Shown here piece after piece: positions 1-64,000 of a stretch of 64,000 nt of DNA (positions are counted from its first letter, which is position 1; each line of letters begins with the position of its first letter). The stretch is from Bryoerythrophyllum caledonicum (Eukaryota > Streptophyta > Bryopsida > Pottiales > Pottiaceae): positions 12,406,187 through 12,470,186 of the forward strand of contig OZ020525.1 of assembly GCA_963971425.1 (NCBI GenBank), in the 5' to 3' direction. The notes below the pieces were generated by a model that saw nothing but the letters and a program-made list of their open reading frames with translations, searched no databases and was not told the origin of the DNA. Made by a program: the position numbers and the translations under genes.

Positions 1-1904
1 GTCAGAAGCTTTGTAAGCTTGTATAGCTACTATAGGAGATGTGTCGCCAATTTTGCCCAAATTGCAGCTCCACTTACAAATCTACTTAAGAAGTTAGATA
101 AAGGAGAAAGCCCAATTTGGACGACAGAATGTGAAAAAGAATTCATTAAGTTGAAAGAAAAGCTAAGTACTATCCCTGTCTTGATTCCACCCAATTGGAG
201 TGAGCCCTTTCATGTGTATGTTGATGCATCCAACATTGCATTGGGCTGCGTGTTGAGCCAAAAAGATGAAAAGAATAGGGATCATTCCATTTATTTTGCT
301 AGCTGCCAATTAATTGAGGCCGAGAGAAATTATTCCATAACTGAGAGGGAGGCATTGGGAATGGTGTTTGCCGTACAAAAATTTCGCCATTACCTTTTAG
401 GATACCCCTTCACCTTTTATGTGGACCATGACGCGCTTAAGTACTTAGTCAATAAGCGTGATTTAAGCGGCAGGTTAGCCCGATGGATATTACTTTTTCA
501 AGAGTTCAATTTTACAATTGTGGTGAGGCCAGGCAAAAGCCATGCCAATGCGGACCATCTGTCCCGATTGGAACCACTGCCAACTGATCAGTTAGTTCCT
601 ATTGATGATAATTTACCAGACTCCCAGTTGTTTGACGTTGAAGTTATTCAGCCTGAGTATAAAGAAATTTTGGAATATTTGTCTACCAATAAAGTACCAT
701 TGGACTATACTCCCAAGCAGGTTAGTGCATTAGTCCACAAGTGTGGCCCTTACACCTTAATTGATAATACTTTGTATACAAAGGGAAAAGACATATATTA
801 AGACGGTGTGTATATAAGAATGAAATACCATTAATATTGGCGGGATGCCACACCGATGTATGTGGCGGCCATTTCGCTGGAGAAGCCTCTGCAAGAAAAG
901 CCCTATTGGCAGGCTATTGGTGGCCAGACCTTTTTAAAGATTTCCATTATTATACCCGGAAGTGTGACCCCTGTCAACGTATTAGGAAGCCCACCCCAAC
1001 CTCGGCTATGCCACTGCAACCCCTATTGGCATTGGCCCCATTTGAAAAATGGGGGATCGATTTTGTTGGACCCATAGTGCCAGCCACCAGACATGGGAGA
1101 AACCGTTATATTCTAATTGCAGCTGACTATGCAACCAAATGGGCGGAGGCCACAACCACACGAAATGACGATGCCAAGACTGTTGCTAGATTCCTCTATG
1201 AAAATATATTATCAAGGTATGGATGTCCTAAAGAGTTAATAAGTGATCGGGGGACCCATTTTTTAAATACGACAATTGAAATCCTCACAAATAACTTCTT
1301 CATCAAACATAGAAAGACAAGTCCATATCGCCCACAAGCTAATGGGTAGACGGAAAAGACCAATGGGATTCTCTATAAAATCTTGACAAAAACTATTGCA
1401 GGATCTGGAACCGATTGGGATGACAAGCTTTTGGGAGCACTTTGGGCCTATCGGGCAGCCTATAAAGTAACCACCAAGTTTACTCCGTTCCAATTGGTAT
1501 ACGGCCATGAAGCTATATTGCCAATCGAATTTGAAATCCCAACTTTGAGAATTGCCATTGACAACCGGTTAGATGATGATGCTAGCCTAGCAGCTCGACT
1601 AACCAGATTGGAATCTTTAGATGAAGCGGGCCGGATGGCGGTCTACAACACTTATGTCACCCAACAAAAAAGGAAATATTTTTATGACTCTAAACTATGA
1701 CAAAAACAATTCAAAGTGGGTGATCTTGTACTTTTACATGATAGTTGATTTTTTAAATTTCCTGGAAAACTCCAAATGCATTGGATTGGGCCCTATGAGG
1801 TCATTGACATAAATCCCAATGGGTCCGCCCAATTAAAAGAATTTGAAGGGACTTTACTTCCCACTCGTATTAATTGCTACCGATTGAAGCCTTATTTTAC
1901 TTAA
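1..1904 (+). pseudogene. Ty3/gypsy retrotransposon pol fragment (RT end, RNase H, integrase)
   Basis: The 3' part of a Ty3/gypsy polyprotein, cut off by the window start. Residues from base 19 are the end of reverse transcriptase running into the RNase H domain used by LTR retroelements ([50 protein letters not shown]). Integrase follows in another frame from about 837: zinc-binding H-H-C-C (GCHTD...CDPCQ) and a catalytic core with Asp in WGIDFVGP, Asp in ISDRG and Glu in TEKTNG. The C-terminal GDLVLLHDS and GKLQMHWIGPYEV segment runs to a TAA at 1902-1904. Breaks are a frame change near 801-837 and in-frame stops at 1347-1349 (just before the catalytic Glu), 1698-1700 and 1746-1748, so this copy is inactive. 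No chromodomain is visible after the integrase. Confidence 0.93.
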
Positions 1905-2509
1905 GCCGGGGCGGCTTAAGAATTGGGAGTAGGAGGGATATTATTTCTATATAAAAAAAAAAAAAAATTTTAAAAAAAAAAAATAAGAATTTAACTTAAG
2001 TAAAGAAATAATAATACATGGATACAGAAATAAATGAATGAATTAAGTAATAATGTCAACTATTTAAAAGAATAAAAATATTTCCAAAAGCGGGGAATCG
2101 AGATGCAATAGCATAATCATTCTGAAAACTCCAATGGGACGGAAACCGTTATTTGGCGGCACGCGAATGACCTCGCATCAATTGGATGTCCGAAGTGACT
2201 GAATGGGCTCATTATTGTCGGAATCAATGTGAAATAAAAAAATTAAAAAAATTAAAAAATCTAATCATGATGACGGTAACTAATGAACCGTATTTGAACA
2301 ACGGCCATGACCAATTGGGAGCTCAACACCAAGGAAAATAGAGTGGAGCAACGAAGCTAGCAGCGGTGCAGTAGAGGTTGATAGTGGAAGTTGTGCGTAG
2401 TTGTTTCCAATTGTGTGAAGAATTGATGAGTGAGGAAGTAGGATATTTGCAACGAATCTGGACGAGGTTGTGGAGTGTGGTTAGTTGGAGCGGAGCCGAT
2501 TGGAGCACG
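1905..2509 (+). other. Retroelement spacer with polypurine tract
   Basis: Non-coding. A purine-rich tract (GGGAGTAGGAGGGA, about 1924-1937) lies right after the pol stop and could be the polypurine tract that primes plus-strand synthesis next to a 3' LTR. An A-rich run follows at about 1952-1983. I could not find a matching second LTR in the window, so LTR limits are not called. Alternatively this is the spacer before a third ORF of the same element. Confidence 0.4.
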
Positions 2510-4082
2510 ATGAGCGACAAGGTCATCTTGCTGGATTCTGACTCTAATGGTGAGCCACAAGAGCAGCCGAGCTTATCTCGAGCGCCAATTGAAGAAGCCT
2601 AAGTTGGAAGAGGCGAATCAGGAGGAGTCGGAGTTGTTGTCAAGATGCGGAAGTCACACCAATCGGGGCGGTCACCGTGAAGGAAGAAACCGATTTGGGA
2701 CAACCATCTGGTGTCTGGGGATACTTTGACCCAATACTTCTTCGCCAATTGGCCGATTTTGCAGAGCAGCAGCAGAAAAGGGTGCAGGAGGAGGAGCCCC
2801 AAGGGAAGAACGAACGATTGGGAAAAGACCTGGCGGCATTGAAGAAGGAGTACTTGGCTACATCTGCAACTCAAGCCAATCAGGTGACCCAATTGCAAAA
2901 TCAAGTGGAGGAGCTACTTCAACAGCAAAAGGAAAAGGACGTGCAGTGGAGCCACCAATCGGAGAGTGAGCACAATCAAGAGGAGAGATTACGCATTAAC
3001 AATGAACAAGTGGACGAGCAGCTGGCGTCTCTGATGAAGCTGAAGTTTTTTTTCCAAACCAAATGGGAGGAGGCGGTCGAGGTGTATTCCACGATGAAGA
3101 AGACGGTGTCCGAGGCCAAACGAGAGTCTACGCAGAAGGAAGACGAGGTCCGCAAGCTGCAGGAGGTGATCTAGGCCAAAGACGAGCTAATTGGAGGATT
3201 GCAGACCCGATTGGACCAATTAAAACTTCAGGACGAGAGCCACCCAACAAGCTCTGTTGTGAGTCAAGCAGATAAGGCCAAAGGATTCTTGGTAGTGGTG
3301 GAGCCCGATGAGCGCATGGTCCAAGTAACCGACCTATTGGCGTTGAATGCTTATCTCCCACCTGCCAAGAGCATCGAGCACGCGTACATGTGGGATAGGC
3401 AACAGTTTTTTCTAATTACACGCATATACTATAGGGATATGCTGGACCATAGTCAATTTCAACATATTTGGAATTTAGCGCGGCATTTCTCCATGGAGGA
3501 TATGGTGGTGGAGATTTTAGTGCGAGGAGATCTCCGATTGACCGAGCCAGCACGCGCGTACATCCTAATTGGAGATGTAGGACCCCGGGTGTTTATTTAT
3601 TACCGCGAGCTGGAGATGAACCAGATGGCAAGAAGACGATCGGACGAGACCTATCAAGAGAAGACTAGGAACTTGTATTGCGCAGAACTTTCTCGTGCAA
3701 TGGCGATAGACCTCCAAAAAAAGTGGCACGAATTACCAATTGAGTCTTGGAAGTATGAAGTGCGTGCCCTGGCCATAATTTTTGATTCGGAAGGATGGGT
3801 GGTGGAAATGATTCGGCAGTATCAGGAGAGGGCGACGTACACCAAATGCTCGGATGTACACACATCTCAATACTTTTACACCTATCGGGCGATGGAGGCA
3901 CGTTTGAAACAGGTGGTAGCTGCCAAAGATTTCAACATGCTCCTTCTATGGAGTCTTGTACAGGATGCCACGATGAAGAATGGGTATACATTTACCAATC
4001 GGCCCAAGGCTCTGATCAGTATAAAGGAGGATCTAGACGCATGGCAGCCCATGGTGGTGTCGACGGATGTAGATGATTTTTT
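2510..4082 (+). pseudogene. Coiled-coil ORF of the retroelement, 5' part (interrupted)
   Basis: A long reading frame downstream of pol and in the same sense. It starts near ATG 2510 (MSDKVILLDSDS), changes frame twice before about 2650, then stays open in one frame from about 2620 to the insertion point, broken only by a TAG at 3172-3174. The first half (about 2750-3240) is a Glu/Gln/Lys-rich coiled coil. The second half is a folded region (AYMWDRQQFFLITRIYYRD, RHFSMEDMVVEILVRGDLRLTEPARAYILIGDVG) that I do not recognise. At 4083 the frame runs into a MULE terminus, giving an artificial tail up to a stop at 4168-4170. The true continuation is at 18694. It may be a third (env-position) ORF of a Ty3/gypsy element or the gag of a neighbouring copy; no zinc knuckle is seen. 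Confidence 0.7.
4073..4082 (+). repeat. Target-site duplication, left copy (ATGATTTTTT)
   Basis: Ten bases identical to 18684-18693. They directly abut the left inverted repeat of the MULE. Ten bases fits the 9-11 bp target duplications of Mutator-like elements. Confidence 0.88.
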
Positions 4083-4147
4083 GGACCAAGCTATTTTGCG
4101 AGCCGAATTTTGCGAGCTGCGAGCTGCGAGCCTACAGTTGCGAGCCT
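4083..4147 (+). repeat. MULE left terminal inverted repeat
   Basis: Begins GGACCAAGCTATTTTGCG and continues with a TGCGAGC-rich stretch. The inverted partner is 18619-18683. The TGCGAGC motif is repeated within the arm, which could hold subterminal transposase-binding sites (inference). Confidence 0.85.
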
Positions 4148-4927
4148 TGAGGGCAAATATGTTGTTCTGAATTTTAAAAAGGCAAGAAAAAGGAAAAGTT
4201 TAATGGATTTTTTTTGTAACAATTGTTGAAACCTATAGATTTATGGACCTATTACCGTGGAGTACAGTGTACAAATTGTACGCAACGGGTTGTAAAATTG
4301 ACAATTTGGCTTAAATTTTATTTTGAATGGGTCCATGGCCGTGGATCTATTGTTCAACAATGAATTGCAGATAGGATATCCAGGGATGTAAAGCTCTTGA
4401 GCAGGGTTGAAGGAAGAAAAAATGATAGTGCAAGAGGTAGTGTTTAGGGTCGTCGACTTGTCGTAGTTTATTTTTTGGGGGGATTAGAAAGTAAGAATTA
4501 GATGTACAGATAGTAAGGATAAAAGCAAGAGCTTCATAGTCCTGAGGAGCCACGACAGTTTAGGGTTAGACAGTAATGGAAAATGAAAGATATAGGCTTA
4601 GACTAAACAACGTCAGGGTCTCATGGGAGTCCAGTAGGAAGTGATTCATTTAAGAGATTGACATTTCAATTTGATGTAGGATAATAGCCAGCAAATCCAG
4701 TTCATTTTAGAGATATAGGAAGTTTTAAGAAGTAAGGGTGAGCTTGGAATAGGATAAACAGAGACTCAGGAGGGTCAATGGAAGGGTGATAGATGAAACA
4801 AGGATTAGAGTTTACGGCCAAGGTTCAGGGACAAGATGTACAAACTGTGGAGGTGGCCCTTTTAGTCTCACCGCCTTTCAAATGGAAGGAGTGACTCAGT
4901 ACAAGATCAAAGAAGTACGAATGGCAG
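4148..4927. other. Gene-free MULE interior next to the left end
   Basis: No open frame of note, no tandem repeat and no palindrome of the TGCCGA type. It lies between the left terminal repeat and the 3' end of the transposase gene, so it presumably holds that gene's 3' untranslated region. Confidence 0.4.
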
Positions 4928-7900
4928 CTATGCACCGTAGTATTTAAGGAGCACAATCTGGACAATTCGCTTTATCTCATTCCAGCTGAAACTAGGTGCG
5001 TGAATAAACAGATCTACCTCCGGGTCTAAACCACACACAATGTTAAAGATGTAATAGAGGTGCTTACAGTAAGTCCAGGAACCGCATTTGCCGAGTGATT
5101 TCTTGGACATCTCTGTAAAAGACAGGCAGTCGCAGCTTGGAAACTGGCCAATTGTTATGAAATATCGGGAAATTGTGGAAATGTTTCGAGATTCCAAAGT
5201 CACAATGCAACCCAAAGCAGGAGGCGGAACCATCAGAATCGAGCAAATTTTGCCCATAATAGAAAGAGCTGAGGCGCAGCTGTTATGATGTCGAGTAGTA
5301 GGAGCAGCGTCGTTTCTTCGAATGTTCTTCCCATACCGCTTGGTAGGATGCTCTGTAGGGTTTGGAGGAGCAACATAATCTTTGAGGTTTGGGGTGACAC
5401 CTTCACCAAACAGCTTGCGAGGTGACAAAACCTCACGCTCAGCGAGACAGAACCCTGCGTTTTCCAAGGCAAGTATCTCTGTTTTGCTCAGGTCGGTGCC
5501 CATCTGAACTGGCCAATACGTCGGGGGGGGAGGCATACTTTGAACCCACTTGCGTCTTGTGCCCATAACACAACGTTGAATGTCGTCGCTACAGAAGAAG
5601 AACCGATGTCTCTCTAACCTTGTCTTCCTGAAATTGTCCATCAGACCACTATATGTAGGGGCAGCTGTCGCTCGGTTGTTCTGCACAATCGTGGACACAC
5701 ACTTCTTTCTCGTACCGACATGTAGAGCGAAACATTTTCTAGCAGATGTCTTGGGAAGTCTTGCAATGTGCCATTCATTCTCATCACATACTGTCTCCTG
5801 CACTGCTTTGACATGTCGAGTCCGGGATGATATTAGCGGAGATGAAAGACGTACTTGAGGAGCTACCGGAGATCGATTTACAGACAACGGGGGATCTTCT
5901 GCTGTGAGGTCGACAATCACTTGATCGATGCGTCGTGCCTTACCCCTAGGCCGGGAGACGCTAATCATATCAGGGCGATGTGAATCAAATTCAGATCCAG
6001 GAGGAAGGTCAGCTTTTCTCTTCAAAGATACAAACTCCTCTTCTCCTTCAAGGTGAGGAGTGCGGATACAAAATTCGTCCGCACTAGGCATGTTGGCGAG
6101 GGCAGAATGAAGGACCTTGGCATTACCTGAACTTTGGGCAGTGCGGTGGGCAGTTCGGAGCCGCAATTCTTCCTTCCCTGGACTTGTACCTGGCTTCTCA
6201 CCCTTCAGGAATTGGTAGTATGCAACAACCTGCATGAAAGCACGAACCATGTCGTCGACTGCAGCAACGTACAAATCATTGCCTCTTTTTCCCGACTGTT
6301 GCAACCACTTGTTATGAACGGATTCGACCAAATTACAAGATGGCATCTCGGATAGTTCTGCTTCACTGAGGTTCTACAGAAAAACAAAATCAAGCATTGT
6401 TAGATTGAATCGCAAGAACAGTAGGGCACATGATACAAGAGCAAGACGCCACTGAAAATGGTGATTACGTTAAAAGTGGATTACTTGCAGCAATGCCAAA
6501 CACGGCAATCTTGATAGGCATTTTCGTTAGATTTATTGACAGAGAAATGAACAGAGACACCTCATAGGTACTGCCGATGTCGGCAAAGGAAAAACTTATC
6601 CCATCACAAAGAAGCCAAGATTAATGTGACGTCGGTCAGGGTTGGAGGCATGCCGACATCGGCAATATTCAAGAAATGAAATTCAACTTCAGATATTTGA
6701 AGTATATTAAGAGTGCGAAACATGTATCATATGTGAGGATTACAGATAACAGAAATTGATGCAATGTAGAGGAGTTACTAATAAACTTACGAGCTCCATG
6801 AATCCTCCCCACTGCCGATATCGGAAATGCCAAAAAGTAAGCCAGAGCTCTAGTCGTGGAAGAGCTTCATCAGTTGCCGCCCCTGAGGACAACCACCACG
6901 CCCTTATTGCCAAGTACCTGCACTCTGCCACCTCCAAAGAAATGGAATTTTTGTGCTGCTTACAAAGCTTTCGGTGCTGATCGTGAAGGTCAGTTCGAAT
7001 ATCGGCCTTCGTATGCTTTTCTGGAGACTGAGCCCAATGAAAAAGACAGGTTCTTTCTCGGGCCTCCATGGGAACGCCTGCATCGCCGCTACCGTATATT
7101 ATTCGAACAACATTCCACTTAGCCTGAGCGCTACTGGCCATGAATCCTTTGAAATTCGGATCAGGCAAGTCGTGTCTGCTGCTGACTGCATTAAGATTGC
7201 GCCAGAACACTTGTTGGGCTGCAACGTCTTCAGACTGCATATCGCAGACTGCTATAGTCATGACTTTACAGTAAGTAGAGTCGTAAACATGGCAAGCCAT
7301 TGTGGTCCATGATTTCACGCGTTTGACATGGTCGAACATCGTCCAGGAATCCTGCAAATCACCTCCGGGTTGCATTCGCTTAACTAAATCAACTCCACTT
7401 CCCGGACCCAATTCAGCCATTTTGAAGATGAAGATTTTATCAGAATCTGTCCCTTGGCCCGGGAAACGATTCTCCTGGATGAAGGCCTAGTTGCTGGAAC
7501 CTCTAAGTTTGGTGATGCTATCCATGACACCAAAACGGCGAAGGTAACGGAACGTTGTCACCTCATTCCGAATACTAGGTGAAGACATCTCTTTAAACTT
7601 GTCTAAGACAGGGACAAATTCTTCAAACGCTAGAGTCTTCTGAGGAACACCATCTGGGCATAGCAGAAGCTCCCCCTAGGTACTCCTTGCTAGCCTCTAG
7701 AACAATAGAAGAATTTGTTGCTGCCGGTGTTCGCTCCACTTGGTCGCTAATGAGGGAACGAAGCTTTGCTGACGAGTCCCGGTAGTTTCCTTTCTTTACG
7801 GCGTGAACGTGTGACCCCAAATGGATGCAAGCATGAGTCATATGGCTTTCGCCAAGAACGTAGTAAATCTTTGCTAGGCAACATCCAAAACAAGTGGGCG

Positions 7901-8915
7901 GAACTTGACACACAACACAAACAACAGTGGAATTATGAGGTGGGTCACAACCAGGAACAAACCGAGATGCAGAATTGCCCTCCCACTCAGTCTCATTCAC
8001 GGATGACAACCTGTTAGGACGCTTAAGAAAATCACATGATTCATTGGCACACTTGAGGCCGCCTAGACAGGAAGACATTCGAAAGGTGAGATTAAACTCG
8101 GATTTGATATGTGTAGTGGCAGTTCGAGTCCAAGCGTGACCGTCATCCCGCTTGTCCATTCCTTGGAGATGACCTGCGTTTGTGGATGGAGGGTACTTTC
8201 CCAAAGGCGGAAGTTCGAAGATAACATCTCCATCGAACTCGGGAGGAAGAAAATCAACCTTTCGAACAGGAATGGACTTGTAATCTAGCTTTGCCAGTAT
8301 AGACTTGGAACCTCGACGGGTGCCAAGAAGACAAAGGCAATGCACGATACTATCATTAGAAGGGAGAGGGGGTCTGCAATTGCTACGACGTTCACTCAGA
8401 GGGGAACTGGACTCAAGATAACTGACGACAACCTTCGGTCGAGGAACGCTCGGAAGGGAACTTGTTGGGATGCAGTCGCTGTCAGAGTCGTCACTGAGAA
8501 GGACAACGATTTCATCTAGCGGCTCAAGTTTGACCTTCCGAAGAAGAGGAGTAACATCCTTTGCAGGTGAACAATGACCAGGGGTTAGATTAGATAATGA
8601 AAAGTCAGTGGCATTGTCTCTAGTCCCATACACTCTATAGTTACCGGAAACTAATAACCATGTCTTCGGACTATCTGGGGAGCATGGCATCTGAGCTACA
8701 GTATGAGAGAGGTCGTTTGAGAGGGGGTCAAGAACATCCATGTCAACATGAAGACTGTGCTCAACGAAGCAAAACCGAGCTGCTAAACGACTTCCAGAAA
8801 CAGTAGCGAAACCATTTTCAAGTACTGGAAAGGAGATTGGAATAGCTTGACCATCAGCTCGAATTAGAACAGATCCAGAGATCGTATTCTGGGACGACGC
8901 CATGTAATGAATCAA
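4928..8915 (-). pseudogene. MULE-family transposase with SWIM zinc finger (broken)
   Basis: Exon 1 runs from ATG 8915 (or the internal ATG at 8903) down to 6791; the intron is 6374-6790 (GTAAGT donor, CTGTAG acceptor, phase 0); exon 2 is 6373-4928. N-terminal part: an acidic segment, then a Cys/His-rich region (CVVCQVPPTCFGCC, HACIHLG). Core: AVCDMQSED supplies a candidate first catalytic Asp, and CLFHW matches the CxxH signature of MULE transposases. After the intron come NLVESVHNKWLQQSGKRGNDLY and, near the C terminus, a SWIM finger (CDC...CKH, about 5060-5134) typical of MULE/FAR1-like proteins. VIVDLTAED (about 5903-5926) and IVVLLSDDSDSD (about 8480-8515) look like SUMO-interaction motifs. 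Breaks: a one-base frame change near 7670 and a TAG at 7487-7489. The expected second Asp position reads FMASSAQ. Confidence 0.82.
6494..6826. repeat. Four TGCCGA-type palindromes in the transposase intron and exon edge
   Basis: TGCCAAACACGGCA (6494-6507, imperfect), TGCCGATGTCGGCA (6572-6585), TGCCGACATCGGCA (6651-6664) and TGCCGATATCGGAA (6813-6826). The first three lie in the transposase intron. The fourth is inside the coding sequence for FRYRQW. They belong to the same family as the sites in the divergent gene. Confidence 0.8.
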
Positions 8916-9572
8916 ACTTAGAGAAGTAACTCATAAGAAGAGTGAATAGTAAGGCAAATGATAAATTTTTGGGACGTCTCGGTCTTTAGGATGCGCTAGA
9001 GAGAAGATGGAGTTCAGATTATTATGGCGTAAGTTCTGGGAGGATGAGGTACTAACTATTGAAGACTAGTGTCGTTGGGATATGCCGCCGATTTCTAAGA
9101 GGGAAGATCTCTGACAGTCGCAAAGATTCAGTTCTAGGAAAGTATAATGCAACGCTTGTCGTATTCTTTATTCTTTGCCAACAGAAGTATAATTTATGTA
9201 CATTAAATTAAAATGATAAACAATGTGGCCGTCATTCCGCAACTCTGATGCTAGTGCTTCAATAATGAACTCCAAGAAATGGCGGCAAAAATTTAACTAT
9301 TTCCAAATATAAAATCTCAGCAGAATGGAAATGAATGCGTGCCATATTTGGGGGATACGTGATGGAGGATTGTGCCAGGGATATGATCTTGGAGAATAAA
9401 AAATCGAGTATAGGACCCTAGGTGAATTTGAAATTGGTCGATAAGTAGGACAGCCATGAAAAGGTTTATCTCACTAGGAACAGTAGTCCCTCATTCGAGG
9501 ACAATGCAAAAGAAGCGAAGGAAGCAGTCATTATTCTTTTCGAGTCGAAAGCAGCTGAATTGATCAAGGCTG
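8916..9572. promoter_or_regulatory. Divergent intergenic region between the two MULE genes
   Basis: 657 bases separate the two head-to-head start codons, so both promoters should lie here. A TATAAA at about 9307-9312 sits roughly 260 bases upstream of the plus-strand ATG. The other AT-rich patches are too generic to call. No TGCCGA palindrome occurs in this gap. Confidence 0.4.
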
Positions 9573-12500
9573 ATGAGGGAGATGAGATCAACCGCAAGAT
9601 TAGCCGATTTAGGAGACATCACACGAGTGCTTCAGTTTGAAAACTCAGGGTTTGTAGAAGACGAGACGGATGGATCTGGTGAGGTTCATCTCCATCAACT
9701 TGGTGAAAGCGAGATAGGACGAACACTACCCGAGACTCTCAGAGGCAGCCAGAGCGCCAGCACGAGTGAGGACGGTGATGGAGAATGTCGAAGAACTAGG
9801 GTAATGAATGCAATCGTGGACCAAGGTAAGTACAAGTGGTTCGATTAAACTTCTTCTTCTTTGCACAGTATGTTTCAAGTCCCGTCGATTTCATATAGTA
9901 AAATTTCTAGTCCCGTCGATTATAAGCTTTGCTACTTCAGAACAGCTGCAAACAAATCTAGTAGTGAACATTGGAGCAACCCCTAAACTTGAAATCATTG
10001 TCTTGGCATTGCTCATTGTCTAAATTCTGATTTGAGAGATTTATTTCACGAAGTTCTGAAATATCTCGCTTAATGGAAATTAATAATGATTTGAATTCAA
10101 ACCGTGCAGGCGAAGAGGACTCACAAAGTATGAGTGAAGGAAAAGCAAAATCGAAGGACAATAGAGAGGTCGGGATTGCAGGTTAGTTGATTCTTTTTTT
10201 ATATTGATTGATGAACCACACCCACTACCTAGTAGTACTTATAGCGTTGTGAAGGTAAGCAAGTGTGCAGTAAACGGAGAGTACTGCGAACCCTTGAGAA
10301 AATAATATGGAGTGGCCGAGCTCCTATGAAGAAGCAACAGTCATTGCTGGCTGAACCCTCGGAGGGCTGCCGATATCGGCAGCTCCAACACGAAGGCGCC
10401 GCCCTCATCTTATGATTGATTTACTGGCATCGCAGTTTCAATTGGTATATCTCATGACGTGTAGCATTTTAGCATCAGCTCCGAAATAGTGTGTTTAGGG
10501 AATTTCAAGGCAACTTCGTGTCGTTGACCAGCACTCGCAACGACCTGAATCATCAGAAAAGTGCTTCCATACACATTTGCTGGAGTGTGCTTTCGGTTTA
10601 GTTTCGAAGTCGTTTTGCCGAAAGAGGAGTTGGTGGACAGCAAGTTTGGCTAATTCATGTTTTCGGACGAGAAGGGAGAGAGGCTATGTAGCGGAGGATC
10701 TGGAGGGAGAGTTACCGCAGTGAGATCAGTTTGGCTGTGCGTGACGCTGCATATTGGCAATCATTTTAGGGTTTGGTAATCGATTCGCATTCCATTTCAC
10801 AACCAGCGAGGTGAGTTTCTGTAGATCGTTGAATCGCCAAATGCTTAACCAATTCATCTTCTGTCGCCACTCACCGGTTGAAAACTGCGGGAGGTGTTTA
10901 TGTTTGAGGACGAGTTTATTGCTATTCACGATCTTCGACGAGCAAGAGGAATATTCTGTTAGGACTCAGAGTTTCGTGACAAGGTGTACAAGAGAATCGC
11001 TTTTTTTTGGGCAATCTGTGACTGTGATTGCTCATACCCATTGAGAGGAGTATTAGGAATGCGATATTTTGGATCAGGTGCTACGCGGAGCTCTACAACA
11101 TTCGGAGAGTGGATATCTTTTTCATTCTAGAGAACTGAAATGACGAATTGGAGATTCGGTAACGTCAGTCGTGTGCTATTTTGCAGGTGAGACTGATTTG
11201 CACAGTATGGATGATAAGATTGGAGAGTCAGAGATCATGAGAGACACGGGCGTTCAAGGTTCGTTTCATCCCTCTTTCTAATTGTCGACTCTTGCTCCTA
11301 GGGTTTCAGCTCTTATAAGAAAAATGTATATCGAAACGACAGTTAGAGATCGTAGCAATGACTGTAATCACAACCCGCAACACCACGGAGGCGCTGCCCA
11401 CGGGAGCGCACGCCCCGCGGAGGAGCTGCCGATAGCGGCAGCCCTCCGGTGAGGGTGTCGCCAGTGATGGCGGCACCCTCACTGGAGGGCTGCCGCTGTC
11501 GGCAGCTCCTCCGTGGAGGCGCTGCCCATGGGAGCGCACGCCCCGCGGAGGGCTGCCGCTGTTGGCAGCTCCTCCGCGGGGCGTGCGCTCCCGTGGGAGG
11601 ACAACTAGCTTGAATTCAACGAAAAGCAGATCGCTTGCAATCCAGGAACTTAAGTTCTAGTTCGTCTTCGAAATTATTGTGTAAGGGATTTTTTAGCACA
11701 AGCATATAGTTTTTACGTACTATCTATCTAGACACACAATATCTTTGTTCGAATCGTCATATCAACAGAATTAAACCTCATGCTTTATAATTTAGTGATG
11801 GTTGTGTCAGTTTTGGTCTTGGCATCTGAAGCTTCGACTCATCTGAAACCTCATTCATTCAAGGGCTGGTAATTTATTACTATTGGTGTGATGCAGTTGA
11901 TGATGAGACCTGCACTACTTGAATTAACCGGGTTCAGTGAAAACTTCTTGTTTGCAGGTGCTGAGGCCGACGAGGTCGAAACTCCAATTGTCTTGGTGGA
12001 CCCAGAATACTTGGATAACGCGGCAGTCCTGCAGGAGAAGCTCTCTCGTGTGTCTCCTGCACAAATGTCAGCAGAGGAGCTTGGAAGGGAGATGGACAAA
12101 TTAGTCGTCATGGAGTTAGCCAATACCAGTCTAATTTTTGACGAACGGCGCTTTAAACCCAAGAATAAGTCTAAGCTTAATATTCCTTTGTGCAGAATGT
12201 TGCCTCTAGCTGCGGTAAGGCCATATCTGAAGAATGATGTTATGGCTCTTGGAGCTCAGTTTGTGAGCACGGGCTACATGGATGGGCACAGAGTTTTCTA
12301 CGTTGCGATACATGACAATGAGGGCAAATCGCAGGATGTCTCTGATGCAATCACAGGTAGCTGGAGCCAGTCGTGGGTTAAGGCGAACATTGACTTTGAG
12401 ATTGAGTTATTGAAAGAGGAGGTGTGGAAGCAGTTTTCGGGAAAGATGTTTTTCGTTTGGGATGGGAATCATAGGCTAGCTGCTTGGTTGCCCATAATTA

Positions 12501-15500
12501 ATAGGGATCATGGGAGCGACCCAGCTTGGCATTATGCCGTTGAGTCAATCATTCTTGAAGTCCAAGGGCAGGTGGGGCGGCTTCAAACTGCGCTACACCA
12601 AGTGAATTGGTAAACCTCTTAACTCATTTGTAATAACTGTTCATTTTCACTTGTATGTTTCTAATTAATATTTTGTTGAACTGCAGGCGAAATCAAACAG
12701 GACACGTTAAACTAAACCTTGTGCACAAGTTGTATCGCATGCAAAACATTGCAGGCCAGCCTTTGAAGTTTTTCGAGGATTTGGTATCGACGGAAGACCT
12801 TGCGAACGCGGACAAGAAGCAAAAGTCTTCTAACCACCAAACCTGGTACACATTAACAGTCGATGCTCTAATCACAGTTCTCTACCAGGTGGGCTCTTGA
12901 TCATTTTCTTTAGTCTGTGTGGTGGCATTCTCGAACTGTTTGTGCCGATTTCGGCATTCACATCCGGTATTGTTCTTGATTAAATTGCACCAGGCCGGCT
13001 CTTGTCACGACAAAGCCACTTTTTTTGTGTTGTGATCTTAATGATTTTTCTTCCCATGAATTCTGAATTTCCATTCCGGTGCACCCATTCTAATTGTCAT
13101 TATTTCAGCAAGAGTTAGAAGATGCAGTCGCCCACGCCACCAGGAAGTTTAAGGAAAAGTTTCCTGAACAATCGAGTGACTGGAACACAGCCACACTTCA
13201 TGAAGACATTGGGAGAGCCGTTGCGAAGATTAGGAAGGATAGACGGTCTGAAGTTTTGAAGCAGCTTCCAATAGCTGATCCTAAGCACTCTCCCCAGTTC
13301 CTAGAGGAGGTTCGAAAGCACTACGAGAACCACGAAGATGACCCTGAAATGTCCCAGGAAAAGCTCTGGTACTTAGCCACCTCCGCCATGGACGCAGCAA
13401 CGAAGATCAAGTGGTTGCAGCGATGGAATATGCCAGCATCTCTTCAGGCAGCCGTCCGCTTTCCTCGATCAAAGTTTACTGACCATTCCTTTCCTGAGTG
13501 GCTGCACAAGGCAACTTGGTGGGCACAAGTAAGTTCAACTTTTGTACCTGAAAGTCAATTTACATTGCTACAGCATCCTGAAAATTCTCCTTTTCTTTCG
13601 ACAGATTGTCACTGAAGTTGAAGACCTCTTCACTGCCTCCCTGTCCGATCTCAATGTAACCATTGACTATCATCCTCCAGGCCTATGCGTTGTCAAGAGT
13701 CTTGCTGATTACGTTGAGGAGATGCGGATTCAACTCTGGGATCTGGCTTTTGTTCAAGATTTCGAGGCCAACAAAAGTCATAAGAATAAACAACCGGAGG
13801 ACCAGGACGGACTTGCCGAGGCGGTTGCAAGAGTTCTTTATAGGTACTATCACTTTGTGCTTCTCCTACAGAATGCTGTATCAAAAACTCCTGCTTTCTT
13901 TCCTAGATACCTCGATAGAAGAAGTGACAATTGCATGATAACCGACGAGATTGCGAAGAGGTGGGGTCAAGAGCATTTCACAACTTGCGGCTGGTATTTA
14001 GATTGCCCACTCAATTGTCCTCCATTGTTCGAGATCTCACTTCGCAACGGGATTCAGCCTGCTTTGACTGGCTCGGAAACGGTTGTTCTACCGGCGGTTG
14101 CTGAAGCCAGAACAAAGAAGCCACGGGTCTCAAAGAGGAAAGCCGAAGAAGAGGCAAAGAAGAAGGCTGCTGAAGCAGAAATGGCGGTACTAATCGAACT
14201 GAAGGCAGCTCTGGCAGAAGAGAATACGAATAGGTTGGGAGAGGCCGTCGTCGCCGAATCCAGCCTGCCGATAGCGGAGGAGCCCTCGTTATTCCCTACA
14301 GGTGAGTGCCCTCAAAACAACCTTTCACCCTTAAAACTACCCTCTTTTTATCCAAGATGTAAATTTCCAAATTTTGACAAATTTTGAAGTATGAAACCGT
14401 AACATCTAGTACAGAACCTGTTCATGTACACCTTAATCAGAATCTTTGATTCAAACTTATCACCATTTGTGACATCGTAATGCTCGAAGTATAAAAACTT
14501 ACTTTTTCCTAGTTGTACAGTGGAAAACTACTGTTTTGGGGTCCGATAAAACCATTTTTTATAGAGAATTTGTCATGAGCTCTTGAAATTCTTGTCCCTA
14601 TCTGAATGAGGAATATGCCCATATAATATTTACCCTACCAGGACCCTCTAAACCTAAAGAAATGCTTCATTTCTCGCATTTAAGTATGCTGAAATTCATA
14701 CACAAATGCCCATTTTTAACAATTATAACGACGTGTAAAAAATTATGGGATTCATAATTCAATAGGTGAGATCATGCTTTACCATCGCTTTTACATGAAC
14801 AAAAAACAGAATTCGGGAAATTGTAAGATCTCAATTTCTGTTGAATTTTTGAAGTTGCTTAAATCTAAGTGATTTTGGGCAGATTTTTAGAATGAATGAG
14901 TATATACCACAGTTCTAGGCGGATTTCAGCATGCCTTAAAAGTGTTTTTAAACTCTGACCGTCTATATCCTCTAAAGTATGAAGAATTTTGAAGCAGGAA
15001 TGGTGTCATTGGAAAGGAATGGAAAAACTCTGGAACCTGTTAGAAGTTGAAACTTCATACGATCAAAATTTATTAACTAAGAGCCTGATCAGCCAGATCG
15101 ATCACAATCTTATCGATTTCTCCATTACGGGTTAACAACAACTAACGATATGGATTTTTGAGTTGTCGTTCCAGACCTTGCTGCCCAAGTTATTCCGTTC
15201 ATCTTTGCATCCTGCCCAGAGGCTCAGACTATTGATCTTGAAGTTGACCATTCCAGCCACGTCTCAACAATCTCTGAAAACCTTAAGAGGCGTGGGGCTT
15301 CAAGGAAGTCCCAAACCAAGCAAGCCACCTCAGTTCAATCTCGTGTTTTCGTTGCTAACTCTAGTATCAGACAGATTATGGAGGCTCTTCCCAACGTTCA
15401 TCCGAGTCTTCAAGGACTTAACGAGTTTGCCCTAGAGGTATTGTTCTCATTTTCTTTAAACAAATTATCAACCTGATATTTCTTACTGTTGTCTCTTCTT

Positions 15501-17202
15501 GTATTCTTCATGCATTTATTTATACAGTTATTGATTAATTTGTAATCTTGTTACATTGTTATCGTTGAGGATTTATTGTGGATGACGGCACTACAAATTT
15601 TTTACATCAGCTTATTCTATATTGAATTCTCGAATCTAGCTACCAATGCATTTATTATTCCGGATTTTTTCTTTTCTATCTGACTTGCACCACTGAATGC
15701 CGAAGTTGGCAGCGATGTCCTTGAAATACAGTATGCTTTCCATGGAGATGAACACGCACTACCGATATCGGCAGTCATTTTCGATTTCCTATTCATTTGT
15801 AATCTGTCCTCTTTGTTATCATTCCACTTCTGTTTCCTCTTGAGAGATGGCATATTTTTGTCTGGTTATCTCTGCTCTGAACTTATGTTCTAATATTATT
15901 GATCATCATTCTTTTTCAGGTCAAGAAAGAGAGTGGTACCATGTCTCTTTCAGCGCAGTGTCCGCATAGCGGCTTCGATTTTATTATGGGAGACCTTAAG
16001 GACGGCATGATGGTTCCAACCGTCTCCGAGAACTCAGGCCACATCCCTCTCTGGAATGTTTATGCCGTCGAGGACACAGAGACGCTTTTCGAGTTTGCTG
16101 AGCATTTTCTTCAACCTCAGGGGGGTGTTCTTCTGTTTGTTCCCGACGTCCCGAACATAAAAGCTGATGTTTTGTCATTCGCGGCCGCTTATAGCTTTCA
16201 ACCAATTCGTGAGTGGTGGGGCATTAACGACCTTCCCTTGTCGTCGTTCTTCTCTCCTGGTATTCAGGTATACCTTGTTTTTTTTCCCTCTAAACTTCTT
16301 AACTTCGGTCGTGAATTTTACTCATTCTGTGTGTTCTCTCAATTTCAGAGCAAGCGCTTCAAGGTTCAACTCTTCATTCATGACAAGCTTGGTGCTGATC
16401 ACTTTGACATTGCTATTAATGATGAACACACCGCATTGGGCATGGGAGTTGGGGATTCGAATGTGTTGTTCAATTTTACTTCGAAGGAGTCTCAGTCGAT
16501 GAATGGGTCGGTTCCGTGGAGGGGCCCCCGTGAGAAAGACTCAGTCTTCATTGAGATGTTCATTGAGGCCCTGACAAAACCTGGCCAGCTCGTCTTGGAT
16601 GCCTTCGCCTCTGTCAGTAATTTCTTAGCCTTATCATTCTACATGCATCAGTGGTCGCTAATTCCAGCATCATGTTTCTCTTCCATCATTTACTAATATG
16701 TTTTCATTGCAGGGAATGGAATTCGTGCTTGCAAATCAGCGGGCCGGCATATCGTAGCACTCGACGACGACATTTCAATCTTCAACGCAAAATTGAAACC
16801 TTTTCTTCAAGGTCGTCCTCCAGTAGCTCGTGTTCCCTTTGTTGCTCAGGGTCGGCCGCTTATTGACGTGGACGTCCCCATTCGGAGAGTTTCAAAAAGA
16901 ACTAGATTGAGTAAGTAAGTTCGATTCTATACTTGCTCTCCAATTCTGCAGGTCTTTATTCTATCCATAACTCTATTCTCGTTGACATGGACAGGTTGAT
17001 TGAGCAACAATTATCCCCAGACCGAGACTTCGTCATGGCACCTTGGGATGCGGCAGCTGCTACTGTACAAGCTCTTACACAATCTCCATCTTTGACTTCG
17101 TCTGTTCCTACTTACGACCATCGTGTTTGTTGTTTCATTGATGATGAAGCCGAGGTGGAGATTTTCAACCGATCACCTTCCACAGACAGTTCCGTCGATT
17201 AG
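9573..17202 (+). CDS. ParB/sulfiredoxin-like plus N4/N6 DNA-methyltransferase-like protein, 12 exons
   Basis: Exons: 9573-9825, 10110-10181, 11187-11258, 11958-12609, 12687-12888, 13109-13528, 13605-14301, 15175-15437, 15920-16267, 16349-16616, 16713-16910, 16952-17202. All junctions are GT-AG, the phases match and the sum is 3696 nt (1231 aa, ending TAG). Residues 1-132 are acidic and encoded partly by twin 72-nt exons. About 205-320 is ParB/Srx-like (LAAVRPYLKNDVM, then FVWDGNHRLAAW with D301-R305). About 725-770 is a basic coiled coil (KKPRVSKRK, a possible nuclear signal). From about 878 the layout follows beta-class amino-methyltransferases: an early catalytic-motif region, then REKDSVFIEMFIEALTKPGQLVLDAFAS and GRHIVALDDD. 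The expected [DNS]PP[YFW] is not seen; its likely place reads GDLKDG, and motif I reads ASVRNG instead of a Gly-rich loop. The exon 10 donor (GTCA|GTAATT) is the one that keeps the frame open; the GT four bases earlier leads to a stop. The first exon is the least certain. Confidence 0.78.
10368..10381. repeat. Perfect 14-bp palindrome in intron 2 of the ParB/MTase-like gene
   Basis: TGCCGATATCGGCA, flanked by GGAGGGC on the left and GCTCC on the right, so the inverted repeat extends outward. It is the cleanest member of the family found across the element. Confidence 0.85.
11375..11605. repeat. GC-rich nested hairpins holding three palindromes (intron 3)
   Basis: Two adjacent inverted repeats. 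The first is centred near 11457 (GGTGAGGGTG...CACCCTCACT arms). The second is centred near 11561 (GGGAGCGCACGCCCCGCGG and its complement). Each arm carries a TGCCG(A/C)T..CGGCA core: 11427-11440, 11491-11504 and 11554-11567. The whole block is far more GC-rich than the surrounding intron and could form a long stem in DNA or pre-mRNA. Confidence 0.85.
12943..12956. repeat. TGCCGATTTCGGCA palindrome in intron 5
   Basis: A member of the same family, in the 220-bp intron between exons 5 and 6. A half-degenerate relative, TGCCGATAGCGGAG, lies in coding exon 7 at 14266-14279. Confidence 0.75.
14302..15174 (+). other. Long intron 7 of the ParB/MTase-like gene
   Basis: 873 bases between a GTGAGT donor and a TTCCAG acceptor. 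AT-rich with many stops in every frame. I see no palindrome, tandem repeat or hidden exon. Confidence 0.6.
15698..15773. repeat. Two TGCCGA-type palindromes in intron 8
   Basis: TGCCGAAGTTGGCA (15698-15711) and TACCGATATCGGCA (15760-15773), in the intron between exons 8 and 9. Confidence 0.75.
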
Positions 17203-17489
17203 CAATTCTGACATCATATTTGATGTTGTTTTTGTTAGGCCATTATCATTTTAAATCTATCTTCTGGTTTCAAAGTCCTCTTACCACATAATATGCTGAC
17301 CAACGCACACAATCCACCAATGCACCTTCTCTGAGTTTCATTTTCCTGATTACTCATGCACGCTGACCTAGTTCTGCAAGTCCTTCAACCTTCCTCTTCT
17401 GCTCTTGAGTCTTTTAAACTCACTAATTCCTAAATTCCTACTTTGATTCTGGTACTGTACTAATACCCCAAATTGCACGGTTTAGGGAT

Positions 17490-18180
17490 GAACAAACTTT
17501 GACTTCACTTTGTATTAAGTTTTTTGCATTGTACAAGGTCTACATCTTTTACCGTTGTCTTAAGCATAATGTTATTTCCCAACACGCCACATTTTTTAGG
17601 TAAAAAAGGGGTGTAGCATATTTAAAACAAGTGTGGAAGGAGTGGAGGTTCAAAAATTGCCTTTTCACGTTTAATTTTTTGTGAACTACGTATGTACTCA
17701 AATGATAATCCAAATGGTCAATAAGAAGGTTTTCACCACATATTGTTGTTGAAAAAATAAGAAGTGAAGAATAAGATCTGTAGGTTTTATGTAGAAAAGA
17801 TGTAATACTCTTCCCCCGTTGCTCGACAATGTGTGAAAATGTTTGACTTCGGACCCTAAACCGTTTTTCACTAAAGAGAAGAATTTTTTTTTAAATTTCC
17901 AAAGAAGGCAATATTCTTTATGTGTGAAAAATCTCAATGTCAATAGAAACTTCTGTCAAGATTTTTGGAGTTCCCCGGAGTCCCCCCTTTTCGCTCTTAG
18001 TGGTACTAACTTTTAAACCACAAATCCAAAATATAAAATAAAAACATCTCCACAAAGCTCTTATCAGGGTCAATCTAGATTTAAAATTTTAGAAAAAAAG
18101 GATTTTTTCGGATTTTTAGGAACGTGCCCAAAATGAGAAATACCCCCGACTGAGATTTTGCCCTTTAAGGGTTAACAGTG
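17490..18180 (+). repeat. Dispersed repeat family, copy 1
   Basis: Closely similar to 40066-40705 over its whole length. Shared landmarks in order are TTTGACTTCACTT, GTGTAGCATATT, AAAACAAGTGTG, GGTCAATAAGAAGGTTTTCA, CAATGTGTGAAAATGTTTGA, CAAAGAAG and TAGAAACTTCT. A partial third copy is at about 37350-37720. No ORF is present, so it is probably a non-autonomous element or the non-coding part of one. This copy sits inside the MULE, between the cargo gene and the right terminus. Confidence 0.75.
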
Positions 18181-18618
18181 GAAACATATCAGCTCTGCTA
18201 CTAAGTATGACATGAGCGTGCAAAGCTTTACAGTTAATCTCTTCTCACTTAAGACTTCTCTTCAACGTCATTGTATAATCCTAACCCTATGCTATTTCCA
18301 TAGGTCTACCAGTCTTTCCAAATGAACCCTATATCCCACGGCCATAGGGTATTTTGAGTAGTTATGTTGCAGTATAGGTCACCTCCATTTCAACCCATAA
18401 CCTTCTTATTATAGAACTTTGTTCATAGTAACTGATCATGTTCACGCATTTCCACGGCTATTAGGGCCTCCCCTTTTATCTTATACTTTTACCTTTCCTT
18501 TTTTTCCGTCCCTTTTTTATGACTTTCTTCAATTTTTTTCAAACTTTTTATTTGCTAACTTGATAAATGCTCAGTTACTTTTACTTTATCATCGAAAGTT
18601 CACAATTATTTCATTTCT

Positions 18619-18683
18619 ATGCTCGCAAATCTAGGCTCGCAACTCGCAGCTCGCATAATTGGGCACGCAAAATAGCAATCCCC
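18619..18683 (-). repeat. MULE right terminal inverted repeat
   Basis: The reverse complement begins GGGGATTGCTATTTTGCG and pairs with 4083-4147. The five positions after the initial GG are the least conserved. The inner 58 bases match at about 88 percent. Confidence 0.85.
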
Positions 18684-18693
18684 ATGATTTTTT
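18684..18693 (+). repeat. Target-site duplication, right copy (ATGATTTTTT)
   Basis: Identical to 4073-4082. It immediately follows the right inverted repeat and restarts the interrupted retroelement ORF in its original frame. Confidence 0.88.
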
Positions 18694-19547
18694 CCTCGGC
18701 AAATGGGACAATCTCTTCATTCAACCTACAGATCAATCCAAACTATTGAGTTGGGAGGCGCTCCATTGGATCGGTAAGGATTACAACAACGTGAAGGACG
18801 CCGCGGTCTCTATTGAGGTTCAGATTCAACAGGATGGGCATTTACGTCAATGGGAGGCACCCTATGTGGTGACAAGCGACCCTCGTTTCTGCGATTGCAA
18901 GCGCCGGTACCCATGGTTGGTGATGCCAAGCTAGGCACTGTGTGGTACAATTGGCCAATCATTGACGGTGATATGTTCACCAGTGTTCAATGCGTGGAAG
19001 TTTACACCCGATTCTGGTGTATGCACAAAGGCCACAAGGACCCAATGTGTTATAGGGCATCCTGGCCCATTGGTGCAAGAAATTTGATATGGCAATCGAT
19101 ATCAAGTTGGGAGCGCGCAACATGCAGGATATGCAGATTTACACTAAACTATTGTACATGTGCACCAGGAAGCAGCCAGTACTGAAGCTCATGTGTTTGA
19201 CGCAATTCTTGCCAGGTGCCCATCGGGTGTTGCTAGACGACAAGAATGGGCTGAGAAAGACTGCAATGGGACTATTTCTGGACGGGTGCAACCAAGGAAA
19301 GATCGAGATCAAGCGCGCAAGATGGAACCAATTGGTTTGGGAGTGGCAAGCACAAAACAAGCACGTCATGCTTCAGGGCGCAATTTCACCTCCTTGGCGA
19401 TTACCACTCGACTGGAAGGAAGGCGCTCAACTGACCAAGACCACCGATGGGAAGACCGATGCGACACCAAAGGCCTCAAACTTATCCGAAGCAAGCCCAA
19501 GTGGAATAATGATGATAACACCAACAAAGCCAACTGGTAAGAACTGA
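18694..19547 (+). pseudogene. Coiled-coil ORF of the retroelement, 3' part
   Basis: A continuation of the frame that stops at the MULE insertion. It begins FLGKWDNLFIQP and reads to a stop at 18932-18934. The protein-like sequence then continues in a second frame from about 18925 (GDAKLGTVWYNWPIIDGDMF) and a third from 19089 (MQDMQIYTKLLYMC, GAHRVLLDDKNG) to 19547. It has therefore accumulated at least two frameshifts besides the transposon insertion. No family is recognised. The C-terminal tail is Thr/Lys/Pro-rich and low in complexity. Confidence 0.7.
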
Positions 19548-20760
19548 GATGTTTGAAGGGACGCAAACAGCTGAGAGGGAGGCTATGTGGTAGGATAATC
19601 GGGTAGAATTTTCCAGTTAGTGAAATTTTTGTTTAGAACGTATATACTTGCCAATGGGAGTAGATCCTTAGTGTTAATAGATCCTATTAGTGAGTTATGA
19701 TCCGATAGGGCACTTGATAACGGAAAGATACCAATCGGTGGATGTGGATCCTGATTTGGAACGTCATGCCAATAGGGAGTACAAGAATTGGAGATAGATC
19801 GATTGGAAAATCAAATTTTCCATGCCTGGAGTGTTGGAGCTCCTCCCTCGTGATAGGAAGTTTTGTTGAGTTGGTGTTGTGGAGATTAGTTTGGTGTTGT
19901 GTTGCCGGTTGGAAAACTTGTTGAAACTTGTGATTACGGATTGGAGAAAAACCTATAATTAATAAAATAAGTATATTTTGGAAGCTGCGAAGTTTGAGCA
20001 ATTGTATGTGTTGATTGTGTAACTTTGGTTCATTGGAACCTGTGTTGACAGTGTATGTGATTAGTTGGATTTGGAGACTGTAAACAGAGTTGTGTGTACT
20101 TTGAGTAAATTAATACCAAATGGTAAATTGATGTGATGCATACCAAATGGTAAATTGATGTGATGCATGCCAATTGTTGCATGTCAGCCAGTTAGTTATG
20201 TGGCTGATTGGAAAGTGAATTAATCCCCATGGGGAGTTGGTCTGATTGGATTTAATTGAAGTGGAGAAAATAGAAAGTTGGAGGAATCCTACGACGCTCT
20301 GATTGAAACCAAATTGGAGAAGTGTGTGATTTGGAGTTAGTGAAGATTGGAAATGTGAAGTGATGGAATAAACTGTTGGTATGAATTGTACCAATTGTGA
20401 GAACAATTGACTTGGAAATATTGGAATTCCACTACAAATGTGTGCGTGGGTGATAATTAGAAATTATGCGATTATGAATTTCATATGTGGACGATAATTT
20501 GATTATTCAAAAGAATTGAAGAAAGAATTGAACTAAGCAGTTATGACTTAGCAAGACTATTTTTATATTGTATGAATTAAGAATATTCAACCGGTGATAT
20601 TACATTGCAAGTACGATTAATGTTATGACAATGGGAGTGTGGCCTACATTTATATGTCCCATTTATTTAAGTATTCAATCGTGACAACTTTATCAAATCT
20701 TATAATCTACCTCCCCAGCGAACGAACTCAACCCTATTGTGTTAAATCACAACTTGGGTA
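19548..20760 (+). other. Probable 3' non-coding part or LTR of the retroelement
   Basis: No gene. The stretch shares the CCAATTGG-rich, T/G-rich style of the retroelement upstream. An 18-base sequence (ACCAAATGGTAAATTGAT) is tandemly doubled at about 20117-20162. A second LTR copy could not be found to fix its limits. Confidence 0.4.
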
Positions 20761-20834
20761 AAAATACTACTTTACACTTCTACGGCCCAAGCCCGGACTT
20801 CTTATAGAGCTAGAACTTGGAGAGTGAACAACAC

Positions 20835-21135
20835 CAGCCGAGCTAGGAGGCCAATACGAGCCGAGCCCAAAGGCCAGCACCAGTGGAGCCCGGAGGTCGA
20901 CATCAACACAAGCTCGGAGGCCAGCACCAACAGAGCTCGGAGACCAACACCAACACGAGCCTGGATGCCAGCACGAGTAGAGCCCGGAGGTCAACACCAG
21001 CAGAGCCTGGAGGCCAACACCAGTAGAGCCCTAAGGTCAGCATCAGCGGAGCCAAGAGGCGAGCATCAACGGAGCCCGGAGGTCGACATCAACACGAACC
21101 CGGAGGCCAACACCAGCGGAGCACGAGGAGGAGGT
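20835..21135 (+). repeat. 23-24 bp minisatellite, AGCCCGGAGGTCAACACCAGC type
   Basis: About twelve imperfect units of the pattern AGCCCGGAGG(T/C)C.ACA(C/T)CA..(A/C)G. The Arg/Ala/Gly-rich frames that stay open here (for example 20824-21186) are a by-product of the repeat. The GC-rich, GAG/CCGGA-rich character continues to about 22400. Confidence 0.7.
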
Positions 21136-23573
21136 CCGAGCAGGCAGCCCAAGCAGGAAGTTGCTCACGAGCTCCACCTAAGCTAGAGGCCGGTACAAGA
21201 ACAAGCAGCGGAACGCGAGGAGGGAGTCCGAGTAGGCAACCCAAGCACCGGAGCACGAAGAAGGAAGAGATCCGAGCACGCAGCCCAAACACCAGAGCGC
21301 GAGGAGATCCGAGCAGGCAACACTCAAGCACCAAAGACGATGAGGGTTTTGAGCAGACAATAAGCGCGAAGGAGATCAGCCTGAGGCGAGGATTGCAAAC
21401 ACTCAAGGATCGCCACGGAGCACGCTAGGAGCAGGACTTCAAGGGAGAAGAAGAACCCCGTAAGGACGATGGCGAGGAACATGAGCAAGCAAGCGGGAGG
21501 AACATCACCAACTCCGCGAGCAGCGCAGCAAGGAGCACACGCGGACTAAGCAGACATAAGGATCGCCATCATCACGAGGATAGGAGGGCATAGGCAAAGA
21601 GAGAACTGTGAGGGCAACCATCACCAAGAGGGCTTAGAACGGACTCGGACCAAGACCACCATAGCGCGGATCGAGCTTGGAGGCGGACAAGTAAAGGAAG
21701 AGGACCGCAAATAGAAAAGCGTGAAGAAAACGCGGCACAAGCAAGAACAGAAGTGAGCCCGGAAAGCTGGCCCGGAAAAGTGGCCCGGAAAGTTGTCCCG
21801 CGAGTCCCGAACCTTGGGAGAGGCATAACTCCCTTGATACTTGTCCAAATGGGATGAGTGAGGAGTCTATCGGCATCTACGCAACAAGGAAATGTCAATT
21901 AAGTGGTCAATTGTCCCGTTCGGATGCAAAACAAGGAAGATATGCTGCCTAGAAGGTTCAGCTCGGATGCGAGCTCGGAAGGGAGCTCGGATAGGCAAAG
22001 GAGGACGACCACCACCAAGGCAAGCTTGGATAACCGAAGAAGGACGACCACCACTGCCACGGCAAGGAAGGCAAGCTCAGACAGGCAAGGGAGAAGGACC
22101 ACCACCGCAAAGAAAATGAAGATGAGCCCGGATCGGGAAGAAGACGACGAACCTCGGACCGAGAAGGAGAGGAGGTCCGGGCTAGCCCGGCCTCGTAGAG
22201 ATCAAGACAAGGAGCTCAACAACGACCAAGACAAGGAATTCCATCGCAAGAGAAGAAGTCCGGGCTAGCTTGGACTCGTGGAGATCAAGACGAAGAGCAT
22301 TTGCGATGGCAGCGCCCACCCCGACTTCGAGCCGGAGTTTCAAGAAGCGCAAGAGGAGAGAAGAGAGGAAGAGACTCGAGGAGTTGGCCTGGAAGTAGGG
22401 CCAGGATCTTGGTTTGTAGGTCACTATTTATTCCGGGAATTGGCCCCCGTTTGACTTTGGTTTTGACTTGGTTTTGCCTTGGATTTTGTGTAATATGTGA
22501 CCTTCTGACGGTGCACGTCGTGTGGAGTGGCAGCCACCGCCGCCAAGAGTAGTTAATGCCACCGTTTTTAGTTAGAAGGTATCGTTTGAGTTTGAACGTT
22601 TGTGTGAGTTCTTGGCAGTATAAGAGAGGAGTCTCGTGGCACCTCTCTTCACTGCTTGATGTGTGTATTTGCTTTCAGTTTAATTCTAAACCTAAGCTCT
22701 CAGAAAACCTTTGATGGTTGGAGAGCTCGGATTCTGTATAACTGTGAGTACCATCTCAAGTAGTCCACTCCTTAAGTCCGTACTAACGGTCGAAGTCATT
22801 GTTTCCTTGTTCTATCAAGTGGAGTTAGTCCGGGTGGATGGGAATAACAGGTGAGATTATAAGTGGTTAGGGGAGGACGAGGGGGGAGTGACGGGTGAGG
22901 AAGGAGTCTTGATATGTCTTGTGTGACCTATCGGCGACAGGATGTCATCGATTGTGAGGATGTACTATAGATCCCGGATGCATCAACCTTTGGTCGGATA
23001 GGTTGATCCATAGGAGTGTGACATTATTTTAGCATTCGTGTTAAGGACGGAGTAGATTGGTTTGACCCCCATGGGCAATAAACCCAGAACTACTCTAACA
23101 ACTCGGATTATCTTGAGAGAAGGAAGGAGATCCAACTAACGTTACTAACCCCTTTGCGCGGTGACCCATCGGAGTAATAGGAGGAGGATTTTGTTCCCTG
23201 AAGAAAAGGAGTAGAATCAGGTATCCTTTGAGCTAATGGCTATGCGAGCCCACTAGATAATACTCCTTTAGCTGATTCTGAGGTAAAGGAAGGACTAACA
23301 ACTCAGATGGTAGATAAATCACGTACTTACCACAAGAGTAGTGCTAGTCCTTAAGGCCCAAGCCTTATTCTCCCTTACGGGAGAAACCCAGTGACACGAC
23401 AACCATCCCAAGTTAGTGAGTAGGAGTGATTGGAGAAATTGTGAGGAAGAATTGTCGTTTACTAAAATCTCTTTGAGTCCATGAACCGTCGTTCATGGTG
23501 ATAAAACACTCTCCGGATATTAAAGTATCCCGGATGTCTATAGTGTATATAGTTGTAAAGTCCTTGCCAATCC
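21136..23573. other. GC-rich repetitive DNA grading into possible LTR-like sequence
   Basis: 21136-22400 is rich in GGAGGTCCGAGC/AAGGAGGACCACCACC-type words with no convincing protein. From about 22560 the base composition normalises. A TATAAGAGAGGAG at about 22619 could be a core promoter of a retroelement LTR. No pol or gag homology was found, so no element is called. Confidence 0.35.
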
Positions 23574-23621
23574 GGGCCATGTGGGATCCGGGCCGTGTAG
23601 GATCCGGGCCATGTAGGATCC
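23574..23621 (+). repeat. Three tandem 16-bp units
   Basis: GGGCCATGTGGGATCC, GGGCCGTGTAGGATCC and GGGCCATGTAGGATCC, head to tail. Confidence 0.9.
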
Positions 23622-25766
23622 TACCCGAGGAAGGCACTTGAACGAGGCGGTTGGTGTAATTAACGCTCAAAGCTTGTGATCTAAACCTTTTTCTCCTTTC
23701 TTTTGATGTATCTATTGTATATTTGACATTGTACAGATCTTAGCTTGTTGTTAGTCGTTGTAGTTCTCGATGATTCTCTATGGGAACGATTACCTTAAAG
23801 GTATCTTTGTGTTAAGATGTGAATACTTGCCAACACGTACTACGATAATAATATTCCAAAGAATATTCTCCAAATCTATAGGAATATTTCCAAATATTTT
23901 GGAATATTTTCTAGCGGACGGACAACAACCTCTATTGGACAGGCAACCGGACGGACAAACAGTACCGGACGGTCGGACGCCGGAACAACCATGTCCGAGG
24001 AAGACATCTTGGATTCCAATAAGAAAAATATTAGAATACCTTTCCTATCCATATGGGTGAATACCCTGTACCAATGGATATCAATGCAGATGTAGATGAA
24101 GTGGATAATTTAGCTCGAATCGAGGTAGAGTCTCGCGCTTGAAGAAAAGGACTTGCATTTAACTGAATTGACATTTTGGAAGAGGCAAATTTAGTTGGAC
24201 TTGAGGTTAACTCAAGTGGTCTTATATGAAAAGAATGCAATTTAATACAAGATCCGGATTTTGCTCAGTGTGCGCTCTTTGACTTACACACGGCTTCTAT
24301 TGCACTTTGCTGCAACAAGTCAGTCAACCATGGATTCTTTGACAATCGCAGTGGACAAGGAAGTTGTTGAAAGCCATGTTGTTGGGGAGCCAATTCCAGA
24401 TAGGGTATATTCATAAATCCTTGAAAAATGTACTCCTCAAGCGTGAGTATGGAGAATCCTCCAAACCATCATATAGAATGCGCTTTGTGAATGTACCCTT
24501 GAGCATTTTAGCTCCATTCGATCTAAAGTGCACTTGGTTGGATCTTAATGTTTCTGACTTTATGTGTGCCTTCTTGCGCTATTTGACCTTAAAAGTGTAT
24601 TTATCTGGATTGTATGTGGCACGTGTTGTGCAAGAACCTTAGCGAAACGTCTCCGCCCTTGCATCCTCTCGGAAAATAATGCTGGAAACAAATTGTCTCC
24701 TTCAAATCTTACCCGCCGCCACTCGTTGACAATTTTCTTTATTCACCGGATTATATAGGTTAATTTCATAACCTTGTCGGAACGGATCCCGACAAGTTTT
24801 CCTGAAAGTCTGATTTTAGAGGGTCGCTACCTTGTGTCACCCAAAAAGACCCATTGTAGCACATTTTGAGGACCTTGTGTCTTTTTCTAATCACAAAAGC
24901 AAGGTGGGGTTTAAAAAATATATATTAAGAAGACTTTAGGCCCAAATCTAATCACAAAAGCGGGGTAAGATTTCAAAACAAAAATATTTAGACGGTCAGA
25001 AGTCTCACCTTGTGTTTTTCATCGACCAGAGGTTGGCATTCCTTGTATAAACCCTTTGCTAAAAAGTCAAAAAATAAAATAAAAACGGCCAGAATTCGAT
25101 GTGGCCAGGTTAGAGGATAGCAACTTGGCGACGGGGTGAGGCCGCACCAAGCCAAAAAAGTCAAGAAGCACACTCCCCATTGCCATGCACGCACACTAGA
25201 TGCAAGCCAACCTGCTATTGTAGCATGCCTTGTGTAGTCCTTTCTGACATGGCTTTTGTTGGGAATTAGCCATAGGAAGTGCCCCTCCCACCCATTCATC
25301 GCTTGTTGCGCCTACCGTTGAGTGCTTGTTGTCGCCAGTGCGTCTAGATGCTGCCACTTCCTCCTCGCCTGACATCCTTGCGAAGTTTGGTAGGTTGCAT
25401 TTGCCTAGGGTTTTCAAACTCTCTCAGTCTTTCCCACCTTCAGACTCCTTGATGGGCCGCCCATTGCGTTGAATCTGAGAGTTTAAGGTGCGCAGAGCAG
25501 TTGTTGGGGAGATCTCTAGTATGGTGTTGCAGTTAGTGAAGATTATAGGGTATCGCTGGCAAAAGATTCTGATGTTCTGGGAGGGTGGAGGTGGAGTGAG
25601 GCAGCGACGGCGGAAACCTGGAGCTTTTATATCACATTTAGAGGTAGAGGTTGTGTGCATTGTAGATCTGTTGTATTTGAGGTGTGTGTGCTTGCAAGAG
25701 AGCGTCTCACTTTTGCTACGTCTATGTTTGTAACGCTCTTGTAGGTGGATAGCGTCGAATTCTATC
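23622..25766. other. Gene-free stretch
   Basis: No supported gene. It contains a CGGACGGACAA-rich patch (23918-23990), a word that recurs at about 29240-29510 and 49000-49060. It also holds a short near-duplicate (CTAATCACAAAAGC at about 24890 and 24948). Open frames here are short and without recognisable motifs. Confidence 0.4.
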
Positions 25767-27732
25767 ATGGAGAATGCTAGTAGTGGTGGTGGTGTCAGCA
25801 TTGAGGGCGGTGCTGCTGCATCTGAAGGAGATCTATCTAACTCACCGATTCCATTAGTGATGGGAAGAGCGCTTTTCGACAATTTGTGGTCACTTGAAGG
25901 CGGTACTTGGAGGTGCGGCGCGGTGGAAGCGCCCAAAGAAGGTGTTGCAAGCACAACGTCAGTAGGTGTTGGATCTATCAAAGCACATGGTGCAAGCGCT
26001 GCAGGTGCGAAATCTGAAGATGGATATTTTGGAGCAAGCGAAGTTGGCGTTGGTAGTGTTGGTGATACTGGAGCAGGCGATGGCGACATTGCTGGGAGTC
26101 GCGCCAGCGCAGGCGATGGTGTCGGTGGTGAGAGCCTCCCTCGAGCAAACGATGGTGGCAGTTGTGGTAGGCGCGCTGGAGCCGGCGATGCTAGCTTAGC
26201 TGAGAGTCCCGCTGTAATGGAGTCGAGTCGACTGAGAGAGCCCCGTGGACGTTGCGGCGTTGAAGCAGGCAACTCCGGCGGAGCTGACAATGAACCAGCT
26301 CACTCCGGCGGCGCTAACGATCCTAAAGTGCCACTTGTTGGAGCAGCCAACGCTGGCGGTACAGCACCAAAATTAGCTGCCACGGCCAACACCCAAGCTG
26401 TGCCTACGGCGTCGACAGAAGGTGATTTTTTTTATTTTTCTTTTAATGCTCAAAGTCTTGTGTGTGATATCATTTGCCTTGTTTGATGCTTTAGTTTTTA
26501 AATTTTTTTGAAGCCTTCACACGATTTTGGTTCTCTATGTCATGTTGAGACGCCTTGTGCCAATGTTGTGGTTTTTGAATTCTTTGGAAGTTTTAAAGGC
26601 TTTCCATGTTTCATCCTCTCTTTCTCATTTGTGAATACCTTGTGGTGCTATCAGCTACTTTGTATCCTACGTGGAGATCTACTTTGTACATAATTAATTC
26701 AAAATGGATGGTGTCAGAAATTTCTTGGAAAATATATACATTTTGTCTAAAGTGATACCTATGTGATGCCAAGGTCATACTCATGTAATATCTATGTGAT
26801 ACTTGTGTAATATCTAGGTGATATCCATTAAGTCCTAACCACTGTGCGAAGAAAAAATGATTAATTTGACACAAGGTTGTTGAATTAGACCTTGGGGTAC
26901 GGTATTGATGTTGTGGTTTTTAAAAAAAATATTAAGCTCCAAACTCTACAATGTTTCAGCCTCTCTTTTTCATGTGTGGATGCCTTGTAGTGCTGTGAGT
27001 TGTCTTGTGTTGGTGATGTAGTTTCCAAAATACTTTTCTAAGTTTCAAAGTCTAGATATGTTGTGTGTGAATGCCATGTAGTGCTATGAGCTGCATTGTG
27101 TTGATGTTGTGGTTTTCAAAATCCTTTTCTAAGCTTCAAAGTCTAGATATGTTGTGTGTGAATGCCATGTAGTGCTATCAGCTCCCTTTTGTTGATGTTG
27201 TGGTTTTCAAAATACTTTTCTAAGTTACAAATCCTAGATATGTTATAGCATCTCTTTTTCATGTGTGGATGCCGTGTAGTGATCTCAGCTGCAGCTGCCA
27301 TGTTTGAGTCTTTTTTTTGAGTTGGAGACGTTTCCATATGAAGAAGCATTTTAGCTGTGGTTTAAGACCACGGAGGGATATCGTTATGAGTCTGAGGAAT
27401 AGGATGCTTGTGCAAAAGATTTTCTGCCTATACTTCTTTGTGTTTTAATTTTTGGGTAGTGGACCAAAATGTTGAGCTTTTATGCATCTTAATGCATCTT
27501 TTTTCCATCACTTGCATTTTCAAGTTCTGTGCATTGTATTTGAATTATAAATAAGAGTATTTGTGTTGCAGCTGTAGGTGGCATGTGTACATTATTCAAC
27601 ATTATGGATGGGCATGGGTGGGTGATGTATTTTCGTCGGTGGGGTGGGCTGTGGGCACATAAGATTGTTGGAGCTCTAGAATGGCTTGTATCACATGAGT
27701 TGGATGAGTTGGAGTGGGCATGTCTGGGGTAG
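25767..27732 (+). CDS. Possible two-exon gene, Gly/Ala-rich hypothetical protein
   Basis: Exon 1 runs from ATG 25767 to 26421, where GAAG|GTGATT can act as donor (phase 1). Exon 2 runs from 27572 (TTGTGTTGCAG acceptor) to TAG 27730-27732, and the phases fit. The model gives 271 residues. Exon 1 codes for a Gly/Ala/Ser/Val-rich, low-complexity segment with GAGDG-like runs. Exon 2 gives AVGGMCTLFNIMDGHGWVMYF and ends ELEWACLG. I recognise no domain. The open frame on the opposite strand (25424-26290) is also long, as expected for GC-biased low-complexity DNA, so the coding status is doubtful. The intron is occupied by a minisatellite. Confidence 0.3.
26545..27300 (+). repeat. Degenerate ~95-bp tandem repeat in the putative intron
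   Basis: Roughly four to five units. Each contains GTTGATGTTGTGGTTTT, a TTTTCTAAG.TTCAAAGTCTAGATATGT-type middle and a GTGTGAATGCCATGTAGTGCTAT-type end. The last three units are the most alike. Array 1 of the 11-bp repeat (26754-26830) lies between the first and second units. Confidence 0.7.
26754..26830 (+). repeat. 11-bp tandem repeat, locus 1 (7 units)
   Basis: Seven uninterrupted 11-base units of the type GATACCTATGT / AATATCTAGGT. The period is exact even though the units vary. Confidence 0.85.
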
Positions 27733-28498
27733 TGGATTGCTCATTTTGTGGAATGCTTATATTGTAGATTGCTCATGTTGTGGATTTAGAATGTGAGGGA
27801 GCTTCATGTTGTCTTTTGTAGCTTGAATTTCCTTGGAAATTTCTTGTTTTGGAGCCTAAATTCTTACATGATTTTGTAGACAGTGGCCAAACTACACTCT
27901 ACAAAATTTTGGAATCGCCATATTGCACTTTCATAGTAGTTTTGGTTAGCCAAAAACACCATTTAGGGAAAAAAAAAAGGGAATCGCCAATCCATTCTAC
28001 TTAATTTTTTTATATGTTGCCAAATTGCTTCATTTTGTGGGCCTTGGCAGCCAACTGATTTCCTTCACCCATAGTTCTATAGAGCCAAAACTGCCCTGTT
28101 GCTAGTCTACGCATAGCCATTGTAGCTATCCACTCAAAAAGAAAAAAAAAGGGTTGACTACATTATTACATAGCTCCACATAGGCTCCTAAAATTAGGTT
28201 CTATATGCACATAGGCATGATTTTTACATCCCTACATAGCCTCTGCTATTCATGATTGCATCCTAAATCGAGTCACACCATCACTTGGTCATCCAACCTT
28301 TTTGTGCCCTAAACTTTAGAAGGCCGCATTCAGGCCAACTAAAAAAACTAAGGATGCAAGATCTAATTTGAGGTCGCCGTACTCGGTACGTTCAAGAAAA
28401 CTCTATATATTTCTTTTAAATAACTCAAACTTATATTCATAACATTGGCAGTTCTCACTAACACTCTCAATTAACCGGACGCTAGACGTCCTCACGTT
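27733..28498. other. Gene-free AT-rich stretch
   Basis: No supported gene. Several A-runs and short direct repeats; nothing is recognisable. Confidence 0.4.
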
Positions 28499-28812
28499 GG
28501 CCGTCCGCTTGGCGGTTTCCGACAATCCATCCACCCGGTTGACCGTTCGGCCATCCGCTCGGGCTCATAATGTCGTCAAAACGAAGTAAGAATCCAATTC
28601 CCGCAACATTTTCATAAGCCACAACCCATGTGGAGTGCACATAATTCATATATCGTACAGAGCACAACACACACGGAACAAATGAAAGAATCGGGTCAAA
28701 AAAATTCAGCAAGACAACCTGGCAACAAGGAGCAATTGCACATTCATCAAAAAATGTTACCTGCACTATTTCCTGAAATGGTAATCCGAACAAGAGTACC
28801 CACATTTGATGT
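28499..28812 (+). repeat. Direct repeat, left copy
   Basis: About 312 bases nearly identical to 29848-30157, offset by about 1349 bases. On the minus strand the sequence at 28755-28905 reads an open segment (HAIILVECATDMDAQGEAKRSG) that ends in a TAG shortly before a possible GTAACA donor, which suggests a captured gene fragment. The pair may be LTRs of a small element or a partial 1.35-kb tandem duplication. Confidence 0.75.
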
Positions 28813-29392
28813 CACCGGAGCGTTTGGCCTCGCCCTGAGCATCCATGTCCGTCGCACACTCAACAAGAATTATTGCATGGTTCTCCTTTGCTCCGTCAAT
28901 GGTAGCCTCCGAGCAAAGCCCAGCCTTTACGATGGGTTTGGACTCTCTTTATAAAAAATCCAAAAACAATCCTGGATTCCAAACCTTTGCAACGGCAACA
29001 AAACCTAAAATACCATACGACAGACACATCAAAGAAGAATTGTGCTCCCTCTCTCCCTATTGCCTCCCTCTCTTGCACACCTCGCACACCGTACTGTTCA
29101 ACAACGACAACAACAATACGGAATTGGAAAAGCTAATCATGAGAATTCACTACATCCCGGCGATGTTGTGCCAACGGAGGGAACTGTGAGCTGAATTACC
29201 AATTGGACACCTTGTAGAGTCGGAGTGTCCAAATTATGACGTGCGGCGGACGGCAACATCCAAACGTCCGGTCGGACGGCACCTTTAGCGGAAAAAAATT
29301 AACCAAGGCCATACAATAGAAATTAGAGTAAAAATAAATTTAGGATGAATTATTAAGAATCATCTAGGCCGTCGGTTTAAGGGGAAGGCTTT

Positions 29393-29520
29393 GCGGCCGT
29401 TAGATCGGGCGGACGGCCAGCCTTTCGGCCGTCTCAATAGACGGACGGCCAGCGCCGCGGCCGTTAGATCGGGCGGACGGCCAGCCTTTCGGCCGTCTCA
29501 ATAGACGGACGGCCAGCGCC
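29393..29520 (+). repeat. Exact 64-bp tandem duplication
   Basis: Two identical 64-base units (29393-29456 and 29457-29520), GC-rich and containing GGCCGTC/GACGGCC inverted words. They lie about 60 bases upstream of a TATA box. Confidence 0.93.
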
Positions 29521-29580
29521 GCGGCCGCTCGACCGATCTCGGTCCTCTATTCGGGCAAACGGCCTCGTGGCTCATCGGCG

Positions 29581-29590
29581 TATATAAAAG
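29581..29590 (+). promoter_or_regulatory. TATA box TATATAAAAG
   Basis: A strong TATA box in a GC-rich context, followed 20-40 bases on by a CTCTCCTCC pyrimidine tract typical of plant initiator regions. No downstream ORF is recognised, so this is probably the promoter of a repeat element lying between the two direct repeats. Confidence 0.5.
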
Positions 29591-29847
29591 GCCGTCCCTC
29601 TCCTCCCTCTCCTCACTTTTTTTTCTCCCTTCTCAACTTTTGAGTGGATGCCAAGTCTCAGTTGTCAGGACGCTGGACGTCCTCGGCGTCCGAACGTCTA
29701 GCCTGGGGACATCTTCCGCCACCTGAGGACGTTCTGTGGCACCTAGGATTTAGGGTAGTTTACCCTTAGGTGAAACTTGAAAAGTCGTCCACCTTGCCCA
29801 CTGCCCAATGCCGACTGCCCGGCCGTTGTCGACGATCCATCCACCCG

Positions 29848-30157
29848 GCCGTCCGCTCGGCGGTTGCCGACAATCCATCCACCCGGTTTACCATTCAGCC
29901 ATCCGCTCGGGCTCATGATGTCGTCAAAACAAAGTAAGAATCCAATTCCCGCAACATTTTCATAAGCCACAACCCATGTGGAGTGCACATAATTCATATA
30001 TCGTACAGAGCACAACACACACGGAACAAATGAAAGAATCGGGTAAAAAAAATTCAGCAAGATAACCTGGCAACAAGAAGCAATTGCACATTCATCAAAA
30101 GATGTTACTTGCACCATTTCCTAAAAATGATAATCCGAACAAGAGCACCCACATTCG
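29848..30157 (+). repeat. Direct repeat, right copy
   Basis: Partner of 28499-28812. Similarity starts at GGCCGTCCGCT(C/T)GGCGGTT and ends at CCCACATT. Confidence 0.75.
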
Positions 30158-30624
30158 AATCACAATGGCAATTTTGTCTAAAATTTTCTTTATTTAGATT
30201 TGAAATGCCATTTAAATATTGTAGGCTTTTAATATCATTTATGTATCTTGAGTATTCTTTACTATGGAGAAATAATAGGGCATGTTAGATTTGTTACATA
30301 ACAGAGAAAAAAAACACAAATGAATGAAAGAGGGCTAGCATAGTTAGCTGTCCACAAACCGCCGATATACTCAATATAGTCCTAGCAATACTTGAATTCT
30401 ACGTTATTACATGTTTAATCCATTTGATATGGAGCTTCTTCCTTCTTGTACGTTATCTTTCTAAAATCCTTAAACGTCAATTGAGAACCATATATACACA
30501 TATTTTACTCTATAGAATATAGATAATGTATTAAAGTTAAGTAAGACTTACACCTTTGATATGAAGATTCTTCAACTAAGAACTTTCATTTGGAGGTCAT
30601 ATCAATATATGAACCTTATCATAT

Positions 30625-31056
30625 TCAAATACAACACAATACATGTAGAATACTATGGCTACCAATGGCACCTTTTGACGTTGAAGGATTAATTGTTAAA
30701 GAATAAATTATACATAAACAAGATATTTTAGAACCTGGGCATGTTCCTGTAGTGTCAATTTTCAACAATTTATTATAGATGAGCACTTCTAAAGCTTTGA
30801 GCAAGTAATATTTATTTTCTAAATTTGGAATTTGATTAAAAAAATCAAAATAAATTATGCTATTCAGAGCATTTTTATTGGAGGGCGGACAATTTATCAA
30901 GCTACTCAAAAGAAATCTAAGATTTTTTATAGAACTAGTCAACATCACTCCCTTTGGAATTTGACCAAAAAATGTTCCATAGTGCAAAGATTTTATACCA
31001 AGAGACATTAAAGATTCTCTAGGCAATGTGCATATAGTTTCTACAATATGAGGCAC
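30625..31056 (-). pseudogene. Leucine-rich-repeat protein fragment
   Basis: A 143-codon open frame in AT-rich DNA with spacing reminiscent of plant extracellular LRRs: LPRESLMSLGIKSL, then GTFFGQIPKG, IKNLRFLLSS, FFNQIPNLE and LLKALEVLIYNKL. The IP and N-x-F/Q-x-IP landmarks recur at roughly 24-residue multiples, but many consensus Leu and Asn residues are missing. There is no start context, signal peptide or kinase. Probably a decayed piece of an LRR receptor-like gene; a chance frame cannot be excluded. Confidence 0.35.
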
Positions 31057-31542
31057 AAATTTTGAGAAATTGCCCTTTTCTTCTCTTCTATTTCTTTTCT
31101 ACCTCAAGAAAACATAAATACTTCATGTTCATTGTTTAGATTAACATTTTATATGATCTTGGGATCACAAAAAGTAAAATGTGTTTTGTTATCATTTTTA
31201 CCTCTTCTTATTGTTATGAATATGTTAACACCTTCAACAGACCTATATGTTTTTTTGGACAAGAACCTTACATCATATAGATTGTGATGGTAAAAAGTTG
31301 CAACTTACATGATAGCGTGAAAATTTCATTTTAAGAAAAAAAACTCATGGTGTTGACCTTGTAAAATCAGGGTGCAAAGACCATTGAACCTCTTTGAAAT
31401 GCTATAATCTTTCAATCCGTGCATTAAAAATTAAAAATTATCTTCAAATGTCCATCAAATAGTACCTACTTACAAATCCCTTTGTACATTATTAATCCAA
31501 AATGTCCAATATTTTTCGAAAATTCACGAGATTTGTCTAGGT
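31057..31542. other. Gene-free AT-rich stretch
   Basis: Nothing recognisable between the LRR fragment and 11-bp array locus 2. Confidence 0.4.
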
Positions 31543-31641
31543 GATATCCATGTGATACCTAGGTGGCATCCATGTAATACCTAGGTGATATCCACGAAAT
31601 ACACATGTGATACATATGTAATACCTAATTGATACCTATTG
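31543..31641 (+). repeat. 11-bp tandem repeat, locus 2 (9 units)
   Basis: Nine head-to-tail 11-base units, for example GATATCCATGT, GATACCTAGGT, AATACCTAGGT. Same strand and same family as loci 1 and 3. Confidence 0.88.
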
Positions 31642-31709
31642 TGCCGAAGTCACCCTTGAAGAAAAATTAATTATTACCGCATTAGATTGCCGAAACTGAC
31701 CCGTACTAA

Positions 31710-34017
31710 TGGTGCCCAGGGCAAACTGATCCCCTTGTTCCCCCTCTTCGGATGAGGGCGCAGTTGCCCGTGGGATGAATCATCCCTCCTAGCCAGCCAA
31801 GTGGTGAAACCCCAATCGACTGTCACAAAAAAATTTCCCCCGTGTCCTGGCTCATGCGCTCCTCTCGCCCGTCGTGACACATTTCTCTACGAAATACATG
31901 TTACGAGTATTGCCTCTTGTGAAGCTTGTGTGTGTAGGAGCACGTGTAGGGTTCGTTTTTGTACCTTCCAAAGTGTTCTCAAGTACTATTTGTGTCCATC
32001 TGGCACTAATATTGAATATATTATTTTCTTTCATGGTTTCCATTCCGCGTAGATTGATCCTTAGAGCTCATCTTTTGTGCTTAGGTATGTTGTCATTGAG
32101 AACTAGGGTTTGACTTTTACATCTTCAATTTTCTTGAGTGATATATTAGTTTCTTCAATAAGTGATTTATTATAGTTAGGATATGAGACATATTTCAATC
32201 ATTCCATTTAGTGTGACTTAGGATTTTTATGACACAACTTAATGCTTTTTTTTGAGGTCCTAACAAATATTGCTTCAATATTTCCATTACATAATGTTGT
32301 ATTTGGTGTGTTTTAAAATCATGACCGATATTAGTATTTAGGATGCTCTCTTTCATTCTTCTTAGTGTTGTGATTAGGTCTTGTACTGCTTAGAGAGGTT
32401 TGAAGATGTAAGCTTCTAATTTCATTCTTGCTTATGTGTAGTTTTTTCCATTCCGCGGGATGGAGTTATCCGGCTTACCACTTCCAGTTCTCGACCAGGG
32501 CTACAAGGAAGTCCCTTGTGCAGAGAAGCCATGACATTGCGAGGTTAAGAATTGTGGCTTGAGTCTGTTGAAATATTGGCGACACTTGAATAATCATCTT
32601 TGTCATCGCCATCGCATAGAGCTCACGATGCAAACACTTGGTTGTTTGCAGAAACTAGAACGACTTTGCAAGATCAACTCTCGCCGTATGAATGCAAGAA
32701 TTTTAATGTAGCCGTTCAAGAGACAACAAAAGGAGTTTTGGAAAAAGTTCCAAGCATGGACAAGGGTGGCCGAGGTGTTATGGGCATGGGTGGAGATGGC
32801 GGCCACCGTTGACCGTAATGCATGGGAAAAATCTTTCATTGCCATAGCAATGCAGAAGAAGTGTATCACTCACCTTGAGGCAAAGAAGGAAGGAGTTGGA
32901 AAATTGGATGCAGCATGCCTTGACGCACTACCGCGCCATTCCAATTTTGCCAATGCTTTGGACGTTGATAGTCTTCCGTGATTTTGGCATGTTGACTCTA
33001 TAAGAAGAAGTTAGAATGTAAGAAAGGCAATTTGAGTAATAGAAAGTAAAGTGGCGGATAGGTCAATTTGAGTAAATAAATGTTAATTGTTTTTAATGCG
33101 ATAGATATGAAAAGAATTTTATTTGAATTATGATAAATTTAAGTAATTCTAAGGGTAGAGAAGATAAAACTCACGGAGATGACAACTAAAAAATATCCCC
33201 TTAGTTACTTTGTTTTTCAAGCAAAATATCCATCACGCTACAAGAATATGAAACAAAAGGTCTTTGGTTTCTTATCACAATATCCATCATGAAGGAAAAA
33301 GGTCTCAGCAAATGTACTTGAGTGTCCATTTAATAGGAAATACATGTCTCGTGCAATATAAGTTTCCTAAAACGTCTCTAGGAGCCTTTGCATACTAGCC
33401 GCAATACCTGTCACGCACAAAATCAAATTTAAGAAATAAGTCACTATGAACATCTATGATAAATCTAGCATAAAGTTGTGCCATAAAATCCTAAGTCACA
33501 CTAAATGGAATGATTGAAATATGTCCTATATCCTAAACTATAATAAATCACTTATTGAAGAAACTAATATATCACTCAAGAAACTTGAAAATATAAAACT
33601 CAAACCCTTGTTCTCAATGACAACATACCTAAGTACAAAAGATGAGCTCAAAGGATCAATCTATGCGGAATGGAAACCATGAAAGAAAATAATATATTTA
33701 ATATTAGTGTCAGATGGACACAAAGGATAACACTTGAGAACACTTTGGGAGGTACAGAAACGAACTCTACACGTGCTCCTACATACACAAGCTTCACAGG
33801 AGGCAATACCCATAACGGGTATTTCGTAGAGAAATGTGTCGTGGCATTACCCATAACGGATATTTCGTAGCGAAATGTGTCATGACGGGCGAGAGGAGCG
33901 CACGGGACAGGGCACGGGGGGAGGGTTTCACCACGTGGCTGGCTCGGAGGGATGATTCATCCCACGGGCAATTGTACCCTTCATCCCAAGAGGGGGAACG
34001 AGGGGCCAGGAAGAATT
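31710..34017. mobile_element. 2.3-kb element with ~540-bp terminal inverted repeats
   Basis: The left arm (about 31710-32246) is the inverted copy of the right arm (about 33468-34017). Landmarks include CCCGTGGGATGAATCATCCC-type ends, the AGCGC/GCGCTCCTCTCGCCCGTC region, ACACGTGCTCCTA and AGTCACACTAAATGGAATGATT. The right arm carries an extra duplication of about 46 bases (ATAACGGGTATTTCGTAG and its near copy, 33815-33880). The 1.2-kb interior holds a decayed ORF. The exact ends are blurred by another insertion at the right. Long arms and a coding remnant suggest a foldback or MULE-type DNA transposon; the superfamily is not established. Confidence 0.75.
32540..32981 (+). pseudogene. Decayed ORF inside the long-TIR element
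   Basis: One frame reads a Cys/His-containing stretch (CEVKNCGLSLLKYWRHLNNHLCHRH), then LGCLQKLERLCKINSRRM, a TAG at about 32710, then QQKEFWKKFQAWTRVAEVLWAWVEMAATVDRN and ends DALPRHSNFANALDVDSLP with TGA at 32979-32981. The Cys/His part could be a degenerate zinc finger, and the rest is helical. Its position in the element suggests a transposase or accessory-protein remnant. No family is recognised. Confidence 0.45.
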
Positions 34018-34250
34018 GACCCCCTCGCTTGTCCTTACCCAAGGTGGTCACGAGGTGGTGGGGCCAAATCTAGCCCCTATTTTGTTTTAGGATGGGGCCC
34101 TATTTATAGCAAGGTAGGGACCTCGAGGGTAATCAAAGGCCATAGGCCCCAAATTTGTCTTTAAAAATTCCGAAAAAGAGGGCCGGAAAAATAACCCCAT
34201 GCAATTGAGACGGGCCCCACCTCGGGCAAGGACGAGTGAGGGGGTCAATT
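34014..34250. mobile_element. Short inverted-repeat element (MITE) at the right edge of the long-TIR element
   Basis: The ends are complementary: AATTGACCCCCTCGCTTGTC on the left, and GACGAGTGAGGGGGTCAATT on the right. Inner words GGTGGTGGGGCC and GGGCCCCACCT also pair. Its insertion splits a GGGAACGAGGGG.CCAGG context that is itself related to the ends of the larger element. Confidence 0.65.
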
Positions 34251-34934
34251 CTCCCTGGCCGGGAACGAGGGGGTCAGTACTACTGATGGTATATAACAAG
34301 ATCCTATGGTTAGAAGTGGAATGAGATCATTATTCGTGAATTTGTTACAGCAGGTTGCATTTTGAATGGCGGCCGCAAAGTTCTTTTTCCAGAAATATTG
34401 TCGTGGTCAAGCGAGAAAAAGTGAAGAGTTTTGGAGCGTTTCGGCCACTTGCAAAGGCTCTAGCCTTGTATACTGTAGTTGTACGGAGCACTTGTTTCCG
34501 TTGACTTGTTGCAAAGTGATCCCTCATACTAAATATGAAGAAATTTTGCAGGGAATCCTCAGCTGTCATTCCACCGACCTTCTTGGTCTGAAAAAAGCAT
34601 GGGAGGTCCCTAATTTTGGAGGAATTTGAGCAGATTTCGGAGCCTGGGTGATTTTCCTTCTATTTCATGCACAAGTTGACTCGAAAATTCTTGTCTTTAC
34701 GACTGGCGTTAAGGGGACATTGAGGACTCTCCGCTCCATGTAACCCATGTGATTGTTGTCAAATTGGAAGGCTTATGTGTTGTAGATTAGGGTTAGATTC
34801 AGCACCCACTTTCCGAATAACTTTGATTAGGTGCCTCATGCAACAACAAGAATTTTGGTTTATCTTAATTTCAGCATGCCCACAACCGCACGCAAAGGGA
34901 GTTTTGTTCAAGATGGTGCCACAGAGTCTAGGTA
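34251..34934. other. Gene-free stretch
   Basis: Short frames only, such as the 87-codon frame at 34366-34629 starting MAAAKFFFQKYCRGQ, which has no recognised motif. No repeat was identified. Confidence 0.35.
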
Positions 34935-34940
34935 CACTAA

Positions 34941-35299
34941 GGGGCGTTTCACACTAAGCCCGAGGGCCGAACTCCATTGAAGAACAAACTATGCCGAGGG
35001 GCCGAGTTTTGGAGTTGTAAAAAATTATTAAAATTATTTTAATGAGAAAATGTTCGGCCCCTCGGCAAGAGTTTGGGTTTCTATTCTTGTTGGACCCAAA
35101 CTCTCCTCGAGGGGCCAAACTATTGGCGCCAAAATTCTCAAAAAGTGTTGCCATGTAAGCATTTTGGTGCCCTTCGGCCCTTGGCCCTTGGCCCTTGGCC
35201 CCTAGTGTGAAGGCCCACGGGCCGATTTTCAACTCTAGGCCAATCAAATTGCTAGATTTGCTCGGCCCCTCGAGCTCGGCCCCTAGTGTGAAACCCCCC
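34941..35299. mobile_element. Tourist-like (PIF/Harbinger-type) MITE nested in the CACTA-like terminus
   Basis: 359 bases with terminal inverted repeats GGGGCGTTTCACACTA / TAGTGTGAAACCCCCC, flanked on both sides by TAA (34938-34940 and 35300-35302), the 3-bp target typical of PIF/Harbinger MITEs. The interior is rich in GGCCCCTCGG words. Confidence 0.8.
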
Positions 35300-35574
35300 T
35301 AAAGATGGCATTTAGTGTAATGGTATGAATAGTGTAATTACCCTAGTACACTATTCGTGAACAAGTTGGCAATTAGTGTTAGCCGCCATTGTCATATAAA
35401 ATAACCTTAAATCATCCACCTACCTTCCTACCCTATTTCTGAACAATATTCAAATAATACTAAAATAATATTAAAAGATGAAATAGTATTACTTACCCAC
35501 ATGAGGAATAGTATCCTATTTCCAAAATAATATGAAAATAATATAATAAATGTTATTAAAATATTATTAAATAA

Positions 35575-35770
35575 TTAAAATATTATAAAAATGATAAAAA
35601 TGATAAAAATGATAAAAATAATATTAAAATAATATTAAAATAATATTAAAATAATATTAAAATAATATTAAAATAATTAAAATAATATTAAAATAATATT
35701 AAAATAATATTAAAATAATATTAAAATAATTAAAATAATATTAAAATAATTAAAATAATATTCATTATAT
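35575..35770 (+). repeat. AATAATATTAAA microsatellite
   Basis: About 200 bases of imperfect AATAATATTAA units in the interior of the CACTA-like element. The flanking AT-rich DNA to about 36450 is degenerate low-complexity sequence. Confidence 0.9.
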
Positions 35771-36950
35771 AATTAATGAATATTTGTTAATAAAATGACA
35801 TGTAATATATGCTTATTTAATACTTCATTAGTATGTAAATAATATTTAAATATGTAAATGATAATTTATGAATATTCAATGAGTATACAAAAAATATCTA
35901 ATAAATATTTAATGAATGTTTGATGACAATTTATGAATATTTATGAATATTTAATAAAAATGTAATTGATATTTAATTAGTATTTCATGAATATGTACTG
36001 AATATTTTAATGAATATTTGATGAAAATTTAATTAATATTTGATTCACATTCACTAAAAATTTATTTAATATTTAAATGATATTCATTTGGTATATCATA
36101 TATTTGATAAACAATTACTTAGTATTTAGTTAATATTCAATTAATACTTAATTGATATTTAATGAATATATGTGAATATTTAATGAATATAGATTGTATA
36201 TCATGATTTTTATGAATATTGAAATATTTAAAAAATAATATATATTACTTTTGTATATTTGTAAGTTTTGTGAATATTTAATCTTTATACATATTCATTT
36301 ATCATGGTCCATGATTATTTAATGTCTGGTTTTTACCAATTTTATTATTTAATATATATTATTTTAGTATCCAATATTATACTTAATGAACATTTATTGT
36401 ATATTTTTTTATTTAATATTTATTTATTTAATATTTATTTTTTATCTATGTGTTTTTAATTTTCCTATATATCTTTCTTCTCTCACTTTCCTCTGAATTC
36501 CAATTTCTTATTTTTCCAGTCTTTATATTTGCAAATTCATTTCCTTCCATAATCACATTCTATTTTTTTCTACTTTTGGGATTTTTATTTTGTTCCATAT
36601 CCACATTATATTTTTTCCAATCTTTCTTTTGCAATTTTTTTTTTTCAATGCACTCGAACTTTCTTTACTTTGATGCTCAAAATGTGCACGTAATCATTTT
36701 CTATGTTTCATACACTAAATGTCCACATGTAAAAAAACCTAAGTTCCACTATTTACTAAAATCAACATTTAGTGTAGTAGTTGACATTTAGTGTATAGTT
36801 TTGTCACTACACTAATTGTCAAGTTGAGTAGTAGTGTACGGGTTTGTAGTTAGTGTCCACTACACTAAATGCCATCTTTAGTGTAGTAATCCATGATGTC
36901 TTTACACCTTTACACCCCTTTTCGTCATGTTAATATTGGATGTCATCATA

Positions 36951-37189
36951 CAGTCTAACCTTGTTAATATCACACCCTCCGTTTCACCAAAAACTGTGAT
37001 ATAAACTAGATGTGACATATTTGATCATATCACATTAGAGGATTTATGTAAAATGTGATATTATCAAGGGTGGTATGATTATTAACAAGGGAGTTTTGAA
37101 CTAGGGAAATCCGTTTCAATTTTTTTAATATCAAGGTAACAATACCAAGGTGTTCTACTAACAAGGGTGGTATTATTAAGGATAGATTG
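36951..37189. mobile_element. pogo/mariner-like MITE, copy 1
   Basis: 239 bases. The left end is CAGTCTAACCTTGTTAATAT, and the right end in reverse complement is CAATCTATCCTTAATAATAC. TA flanks both sides. CAG termini and a TA target are typical of Tc1/mariner-pogo elements. Confidence 0.78.
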
Positions 37190-37349
37190 TACGCCCATTC
37201 ATACCTAACAACTTACATATGAATGACAAACTCTAAGAGCATCCCATTCCAAACTCGCCAATTGTTACACGGGAGGGTCCAGATTGAGGCTAAAAATAGC
37301 TTCCATTGGTCGAGCTTGGAGGAATCTCCACCACGCAACCTAGCCAAAG

Positions 37350-37720
37350 TTTATTTGGTGCCTTGCCCGACAATGTGTGAATATGTTTGACGTGGATTAG
37401 GATGATTTTTAACACTAAAGACATGAATTTCATTTGGCAACATAAAAGAATATGATATTATTTATCCGTTTGAAAAGTCTTAATGTAAATAGAAACTTGT
37501 AGAAAACAATTTGAAGCTCCACGGGGTGCCTAATTTTGCTTTAAGAATTGCAAAAGTTTCTTTTCAAACTTGGTCCAGTGTGAAAAAGATTTATATACCT
37601 ACAAAGTTGATATTAAGTGGCATGTACATAAAAGTTTTCAAAACTCATGATCAAAATTAAGACAATAGGAACTCGCCCGAAATGGAAAACATTTTCCCTA
37701 AGGGAAGAAGTCCTTTAGAG
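37350..37720 (+). repeat. Dispersed repeat family, partial copy 3
   Basis: Shares TTGCCCGACAATGTGTGAA, the AATGTAAATAGAAACTTGTAG segment and the following GGAGCTCC-like words with 17490-18180 and 40066-40705. More diverged than the other two copies. Confidence 0.6.
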
Positions 37721-37918
37721 GTTTATGAACAATTCCATGTTATTTATATCAAGAAAAATTTGCAAAGACTCATGATCATGCTCTTACACTAGTTTGTAAT
37801 TTCCTAGAGTCCCCTCAGGGAGCTATCATACCCTACGGATTGCTCGGTTTTGTAAATAATCAATTCACAATAGGGACTGTCCAAAACATTTGAAAAATTC
37901 AAGGGATTTATTTAAGGG

Positions 37919-37995
37919 GATACCCATGTAATGTCAAGGTCATACACATGTCATATCCAGGCGATACTCATGTAATACCTATGTGATACCCGTAT
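37919..37995 (+). repeat. 11-bp tandem repeat, locus 3 (7 units)
   Basis: Units GATACCCATGT, AATGTCAAGGT, CATACACATGT, CATATCCAGGC, GATACTCATGT, AATACCTATGT, GATACCCGTAT, head to tail. Confidence 0.85.
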
Positions 37996-39604
37996 GTAAG
38001 AGCCAGTGTGAATTGGAAAAAAATATTCTTCGGCAGCCCAGGGTGTCCGAAAGGGACGGATGCGCATGGTAGTCTTTTGAGGGAGACATGCAACTCTTGT
38101 CACTTGTGCCTTGTTGCAACATCAGCTCCAGGACTTGCGATGGAAAAGGATCTCAGGAGCGTGTGGTGACGTATGAAGTCGTACTTTGTTTCTGTCGTTT
38201 TGGGCCTGTTTTCTAACCATCTATTGAAAAGGAATGGTTCCCGATGAAGTGAGTTCTTACCCATTTTGCCCGATCATTTCTACAGCAGTTTTTTTAATAT
38301 ATTTTTTGTTTATTATTATCTATTGTTATGATTATTATTTTTGGAATGCTACAGAGCTACATTGGCACCCTGGCAGCGTACGCCTGGTTGCCGTTTTTCG
38401 GCCAAGCTGCCAATTTGGGAATTTGAGGACCTAAGTTATTCGTTATTTAACCCCGAAAGCACCAAGCCACTTTAGAGGAATCTCTACTCCATCAATTAGA
38501 AACTCCCAAGATGAAATTTTTGAGAATGTAACTGTAGGATCTTTCAAACTTATATGAAATAATTGAGTTATTTGTAAAGGGAACCGGTCTTTTGTCCTCC
38601 TTTTTTCATGCAAAAGAGAATCTAACCTCTATTTGAGTGTAGCCGCAAAGTAATCCTGTGAAAAAAATTCAGGGTTTGAGGGTTTTGAGGAGGTGTTATT
38701 TATGGCACAAGTGGCACAAATCTCCCAAAAAAACACAAGAACAATCATGAACGTCATGACACTCTGGCATGTATCCTACATCCTAGAGTTGTGCATGATG
38801 TGAAGGGTCAATGATTGCTTAAAATAAAAGCCAGGCACAAACTCGAGTTTGGGAATTCTAAGGCTCAAAAACTAGTCTATCCAGTGTTCTATTCTAGGTC
38901 TATAGTGAAACCCTGCCAGTGGACTCGGCGACCCTGGCTTTTCCATTTTACAGGTTAGAAACTGAGGATTTGGGGTACTTTGCGGATAACTCTAATGTGG
39001 TAATTTTTTGGTGAATTTAGACCGTATGAATTGTAGTCAAAGTGAAAATTTGTCTCCCAAAGAATACTTGGTCCTTTAGGGTTTAAATGGTGGCAACTTG
39101 CAAGTACATCTCTCAAGGTATGTTCTACTAGCAGAAAAATAGCTTCAGAACAAGATGGTGTCAAACAATTGGCCTTGTTTGACTTTTGAGGCAAGGCCAC
39201 CAATGAGAGCTCAATTGAGGTGGAGCAACCCAAAATTGCACACTTCATGACCCAATGCCAGTAATGACTGGAGTTTTCAGATTTTGAGTTATTAGTTTTG
39301 GGTCGCTTTATGCACCATTCCATGCATACACTACTGATCGGAATTGGGTGGCCAATCGGAATTGGGTGCCTATACCTTAGTACAACCCATAGTCAATGAT
39401 CGTTCTCCACACCTTTTTTCAAAGCCAAGTCACCTTTTTCATGAGGTCTAGTGGCTCATGGAGTCGTGGTGACCTAAGTCATAGCGGTATTCTAATAAAT
39501 TCTTTGAACCCCAAAAATTCCTTGACCACTTTACACCAAAAATAGTTCAAAGTTGCCCATTCTAAAAGTAACTAGTGAAAAAGACCTTCTCACTCCAAGT
39601 AAAA
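37996..39604. other. Gene-free stretch
   Basis: No supported gene. The longest frame (38955-39323, minus) has no motif. The sequence GTGGCAACTTGCAAGTA occurs at 39087 and again near 39886. Confidence 0.35.
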
Positions 39605-39675
39605 GCTAACCTTGATAATATCACACCCTCTATTTTACTCAAAAACGTTATATAAACAAGGTGTGTCATTTTTTA
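39605..39675 (+). repeat. pogo/mariner-like MITE, left-end fragment
   Basis: CTAACCTTGATAATATCACACC matches the left terminus of the elements at 36951 and 40842 (18 shared bases in a run near TAATATCACACC). No right end follows. Confidence 0.6.
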
Positions 39676-40065
39676 TGAATCAAATGATAATGGGATAATA
39701 TTTTCTAGATACATGGAGAAATAGAACTAAAAATAATATTAAAGGTAGAAACAAAAGCTTTATATAAAGCCAATTGTAAACGGAGACCAAAATGGAGATT
39801 TCGATTTCAAACACCTTCTTGACTAACCCCAAAGAGCCCAAGGCATTTTCCCTCAAGAAAGACTCTAGAAATTCCACTATCAACAAGTGGCAACTTGCAA
39901 GTAAATCTAATTTTGAAGTATAATTTTGGACTTTTAACTGTAAGATCTAAAAAGGACTACTATGTAAACATACCATATCTTTTTGGGTGCAATTCACTAT
40001 ATGAATATGAAGATTATAACGTTTGTAGTCAAGAAAATGGTTCATTTTCTCCCCTCTATCGAGTG

Positions 40066-40705
40066 AGTTAGCAGACTTTGACTTCACTTGGTGTCAAATT
40101 TTGCACTATTCAAGGTCTAAATCCTTTACCATTGTGATAAGCATGATGTTAGTTCCTTGTACACCATTTTTTAGAGGTAAAGAAGAGGTGTAGCATATTC
40201 AAAACAAGTGTGCAAGAAGTGGGGAAACTTCAAAAATTTCCAATTCACGATTTATTTTATTGTGAATTTAATATGTTTCAAAATGACAATCCAAACGGTC
40301 AATAAGAAGGTTTTCACCACATGTTATCAAAAAAGAAAAAGTGAAAAATATGAAGATCTCTAGGTTTTATGTAGAAAAAAAGAAGTTTTTTGTTACCTTG
40401 CCTAACAATGTGTGAAAATGTTTGACTTGAGTTAAAATGTTTTTTTACACTAGAGACAAGCATTTTTTTTTAAATTTTCAAAGAAGATAATATTCTCTAC
40501 ATGTAGGAAAAATCTCAATGTTAATAGAAACTTCTAGCAAACATTTCGGAGCTGCTTGGAGTCTCCAATTCTACTTTGAAGGCTAATAACTTTCATATCA
40601 TGTATCCTATATATATATATTTATAGGAATTTTAGGTACTTACCCAAAAAGAGAAACGTCCCCCTAGGTTTAAATGGGCTCCTAGGGGTTAACACGCTCA
40701 TGTCC
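40066..40705 (+). repeat. Dispersed repeat family, copy 2
   Basis: Full-length partner of 17490-18180, same orientation, ending with the shared GGGGTTAACA/AGGGTTAACA word. Confidence 0.75.
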
Positions 40706-40841
40706 TCATTTGTTGCACTCCAAACAAACTCGATCAACTCCAAACAAGCGTAGATTCTGAAAAAAAACTCTCTTCAACAAAACCTGAAAAAATGCTAGGG
40801 ACTCTTGGAAATGTTATGGATTTTCCGTTGTAATTTTTTGC

Positions 40842-41022
40842 ATTGTCTACCTCTTGTTATTGTCACACTTACACTAGATTTTTTGAGGAGAAAGAGTGAT
40901 ATTATCAAGGGTGATAGGTATATTATCAAGTGAATTCTGAACTAGGGAAGTCGGTCTCAAGAGTTTGGGTTGTATTATCAAGGTGTGATAGTAAAAAGGG
41001 TGATATAATCAAGGTTAGCCTG
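40842..41022. mobile_element. pogo/mariner-like MITE, copy 2
   Basis: The right end in reverse complement is CAGGCTAACCTTGATTATAT, followed by TA. The left end TTGTCTACCTCTTGTTATTG aligns with the family terminus. It lies about 410 bases upstream of the NPF start codon. Confidence 0.65.
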
Positions 41023-41432
41023 TACATTATCTGAATTTTAAGTTCAACGAAAGACTTGTTATCTATTTCTTGCACTGGATTTCATTGGTGATGTGCACAA
41101 CTGACCCTTCTTTTTCGCTTACACATTTGTACAGTAGTGTGATCTCCAGTCTTCTGAGTAGAACTGTATCGCTTTCTCGGAGCTTGCACAACCTTGTTCA
41201 TATTTCTGACAATGATCACACTCAACGTCAGTTGCTGATTCACCTTTCGATGCCCCTTTCAGCAGCTTCCTGAAGGTGAACGCTGCAAATCTCGAAGGTA
41301 TGTGCGAAAACTTGTGCAGATTCAGTTGCTTTACAATGCATTCATGTTGTAGCTCTGTGAATCCTTTGCTGGTCAACCTGTTGTGTAGTGTTAGATTGCT
41401 CTTATCGTTGTAATGATTCAAGGATTTGAAGA

Positions 41433-44388
41433 ATGATGTCTACACAAGACCAGCGCGAGGAGGACATCGTTGGCGATGGCTCCGTTGACATTCGGGGACG
41501 ACCCGCCAGGAAATCAACTTCAGGGCGATGGAAAGCTGCCTACTTCGTCATGGGTAAGCTCACACTCACTCTTTGTAGTTCACATGCATGTCAAGTTGGA
41601 AATTCAACTTGTTGAGTATTGCAGTTGAAGCAACTTAGACGTCGACAATGACTTTGTACTTATTTGGACAAAAGGAGTTATTAAATGAGAATATCGGGAA
41701 CTTTGTGGGAGAAGGATGTCCAAAGTCTAGAGATTTTCTAGATGCCAAAGTATGTGAAATGCTGCCGCCAAATTCCCAATATCTCGATTGTTGACAAACT
41801 GCAAAAGACTCAATTTCGCTTGTGTTGCTTGATTTCACAGGAGTGCAGCTTACGGAGAGAACTGCTTATTATAGCATCGTTCTCAACTTGGTCACGTACT
41901 TAGTCCGGGAGCTTCATGAAGGCACAGCAAAGTCTAGCACCACAGTCTTCAATTGGGCCGGGGTAGTATGGATATTACCGCTTCTGGGAGGCTTTCTGGC
42001 AGACGCATACATAGGCCGGTTCTACATGATTGTTGTATCGTCCATTATCTACATCATCGTACGTAATCTCAAACTTAAAAATCACTACTATCAAACCTGT
42101 TTTGTCCTCCCTAGAAAACGGTTTAATTTTTGTCTCTTCGGGAAAACGAAAGTTTTGCTACAAGATTTAGTTGTGTAACCTTTAGTAATATTTCCTTGCC
42201 TCATTACAGGGTCTGATTGTGCTAGCGCTGTCGATGTCGGTGGATGGGCTTCGGCCGCCGCCGTGCCCTGCACTTGTGGACTGCATCCCTGCCACCACGA
42301 CGCAGAAGGGCATTCTTTACCTGGCGCTCTATGTGGTGGCCATCGGCATCGGCGGCATCTCGCCTTGTCTCTCTCCTTTTGGTGCAGATCAGTTCAATGA
42401 GGACGACGAGGATGAGAAGCGGATGAAGCGCTCGTTTTTCAATTACTGGGGGATCTCGGTCGCCGGTGGAGGCGTCTTTGCTCTTTCATGTAAGGCCCAA
42501 CTGTCTATATTGTTCCTACCTTTGCTCATAAGTCGTTCACACAACTCATTCCCTGAGAAGCCATTATAAAGTTCCAGAAATTCGGTCGCAGAAATAAGTT
42601 GTTCGTTGACGGAATTGCGACAATCCTCGCCAGTCCGTGTGCATGTCCATCCCGTAAGTTGTAAAGTATCCAAAATATATTCATAGAAATTTCAAGAATA
42701 TATTCAGAAAATGTCCAATAAAAAACTAGGGAGTATATTTCATGTCCATCACCTCCATTAGGGACAACTGAAGGCCTCGTCCTCGTCCTCGTCCGTCTTT
42801 ATAGATAACCCTGTTTGTAGGCAACAAGAGTCAATTGTTTGTGACAGACTTTGTTTCTACTTCTGGTCCCTGTCTGTGACAGATTGCATATTATGACACT
42901 TTCTACTTGTTATTCCCTGGAGATACTTTTCTGTGATTTTCACTGATAGCTTGAACAATGTTTTGACCTCCATTGTTTTTGCAGTTGTAATTTATGTGCA
43001 GGACCGTGTGTCGTGGGGATGGGGCTACGCCATTCCGGCGTTCGGAATGGGCCTGGCACTGGTGCTGGTGCTCTGCGGCTTGCCCAGATACCGACACCAG
43101 CCGCCTTCAGGCAGCCCCTTGGCACAGGTTGCTCAGGTGTTCACGGCGGCGATCCTGAATGCGAAGAAAACCGCTCCGGCTGATCCCAGTTTGCTGTACG
43201 ACATCCTTGTCAAGGGCAAGCGAAATGTCCTTCACACCAACACATTAAGGTGCGTGTGTATCCATGACCAGTCCCCATAATTTCATCCCATAATGCATGG
43301 CCTCCAGAATTACATGGTCTTCAGACTTACAGCCCATAATGATCTGTCTTTACATGTTCTAATGGCAATAGCTGTTTGATTATTTTGGAGGTTTTTGGTA
43401 CCATTGGCGCATCTGTGTAAAATTTTCTGGTATCAAATTTTACGGTGTCAAATGAAAATTAAGCATCGGGTAAAGTAGTTTTCGACTAACTTTATGAAGG
43501 GCCGGTACCTGTGACAGATTTCTAGACAAAGCTGCAGTGGTGGATCCCAAGCTCCACGTCAATTCCGAAGCGAACCCCAACGACCCCGAGAAGCCCCGCA
43601 TCTCAGGTCTGAACCCCTGGCGCGTCTGCAGCGTGACGCAAGTCGAAGAAATCAAGCTCCTCGTGCGCGTCCTGCCAATCTGGGTGTTCTCCCTGATGTT
43701 CATGGTGCACGTGACGCAGCTCACCTCCTTCTTCCTGCGCCAGTCGCTAAGCCTAGACCTTTCGATGGGCCCCAACTTCAAGATCCCCGCCGCGTCAATG
43801 ACCATCTTCAACTCGCTCACCGCCATCGCGTGCATCCCGCTCTACGACCGCTACTTCGTGCCCTTCGCGCGCCGCTTCACGGGCAACGAGCGGGGCATCT
43901 CCATGCTGCAGCGCATCGGCGCCGGGATGGCCATCACCACGCTCACCATGGCAGTCGCCGCGCTAGTGGAGATCAAGCGCCTGGACGTGATCAAAGCGCA
44001 CGGACTTGAAGATAAACCGAGAATCCCCATTCCCATGAGCGTCTTCTGGTTGCTACCACAGTATATGATCCTCGGAGTCGCGGAAATCCTTGTCATCATT
44101 GGTCAGATTGAGTTTTTCTATGATCAGGCGCCGGATGATATGCAGAGCATTGGGACGGCGCTCTACACGACGAACTCGGCCGTGGCGCACTTCATATGCA
44201 CTGGCATTGTGGAGCTGGTGGTGAAGGTGACCGGGACCGGACGCGGTGGGTGGATAGTGAATAATATTAACCGGTGTCGGATCGATAAGTATTACTGGTT
44301 GCTTACGGTTCTGGGCGCGGTAAACCTCGTGTTTTATGTTTTAGTAGCGAAATGGTATACGTATAAGAAAGTTGAGCGGTGGAATTGA
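41433..44388 (+). CDS. NRT1/PTR family (NPF) proton-coupled transporter
   Basis: Five exons with GT-AG junctions and matching phases: 41433-41553, 41841-42058, 42210-42489, 42985-43249, 43518-44388. They encode 584 residues, the usual NPF length. Family hallmarks in order: LTERTAYYSIVLNLVTYL in TM1, WILPLLGGFLADAYIGRF, LRPPPC, FGADQF(N)EDDEDEKRMKRSFFNYW, VIYVQDRVSWGWGYAIP, HTNTLRFLDKAAVVDP after the central loop, LPIWVFSLMFMVHVTQLTSFFLRQ, and the last transmembrane segments around QYMILGVAEILVIIGQIEFFYDQAP. Members move nitrate, peptides, hormones or glucosinolates across the plasma membrane or tonoplast with protons. Odd features: the ExxER motif reads Q43-L-T-E46-R47, and the conserved TM4 lysine position is Ser164 (GGISPC), while the TM10 partner Glu484 is kept. 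The start is the first of two adjacent ATGs. No frameshift or stop is seen. Confidence 0.95.
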
Positions 44389-45446
44389 GCTGGTGTCCTC
44401 GGTGTAAGATACGAACTTGTATGTTTGGTTATGTTATATTACATGTTATCATTCCGTGCATCAGCTGGTCATGCCCGACAGTCTTTGAAGTGCAGACAAA
44501 CTTTTCTTTTCATCTTCCTTTTAGCTGATTTTTTTCAGGTACTATGATCTAGGTATTTCAAAAGAAGGCTTGAAATTGGGACAAAAACGCAACATCCTTC
44601 CACGCTAGTGTTTATGCTATCTGCTCAAGAATTAAGGCTATCTGCCGAAGAGTTGTTTTCTCTGGCATTTTCAGTTCGCATCCGATAATTCCATATCACT
44701 ATTGCAAGAAGAGACCGCATTAAATTCAAGCATGCAGCACAATCCTAGTTCCTATTGCCTAGCACTAAAACCTGATCTGCGTATGGACCCATCTAGTCTT
44801 GAACAACCGCAACATCCTCAATGAATGTCGACTCCAAAGCTGTCTTGACCGTCCTCGTCCATCCGTCTGCACGTCCATTCGATATCTCATATGTCCGTCA
44901 CAGTTGTAAACATTTGAGTGGATTTTAGTTTATATGTATAATGGTGATTGGACAGGGAGTTCATACTACTATTCCCATCACTTGCTTGGGTTGGAGACAT
45001 CAACAAGGCTAATATGTAAATACAACCTATTTGAAAATATCTCATACAAATGTGACATACTGCGAATGTTGTAAACTTTCTAATCATGACACACATGGCT
45101 TGTGAGAACAGACAGGTGGCACTTGGACATAAACGGTTGCATCCTTTCACGACAGCAATTTTGAACAACCTCAAGTCCAACTTAGTAAAATTTAGCAATA
45201 TATATAATAACAATTGGAGCCTTTATTCCACCAACGAATACCGTACACAAAAGCCTATGATACCACACTAGTTAACTAAAATACATGTATCACATGTATA
45301 CAATGTCACAAGGTGTTAGATGAACAAACATGCTAGCCCCGGATAGGAAAATTATAGGTCGAGTTCTTCTCATTTGTATCACACGAAAGTCACTAATCAT
45401 TAGTAACTAGTAGCTTAATCATTTCAAAACACCAACTTATTTATAT
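44389..45446. other. 3' flank of the NPF gene, gene-free
   Basis: Contains the NPF 3' untranslated region and AT-rich spacer. No repeat family member or gene was recognised. Confidence 0.45.
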
Positions 45447-45510
45447 TGTATATATATATATATATTTATATCACTATAATTATAATTATAATTATAATTA
45501 TAATTAAAAG
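45447..45510 (+). repeat. AT microsatellites
   Basis: A (TA)n run at 45447-45466, followed by a TATAAT/TAATTA six-base repeat to about 45508. Confidence 0.9.
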
Positions 45511-45653
45511 TAACGGACCACTAATACTCGCTAATCAGCAGCCAAGTCACACTGACTCCTACAGGCCAACTTCTACATTATAATTGAGTACGGATGAATC
45601 CAATTGATCCACCTCTTCAGTTGCATGTGCATGCAGACATTGGACAAGCGTGT

Positions 45654-45944
45654 TCAGAACCACTTCCGTCCGCAATAGGCACAAGGGATGTCTTTACAGA
45701 CATGAGGTGGATCAGGATGCGAGATAGGAGCAACGACCACAAGATGAAGATCACCTGATGATGAGTTGCAGTACATCTTCTCATGAGAAACATACAAAAT
45801 GTAGGCTGCCTCACTCGGAGGCTGCGGCGGAGGATCAGGCTTGACGCAAATGGGGCAGTCTTTCCCAAGGCAATGATGGTCACCTGGAGTGGGATCAGGA
45901 TGAGAGATCATCGGAGCACTCAGCAAAAGCAGCTGTTGCAACAT
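45654..45944 (-). CDS. Putative small protein with duplicated Cys motif
   Basis: A 96-residue frame, single exon. It starts MLQQLLLLSAPMISHPDP; the hydrophobic start is short for a signal peptide. Two related units follow: SHPDPTPGDHHCLGKDCPIC and SHPDPPHVCKDIPCAYC, each with a His-Pro-Asp-Pro lead and three cysteines, separated by a Pro-rich linker and KMYCNSSSG. It ends GRKWF. A TATA box lies about 98 bases upstream at a plausible promoter distance. An overlapping 88-codon frame on the same strand lacks this regularity. No family is recognised; the protein could be secreted or zinc-binding. Confidence 0.4.
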   Translation of the reverse strand: MLQQLLLLSAPMISHPDPTPGDHHCLGKDCPICVKPDPPPQPPSEAAYILYVSHEKMYCNSSSGDLHLVVVAPISHPDPPHVCKDIPCAYCGRKWF

Positions 45945-46042
45945 TGTGATGAAGTAGCGCCTGCTGCCTCAAACTACTGAAGCTGAAGAGTCCCAACTAC
46001 ATAAAATCAGGATGAGTTTACGATTGCTGCAGTCCGGGACGT

Positions 46043-46050
46043 TATATATA
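46043..46050 (-). promoter_or_regulatory. TATA box for the small Cys-rich gene
   Basis: The minus strand reads TCTATATATAAC. It is about 98 bases upstream of ATG 45944, leaving a leader of roughly 65-70 bases. Confidence 0.45.
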
Positions 46051-48099
46051 GACTCAAGTCTTTGAATAATAAATTTCATGAGTTGATAATTGATCCATCG
46101 GGAGCAGCAATTTAAACTTGAATTCGAAGTGTGTTCCCACTTTGCCAGACCTTCACACAGACGTCGTAGGGTCTTTTTTTCAACCGTGAGAAAGCTGGAG
46201 GATTGTTTTATAGATATGTCAAGTGTGAATCTGAGAGCACAACATGGGCTATTCCTGGTCTAAAGATGGGCTATGCTTGGCGCAGACTAAACTCTATGAC
46301 TCTCAAATGTGTAGTGAAAGTCAAGGCTACTAGGTATTGCAAATTAGGACTCATTACCACATTTATGTTGAAAGTTCTAGTTCCAGGTGTTTACGACTAA
46401 ATAGGCAATCCTTTATAATCGTGACTGTCATGTTCACATATAACTTTTGTCACTGGTCATCTTCTCAACAGACTTACAACCACAGTTCTCTACCTCTTCT
46501 TGCAAAAGTAAGTTACAAGAATAAACTTCTGGTTCAAGTGGTGGTCGTCAAAACGTTGACTTCAAAGCGAAATACAAGACCAAGAGGATAATAAATTTCA
46601 CCCAGACCAAACAACTGATCAATCGACTCTAGTTGACCTGGAGGATTCATATTACCAACCTATGATGTCACAAGCGATAATTCTCAGGAAAAAAATAGCA
46701 ATTCGTAATCCGATGTAACCATGCAGTTTCGTGGAGAAGACTACAAGTGGAGATTGTTGCGCGTCTGTCTTCCTGGTCTTCAATCCGTCGTAAGTGCAAC
46801 AAGCCGCACCTCAGTGGCCAGATTTTCTATCGACACTACAGTGAAAAACTACCATGAAGTGTGGCAGTGATTGTTTTTTTTTAAATTGTCGGTAGGGAAT
46901 TCTTCGTTGAATCTTGGGGTCACTGATTGTGTTTAAAAACAGCGCGTCTTTGGTGGTAATACGCGTCACCTCATGCGAACATGGCACGAGTGTAACGCTT
47001 TGGCTAGTTGATTTCTAATTTTCTACCGACTCTCGTTTCGTAAGCTACAGACTGGATGAAGAGTTGCTTCTAGAAGTAAACCATCTCTTGTGGTGATCAT
47101 CCATTTAAGAGTTACCAAAATGTTGTCATCTTAAGCGTTTGTGGAGTTACTGAAGTCCTCTGGTATACTCAACCCCAGTCTGGAACATACCATCTCATCT
47201 TCTTCTTGACTTGAACATGTCTACAACCTGAACACATGATTTAATGCAACAATATCTTTATGTCATTAAAACTAAGATAACATATAACGTAATGTAACGA
47301 TGATATAAGTTAATAATATTTGTTATTTTCTTTCAAGTAATTAGTATTTGACCCATGATAGTCTTGTTCTCTTGAATATTGTCACAATGAATAGACACTT
47401 TATGCACACCGGCTCCTTGAGAAAGGGACTGCATTATTCTTTTTGCGTTTGGCCAATGTTTCGATATTGTGGATAGTCGATCTCATTGAATTTTGCAATA
47501 TTTGGTAGCCGTTTACAAGTGTGATAAGGTTGGATGACCTATCACCACCACAAACCCGAGAACCAACAATCTTATGTGGGCCAAAACCACCTGCCGCCCA
47601 CCCCATTTCCGAAATTTTAGGAAGTCAGTTATGATTGGGTGTCAATTTATAATTGGTTCAAAGCTCTCGGTTTTTAGTCTCTTGCACAAGTGGTCATTAG
47701 CACAACTTACTGTGGAAGTAGAGAGCTTTGTATGTCGAGAATGGGTCACGGCTTACTATCCACTTTGAAAATCTGTAGCAATTTCAATATGAAGAAATAA
47801 ATGGTCACGACAATTGCAATATTCATGAAATCCTATTTTGAATTCCCAAAAAAATTCTTACCACATATACAAACGCTATAAATAGGTCAGCAAGCTTAAG
47901 TTGGTGGTTATAGGTCATCCAACCTTAAAGCAACAACAGACAGATCATCTGTGTTCAATTCCATTGATTTTCTAAACCACAACTTACTAGCTTCTAAAAC
48001 TATGTCATCCTACAACTAGAAGTCAGAAGGGAGTTTCTCACCAACATCTGTGGCCTCACCAAACCTGACTTGTAACACAATTTCCATGTGATATTTTCA
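46051..48099. other. Gene-free stretch
   Basis: Many short frames and no recognised protein, RNA gene or repeat family. Confidence 0.4.
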
Positions 48100-49000
48100 A
48101 AAGTATGGTATTAATATACTAGGTTATGTACCAATTTCGAAGGTGGGTTTAGGGTCACAAGTTTTTTTGTAAAACCACAAATCTGCTGCAGTGATGATAG
48201 ACATGTGAGGTAAATTTTTAAAAAAAAATTGTGATATGTACGACCCACCTTCGATCCAAAGGTGGGTTTCTAGGGTCACGTTTTAAAAAAAAATTAGAGA
48301 TCCTGCAGACCTATTTCAGTTCAAGTCATGTTTAATGAATTTTCATGAGCTGAACACTAATATTTGGATTGGCGTAACAACCACTGATTAACATAGATAT
48401 CATCCAATATGAGCCCCATGATATGCATGACTTCCATGTAAGTAAAGATGTGCATTGCAAGAGATTATCCCATATATGCAAGAAAGTAAACTTGGGAATT
48501 CATCAAACATGACTTGCATTAGAGTAGTTATGTAGGATCCTCGATTTTTATACAAAAATTCTTGACCTCACATATCCATCTTTAGATCTGAAGGTGGGTC
48601 TTAAAGGTCATATTTTTTTTTAATTCTTTAATTCATGTCATGACAAGCATCACTACAACAAATTTGCGGTGTTATAAAAAAAACATGATCCCACAATCCC
48701 ACCTTCAGATTCAAAGGGGGGTCTTCTAGGGTCACTATATTTTTAAATAACCACAAATCCCACACACTAGTTGGAGGAGACTAGACCATAACGACGCCTA
48801 CATGACCTACATGACCTACATAAAAGCCAAGATATGCATTGAAAGAAATCATCCCACGCATGCAAAGAAGTAAACTTGGAAATTTATCAAACATGACCTG
48901 AACTGGAGTATTTTGGTAGGAATTATAGGATCTTCAAAAAAAAAATTAAAAATCGTAACCCCAAAGACTCACCTTTAGATCCAGGGTTGTCTACATAGAC
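48100..49000 (+). repeat. Degenerate repeat block with CCACCTTTGGATC/AAGGTGGGT inverted word
   Basis: The words GGTGGGT.TTTAGGGTCA and GACCCACCTTC recur near 48140, 48245, 48595, 48700 and 48965. A longer unit (TGCATTGCAAGAGATTATCCC..AAGTAAACTTGGGAATTCATCAAACATGACTTG type) occurs at about 48450-48530 and 48835-48905, giving a spacing of about 385 bases. Confidence 0.65.
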
Positions 49001-49183
49001 GGACACGGGCCGAAAGACAGCGGACGGACGGGTAGTAGGACGGACAAACAGGAAGGACAACACTTTTTGGCAGACAGTTGCATGTAAAAAAAAATACAAA
49101 CCCTAAATCAAATTTTCAACTTACCCTCTAGTAAAACACGTGTGCACGACACGTCAGACGGCTTTCCATGTCACATCAAGGGG

Positions 49184-49445
49184 CGGGCGCATGCCTTCGT
49201 ACCGCGCGCGCAGCATTTGGGGTTGGACGCGTTCATGTAGGGCCGGGTGCGTTCGAATTAGGGTCGGGCCCGTACAATTTAGGGCCCGGCGCGTACAATT
49301 TAGGGTCGGGCGTGTGCATATCAGGGCTGGGCGCGTACCGTCAAGGTTGGGCGCGTATCGTTAGGGGCCGGGCGCGCAGCGTCACGGGCCTGGCGCGTAC
49401 CATTGTGGGTCGCGCGCGCACCTGCCTATCGGGCGCGCGCGATCG
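49184..49445 (+). repeat. 21-bp GC-rich minisatellite, array 1
   Basis: About twelve units of about 21 bases around GCGTAC......AGGGCCGGGC. It lies beyond the 3' end of the hAT cluster ORFs and belongs to the same family as the arrays at 53.1, 54.6, 56.7 and 59.8 kb. Confidence 0.85.
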
Positions 49446-49678
49446 AACACTGCGTTTGCTTCTCAAAAGGGCTTAGGTTTAGAGAATTTGAAAGAATATA
49501 ATTGTACCAGGGTGCTCTAACATTAAAATTATTTATTTCAATGTGGTGCTTTCATGAATGAAGAATGGGCACTCTCAACACCAAGTACATATTTTAGAAC
49601 CGCGGTACTATTGTACCATGCTATCACCACACCACTAAAGACACTTTTAACTTGTAGTACTCTCGTGTCCGTCATCTT

Positions 49679-50050
49679 TTAATCATCTAAACTTGAGGAT
49701 TCTTCATTGTGTTTCCGCTTCTGTTTTGATCGGCGAACATTTTGGGGAAGAGAAAGCCCGCGAAGCACCACCGTATTGTCACCAGGTACCTCATCGCAAT
49801 CCTCATCGTCTGCATCATTGCCCAATGATGAAAAGTTCTCCGCTGCATTTTCCAAGACTGGTGCCACGTACTCCTCAATCTCCGAGGCCAAGTTTCGTAA
49901 TTGTAGCTCGGCTCCAGTAGTTGATGCGGCATTCACAAGTCGTTTTACTCGGATATTCTCCCTAAAGTCTGTTACTCCATCCATGTTTTTAGAGACCGCT
50001 CTCCGAGGTTCCGCTTCGCCAAGGTCCCATGAAGAAAGGGAGAGTACCAT
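49679..50050 (-). CDS. Unrecognised ORF 3' of the hAT transposase
   Basis: A 123-codon frame starting MVLSLSSWDLGEAEPRRAVSKNMDGV and ending in a Lys-rich tail (SKQKRKHNEESSSLDD). The middle is acidic (DADDEDCDEVPGD). It follows the hAT ORF by about 140 bases on the same strand, so it may be a separate gene or the displaced end of another decayed one. No motif is recognised. Confidence 0.35.
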   Translation of the reverse strand: MVLSLSSWDLGEAEPRRAVSKNMDGVTDFRENIRVKRLVNAASTTGAELQLRNLASEIEEYVAPVLENAAENFSSLGNDADDEDCDEVPGDNTVVLRGLSLPQNVRRSKQKRKHNEESSSLDD

Positions 50051-50188
50051 TGTTCTCGCCCCTTCGTGTCCCTAAATGGCTGCTCATAGTAGAGGACCCA
50101 ACCCTCGCGGAGGGAAGTTGTGGGGTTAGTATCGCGCGCTCCACACCACCATTTGGGCCGAGTGCGCTACGGTGGACGGGTGGCCGAA

Positions 50189-52882
50189 CTATTGTTGAAG
50201 AGGTTTTTTTCTTTTTACGTAAAAAGTTCTTCCGATCGAAGCGGTACTTTGAGCACGTGGCCGCCGAAACAAATCTTGGAGTGGCATGTCTTCCTCTGAG
50301 TCCAATTCTATTGCGTGAGGCAAAACCGGAGAGCTTCTCACAACTTCAATGGACCCCGTGGTGGCCATTGGCTCATGGGATTCATTATCATTTCCACCAC
50401 TGCTCACTTCGTTTCCGTCATGAGGAAATGTATTCTGCGGTGCAATGCCAATGCCATGACCGTCGAGATCAGGGCCATCGCCACTAGAAGGGCCTGAGGC
50501 ACTAGAGCCGTTTGAGTTGGAAGACTGATTCTTCGAGATGTTGTCATCTCCATCAAGATTGCTCCCCAATGCCAATCCATCTTCCTCTGCCCTAGCTTCT
50601 TCTGCACGGTCTTCACCCGATAATTCTACTATAGTATGGATTGCCGCTGCGTCGACATCATCAAATACAAAAGGATCCACTACGTCATCGTGGACGTTGT
50701 GAAAATGGTCATGTAGTGCATCTCCACCGTGCTCGTTGTTTACAGAGTTGTCCCTAGGTGGGCTATGATTAGACACGGGGTTGTTGTCACTGGCAAGGTC
50801 TTCCCAATCGCCGCCCATCCAGTTGTAACCCTCATCATCCGACTCCAAGCCCTCGTCGTCTATGTTTGAAGGAAGTCCCCCATCTAGATCAGACTCTTCC
50901 GAATGCACATTCTCCTCATACCATCGAATCGAGTCTGGTCGAGCACGTTCTCGGAGCAATCGACTATTCGTGTAGATGTAAACCAAATCTTCCGCTTTCT
51001 GCACTCCCAAGCGATTTCGGCTCTTACTATGCACGAACGAATACATGCTCCAATTACGCTCACATGACGAAGCCGAATATGTTTGTGCTAGTATACGCTT
51101 CGCAATGATAGGCAATGATTGCCCGCCCACGCGGTTCCACCATTGGTGAGGCAACAGGTTGCTGTTTTCAATTTTCCCAGCTTCCAATGGTGAATTTGGG
51201 CCTCGCAGTTCTTCATACTCCGTGATTTCGAGCACAACTCCCGAAAAGACACTCCGAGTGCACCACAAAGCGTCATAACAACCTTGTTTAGGGCCCTTTT
51301 GGCCTCACCATTGTTTTGAATTTGCAAGTTATTGGCTAGATAATAATTCAATAAAGCCTCTGCATAATGGAGATCTGTTGTCATCATCTCCCAACGGGAA
51401 AGGAATGATCCTTCGAGGCGAGTTGCAATTCCGTCAGGCATGTTGAACGGCGCATTGCGCAGGTTGAACACGTGCTCCTTTAGCTTGTTCATGGTCACCC
51501 AAACAATTTCCATTGCCGGAGTGTCACCATCAAAAGTCCGCAATGACTTTAGTACTGGTGCTACTACAAATTCAAAGTTAGTGCACCGATGCCAAAAAGT
51601 CTCGTTTAGAACGGTGGCTCGCACCTGCGATGCCTTCGCATGGGCACGGTGCCCGTTTTGCCTATCGAAAAGAGGGATACGTAGGATATCTATGTTGGGT
51701 CTATCACAACCATCTCCAGGGCATTCTTCACTTCCAACAGACGATGGATCATTATGTAATTGCATGCAAACTTTGTTGCTGCTGGCCACAACAGAGACAA
51801 TTTTGGCGAAAATCGATGAAAAAGGGCCATGGGCACATGGTGGTTCCGGATATACAATGCAATCTATTTTGCCTTCTGGATGAGGTATGCAAATATGTCT
51901 TCCTTCCCCTAGTCCTCGAGGAGGAGGTCCAAAATATGTGCACAATACCCTTGAGTATATATGTGCGGGTACTCATCGTTGACCTTCTTCATTGCCCCCA
52001 ACATGTTTGAAGCATTATCGGTGCACATTCGGACCACATTCAACTGTCCAACCTTACGGATAAAACTTTTCAATTGGTCCCCTATATATGCCGTAGATTT
52101 CTTCATACACGTGGTGTCTATAGACCCCAAGAAGATATCACCCATTGGACATACAAGCATGATATTCATGAGAGGGCGACGTGTAACATTGTCCCACCCG
52201 TCCGTGCATATTGTTGCCCCATACTTGGCAATATTTACGCCGGTCTTCTTGTCCACAAGGTCTTTCACTTTTTTTTTAGAGGCTCAATGTATGTTGTCCT
52301 CATGGCATTGTACGATGGCGGTGTATAATCAAAACCCGCCTTTGACGTTGCGAGGGTGGCCTTGATGAAGGCCGGATGTCTAACCAAGTTGAATGCAACG
52401 TTTGCTTCATAAAAAAAATGTGCCCATAATTCGTCCAATTCTTTTCGTTTTTCTATTTGGTAAGCCTCTGGAAAGCTCCGTTGTCGTACAGATCTTGGTG
52501 TTGATGATGCTACTTGGCTTAGAGGATTTGTGGACTGCGTGTTCTCCTCATTTCGAGTTTCCAAAAAACTACCTTGTTGGATGGATTGGCTTGAACAAGG
52601 TTCAGTGGAACATGTTGTTGGTGCGCTAGGAAGGCCAACGATCTCCGCCTCGGTCATCCTAGTAGGAATAATATTCCCGCATCTTTTAAAACGGGCCTTA
52701 ACAGCTGCTGGGGCCATAGTGCACGAAGTCTTTGTCCATTGTGGATACCCATAGTTTGACATGCACCTCTCACGTTTGTATGCGAACGTATAATTGCACC
52801 AAACACATGTCATTTGATCCTTCTTGTTAAATGTGTACCATGGGGCCCACTCCTTCGATTGAGCCCTTTGTTGAGACGACAT
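50189..52882 (-). pseudogene. hAT-superfamily transposase (frameshifted)
   Basis: It begins MSSQQRAQSKEWAPWYTF with a BED-like zinc finger (CVWC retained, the His pair degenerate). The DUF659-type core follows (HPAFIKATLATSKAGFDYTPPSYNAMR, then ATICTDGWDNVTRRPLMNIML with a catalytic Asp, and VVRMCTDNASNML with the second). The C-terminal hAT dimerisation region is recognisable (QWWNRVGGQSLPIIAKRILAQTYSASSCERNWSMYSFVHSKSRNRLG), then an unusually long Asp/Glu/Ser-rich tail to 50189. Breaks: a one-base loss in the A9 run near 52268-52276, a frame change near 51940 (after ILDLLLED) and another near 51270. Terminal inverted repeats and an 8-bp target duplication were not found, so element limits are unknown. 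Confidence 0.88.
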
Positions 52883-53093
52883 CACAATAAAATTGGCGCG
52901 CAATGTTGTGCCAAAGAGAATCCGCCAAAAGTAATAGGAAATTGTGTGTGTATAGAAAATGTGGACCCAAAGGTCACTCACAAACTTGTAGATTCATGCA
53001 AGGAGCCCAATAAGGAGTTCCAGGACACGAAGCCAAGGATGTGAGGTGAGTCAAGCACATCGCATATGGTTCTTACATAGTGCTGGAGCAGGA

Positions 53094-53262
53094 GCATCTG
53101 GGGTCGGGCGCGCACAAGGGGGGGGCCGGGCGCGCACGCTGTGGGCCGGGCGCTCACGCTGTGGTCCGAACGCGCACGCTTCCAGCCGAAAGCGCATGCT
53201 GTGGGGTCGTGCGCGTACGCTCTAGGGCCGGGCGTGCACAATGTTGGGGCGTGCGCACTAAT
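53094..53262 (+). repeat. 21-bp GC-rich minisatellite, array 2
   Basis: About eight units of GCGCACGCTGTGGGCCGGGC type. It lies about 200 bases upstream of the hAT start codon. Confidence 0.85.
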
Positions 53263-53392
53263 TCGACGGTATATTGAAACATTGCAACACTTAACATTTT
53301 GATATGTAAAACATCTCATAAAAATCCACTAAATATACATGATGCCACTCAATTTACAAGGTTTTATTAAATATACAAAATATCGCTCAATA

Positions 53393-54406
53393 TTAAATGG
53401 CAGTTATAAATTTGTAGAAAGCTCTTGTTCCAAAACGTTTCAACATTGCTCTATGAACATTTCTAGCACAGTTGTAGTTCTTAACTCCCCTAAAGCCAGT
53501 AAAAAATGAAAGAAGATTGTCTTTCTCCCGAACTTGTGCCTTCAAGTCTTGAATTTCTTCAAGACATTTCGCAACTTCATTATCCTTCTCATTGAGGTCT
53601 TCTCCTAGATCCTCAATTACGTTCAAGCTTTCTTTTAGTCGCTTCACAACTCGAAGATAATCGTCACGACTCACCCAGTCACCCTCCGTAGCCTTTTTTT
53701 TATTATCCACACCCTCCTCAGGTACCGCATCTATCTTCGTGGCATCTCCGTCTTGTTGTGAAACCGACGGTTTAGGGTTCAAGCCTGATACGATGGACAA
53801 TTCTTGTTGCCTACGCACAGACTGATGACATCCAGTATCTGAGTCGTCAGATGAAGACGCGGACCACTCGATTGTTTGATTCAAAGGTTCAACTTCCAAG
53901 GTTTTCCCGAGACCTTCTCCTAAAAACCTCCGCACAAACGGTATTGTTAATCCAATGGCTGGCGCCATCTTGGAGTGTGTTTGGATTTCAATTGTCCTCC
54001 AATCAACCGGTACGCCAAGTACCACCTCCGCGTAAACCTTCCGTAAAATTGAAATATTTACCAAGTTGCATCGCACTTTCGCCTCGTCATAAATGTGCTG
54101 GTACACTTGGATGCAACGCTCCTTGAAGAACTCATTGGTGCAGTACTCCAAGTTGGCCCTGTTTGTACGTCGCATTAGAGAATATTGCGAGTATGGCCAG
54201 AGGTGCCCCAAATGACACCATCCAATGTATTTTGCACATTGTGCAAATGTCCATAGAATTGGAACTGCCTCCCAACCAGAAAATGCCTTCATCTTCTCAT
54301 CCATCAACACGTGAAGGTGCTTCTTCTGCTTTGAGCGTACGTGACGAAAATCACGTTGTCGTTTTCCATGGGGACTGCTAGTGGTAGATGATTGTCCAGA
54401 ATCCAT
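53393..54406 (-). CDS. Coiled-coil family protein, copy A
   Basis: 337 residues from ATG 54406. The open frame extends upstream to 54520, but MDSG aligns with the starts of copies B and C. N-terminal: basic (GKRQRDFRHVRSKQKKHLH), followed by a conserved block about 110 residues long, GWEAVPILWTFAQCAKYIGWCHLG, NLEYCTNEFFKERCIQVYQHIY and RKVYAEVVLGVPVDWRTIE. Middle: acidic (SASSSDDSDTG). C-terminal: about 80 residues of coiled coil (RLKESLNVIEDLGEDLNEKDNEV), ending in a short basic tail. Intact. The family is unknown to me; it resembles a DNA-binding accessory protein of a mobile element, which is inference from its basic N terminus and its neighbours. Confidence 0.65.
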   Translation of the reverse strand: MDSGQSSTTSSPHGKRQRDFRHVRSKQKKHLHVLMDEKMKAFSGWEAVPILWTFAQCAKYIGWCHLGHLWPYSQYSLMRRTNRANLEYCTNEFFKERCIQVYQHIYDEAKVRCNLVNISILRKVYAEVVLGVPVDWRTIEIQTHSKMAPAIGLTIPFVRRFLGEGLGKTLEVEPLNQTIEWSASSSDDSDTGCHQSVRRQQELSIVSGLNPKPSVSQQDGDATKIDAVPEEGVDNKKKATEGDWVSRDDYLRVVKRLKESLNVIEDLGEDLNEKDNEVAKCLEEIQDLKAQVREKDNLLSFFTGFRGVKNYNCARNVHRAMLKRFGTRAFYKFITAI

Positions 54407-54446
54407 GGTGACGAGGTGGAGGAATACGAAGCTGGCGAAATACAAA

Positions 54447-54542
54447 GGTGTCAATAGACACCGTAAAAAACTTCCCAAAAGTGTCAAGCAAGCAGTTGCC
54501 ACGTGGCAGTTGCAGGCCAAAGCGCCTAGGAAGTGGGGTCTG
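54447..54542 (-). promoter_or_regulatory. Conserved 5' leader of copy A
   Basis: The palindrome GGTGTCAATAGACACC (54447-54462) lies about 40 bases before the ATG, and TTGCAGGCCAAAGCGCCTAG / GAAGTGGGG lies at about 54509-54538. Both are conserved upstream of copy B at similar distances. Confidence 0.55.
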
Positions 54543-54582
54543 TAACTTTGAAATCTAATATTTATAGTAAATTAGTGACCTA

Positions 54583-54668
54583 TGGCGGGCGCATACAACC
54601 AAGAGGTGCGCGTACGCGAGAGGGCTGGGCGCGTACGCGGAAGGGCTGCGCACGTAAGTGAGAGGGGT
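54583..54668 (+). repeat. 21-bp GC-rich minisatellite, array 3
   Basis: Four units (GCGCGTACGCGAGAGGGCTGG type), directly upstream of copy A. Confidence 0.8.
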
Positions 54669-55528
54669 GTGCCTTGAACTTGACATACAATACTTATACT
54701 TACTTACTTATAACCAATGACCTTGAACTTATACTTACTTATACAATACTTATACTTATACTTATACATACAATACTTAATATTTATACTTACTTATACA
54801 ATACTTTTACTTACTTAGGCACACAATACTTATACTTACTTAATGATTTTTTGGGGAGAATTAGTACCTTCAATTAGCATGGAAAATGATTTGTATGGCA
54901 AACTTATACTCATATTAAGATATAATATGGATAATTTGTATGGTAGAATGCCATCTCTTATCATTTGGAAGGCCGTTGCAATTAGTTACATATAATTCAA
55001 CCAAGAATAATAATGTTGCATTAATATTGGGGATTTTATTACATCCCAAATCATTTATTATGCAAGAAAGTAACATGATTTTTATTGTTTAGTCTTATGA
55101 TTTACATGTTTGAGACAAAAAATTTCGTTTTATTCTTTAGCACATGATATAAATTCCACTACAAAAAAAATCTCGATGATACTATAGACTATTGTAGTTG
55201 GTTATCAAATATTAGACAAAAGTGAATTTAATTTATTGACTGGGGTGCATGAAGTTGTACAATCATGGAAGATCATAACACATTCATCAAATATATAATT
55301 TAAACGTATCCAAGACTGTATAGAACATTCACTTTATTACATTGTACAAATTAAAAAACATGCTGAACCATACAAACTTGATTAACGTCAGAGATAAACA
55401 ATATTGTTTCGAACTAAAGCCATTTACAAATGAAGTGCAATTTACAAAATTCACAAGGTCTATGATTTCAAAATGTTACAAAATTGCCCGTTTATCATTC
55501 ATGGCACTACTTCCATTGCTATCAAATT
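54669..55528. other. AT-rich spacer with ACTTATACTTA repeat
   Basis: About 54690-54845 is a CTTATACTTACTTATACAATA-type simple repeat. The rest, to the 3' end of copy B, is AT-rich with no gene. Confidence 0.6.
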
Positions 55529-56482
55529 CTACGACTTTAAAGTAAACACCAACTTTGCGTATTCTTGGATTTGATTGTCCTTTTCTTGGAGTACAACGCG
55601 TAATTTTAGAAGTTCTTCTTTGTTGCGGTTGGCTTCTTCTACCAGCTTCTTGTTTTCCTCTAAACTTTGCTGATATTTAGCAAGAAGTTGAAGATGAGCC
55701 TCTCGTCCAATTGGAACATCATCAGAAGACTCTAGGTTTTCATTGATGTTCTCATATGCAACCGCGTCCATCTCAGTTGGATCTTCTTCTTTGCTGGAAT
55801 CTTCTCCAATTGTCGGTGTTTCCTGGAGGGCAGAATCTAGCCAATGGCATATAATAAAGCCTTCAATCTCCTTGCGATAAGTTGGGTCACACCCAATATC
55901 CGAGTCGTCACTGGAAGTGTCAGACCACACGACTTCCTCGTTTGGAACTTCAACCTCCTTGGCCTTTTTTCCTAGAGCTTCGCCCGGAAACTTGCGCTCT
56001 ATTGGTAGTGACGCCGTGGATACTGGTGTCATCTTGGAGTTTGGTTGTATTTCCATCGTCCTCCAATCGACTACTACTCCGAGTATAATCTCAGCATACA
56101 CCATACGTAAAATGGATAGATTCACCTCATTCCGGTGAACCTTTGTCGTGTTGTAGATGTGCTGGTATACTTGGATGCACCGTTCTTTGAATACTTCATT
56201 GGTGCAGTAATTTAAATTACCCTTGTCGTATTTCCGAAGTTGCGAATACCGCGAAAGCGGCCACATTCGTCCCAAATGACACCAGGCAATGTACTTTGCA
56301 CACTGTGTAAATGTCCACGGACTTGGTACATCTCTCCAGCCTCAAAATGCCTTCAGCTCACCATCGATGAATATGTGAATGCGTTTCTTTTGCTTGTGGT
56401 TGCGTACTCGTCCCGCATCACGCTGTCGTTTCTTCATTTTCTTCTCGGAAGCCCGAATCTCAGAAGGCCGACTTGAGTCCAT
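55529..56482 (-). pseudogene. Coiled-coil family protein, copy B (one stop)
   Basis: Aligns with copy A along its length: KKRQRDAGRVRNHKQKKRIHIF, GWRDVPSPWTFTQCAKYIAWCHLG, NYCTNEVFKERCIQVYQHIY, RMVYAEIILGVVVDWRTME, acidic SDTSSDDSDIG, then a C-terminal coiled coil (KYQQSLEENKKLVEEANRNKEELLKLR). One TGA at 56342-56344 falls where copy A has Ser (AFSGW). Otherwise open for 317 codons. Confidence 0.7.
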
Positions 56483-56507
56483 GCTTGAAACTAGCACGAA
56501 GGGGCAC

Positions 56508-56625
56508 CGGGAGTAAAATGGTGTCAATAGACACCGGGAGTAAAAGGATGTCAATAGACATCGGGACCCACTTCTCAATAGTGCTTAGCAAGTAGTTGCA
56601 GGCCAAAGCGCCTGGGAAGTGGGCC
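56508..56625 (-). promoter_or_regulatory. Conserved 5' leader of copy B with doubled palindrome
   Basis: GGTGTCAATAGACACC (56520-56535) and GATGTCAATAGACATC (56547-56562) lie in a 27-base tandem duplication. TTGCAGGCCAAAGCGCCTGG / GAAGTGGG is at about 56594-56622. It matches the leader of copy A. Confidence 0.55.
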
Positions 56626-56654
56626 CATCGTGCCACGATTCCCAAACTTATAGC

Positions 56655-56927
56655 AAGGCGCGCATGCCCCCCGTAGGCCGCGCGCGTACGAGATGGGACG
56701 GTCTCGCTCGTACTAATCATGGTCTCGAGAGGAGGATTATTGCAATGGCCAGGCGCGTGCGAATGGAGCCAGGCCCATGCGCTTCAGGGTTGGGCGCGTG
56801 CGTTGTGAGGATGGGCGCACGCGAATGGGGGTCGGGCGCGCACAAACAGTGGCAGTGCGCACGCAAATGGGGACCAGGTGCGTGCGCTCTGAGGCCGGGC
56901 GCGCGCGAACAGGGACCATGGAAAGTT
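56655..56927 (+). repeat. 21-bp GC-rich minisatellite, array 4
   Basis: About twelve degenerate units (GCGCGTGCGAATGGAGCCAGG type), directly upstream of copy B. Confidence 0.85.
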
Positions 56928-57119
56928 CTGATGTTGCAAATTGGATTATCTTAAATGTTACAAACTAATTTCAATGTTTCAAAGGAGATGCAAGAAATGG
57001 GTCAATGCTTTAAAGATGTCCTTACATTTATATTGCACATGCAAATTTTGCAACATACAAAATGGTTACAAATGCTACGCTTTCATCTTGCATTCTATTT
57101 GCCTGTACTCCACTTCATC

Positions 57120-58423
57120 ACGCATCGGCTCCACTTGGTTCACCACTTCCTGAGGCCCCATCATCCAGCAATTTACGAGCCGCTCTCGTCCTCCAGTGAG
57201 GCTCATCCGCGTTTACCAGAGCACGTAACATTTCGGAGTTCCGAAGTGCTTTGAGAGTCTTCATAGTCGCCGGACTATGTTCCTCAAGAAGGAAGTCAAT
57301 AGCTTCCTCCTTCCAAATTTCCTTCCATTGCGATTCTTCTCATTGCAACGCATTGCGAAGGTCAAGATCAATGGCCTCTCCCAATTCTGACACCACACAT
57401 CCCTGGTGATTCCACAGTTTCCCATTTGGACATCGCCCGAATTGAAATAGCTTCCGCCTAGCATCCCAATATCCACCCTTGACTTGGTAGAAGAAGTTTT
57501 GTTTTCCCAACATGGTCCGCGGTGGTTCCCGATATGAGCTTCTTGGCCACTCGTACAATTTCTTCGTGGTCATTTTCCCAACCAAATTGCGTGCTTACAC
57601 TAGACTCATGTAGTTGGTGGCACTGCGCACGCCAATTCCACACCAAATTTTCTCCCTACTTTTGAGCATAAGCATCCCGAGGTGCATTCTCCGGGTTCAG
57701 TTCCCAACTAGGTGGCATGTAGGCGGTGAGGCCAAACACTTCATACAAGCGCTTATGAAATGGTGCTCTAGACTTTGCGCAAAACCTACGTGTCAAGATA
57801 CCACCTAGCAGACACATCGGATGGTATAAACACTCACACGTGCCAAGAGCATATGCACCTTCTGGCCCGAAAGGATTTAAACAAATCGGGCAAGCATCTT
57901 CATTTTGCGTGAAGCTTGCTGGTATTGGCCATAATTTGCGTGGTGCCACGTTTCCACTTGGTTGAAGGGCATGAGAAGACATAGCCTCTACGTGGTCCCA
58001 CTCCAACTTTGCCCAGTCAATAGATTTACCATCTGGCAACAGAAGCAATTGAGTTGGAAAGATCTCGTCGATGTGAGCCCAAGATGTGAGTCCAAAGTCA
58101 CGGCGCGTATTATTCGTCAAATATTCGTTGTCAATCTTTTGGACCTCTATTGCCATTTGCTTCGCACGGTCAACATTCAAGATGCATACCACCTTCCATT
58201 GATAGTACTGCTCGCTCACCGATCTAATCCTTTTTCGAAGGATGTCGTTTGCAGCGTAAAGTTGAACAAGTTCCGTACTTGGATTAGCTGGGGAAAATGA
58301 CAGAGAATCCTCGGTGCCGATGGCATCTACGAATCGATGCGCTGCTACAGTCGCCGGCGGTAGAAAAACCAACGGACGACTAGCGAAGCGGTGACGTGGT
58401 GGTCTTGTCGGGGTCTCTAGCAA
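57120..58423 (-). pseudogene. RING-finger-like protein (decayed)
   Basis: The open frame from 58423 gives an N-terminal Pro/Arg-rich stretch, a helical part (YAANDILRKRIRSVSEQYYQWK) and a RING-like Cys/His cluster: CPICLNPFGPEG, CECLYHPMC, RRFCAKSRAPFHK. The last expected Cys is Ser. A TGA/TAG-type stop interrupts at 57656-57658. The protein-like sequence continues in the same frame (VWNWRAQCHQLHESSVSTQFGWEN) and, after a frame change near 57540, as GKQNFFYQVKGGYWDARRKLFQFGRCPNGKLWNHQG and finally LVNADEPHWRTRAARKLLDDG to about 57120. If functional once, it would have been a ubiquitin- or SUMO-ligase-like protein; this copy is not. Confidence 0.65.
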
Positions 58424-58566
58424 GCAGCTAGTAATGTTGCCAATAAAACATTGTCGATCATTGTCTCGTCCACACCTCGAGCAACTCCGCCAATATTAGC
58501 CTGGCTGGCAACACGTTCTCAACGCAACTCTTCTATCTCGGCTACTTGCTTGGTGATAATATCACC

Positions 58567-59560
58567 CTATTCAGTGGATTGCAGCTTGAGGTTTTCAATC
58601 TCTTCTTGGAGACGTTGAATCATCTCATCCTTCAAGCTGATAGTGTCCAATAACTCCTGGTGAGCATCAACGGTCGTACTTTCGGACCCTGAAGCTACAT
58701 GCCTGGTGTTGGAAGTGGTGACTACGACATCCATCATTGGCATTTCATCCATAATATGGATGGGTTCTTCATCTCCAACACCCTCAAGCCTCGCGGCGGG
58801 TTCATCATCGCCAACAAGATTTACGATTGGTAAATCTACTTGGCCACCTCCAGGCTCCTTGAACCAGTAGATGTCTTGCTTGATGGAGCTTCACTTGTTG
58901 GCGTTTTTTTCGTGACGCACGCGCCACTAGAAAAGTCGAAGAACGCCGACCTATACGTCCATCTGAGTCCAAATCCAGTGATGAATCTGACTCTATTGGA
59001 GCTACTTCTTCTGGGCCATCCGTTTTCTATGGCCCTAGTGCCGCAAAATGAAACATAGGATGCTGCTCCCTAGGCTCATCGGCATGCATCCACACCCTCG
59101 GTATTTTTGGAGTTTTCCGCACAGTCCTCCAATCCACTCGCTTATTGAGAACGACCTCCGCATATACCATGCGAGCAAGATAGAGGGGACAATTATTGCG
59201 GGGCATGAATTCGAGCTCGTATAAGTATTGGTGAACTTGGAGGGCACGAGCTCGAAACGCCTCATTGATGCAATACTTCAAATTTGCCTTGTTTGCGCGA
59301 CGATTTATTAAATGGCGATGTGGAGGAAACTTCTTCGGCAGATGGCACCACTCGATGTAATCCTTGCAAGTGACAGACGACCATGGCGATGGCTCATCTT
59401 GCCAACCCACGAATGCAATCTTTGCTGGATTGTTGAACATGTGCATCCGCTTCTTCTGGAGCTTCCCGTGCCTCGCCCTATCTCTGTCTTTCTCCCTCTT
59501 CCTCTGCGCAGTGGACATTGGTGGCTGTTGTTGGGCATCCGGCTCACTCTCACTCTCCAT
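58567..59560 (-). pseudogene. Coiled-coil family protein, copy C (broken)
   Basis: Starts MESESEPDAQQQPP, then KREKDRDRARHGKLQKKRMHMF, GWQDEPSPWSSVTCKDYIEWCHLP, NLKYCINEAFRARALQVHQYLY and RMVYAEVVLNKRVDWRTV, clearly the same family as copies A and B but more diverged. After a TAG at 59027-59029 the same frame continues with an acidic Ser/Asp patch (IESDSSLDLDSDG). A frame change near the A7 run at about 58905-58915 leads into VDLPIVNLVGDDEP and a C-terminal coiled coil (DEMIQRLQEEIENLKLQ) ending at 58567. Confidence 0.68.
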
Positions 59561-59814
59561 AGCCGAACATCGTAAAAAAATCTACCAAAATGTTCGTTAA
59601 CTACGCTAAGCTCTATCTAAAAAAAACTAACAAAAATTACCACCTTGGATTTCAAAATAATCCAAGGTAGCGATGTAAATTAATTCAAATGGTGATCGAT
59701 GCGGTGACGCAATACGTCATATGGATGTGTGCAAATTTGGAGCCCCAATCGAAGATCACGCAATCAGCCACCTTAAAAAGATAGTTAAAGGCCACGATTT
59801 CCAATTGGAGTTTG
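59561..59814. other. Spacer upstream of copy C
   Basis: Non-coding and less GC-rich. The CAGGCCAAAGCGCCT leader word of copies A and B was not seen here. Confidence 0.4.
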
Positions 59815-60398
59815 TGAGATGGGCTGGGCACGCGCGATCATTTATACTAGTGGGTCGGGCATGCACGCGGCATGGGGAACGCGCGCATGTCGTATGGGGA
59901 CCGGGCGTGTATGCTAGGTCTCGCGCGTACGATTCGGGGTCTCGAGCTTAGGGTTTTGGGCCTCGCGCGTAGCATCCACAATCGGCCGCGTGGACACTAG
60001 GGTCGAGCGCGTGCGGGAACGGGTTGGGCGCGAGTGGGAACAGGCCGGGCACGAACGGGAACGGACTGGGTGCGTGCGGGAACGGGCCGGGCGCGTGCGG
60101 GAACAGGCTCTACTCGTGCGGGAACAGACTCTATTCGTGCGGGAACAGGTCTAGCGTGTACGGGAACAGGCTGGGCGCGTTCGGTTGGAGGCCGGGCGCG
60201 TACGGGAACGGGTCGCGCGCGTTCTCTAGTGGGCCGGGCGCGTTCTCTAGAGGGTCGGGCGCGTACGCTAGAGGGCCGGGCGCGAACGTTGGAGGGCCGG
60301 GCGCGTTCGCTGGAGGGCCGGGTGCGTAAGCTGGAGGACCGGGCGCGCTCGCTAGAGGGCCGAACGCGTGGCGTCTTAGTCACGCACATGTGGACGCG
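59815..60398 (+). repeat. 21-bp GC-rich minisatellite, array 5 (longest)
   Basis: From about 60005 the period is exactly 21 bases for at least 17 units (GCGGGAACGGGCCGGGCGCGT grading into TCTCTAGAGGGCCGGGCGCGT). Because 21 is a multiple of three, several frames stay open as 7-residue repeats on both strands; these are not treated as genes. Confidence 0.92.
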
Positions 60399-60601
60399 CA
60401 TGCGAGGTCAGGGTTTTCCATTTCACTATAAATGGAATAGATTCTAATATTAATCACATAGGCTCCTCTCAAGTGGCTCCTTGTCCTAGTACTATTCGTA
60501 CTTTGCTAGGAACTAAGAGGGGAGCCACCACACATTGGGTCCAAGGGAGGTTTTGATTTTTTTAATAAAATTCTAATTTGTATAGGGTTGTGATTATTAC
60601 A

Positions 60602-61546
60602 ATGGCCAGTGATCGTAATACTGGAAAGCGGCCCCCGTATGTTGATTTAGATGCTCTAGATGCATCTGAGCTTCCACCTACTAGCGTTGCAGGGTCGAGC
60701 CGCAATCCATCCGATGCACCGAAGGCACCGTCGAAGAGGGCGAAGCAAAAAATGTTTGCACACGAGAAGGATGTCGGTTATCCACCAAAGGAGTATACCG
60801 CATTTTTTCGAGGTGTGGCAATACAATACTACCGTCGATGGTGTGAAACTGACGTGGTGCGATTCCGTCAAGTTTATTTGGAGAAGGGAGAGCCAGGAAT
60901 CATGTGCCTATAGGCCGACCTCTAGTCAAAATTCGAGCGCGCTCTGGAGAGTTCTGAATCGTTCAAGGATGCATGTGGCATGTATCACTATGCCTCATTC
61001 ATGGAGAGAGTAATCACTCAATGCACGAGTAATGCATCGCATGTATTCGATTGTGAGGTGAAAAAACCTCGCGGGGGCCAGCATCAACCACGAGACTTGG
61101 AACTCCGCAAGTTCCTCGAAGGTGTCAAGACCACCATTGGCAGGTTTTCAAGCTCTCGTACGAGAGGTATGCGTTGGAATGAACAAGCAATAAAGTCAGC
61201 CATGGAGGCGCATATGTTGCACAACGTACAATTTCTTCCAGAAGATATTGGAGTTTATGGACTTTCTGGATATGACGCCATTGGTGGATACGGAAAGGTT
61301 TGGAAGGTCCGCATCGTGGGTGTGCGAGCCATTTCGGCATACATGGAGTTTGCCGGGAAAATGCCAACGGCGTCTCATCCGAAGGAGAAATTTAGACATC
61401 GGTCTCATGAGGCCATGATATGTCATGTTGCATACCCAGGAGTTATAAAGTTTTGGGCGGTGAATACGGAGAATATGGAGGCGTACACATTGTGGTAGAA
61501 TGGTGGTAGCTGGGCCCATTTAAAAACCGTCGATTCAAAGGCAAAT
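60602..61546 (+). pseudogene. Protein-kinase-like ORF (three stops, cut by the gap)
   Basis: Starts MASDRNTGKRPPYVDLDALD with a Ser/Pro/Lys-rich N terminus. A helical region with YTAFFRGVAIQYYRRWCETDVVRF follows, and then a segment resembling a kinase N-lobe: GYDAIGGYGKVWKVRI (glycine-rich loop) and FAGKM (possible ATP-anchoring Lys). HRSHEAMICHVAYPGVIKFWAVNTENMEAYTLW comes next. Stops in the same frame are TAG 60911-60913, TAG 60923-60925 and TAG 61496-61498 (a likely TGG-to-TAG change), after which NGGSWAHLKTV continues to the assembly gap. The rest of the catalytic domain, if present, is lost in the gap. It is transcribed away from the minus-strand cluster and shares array 5 as upstream DNA with copy C. 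Confidence 0.6.
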
Positions 61547-61746
61547 NNNNNNNNNNNNNNNNNNNNNNNNNNNNNNNNNNNNNNNNNNNNNNNNNNNNNN
61601 NNNNNNNNNNNNNNNNNNNNNNNNNNNNNNNNNNNNNNNNNNNNNNNNNNNNNNNNNNNNNNNNNNNNNNNNNNNNNNNNNNNNNNNNNNNNNNNNNNNN
61701 NNNNNNNNNNNNNNNNNNNNNNNNNNNNNNNNNNNNNNNNNNNNNN
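61547..61746. other. Assembly gap (200 N)
   Basis: A run of exactly 200 N, a usual placeholder length, so the true size is unknown. It follows the kinase-like ORF and precedes a repeat array. Confidence 1.
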
Positions 61747-61990
61747 CCGCGGCCAGTCCGCGGCAATGTCCGCAGCCAGTCCGCGATCAGTCCGCAGCAG
61801 CGTTTGCAGCCAGTCCGCGGGTACATATCCAGTCCGTTGCGTATCCGCAGGCAGTCCGCGGGTCTGCACTCAGTCCGTGGGTCCAAGTTCAGTCCGTTGC
61901 GTATCCGCAGCCAGTCCGCGGCAGTGTCCGCACGCAGTCCGCGGCATGTCCGCGGACGGTCATCGCATGTCCACGTGCAGTCCGCTCCTA
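61747..61990 (+). repeat. CAGTCCGCGG-type degenerate array
   Basis: About fifteen occurrences of the core CAGTCCG(C/T)(G/A), often paired with GTCCGC. The array probably extends into the gap and may be why the assembly broke there. Confidence 0.85.
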
Positions 61991-63306
61991 AACTGCTCCC
62001 TCTGAAAAACCCCCCAACTTAATTGATTTTCACTCAAAGGTTAATACAACACATCAAAGGGTAAAAGTGGTGAGAGACACGTAGGATGTCAATGCCACAT
62101 AGGACGGCCACGTCGACGCCGAGGTAACATATGTACCATACATAGGGTTAAAGTTCAGCTTTGACCCTAGGTTGACTCTATTGTGTCGTGACGAGAGGGT
62201 CCGTCACGACAGGTCACGTCATGATGGCACGTCACTGTCACAATGTCACGATAGACAACCCTGCCCGCTATGTCCAATGTTTGGACGGGACCGACCGCTC
62301 TGTCTGTCTAGTCCACCGGATTTTGGCCATGTCTGTCCTTTATGACAACCCAGCTCCAAGTTCATGCTCTAGTTCCAGCATAAAATGACATGCCACAAAG
62401 TAACGTGTCATTTACAGCCAAATGTTCTAACCTTGGACAAACTTCAAGGCCTACTTGAGAAAAGTTGTCCAGACTGTCCGCCCGTCCCGTCCGATACCCC
62501 TGATCTGCTCATTAGGAAAACCCTGGCAAAGACAAAAGCCGGATCACTTCTTGGTCGCCTTGGAAACAAAGCTGCAGTGCATCATGCGTAGAAGTTCCGA
62601 TGGACCAAAGATTCTGAATAAAAATGTAGCAACCAGCGGATTCACATGTGCAAATCAATGCAGAAAGTCCACTAATGTAGTTATCCATAACTGTTTGTGC
62701 TGATTTGTAAGATTGCAAATGAACACAACGCAAAGCCAGTAAACGTCACTAGGGTTTCTCCACATGATCCCAACGGCAAAAGCACCAATAAACATCTCAT
62801 CTGTTGAACTCACATATTGTAAAAATTACTTGCTCTTGACAGATGTACAGTAGCTCTCTAGTTTATTTTTCATCCTAATTTACCTTCTCATTCATCGCTC
62901 CTGTCAACGTTGACAGACCAGTCTACATATTCTCGGCACCCTTGCCTTAACGTAGAGCTGTGCACATCCTTGCTTCAATTCAATGCAGGATCTTTCGAAG
63001 TATATTTCGAACTTCGTCTAAAACCCTGAACCCACGCCAGATCTCATGAAAACACGGGAAAGGTTCTCAATTTTTTACGCTAGGTAAAAAACATACTCTT
63101 GAACAGTTATTTCAGTACTGGAAACTGGATCTGGAGAGTATACCGCACACAATTTATCTGCTGCAGCAGTAACAATGCACTTCAAGGGCCAATTATTATT
63201 TACAGAATGCGGACTGATCGAAGAACCTACCACTGTATTCTGTTTTAACTCATCAATGCGAGGTAGAGCAAGAATGCCCAAACATAATTTCGGAAAGGAG
63301 TAGTAC
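61991..63306. other. Gene-free stretch before the aquaporin exon
   Basis: Contains a GTCACGTCATGATGGCACGTCA-like repetitive patch (62190-62250). The part next to 63307 presumably holds the aquaporin 3' untranslated region. No gene is recognised. Confidence 0.45.
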
Positions 63307-63514
63307 TCAGTGAGGATGGATGCCGTTCATGACATTGTTGAAGAGAGCACCAAGAATGGCACCAAGGCATGGCGCCAGAACAGGCACCCACGCATACCAC
63401 CACTCCGAAGTCCCCTTCCCAGGGATGGGCAACAACCAGTGCGCAACGCGCGGTCCCAAGTCGCGCGCCGGGTTCAGCGCCGGTCCTGTTATGCCCCCTC
63501 CACAAAGCACTAAC
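63307..63514 (-). CDS. GlpF-like aquaporin (GIP-type), last exon
   Basis: The minus strand reads a TTGTGTGCAG acceptor at 63515, then [64 protein letters not shown] and a TGA at 63307-63309. [11 protein letters not shown] is the second NPA box, in the NPARD form of glycerol facilitators, followed by the last transmembrane helix. The LLPIPGKG(T/S)..W.YAWVPV block is typical of bacterial GlpF proteins rather than of plant PIP, TIP, NIP or SIP aquaporins. GlpF-like intrinsic proteins are known in mosses and are thought to derive from bacteria. About 68 residues are present; the first NPA and the earlier helices must lie on upstream exons beyond 64000 or in the unresolved 63515-64000 stretch. Confidence 0.8.
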
Positions 63515-64000
63515 CTGCACACAAGTGTCACCAATGTTGCCAATGTCACCGATAGGAGTATTTAAAGCCAGTTTCTGAATCAGATGCTAGTTTCCATCCA
63601 GGAGCCCCCAACGCATGTAATGGAATCTACCAACTCAGAGACCAATGAAAATCCATACGTTTGCCATCCAGCAGCTGTTAGGTCCAGCACTCTCCGCAGC
63701 ACTGATGTGACTAATATCATGAGTCATTGCTCTGTATCAATCACGACAAGTCTAGTGTCTGTATGCTAAAGCAGGAGGGTACTTTTTGTAAGTGTGTAGA
63801 AGCACAATATTATTTTTTGCGTGGAATAAGTGATTACTTAAGAATATTTTGGAGAGGGATCTTCCTTTCAAACCAACAAGTCACGTTGAGGGATATGATG
63901 CCCAAAATCCAGAAACACCATATTCATTATATTGGGAGATTGGGAGCCTCCCAAAATATTATATGAAGCTTAAGTCAACCTAAATATGCAAATGTTTAGT
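63515..64000 (-). other. Probable intron of the aquaporin gene
   Basis: Upstream of the last aquaporin exon on the minus strand. No exon with aquaporin features is visible up to the window edge, so it is likely a long intron. Confidence 0.4.

What the first reader, a model, noticed from the sequence alone, without database searches (positions are those of the whole stretch)
9573..17202. MULE cargo: an intact gene joining a ParB/Srx-like domain to an N4/N6 DNA-methyltransferase-like domain
Twelve exons with matching GT-AG phases give one 1231-residue frame. FVWDGNHRLAAW follows a ParB-like N-lobe, and the C-terminal third has the motif order of amino-methyltransferases (FIEALTKPGQLVLDAFAS, then GRHIVALDDD). 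ParB-methylase pairings are familiar in prokaryotic and phage genomes but not as plant transposon cargo. The nearest functional precedent is VANC, the second protein of Arabidopsis VANDAL MULEs, which counters silencing. A MULE carrying a methylase-like partner may use a different route to the same end.
Basis: partly seen in the sequence, partly recalled or inferred. Interest (0 to 1): 0.9.

Follow-up and report, generated by a model that had tools for sequence, protein, structure and literature searches.

The report
Second gene of a plant transposon
A large plant jumping gene, present in many copies, carries beside its transposase a second conserved gene whose protein looks like a bacterial DNA-binding domain joined to a DNA-methylating enzyme that has lost its usual active-site motif, so it probably helps the transposon without methylating DNA itself.

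Summary
The gene is real: twelve exons (9573-17202), 1218 residues by my model (1231 in the finding). Exons 4-12 and their splice sites recur in diverged genomic copies; exons 1-3 lack support. It lies inside a 14,601-bp element (4083-18683) with inverted repeats and a 10-bp target duplication; three more copies also show 10-bp duplications. Of 38 cargo loci, 32 have a related transposase upstream, head-to-head; 6 have none within 30 kb. dN/dS is 0.11-0.14 in eight well-separated comparisons. A second, diverged cargo family has at least 150 matches; the one copy examined has a related transposase in the same layout.

The C-terminal domain is related to N4/N6 amino-methyltransferases (Pfam PF01555 above cut-off for the second family, below it for this one; PDB DpnA, 1.9e-5), but DPPY is absent in every row and homologue readable there, and this copy also lost the motif-I glycine: probably a pseudo-enzyme. 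The ParB/Srx assignment rests on a DGNHR motif and strand/helix order; no profile or fold search proved it. 'MULE' is likewise unproven by profile. The window's own transposase is broken. Anti-silencing is an analogy with VANC, not shown.

The parts
4073..4082 (.). left target-site duplication ATGATTTTTT
   Evidence: identical to 18684-18693
4083..4145 (+). left terminal inverted repeat, starts GGACCAAGCTATTTTGCG
   Evidence: 4090-4145 is 89% complementary to 18621-18676; same left end in three other copies
18621..18683 (-). right terminal inverted repeat, ends GCAAAATAGCAATCCCC
   Evidence: terminal motif with different flanks in 14 of 17 cargo loci; near-identical copies stop aligning here
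18684..18693 (.). right target-site duplication
4931..6373 (-). transposase C-terminal block with SWIM-like CxC...CxH (5060-5134)
   Evidence: no Pfam match; motif name recalled
6743..7486 (-). transposase core block; D-S-T-Y near 7282 and CLFH motif; codon 7133-7135 reads Ser where I expected the second catalytic Asp (expectation recalled, not checked in other copies)
7626..8930 (-). transposase N-terminal block; connects to the core only across a frame change and an in-frame stop, so broken here
   Evidence: related block at 32% in the family-B copy examined
9573..9825 (+). cargo exon 1 (uncertain)
   Evidence: one partial hit at 70% in L010
10110..10181 (+). cargo exon 2 (uncertain)
   Evidence: only
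11187..11258 (+). cargo exon 3 (uncertain)
   Evidence: one other copy at 57%
11958..12609 (+). cargo exon 4, ParB-like region (IPLCRM from 12182, to about 12556; DGNHRLAAW 12461-12487)
12687..12888 (+). cargo exon 5
13109..13528 (+). cargo exon 6
13605..14301 (+). cargo exon 7
15175..15437 (+). cargo exon 8
15920..16267 (+). cargo exon 9; counterpart of motif IV, GDLKDG at 15989-16006
16349..16616 (+). cargo exon 10; PWRGPREK at 16514-16537 and first half of motif I, LVLDAFASV at 16589-16615
16713..16914 (+). cargo exon 11; second half of motif I, NGIRACKSAGRHIVALDDD
16995..17202 (+). cargo exon 12 with stop
6572..6664 (.). two palindromes TGCCG-N4-CGGCA between transposase blocks, candidate protein sites
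10368..12956 (.). four more such palindromes in cargo introns (10368, 11427, 11491, 12943)

Best explanation
This is the second gene of a two-gene, MULE-like transposon family. Its protein is probably a DNA-binding accessory factor: a ParB-like N-terminal domain, a long middle region, and an amino-methyltransferase-like C-terminal domain that has lost the catalytic DPPY motif. I think most likely that it binds the element's own non-coding DNA, perhaps with SAM as a structural ligand, and helps the element be expressed or transpose (a VANC-like or MURB-like role) without methylating DNA. Shown: structure of exons 4-12, element ends, co-occurrence with the transposase, selection, sequence relation to amino-methyltransferases, missing DPPY. 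Inferred: ParB fold, DNA binding, lack of catalysis, role.
For: Element ends and 10-bp duplications in 4 of 4 copies examined at both ends. 32 of 38 loci head-to-head with a transposase, 28 within 11 kb and 4 at 15-24 kb; 6 none within 30 kb; 0 otherwise (using 137 of the 151 matches). dN/dS 0.110-0.141 in the 8 of 15 pairs with dS 0.92-1.21, over 913-1063 codons. Three copies 99.66-99.82% identical to L040 over about 6.5 kb at different sites. A diverged family B: 150 matches to each of two exons, and in the one copy examined the same layout. PF01555 4.2e-5 (24.0 bits, cut-off 26.7) for a family-A query and 5.2e-7 (30.3 bits) for a family-B query; PDB DpnA 1.9e-5. No DPPY: 38 of 38 family-A rows with letters there are D[LV][KQ]D (rows partly overlapping loci, window included), and 22 of 22 public homologues caught by my pattern are [DN][VM][PLH][EK].
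Against: No assay, expression or methylome data. Residues around the degenerate motif IV (D, VP, PxWN, FxPD) are invariant across the six rows of both families, which could also mean an unusual enzyme. DNA binding and the ParB fold are unproven. Only one family-B copy was examined. Anti-silencing is analogy only.
Confidence: 0.5

Rival explanations
1. The C-terminal domain is still an enzyme, methylating DNA or RNA with an unorthodox catalytic motif, and marks element DNA.
For: Constraint on the domain: dN/dS 0.16-0.24 for exons 9-11 in 4 pairs (a fifth was saturated); pN 0.133 against pS 0.708 for this part between family B here and contig L054. Motif I is near canonical in family B and in P0015.
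Against: No [DNS]PP[YFW] anywhere in the 35 public homologues, and DLKD-type letters in 38 of 38 family-A rows with letters there; the window copy lost the motif-I glycine.
Confidence: 0.17
2. The protein is mainly a transposition accessory: the ParB-like domain nicks or clamps element ends, like MURB (apparently needed for integration) or a bacterial ParB-methylase with nicking activity.
For: Where a transposase match lies within 30 kb (32 of 38) it is always upstream and head-to-head. A ParB-methylase fusion (Bce_0392) is reported to nick DNA unspecifically (passage of PMC5512222); the Mutator second gene is described as of unknown function, apparently required for integration (passage of PMC6446971).
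Against: ParB fold not proven here; no nuclease activity testable.
Confidence: 0.25
3. Captured host gene or fragment carried as a passenger (Pack-MULE type).
For: Plant MULEs often carry host fragments (passages of PMC6446971 and PMC13317346).
Against: Whole multi-exon gene under purifying selection, many copies, two diverged families. The 6 loci without a nearby transposase match, and the family-B loci other than one, were not examined, so a resident host copy is not excluded.
Confidence: 0.05
4. Anti-silencing specifically: the protein binds clustered motifs in the element and removes or blocks host cytosine methylation, as VANC does. (A special case of the best explanation; the odds overlap.)
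For: Second gene in a MULE-like element; palindromes TGCCG-N2..6-CGGCA: 25 in 94 kb of element sequence and 0 in 46 kb of flank over 14 loci, and 6 to 0 in the window.
Against: No DUF1985/DUF287 match in the product; no methylation data; the 14 loci include near-identical copies; a looser count (one mismatch to GCCGATATCGGC) gives about 27 inside and 3 outside, all 3 in the flank of L032; the genome-wide count did not complete.
Confidence: 0.3

Closest known systems
VANDAL MULEs of Arabidopsis with VANC
   Same: DNA transposon with a transposase and a separate accessory protein; motifs in non-coding parts are suspected here as target
   Different: VANC carries DUF1985 and DUF287 (passage of PMC5735166), not matched here; VANDALs lack or have short degenerate inverted repeats, with some exceptions (passage of PMC6446971), while this element has clear ones
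Maize MuDR second gene (MURB; name recalled)
   Same: second gene beside the transposase in a Mutator element
   Different: unknown function, apparently required for integration (passage of PMC6446971); its sequence was not compared here
Bacterial and phage ParB-methylase fusions, e.g. B. cereus Bce_0392 (passage of PMC5512222)
   Same: ParB-like domain and amino-methyltransferase-like domain in one protein
   Different: here about 550 residues lie between, DPPY is missing, the gene has introns and rides a eukaryotic transposon; no such fusion was aligned to it here
N4/N6 amino-methyltransferases (DpnA, CcrMI, RsrI)
   Same: motif I region at the C-terminal end; PDB DpnA 5hek/5hfj E 2e-5, CcrMI 0.032, RsrI 0.34
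   Different: DPPY replaced in every row readable there

Membership tests
Mutator-like elements (MULE) | target-site duplication of about 8-11 bp | tested here: met
   10 bp in 4 of 4 copies examined (in the L048/L040 copy read by eye, in a stretch with repeats)
Mutator-like elements (MULE) | terminal inverted repeats (common, not universal) | tested here: met
   56 nt at 89%
Mutator-like elements (MULE) | MULE transposase domain by profile | tested here: not met
   no Pfam match for any of three blocks at E up to 10; a genome search with PF10551 did not complete. So I say MULE-like
Mutator-like elements (MULE) | DDE core with C..H, and SWIM-type CxCxnCxH | tested here: inconclusive
   SWIM-like pattern found; first D and CLFH by eye; expected second D reads Ser in this copy
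N4/N6 amino-methyltransferases (PF01555) | profile match over curated cut-off (26.7 bits) | tested here: inconclusive
   window copy 16.9, family-A query 24.0, family-B query 30.3 bits; 8 further genome matches over cut-off; all cover only profile positions from about 163 of 221
N4/N6 amino-methyltransferases (PF01555) | catalytic (D/N/S)PP(Y/F/W) | tested here: not met
ParB/Srx superfamily | significant profile or fold match | tested here: not met
   Pfam over 78 members: only CB_ParB_C in 3, best E 0.089; PHROG ParB-like partition protein in 6, best E 0.05; none in NCBIfam. Foldseek: 0 matches at E<=0.001, ParB-like PadC third of 14 at E 5.4
ParB/Srx superfamily | DG(N/H)xR motif and strand/helix order of the fold | tested here: inconclusive
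   WDGNHR invariant or nearly so in 78 sequences; predicted order fits what I recall of the fold, but mean pLDDT is 58
VANC | DUF1985/DUF287 | tested here: not met
   Pfam scan of the whole product at E up to 1 lists only PF01555
VANC | sequence-specific hypomethylation of related elements | not testable with these tools
   needs methylomes

The most novel reading that the evidence does not exclude
A land-plant transposon lineage has turned a bacterial-type ParB-methylase into its own dedicated factor, a catalytically dead methyltransferase that reads or shields element DNA to defeat host silencing: an independent invention of the VANC strategy from unrelated parts.
Probability: 0.25. Interest if true: 0.9.

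Novelty: new variant of a known kind. Interest (0 to 1): 0.72.

Why it matters
Transposons with dedicated second proteins show how mobile DNA beats host silencing, and few such proteins are known in plants. This one looks unrelated to VANC, is conserved in at least two cargo families in this genome and has many relatives in public sequences (325 protein clusters at E<=0.1 for the ParB-like region, from a capped candidate list; 35 for the methyltransferase-like region). Recent near-identical copies exist, so its role can be tested directly.

Tried and rejected
Rejected: chance frame or pseudogene (purifying selection, many copies); Pack-MULE passenger (two families), with the caveat that loci away from transposases were not examined. 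The ribosomal eL24 match of the ParB-like profile (E 0.00038 and 0.00026) covers about 50 residues and is the only match below E 0.2; I take it as chance but did not test it. First protein search with the 1218-aa product: none of 7998 scored candidates at E<=0.001. Viral contigs: 29 pattern matches, none confirmed. The only confirmed genome contigs match of 8, L054, is titled a cyanobacterium, but its gene is split much as the plant family-B gene is, so I read it as contamination. Structure job 1 was useless (mean pLDDT 41.7); job 2 weak (58.1). Phage P1 was fetched for a ParB reference that its fetched half did not list, and not used. Literature: searches listed no description of such a gene that I recognised; of the papers listed I saw passages only of PMC5735166, PMC6446971, PMC13317346 and PMC5512222, the rest as titles and abstract starts. 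Long result lists were cut to 8-15 papers. So 'not in print' is claimed for nothing beyond these listings.
Full report
Gene. Of 17 cargo loci fetched as 10-kb pieces, 15 show matches to all of exons 4-12; L039 (its family-A copy) ends in exon 8 and L047 has no exon 8 match. Splice sites are largely conserved. Exons 1-3 lack support: no genome match starts before residue 123, though most fetched pieces hardly reach them. Of those 17 loci, 12 show no stop in the matched exon pieces (including the two partial ones) and 5 show one or more; frame changes were not counted.

Element. The gene lies in a 14,601-bp element, 4083-18683, with inverted repeats of 56 nt at 89% and a 10-bp duplication ATGATTTTTT. 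By eye, the element sits in an open frame (3199-4170) of what looks like a Gypsy-type retroelement that resumes after 18693. L041, L042 and L043 are 99.66-99.82% identical to L040 and stop aligning at the same right end; the terminal motif stands with different flanks in 14 of 17 cargo loci. The copies L040, L043 and L041 have 10-bp duplications matched at their left ends L048, L049 and L050 (for L048 read by eye, since the same ten bases also occur elsewhere in that repetitive flank). So both genes lie within one unit that has moved recently.

Co-occurrence. The genome search with the product gave 112 exon matches, which I grouped by hand into 38 loci. Against 137 of 151 transposase-core matches, 32 of 38 have the transposase upstream on the opposite strand: 28 within 11 kb and 4 at 15-24 kb. 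Six have none within 30 kb, and none has another orientation. A simple binomial for 28 of 38 is about 2e-69, which ignores shared descent of copies.

Selection. Nei-Gojobori dN/dS in 15 pairs: 0.110-0.141 in the 8 pairs with dS 0.92-1.21; 0.22-0.36 in the 4 close pairs; the 3 pairs with L047 were saturated. By region, window against L040: exon 4 0.09, exons 5-6 0.04, exon 7 0.14, exon 8 0.36, exons 9-11 0.17, exon 12 0.52.

Second family. L039 also holds a diverged relative of the gene (40% identity over the ParB-like part, 23% over the long exon) in another element, inserted into a family-A copy. Its right end resembles family A's, and upstream, on the opposite strand, is a relative of the transposase N-terminal block (32%, E 4.7e-53). 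This is one copy; its left end was not reached. The genome search scored 150 matches for each of two exons, roughly 30 of each at 95% identity or more. Of 35 family-B loci that I compared with the family-A transposase cores, 32 have none within 30 kb; of the other 3, the C15 copy has one 18.7 kb upstream on the opposite strand, which lies beyond its own transposase relative. I infer that family B has its own transposase. PF01555 finds 8 further places over its cut-off, in frames of 153 residues, possibly a third group, not examined.

C-terminal domain. PF01555 matches the window copy at 0.0063, a family-A query at 4.2e-5 and a family-B query at 5.2e-7. PHROG DNA methyltransferases come at 1.9e-5 and 2.3e-6 at best, and NCBIfam CcrM at 9e-5 for family B. 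In the PDB the joint profile lists 15 sequences at E up to 10: 8 are amino-methyltransferases, led by DpnA (1.9e-5, 2.1e-5) and CcrMI (0.032); the other 7 (E 0.29 or worse) match elsewhere and look unrelated. The methyltransferase matches centre on the region from PWRGxREK through VLDxxASxGxS to RHIxAL(D/E)D. Where DPPY should be, family A has D[LV][KQ]D in 38 of 38 rows with letters there (10 more rows lack them; rows are loci, some overlapping), and 22 of 35 public homologues caught by my pattern have [DN][VM][PLH][EK]; the other 13 were not caught by it, and none of the 35 holds [DNS]PP[YFW] anywhere. The window's codon across exons 10-11 reads Arg where the splice sites of most sister copies give Gly. 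I infer a pseudo-enzyme.

N-terminal domain. Exon 4 carries IPLCRMxxLxxVRPxLKxDV...GYxxGxxVFYVA...FxVWDGNHRLxAW...H...V(E)SIIL, conserved in 78 aligned sequences (the window and 77 of the 120 listed relatives). The search scored 8000 candidates and kept 325 at E<=0.1. The strand and helix order fits ParB/Srx as I recall it, but the model is weak (mean pLDDT 58), Foldseek gives nothing significant, and library profiles give only hints: PHROG ParB-like in 6 of 78, best E 0.05, Pfam CB_ParB_C in 3 of 78, best 0.089, beside other weak families such as DUF5531 in 10 of 78. I keep 'ParB-like' as a hypothesis.

Transposase. The window copy's three blocks do not form one frame: there is a frame change near 7675 and an in-frame stop before 7486. 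The window element is therefore probably not autonomous, while copies elsewhere have long open frames around the core (775 residues at C7:1556863). Pfam does not recognise it.

Possible target motif. TGCCG-N2..6-CGGCA occurs 6 times in the window, all in the element, and 25 times in 94 kb of element against 0 in 46 kb of flank over 14 loci. Some of these loci are near-identical, so the independent number is smaller; a looser form gives about 27 against 3.

Organism. G000 is unnamed: 437 Mb in 894 contigs. A transporter-like frame at 43537 and the contig L054 make a land plant, perhaps a moss, likely; that is inference.

Verdict. A real, conserved, mobile second gene with a methyltransferase-like domain that is probably inactive and a ParB-like domain still to be proven. 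The mechanism, binding element DNA to help expression or movement, is inferred. After checking, I widened the dN/dS range and narrowed the family-B claim to one copy; the odds stay, since neither carried the main reading.

Noticed in passing
L039:886-4720 with L051 (G000 C15): A second, diverged two-gene element family, here nested in a family-A copy; 150 matches in the genome to each of two cargo exons.
   Followed up: partly
G000 C9:14278932, C3:25317, C3:3869951, C7:25541665, C11:23603760, C2:24590736, C4:18222308, C4:12907793: Eight further PF01555 matches over cut-off in frames of 153 residues, maybe a third cargo group.
   Followed up: no
L054:621-4053: Contig titled uncultured Synechococcales cyanobacterium carries an intron-split family-B gene at 62-67% identity, probably plant contamination of that bin.
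   Followed up: partly
window 14302-15174: Intron 7 (873 nt) is not seen in other subfamilies, where exons 7 and 8 are nearly contiguous: an intron gain or insertion in this subfamily.
   Followed up: no
window exon 4, insert between the FYV and FVWDG strands: The ParB-like profile matches one ribosomal eL24 chain at E 0.0003 over about 50 residues.
   Followed up: no
window 11397-11597: GC-rich inverted repeats in intron 3 around the palindromes.
   Followed up: no
window 1-4072 and 18694 onward: Gypsy-like retroelement (by eye) with further reading frames of unknown function (2677-4170), interrupted by the element.
   Followed up: no
window 43537-44388: Frame resembling a plant NRT1/PTR transporter (by eye).
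   Followed up: no
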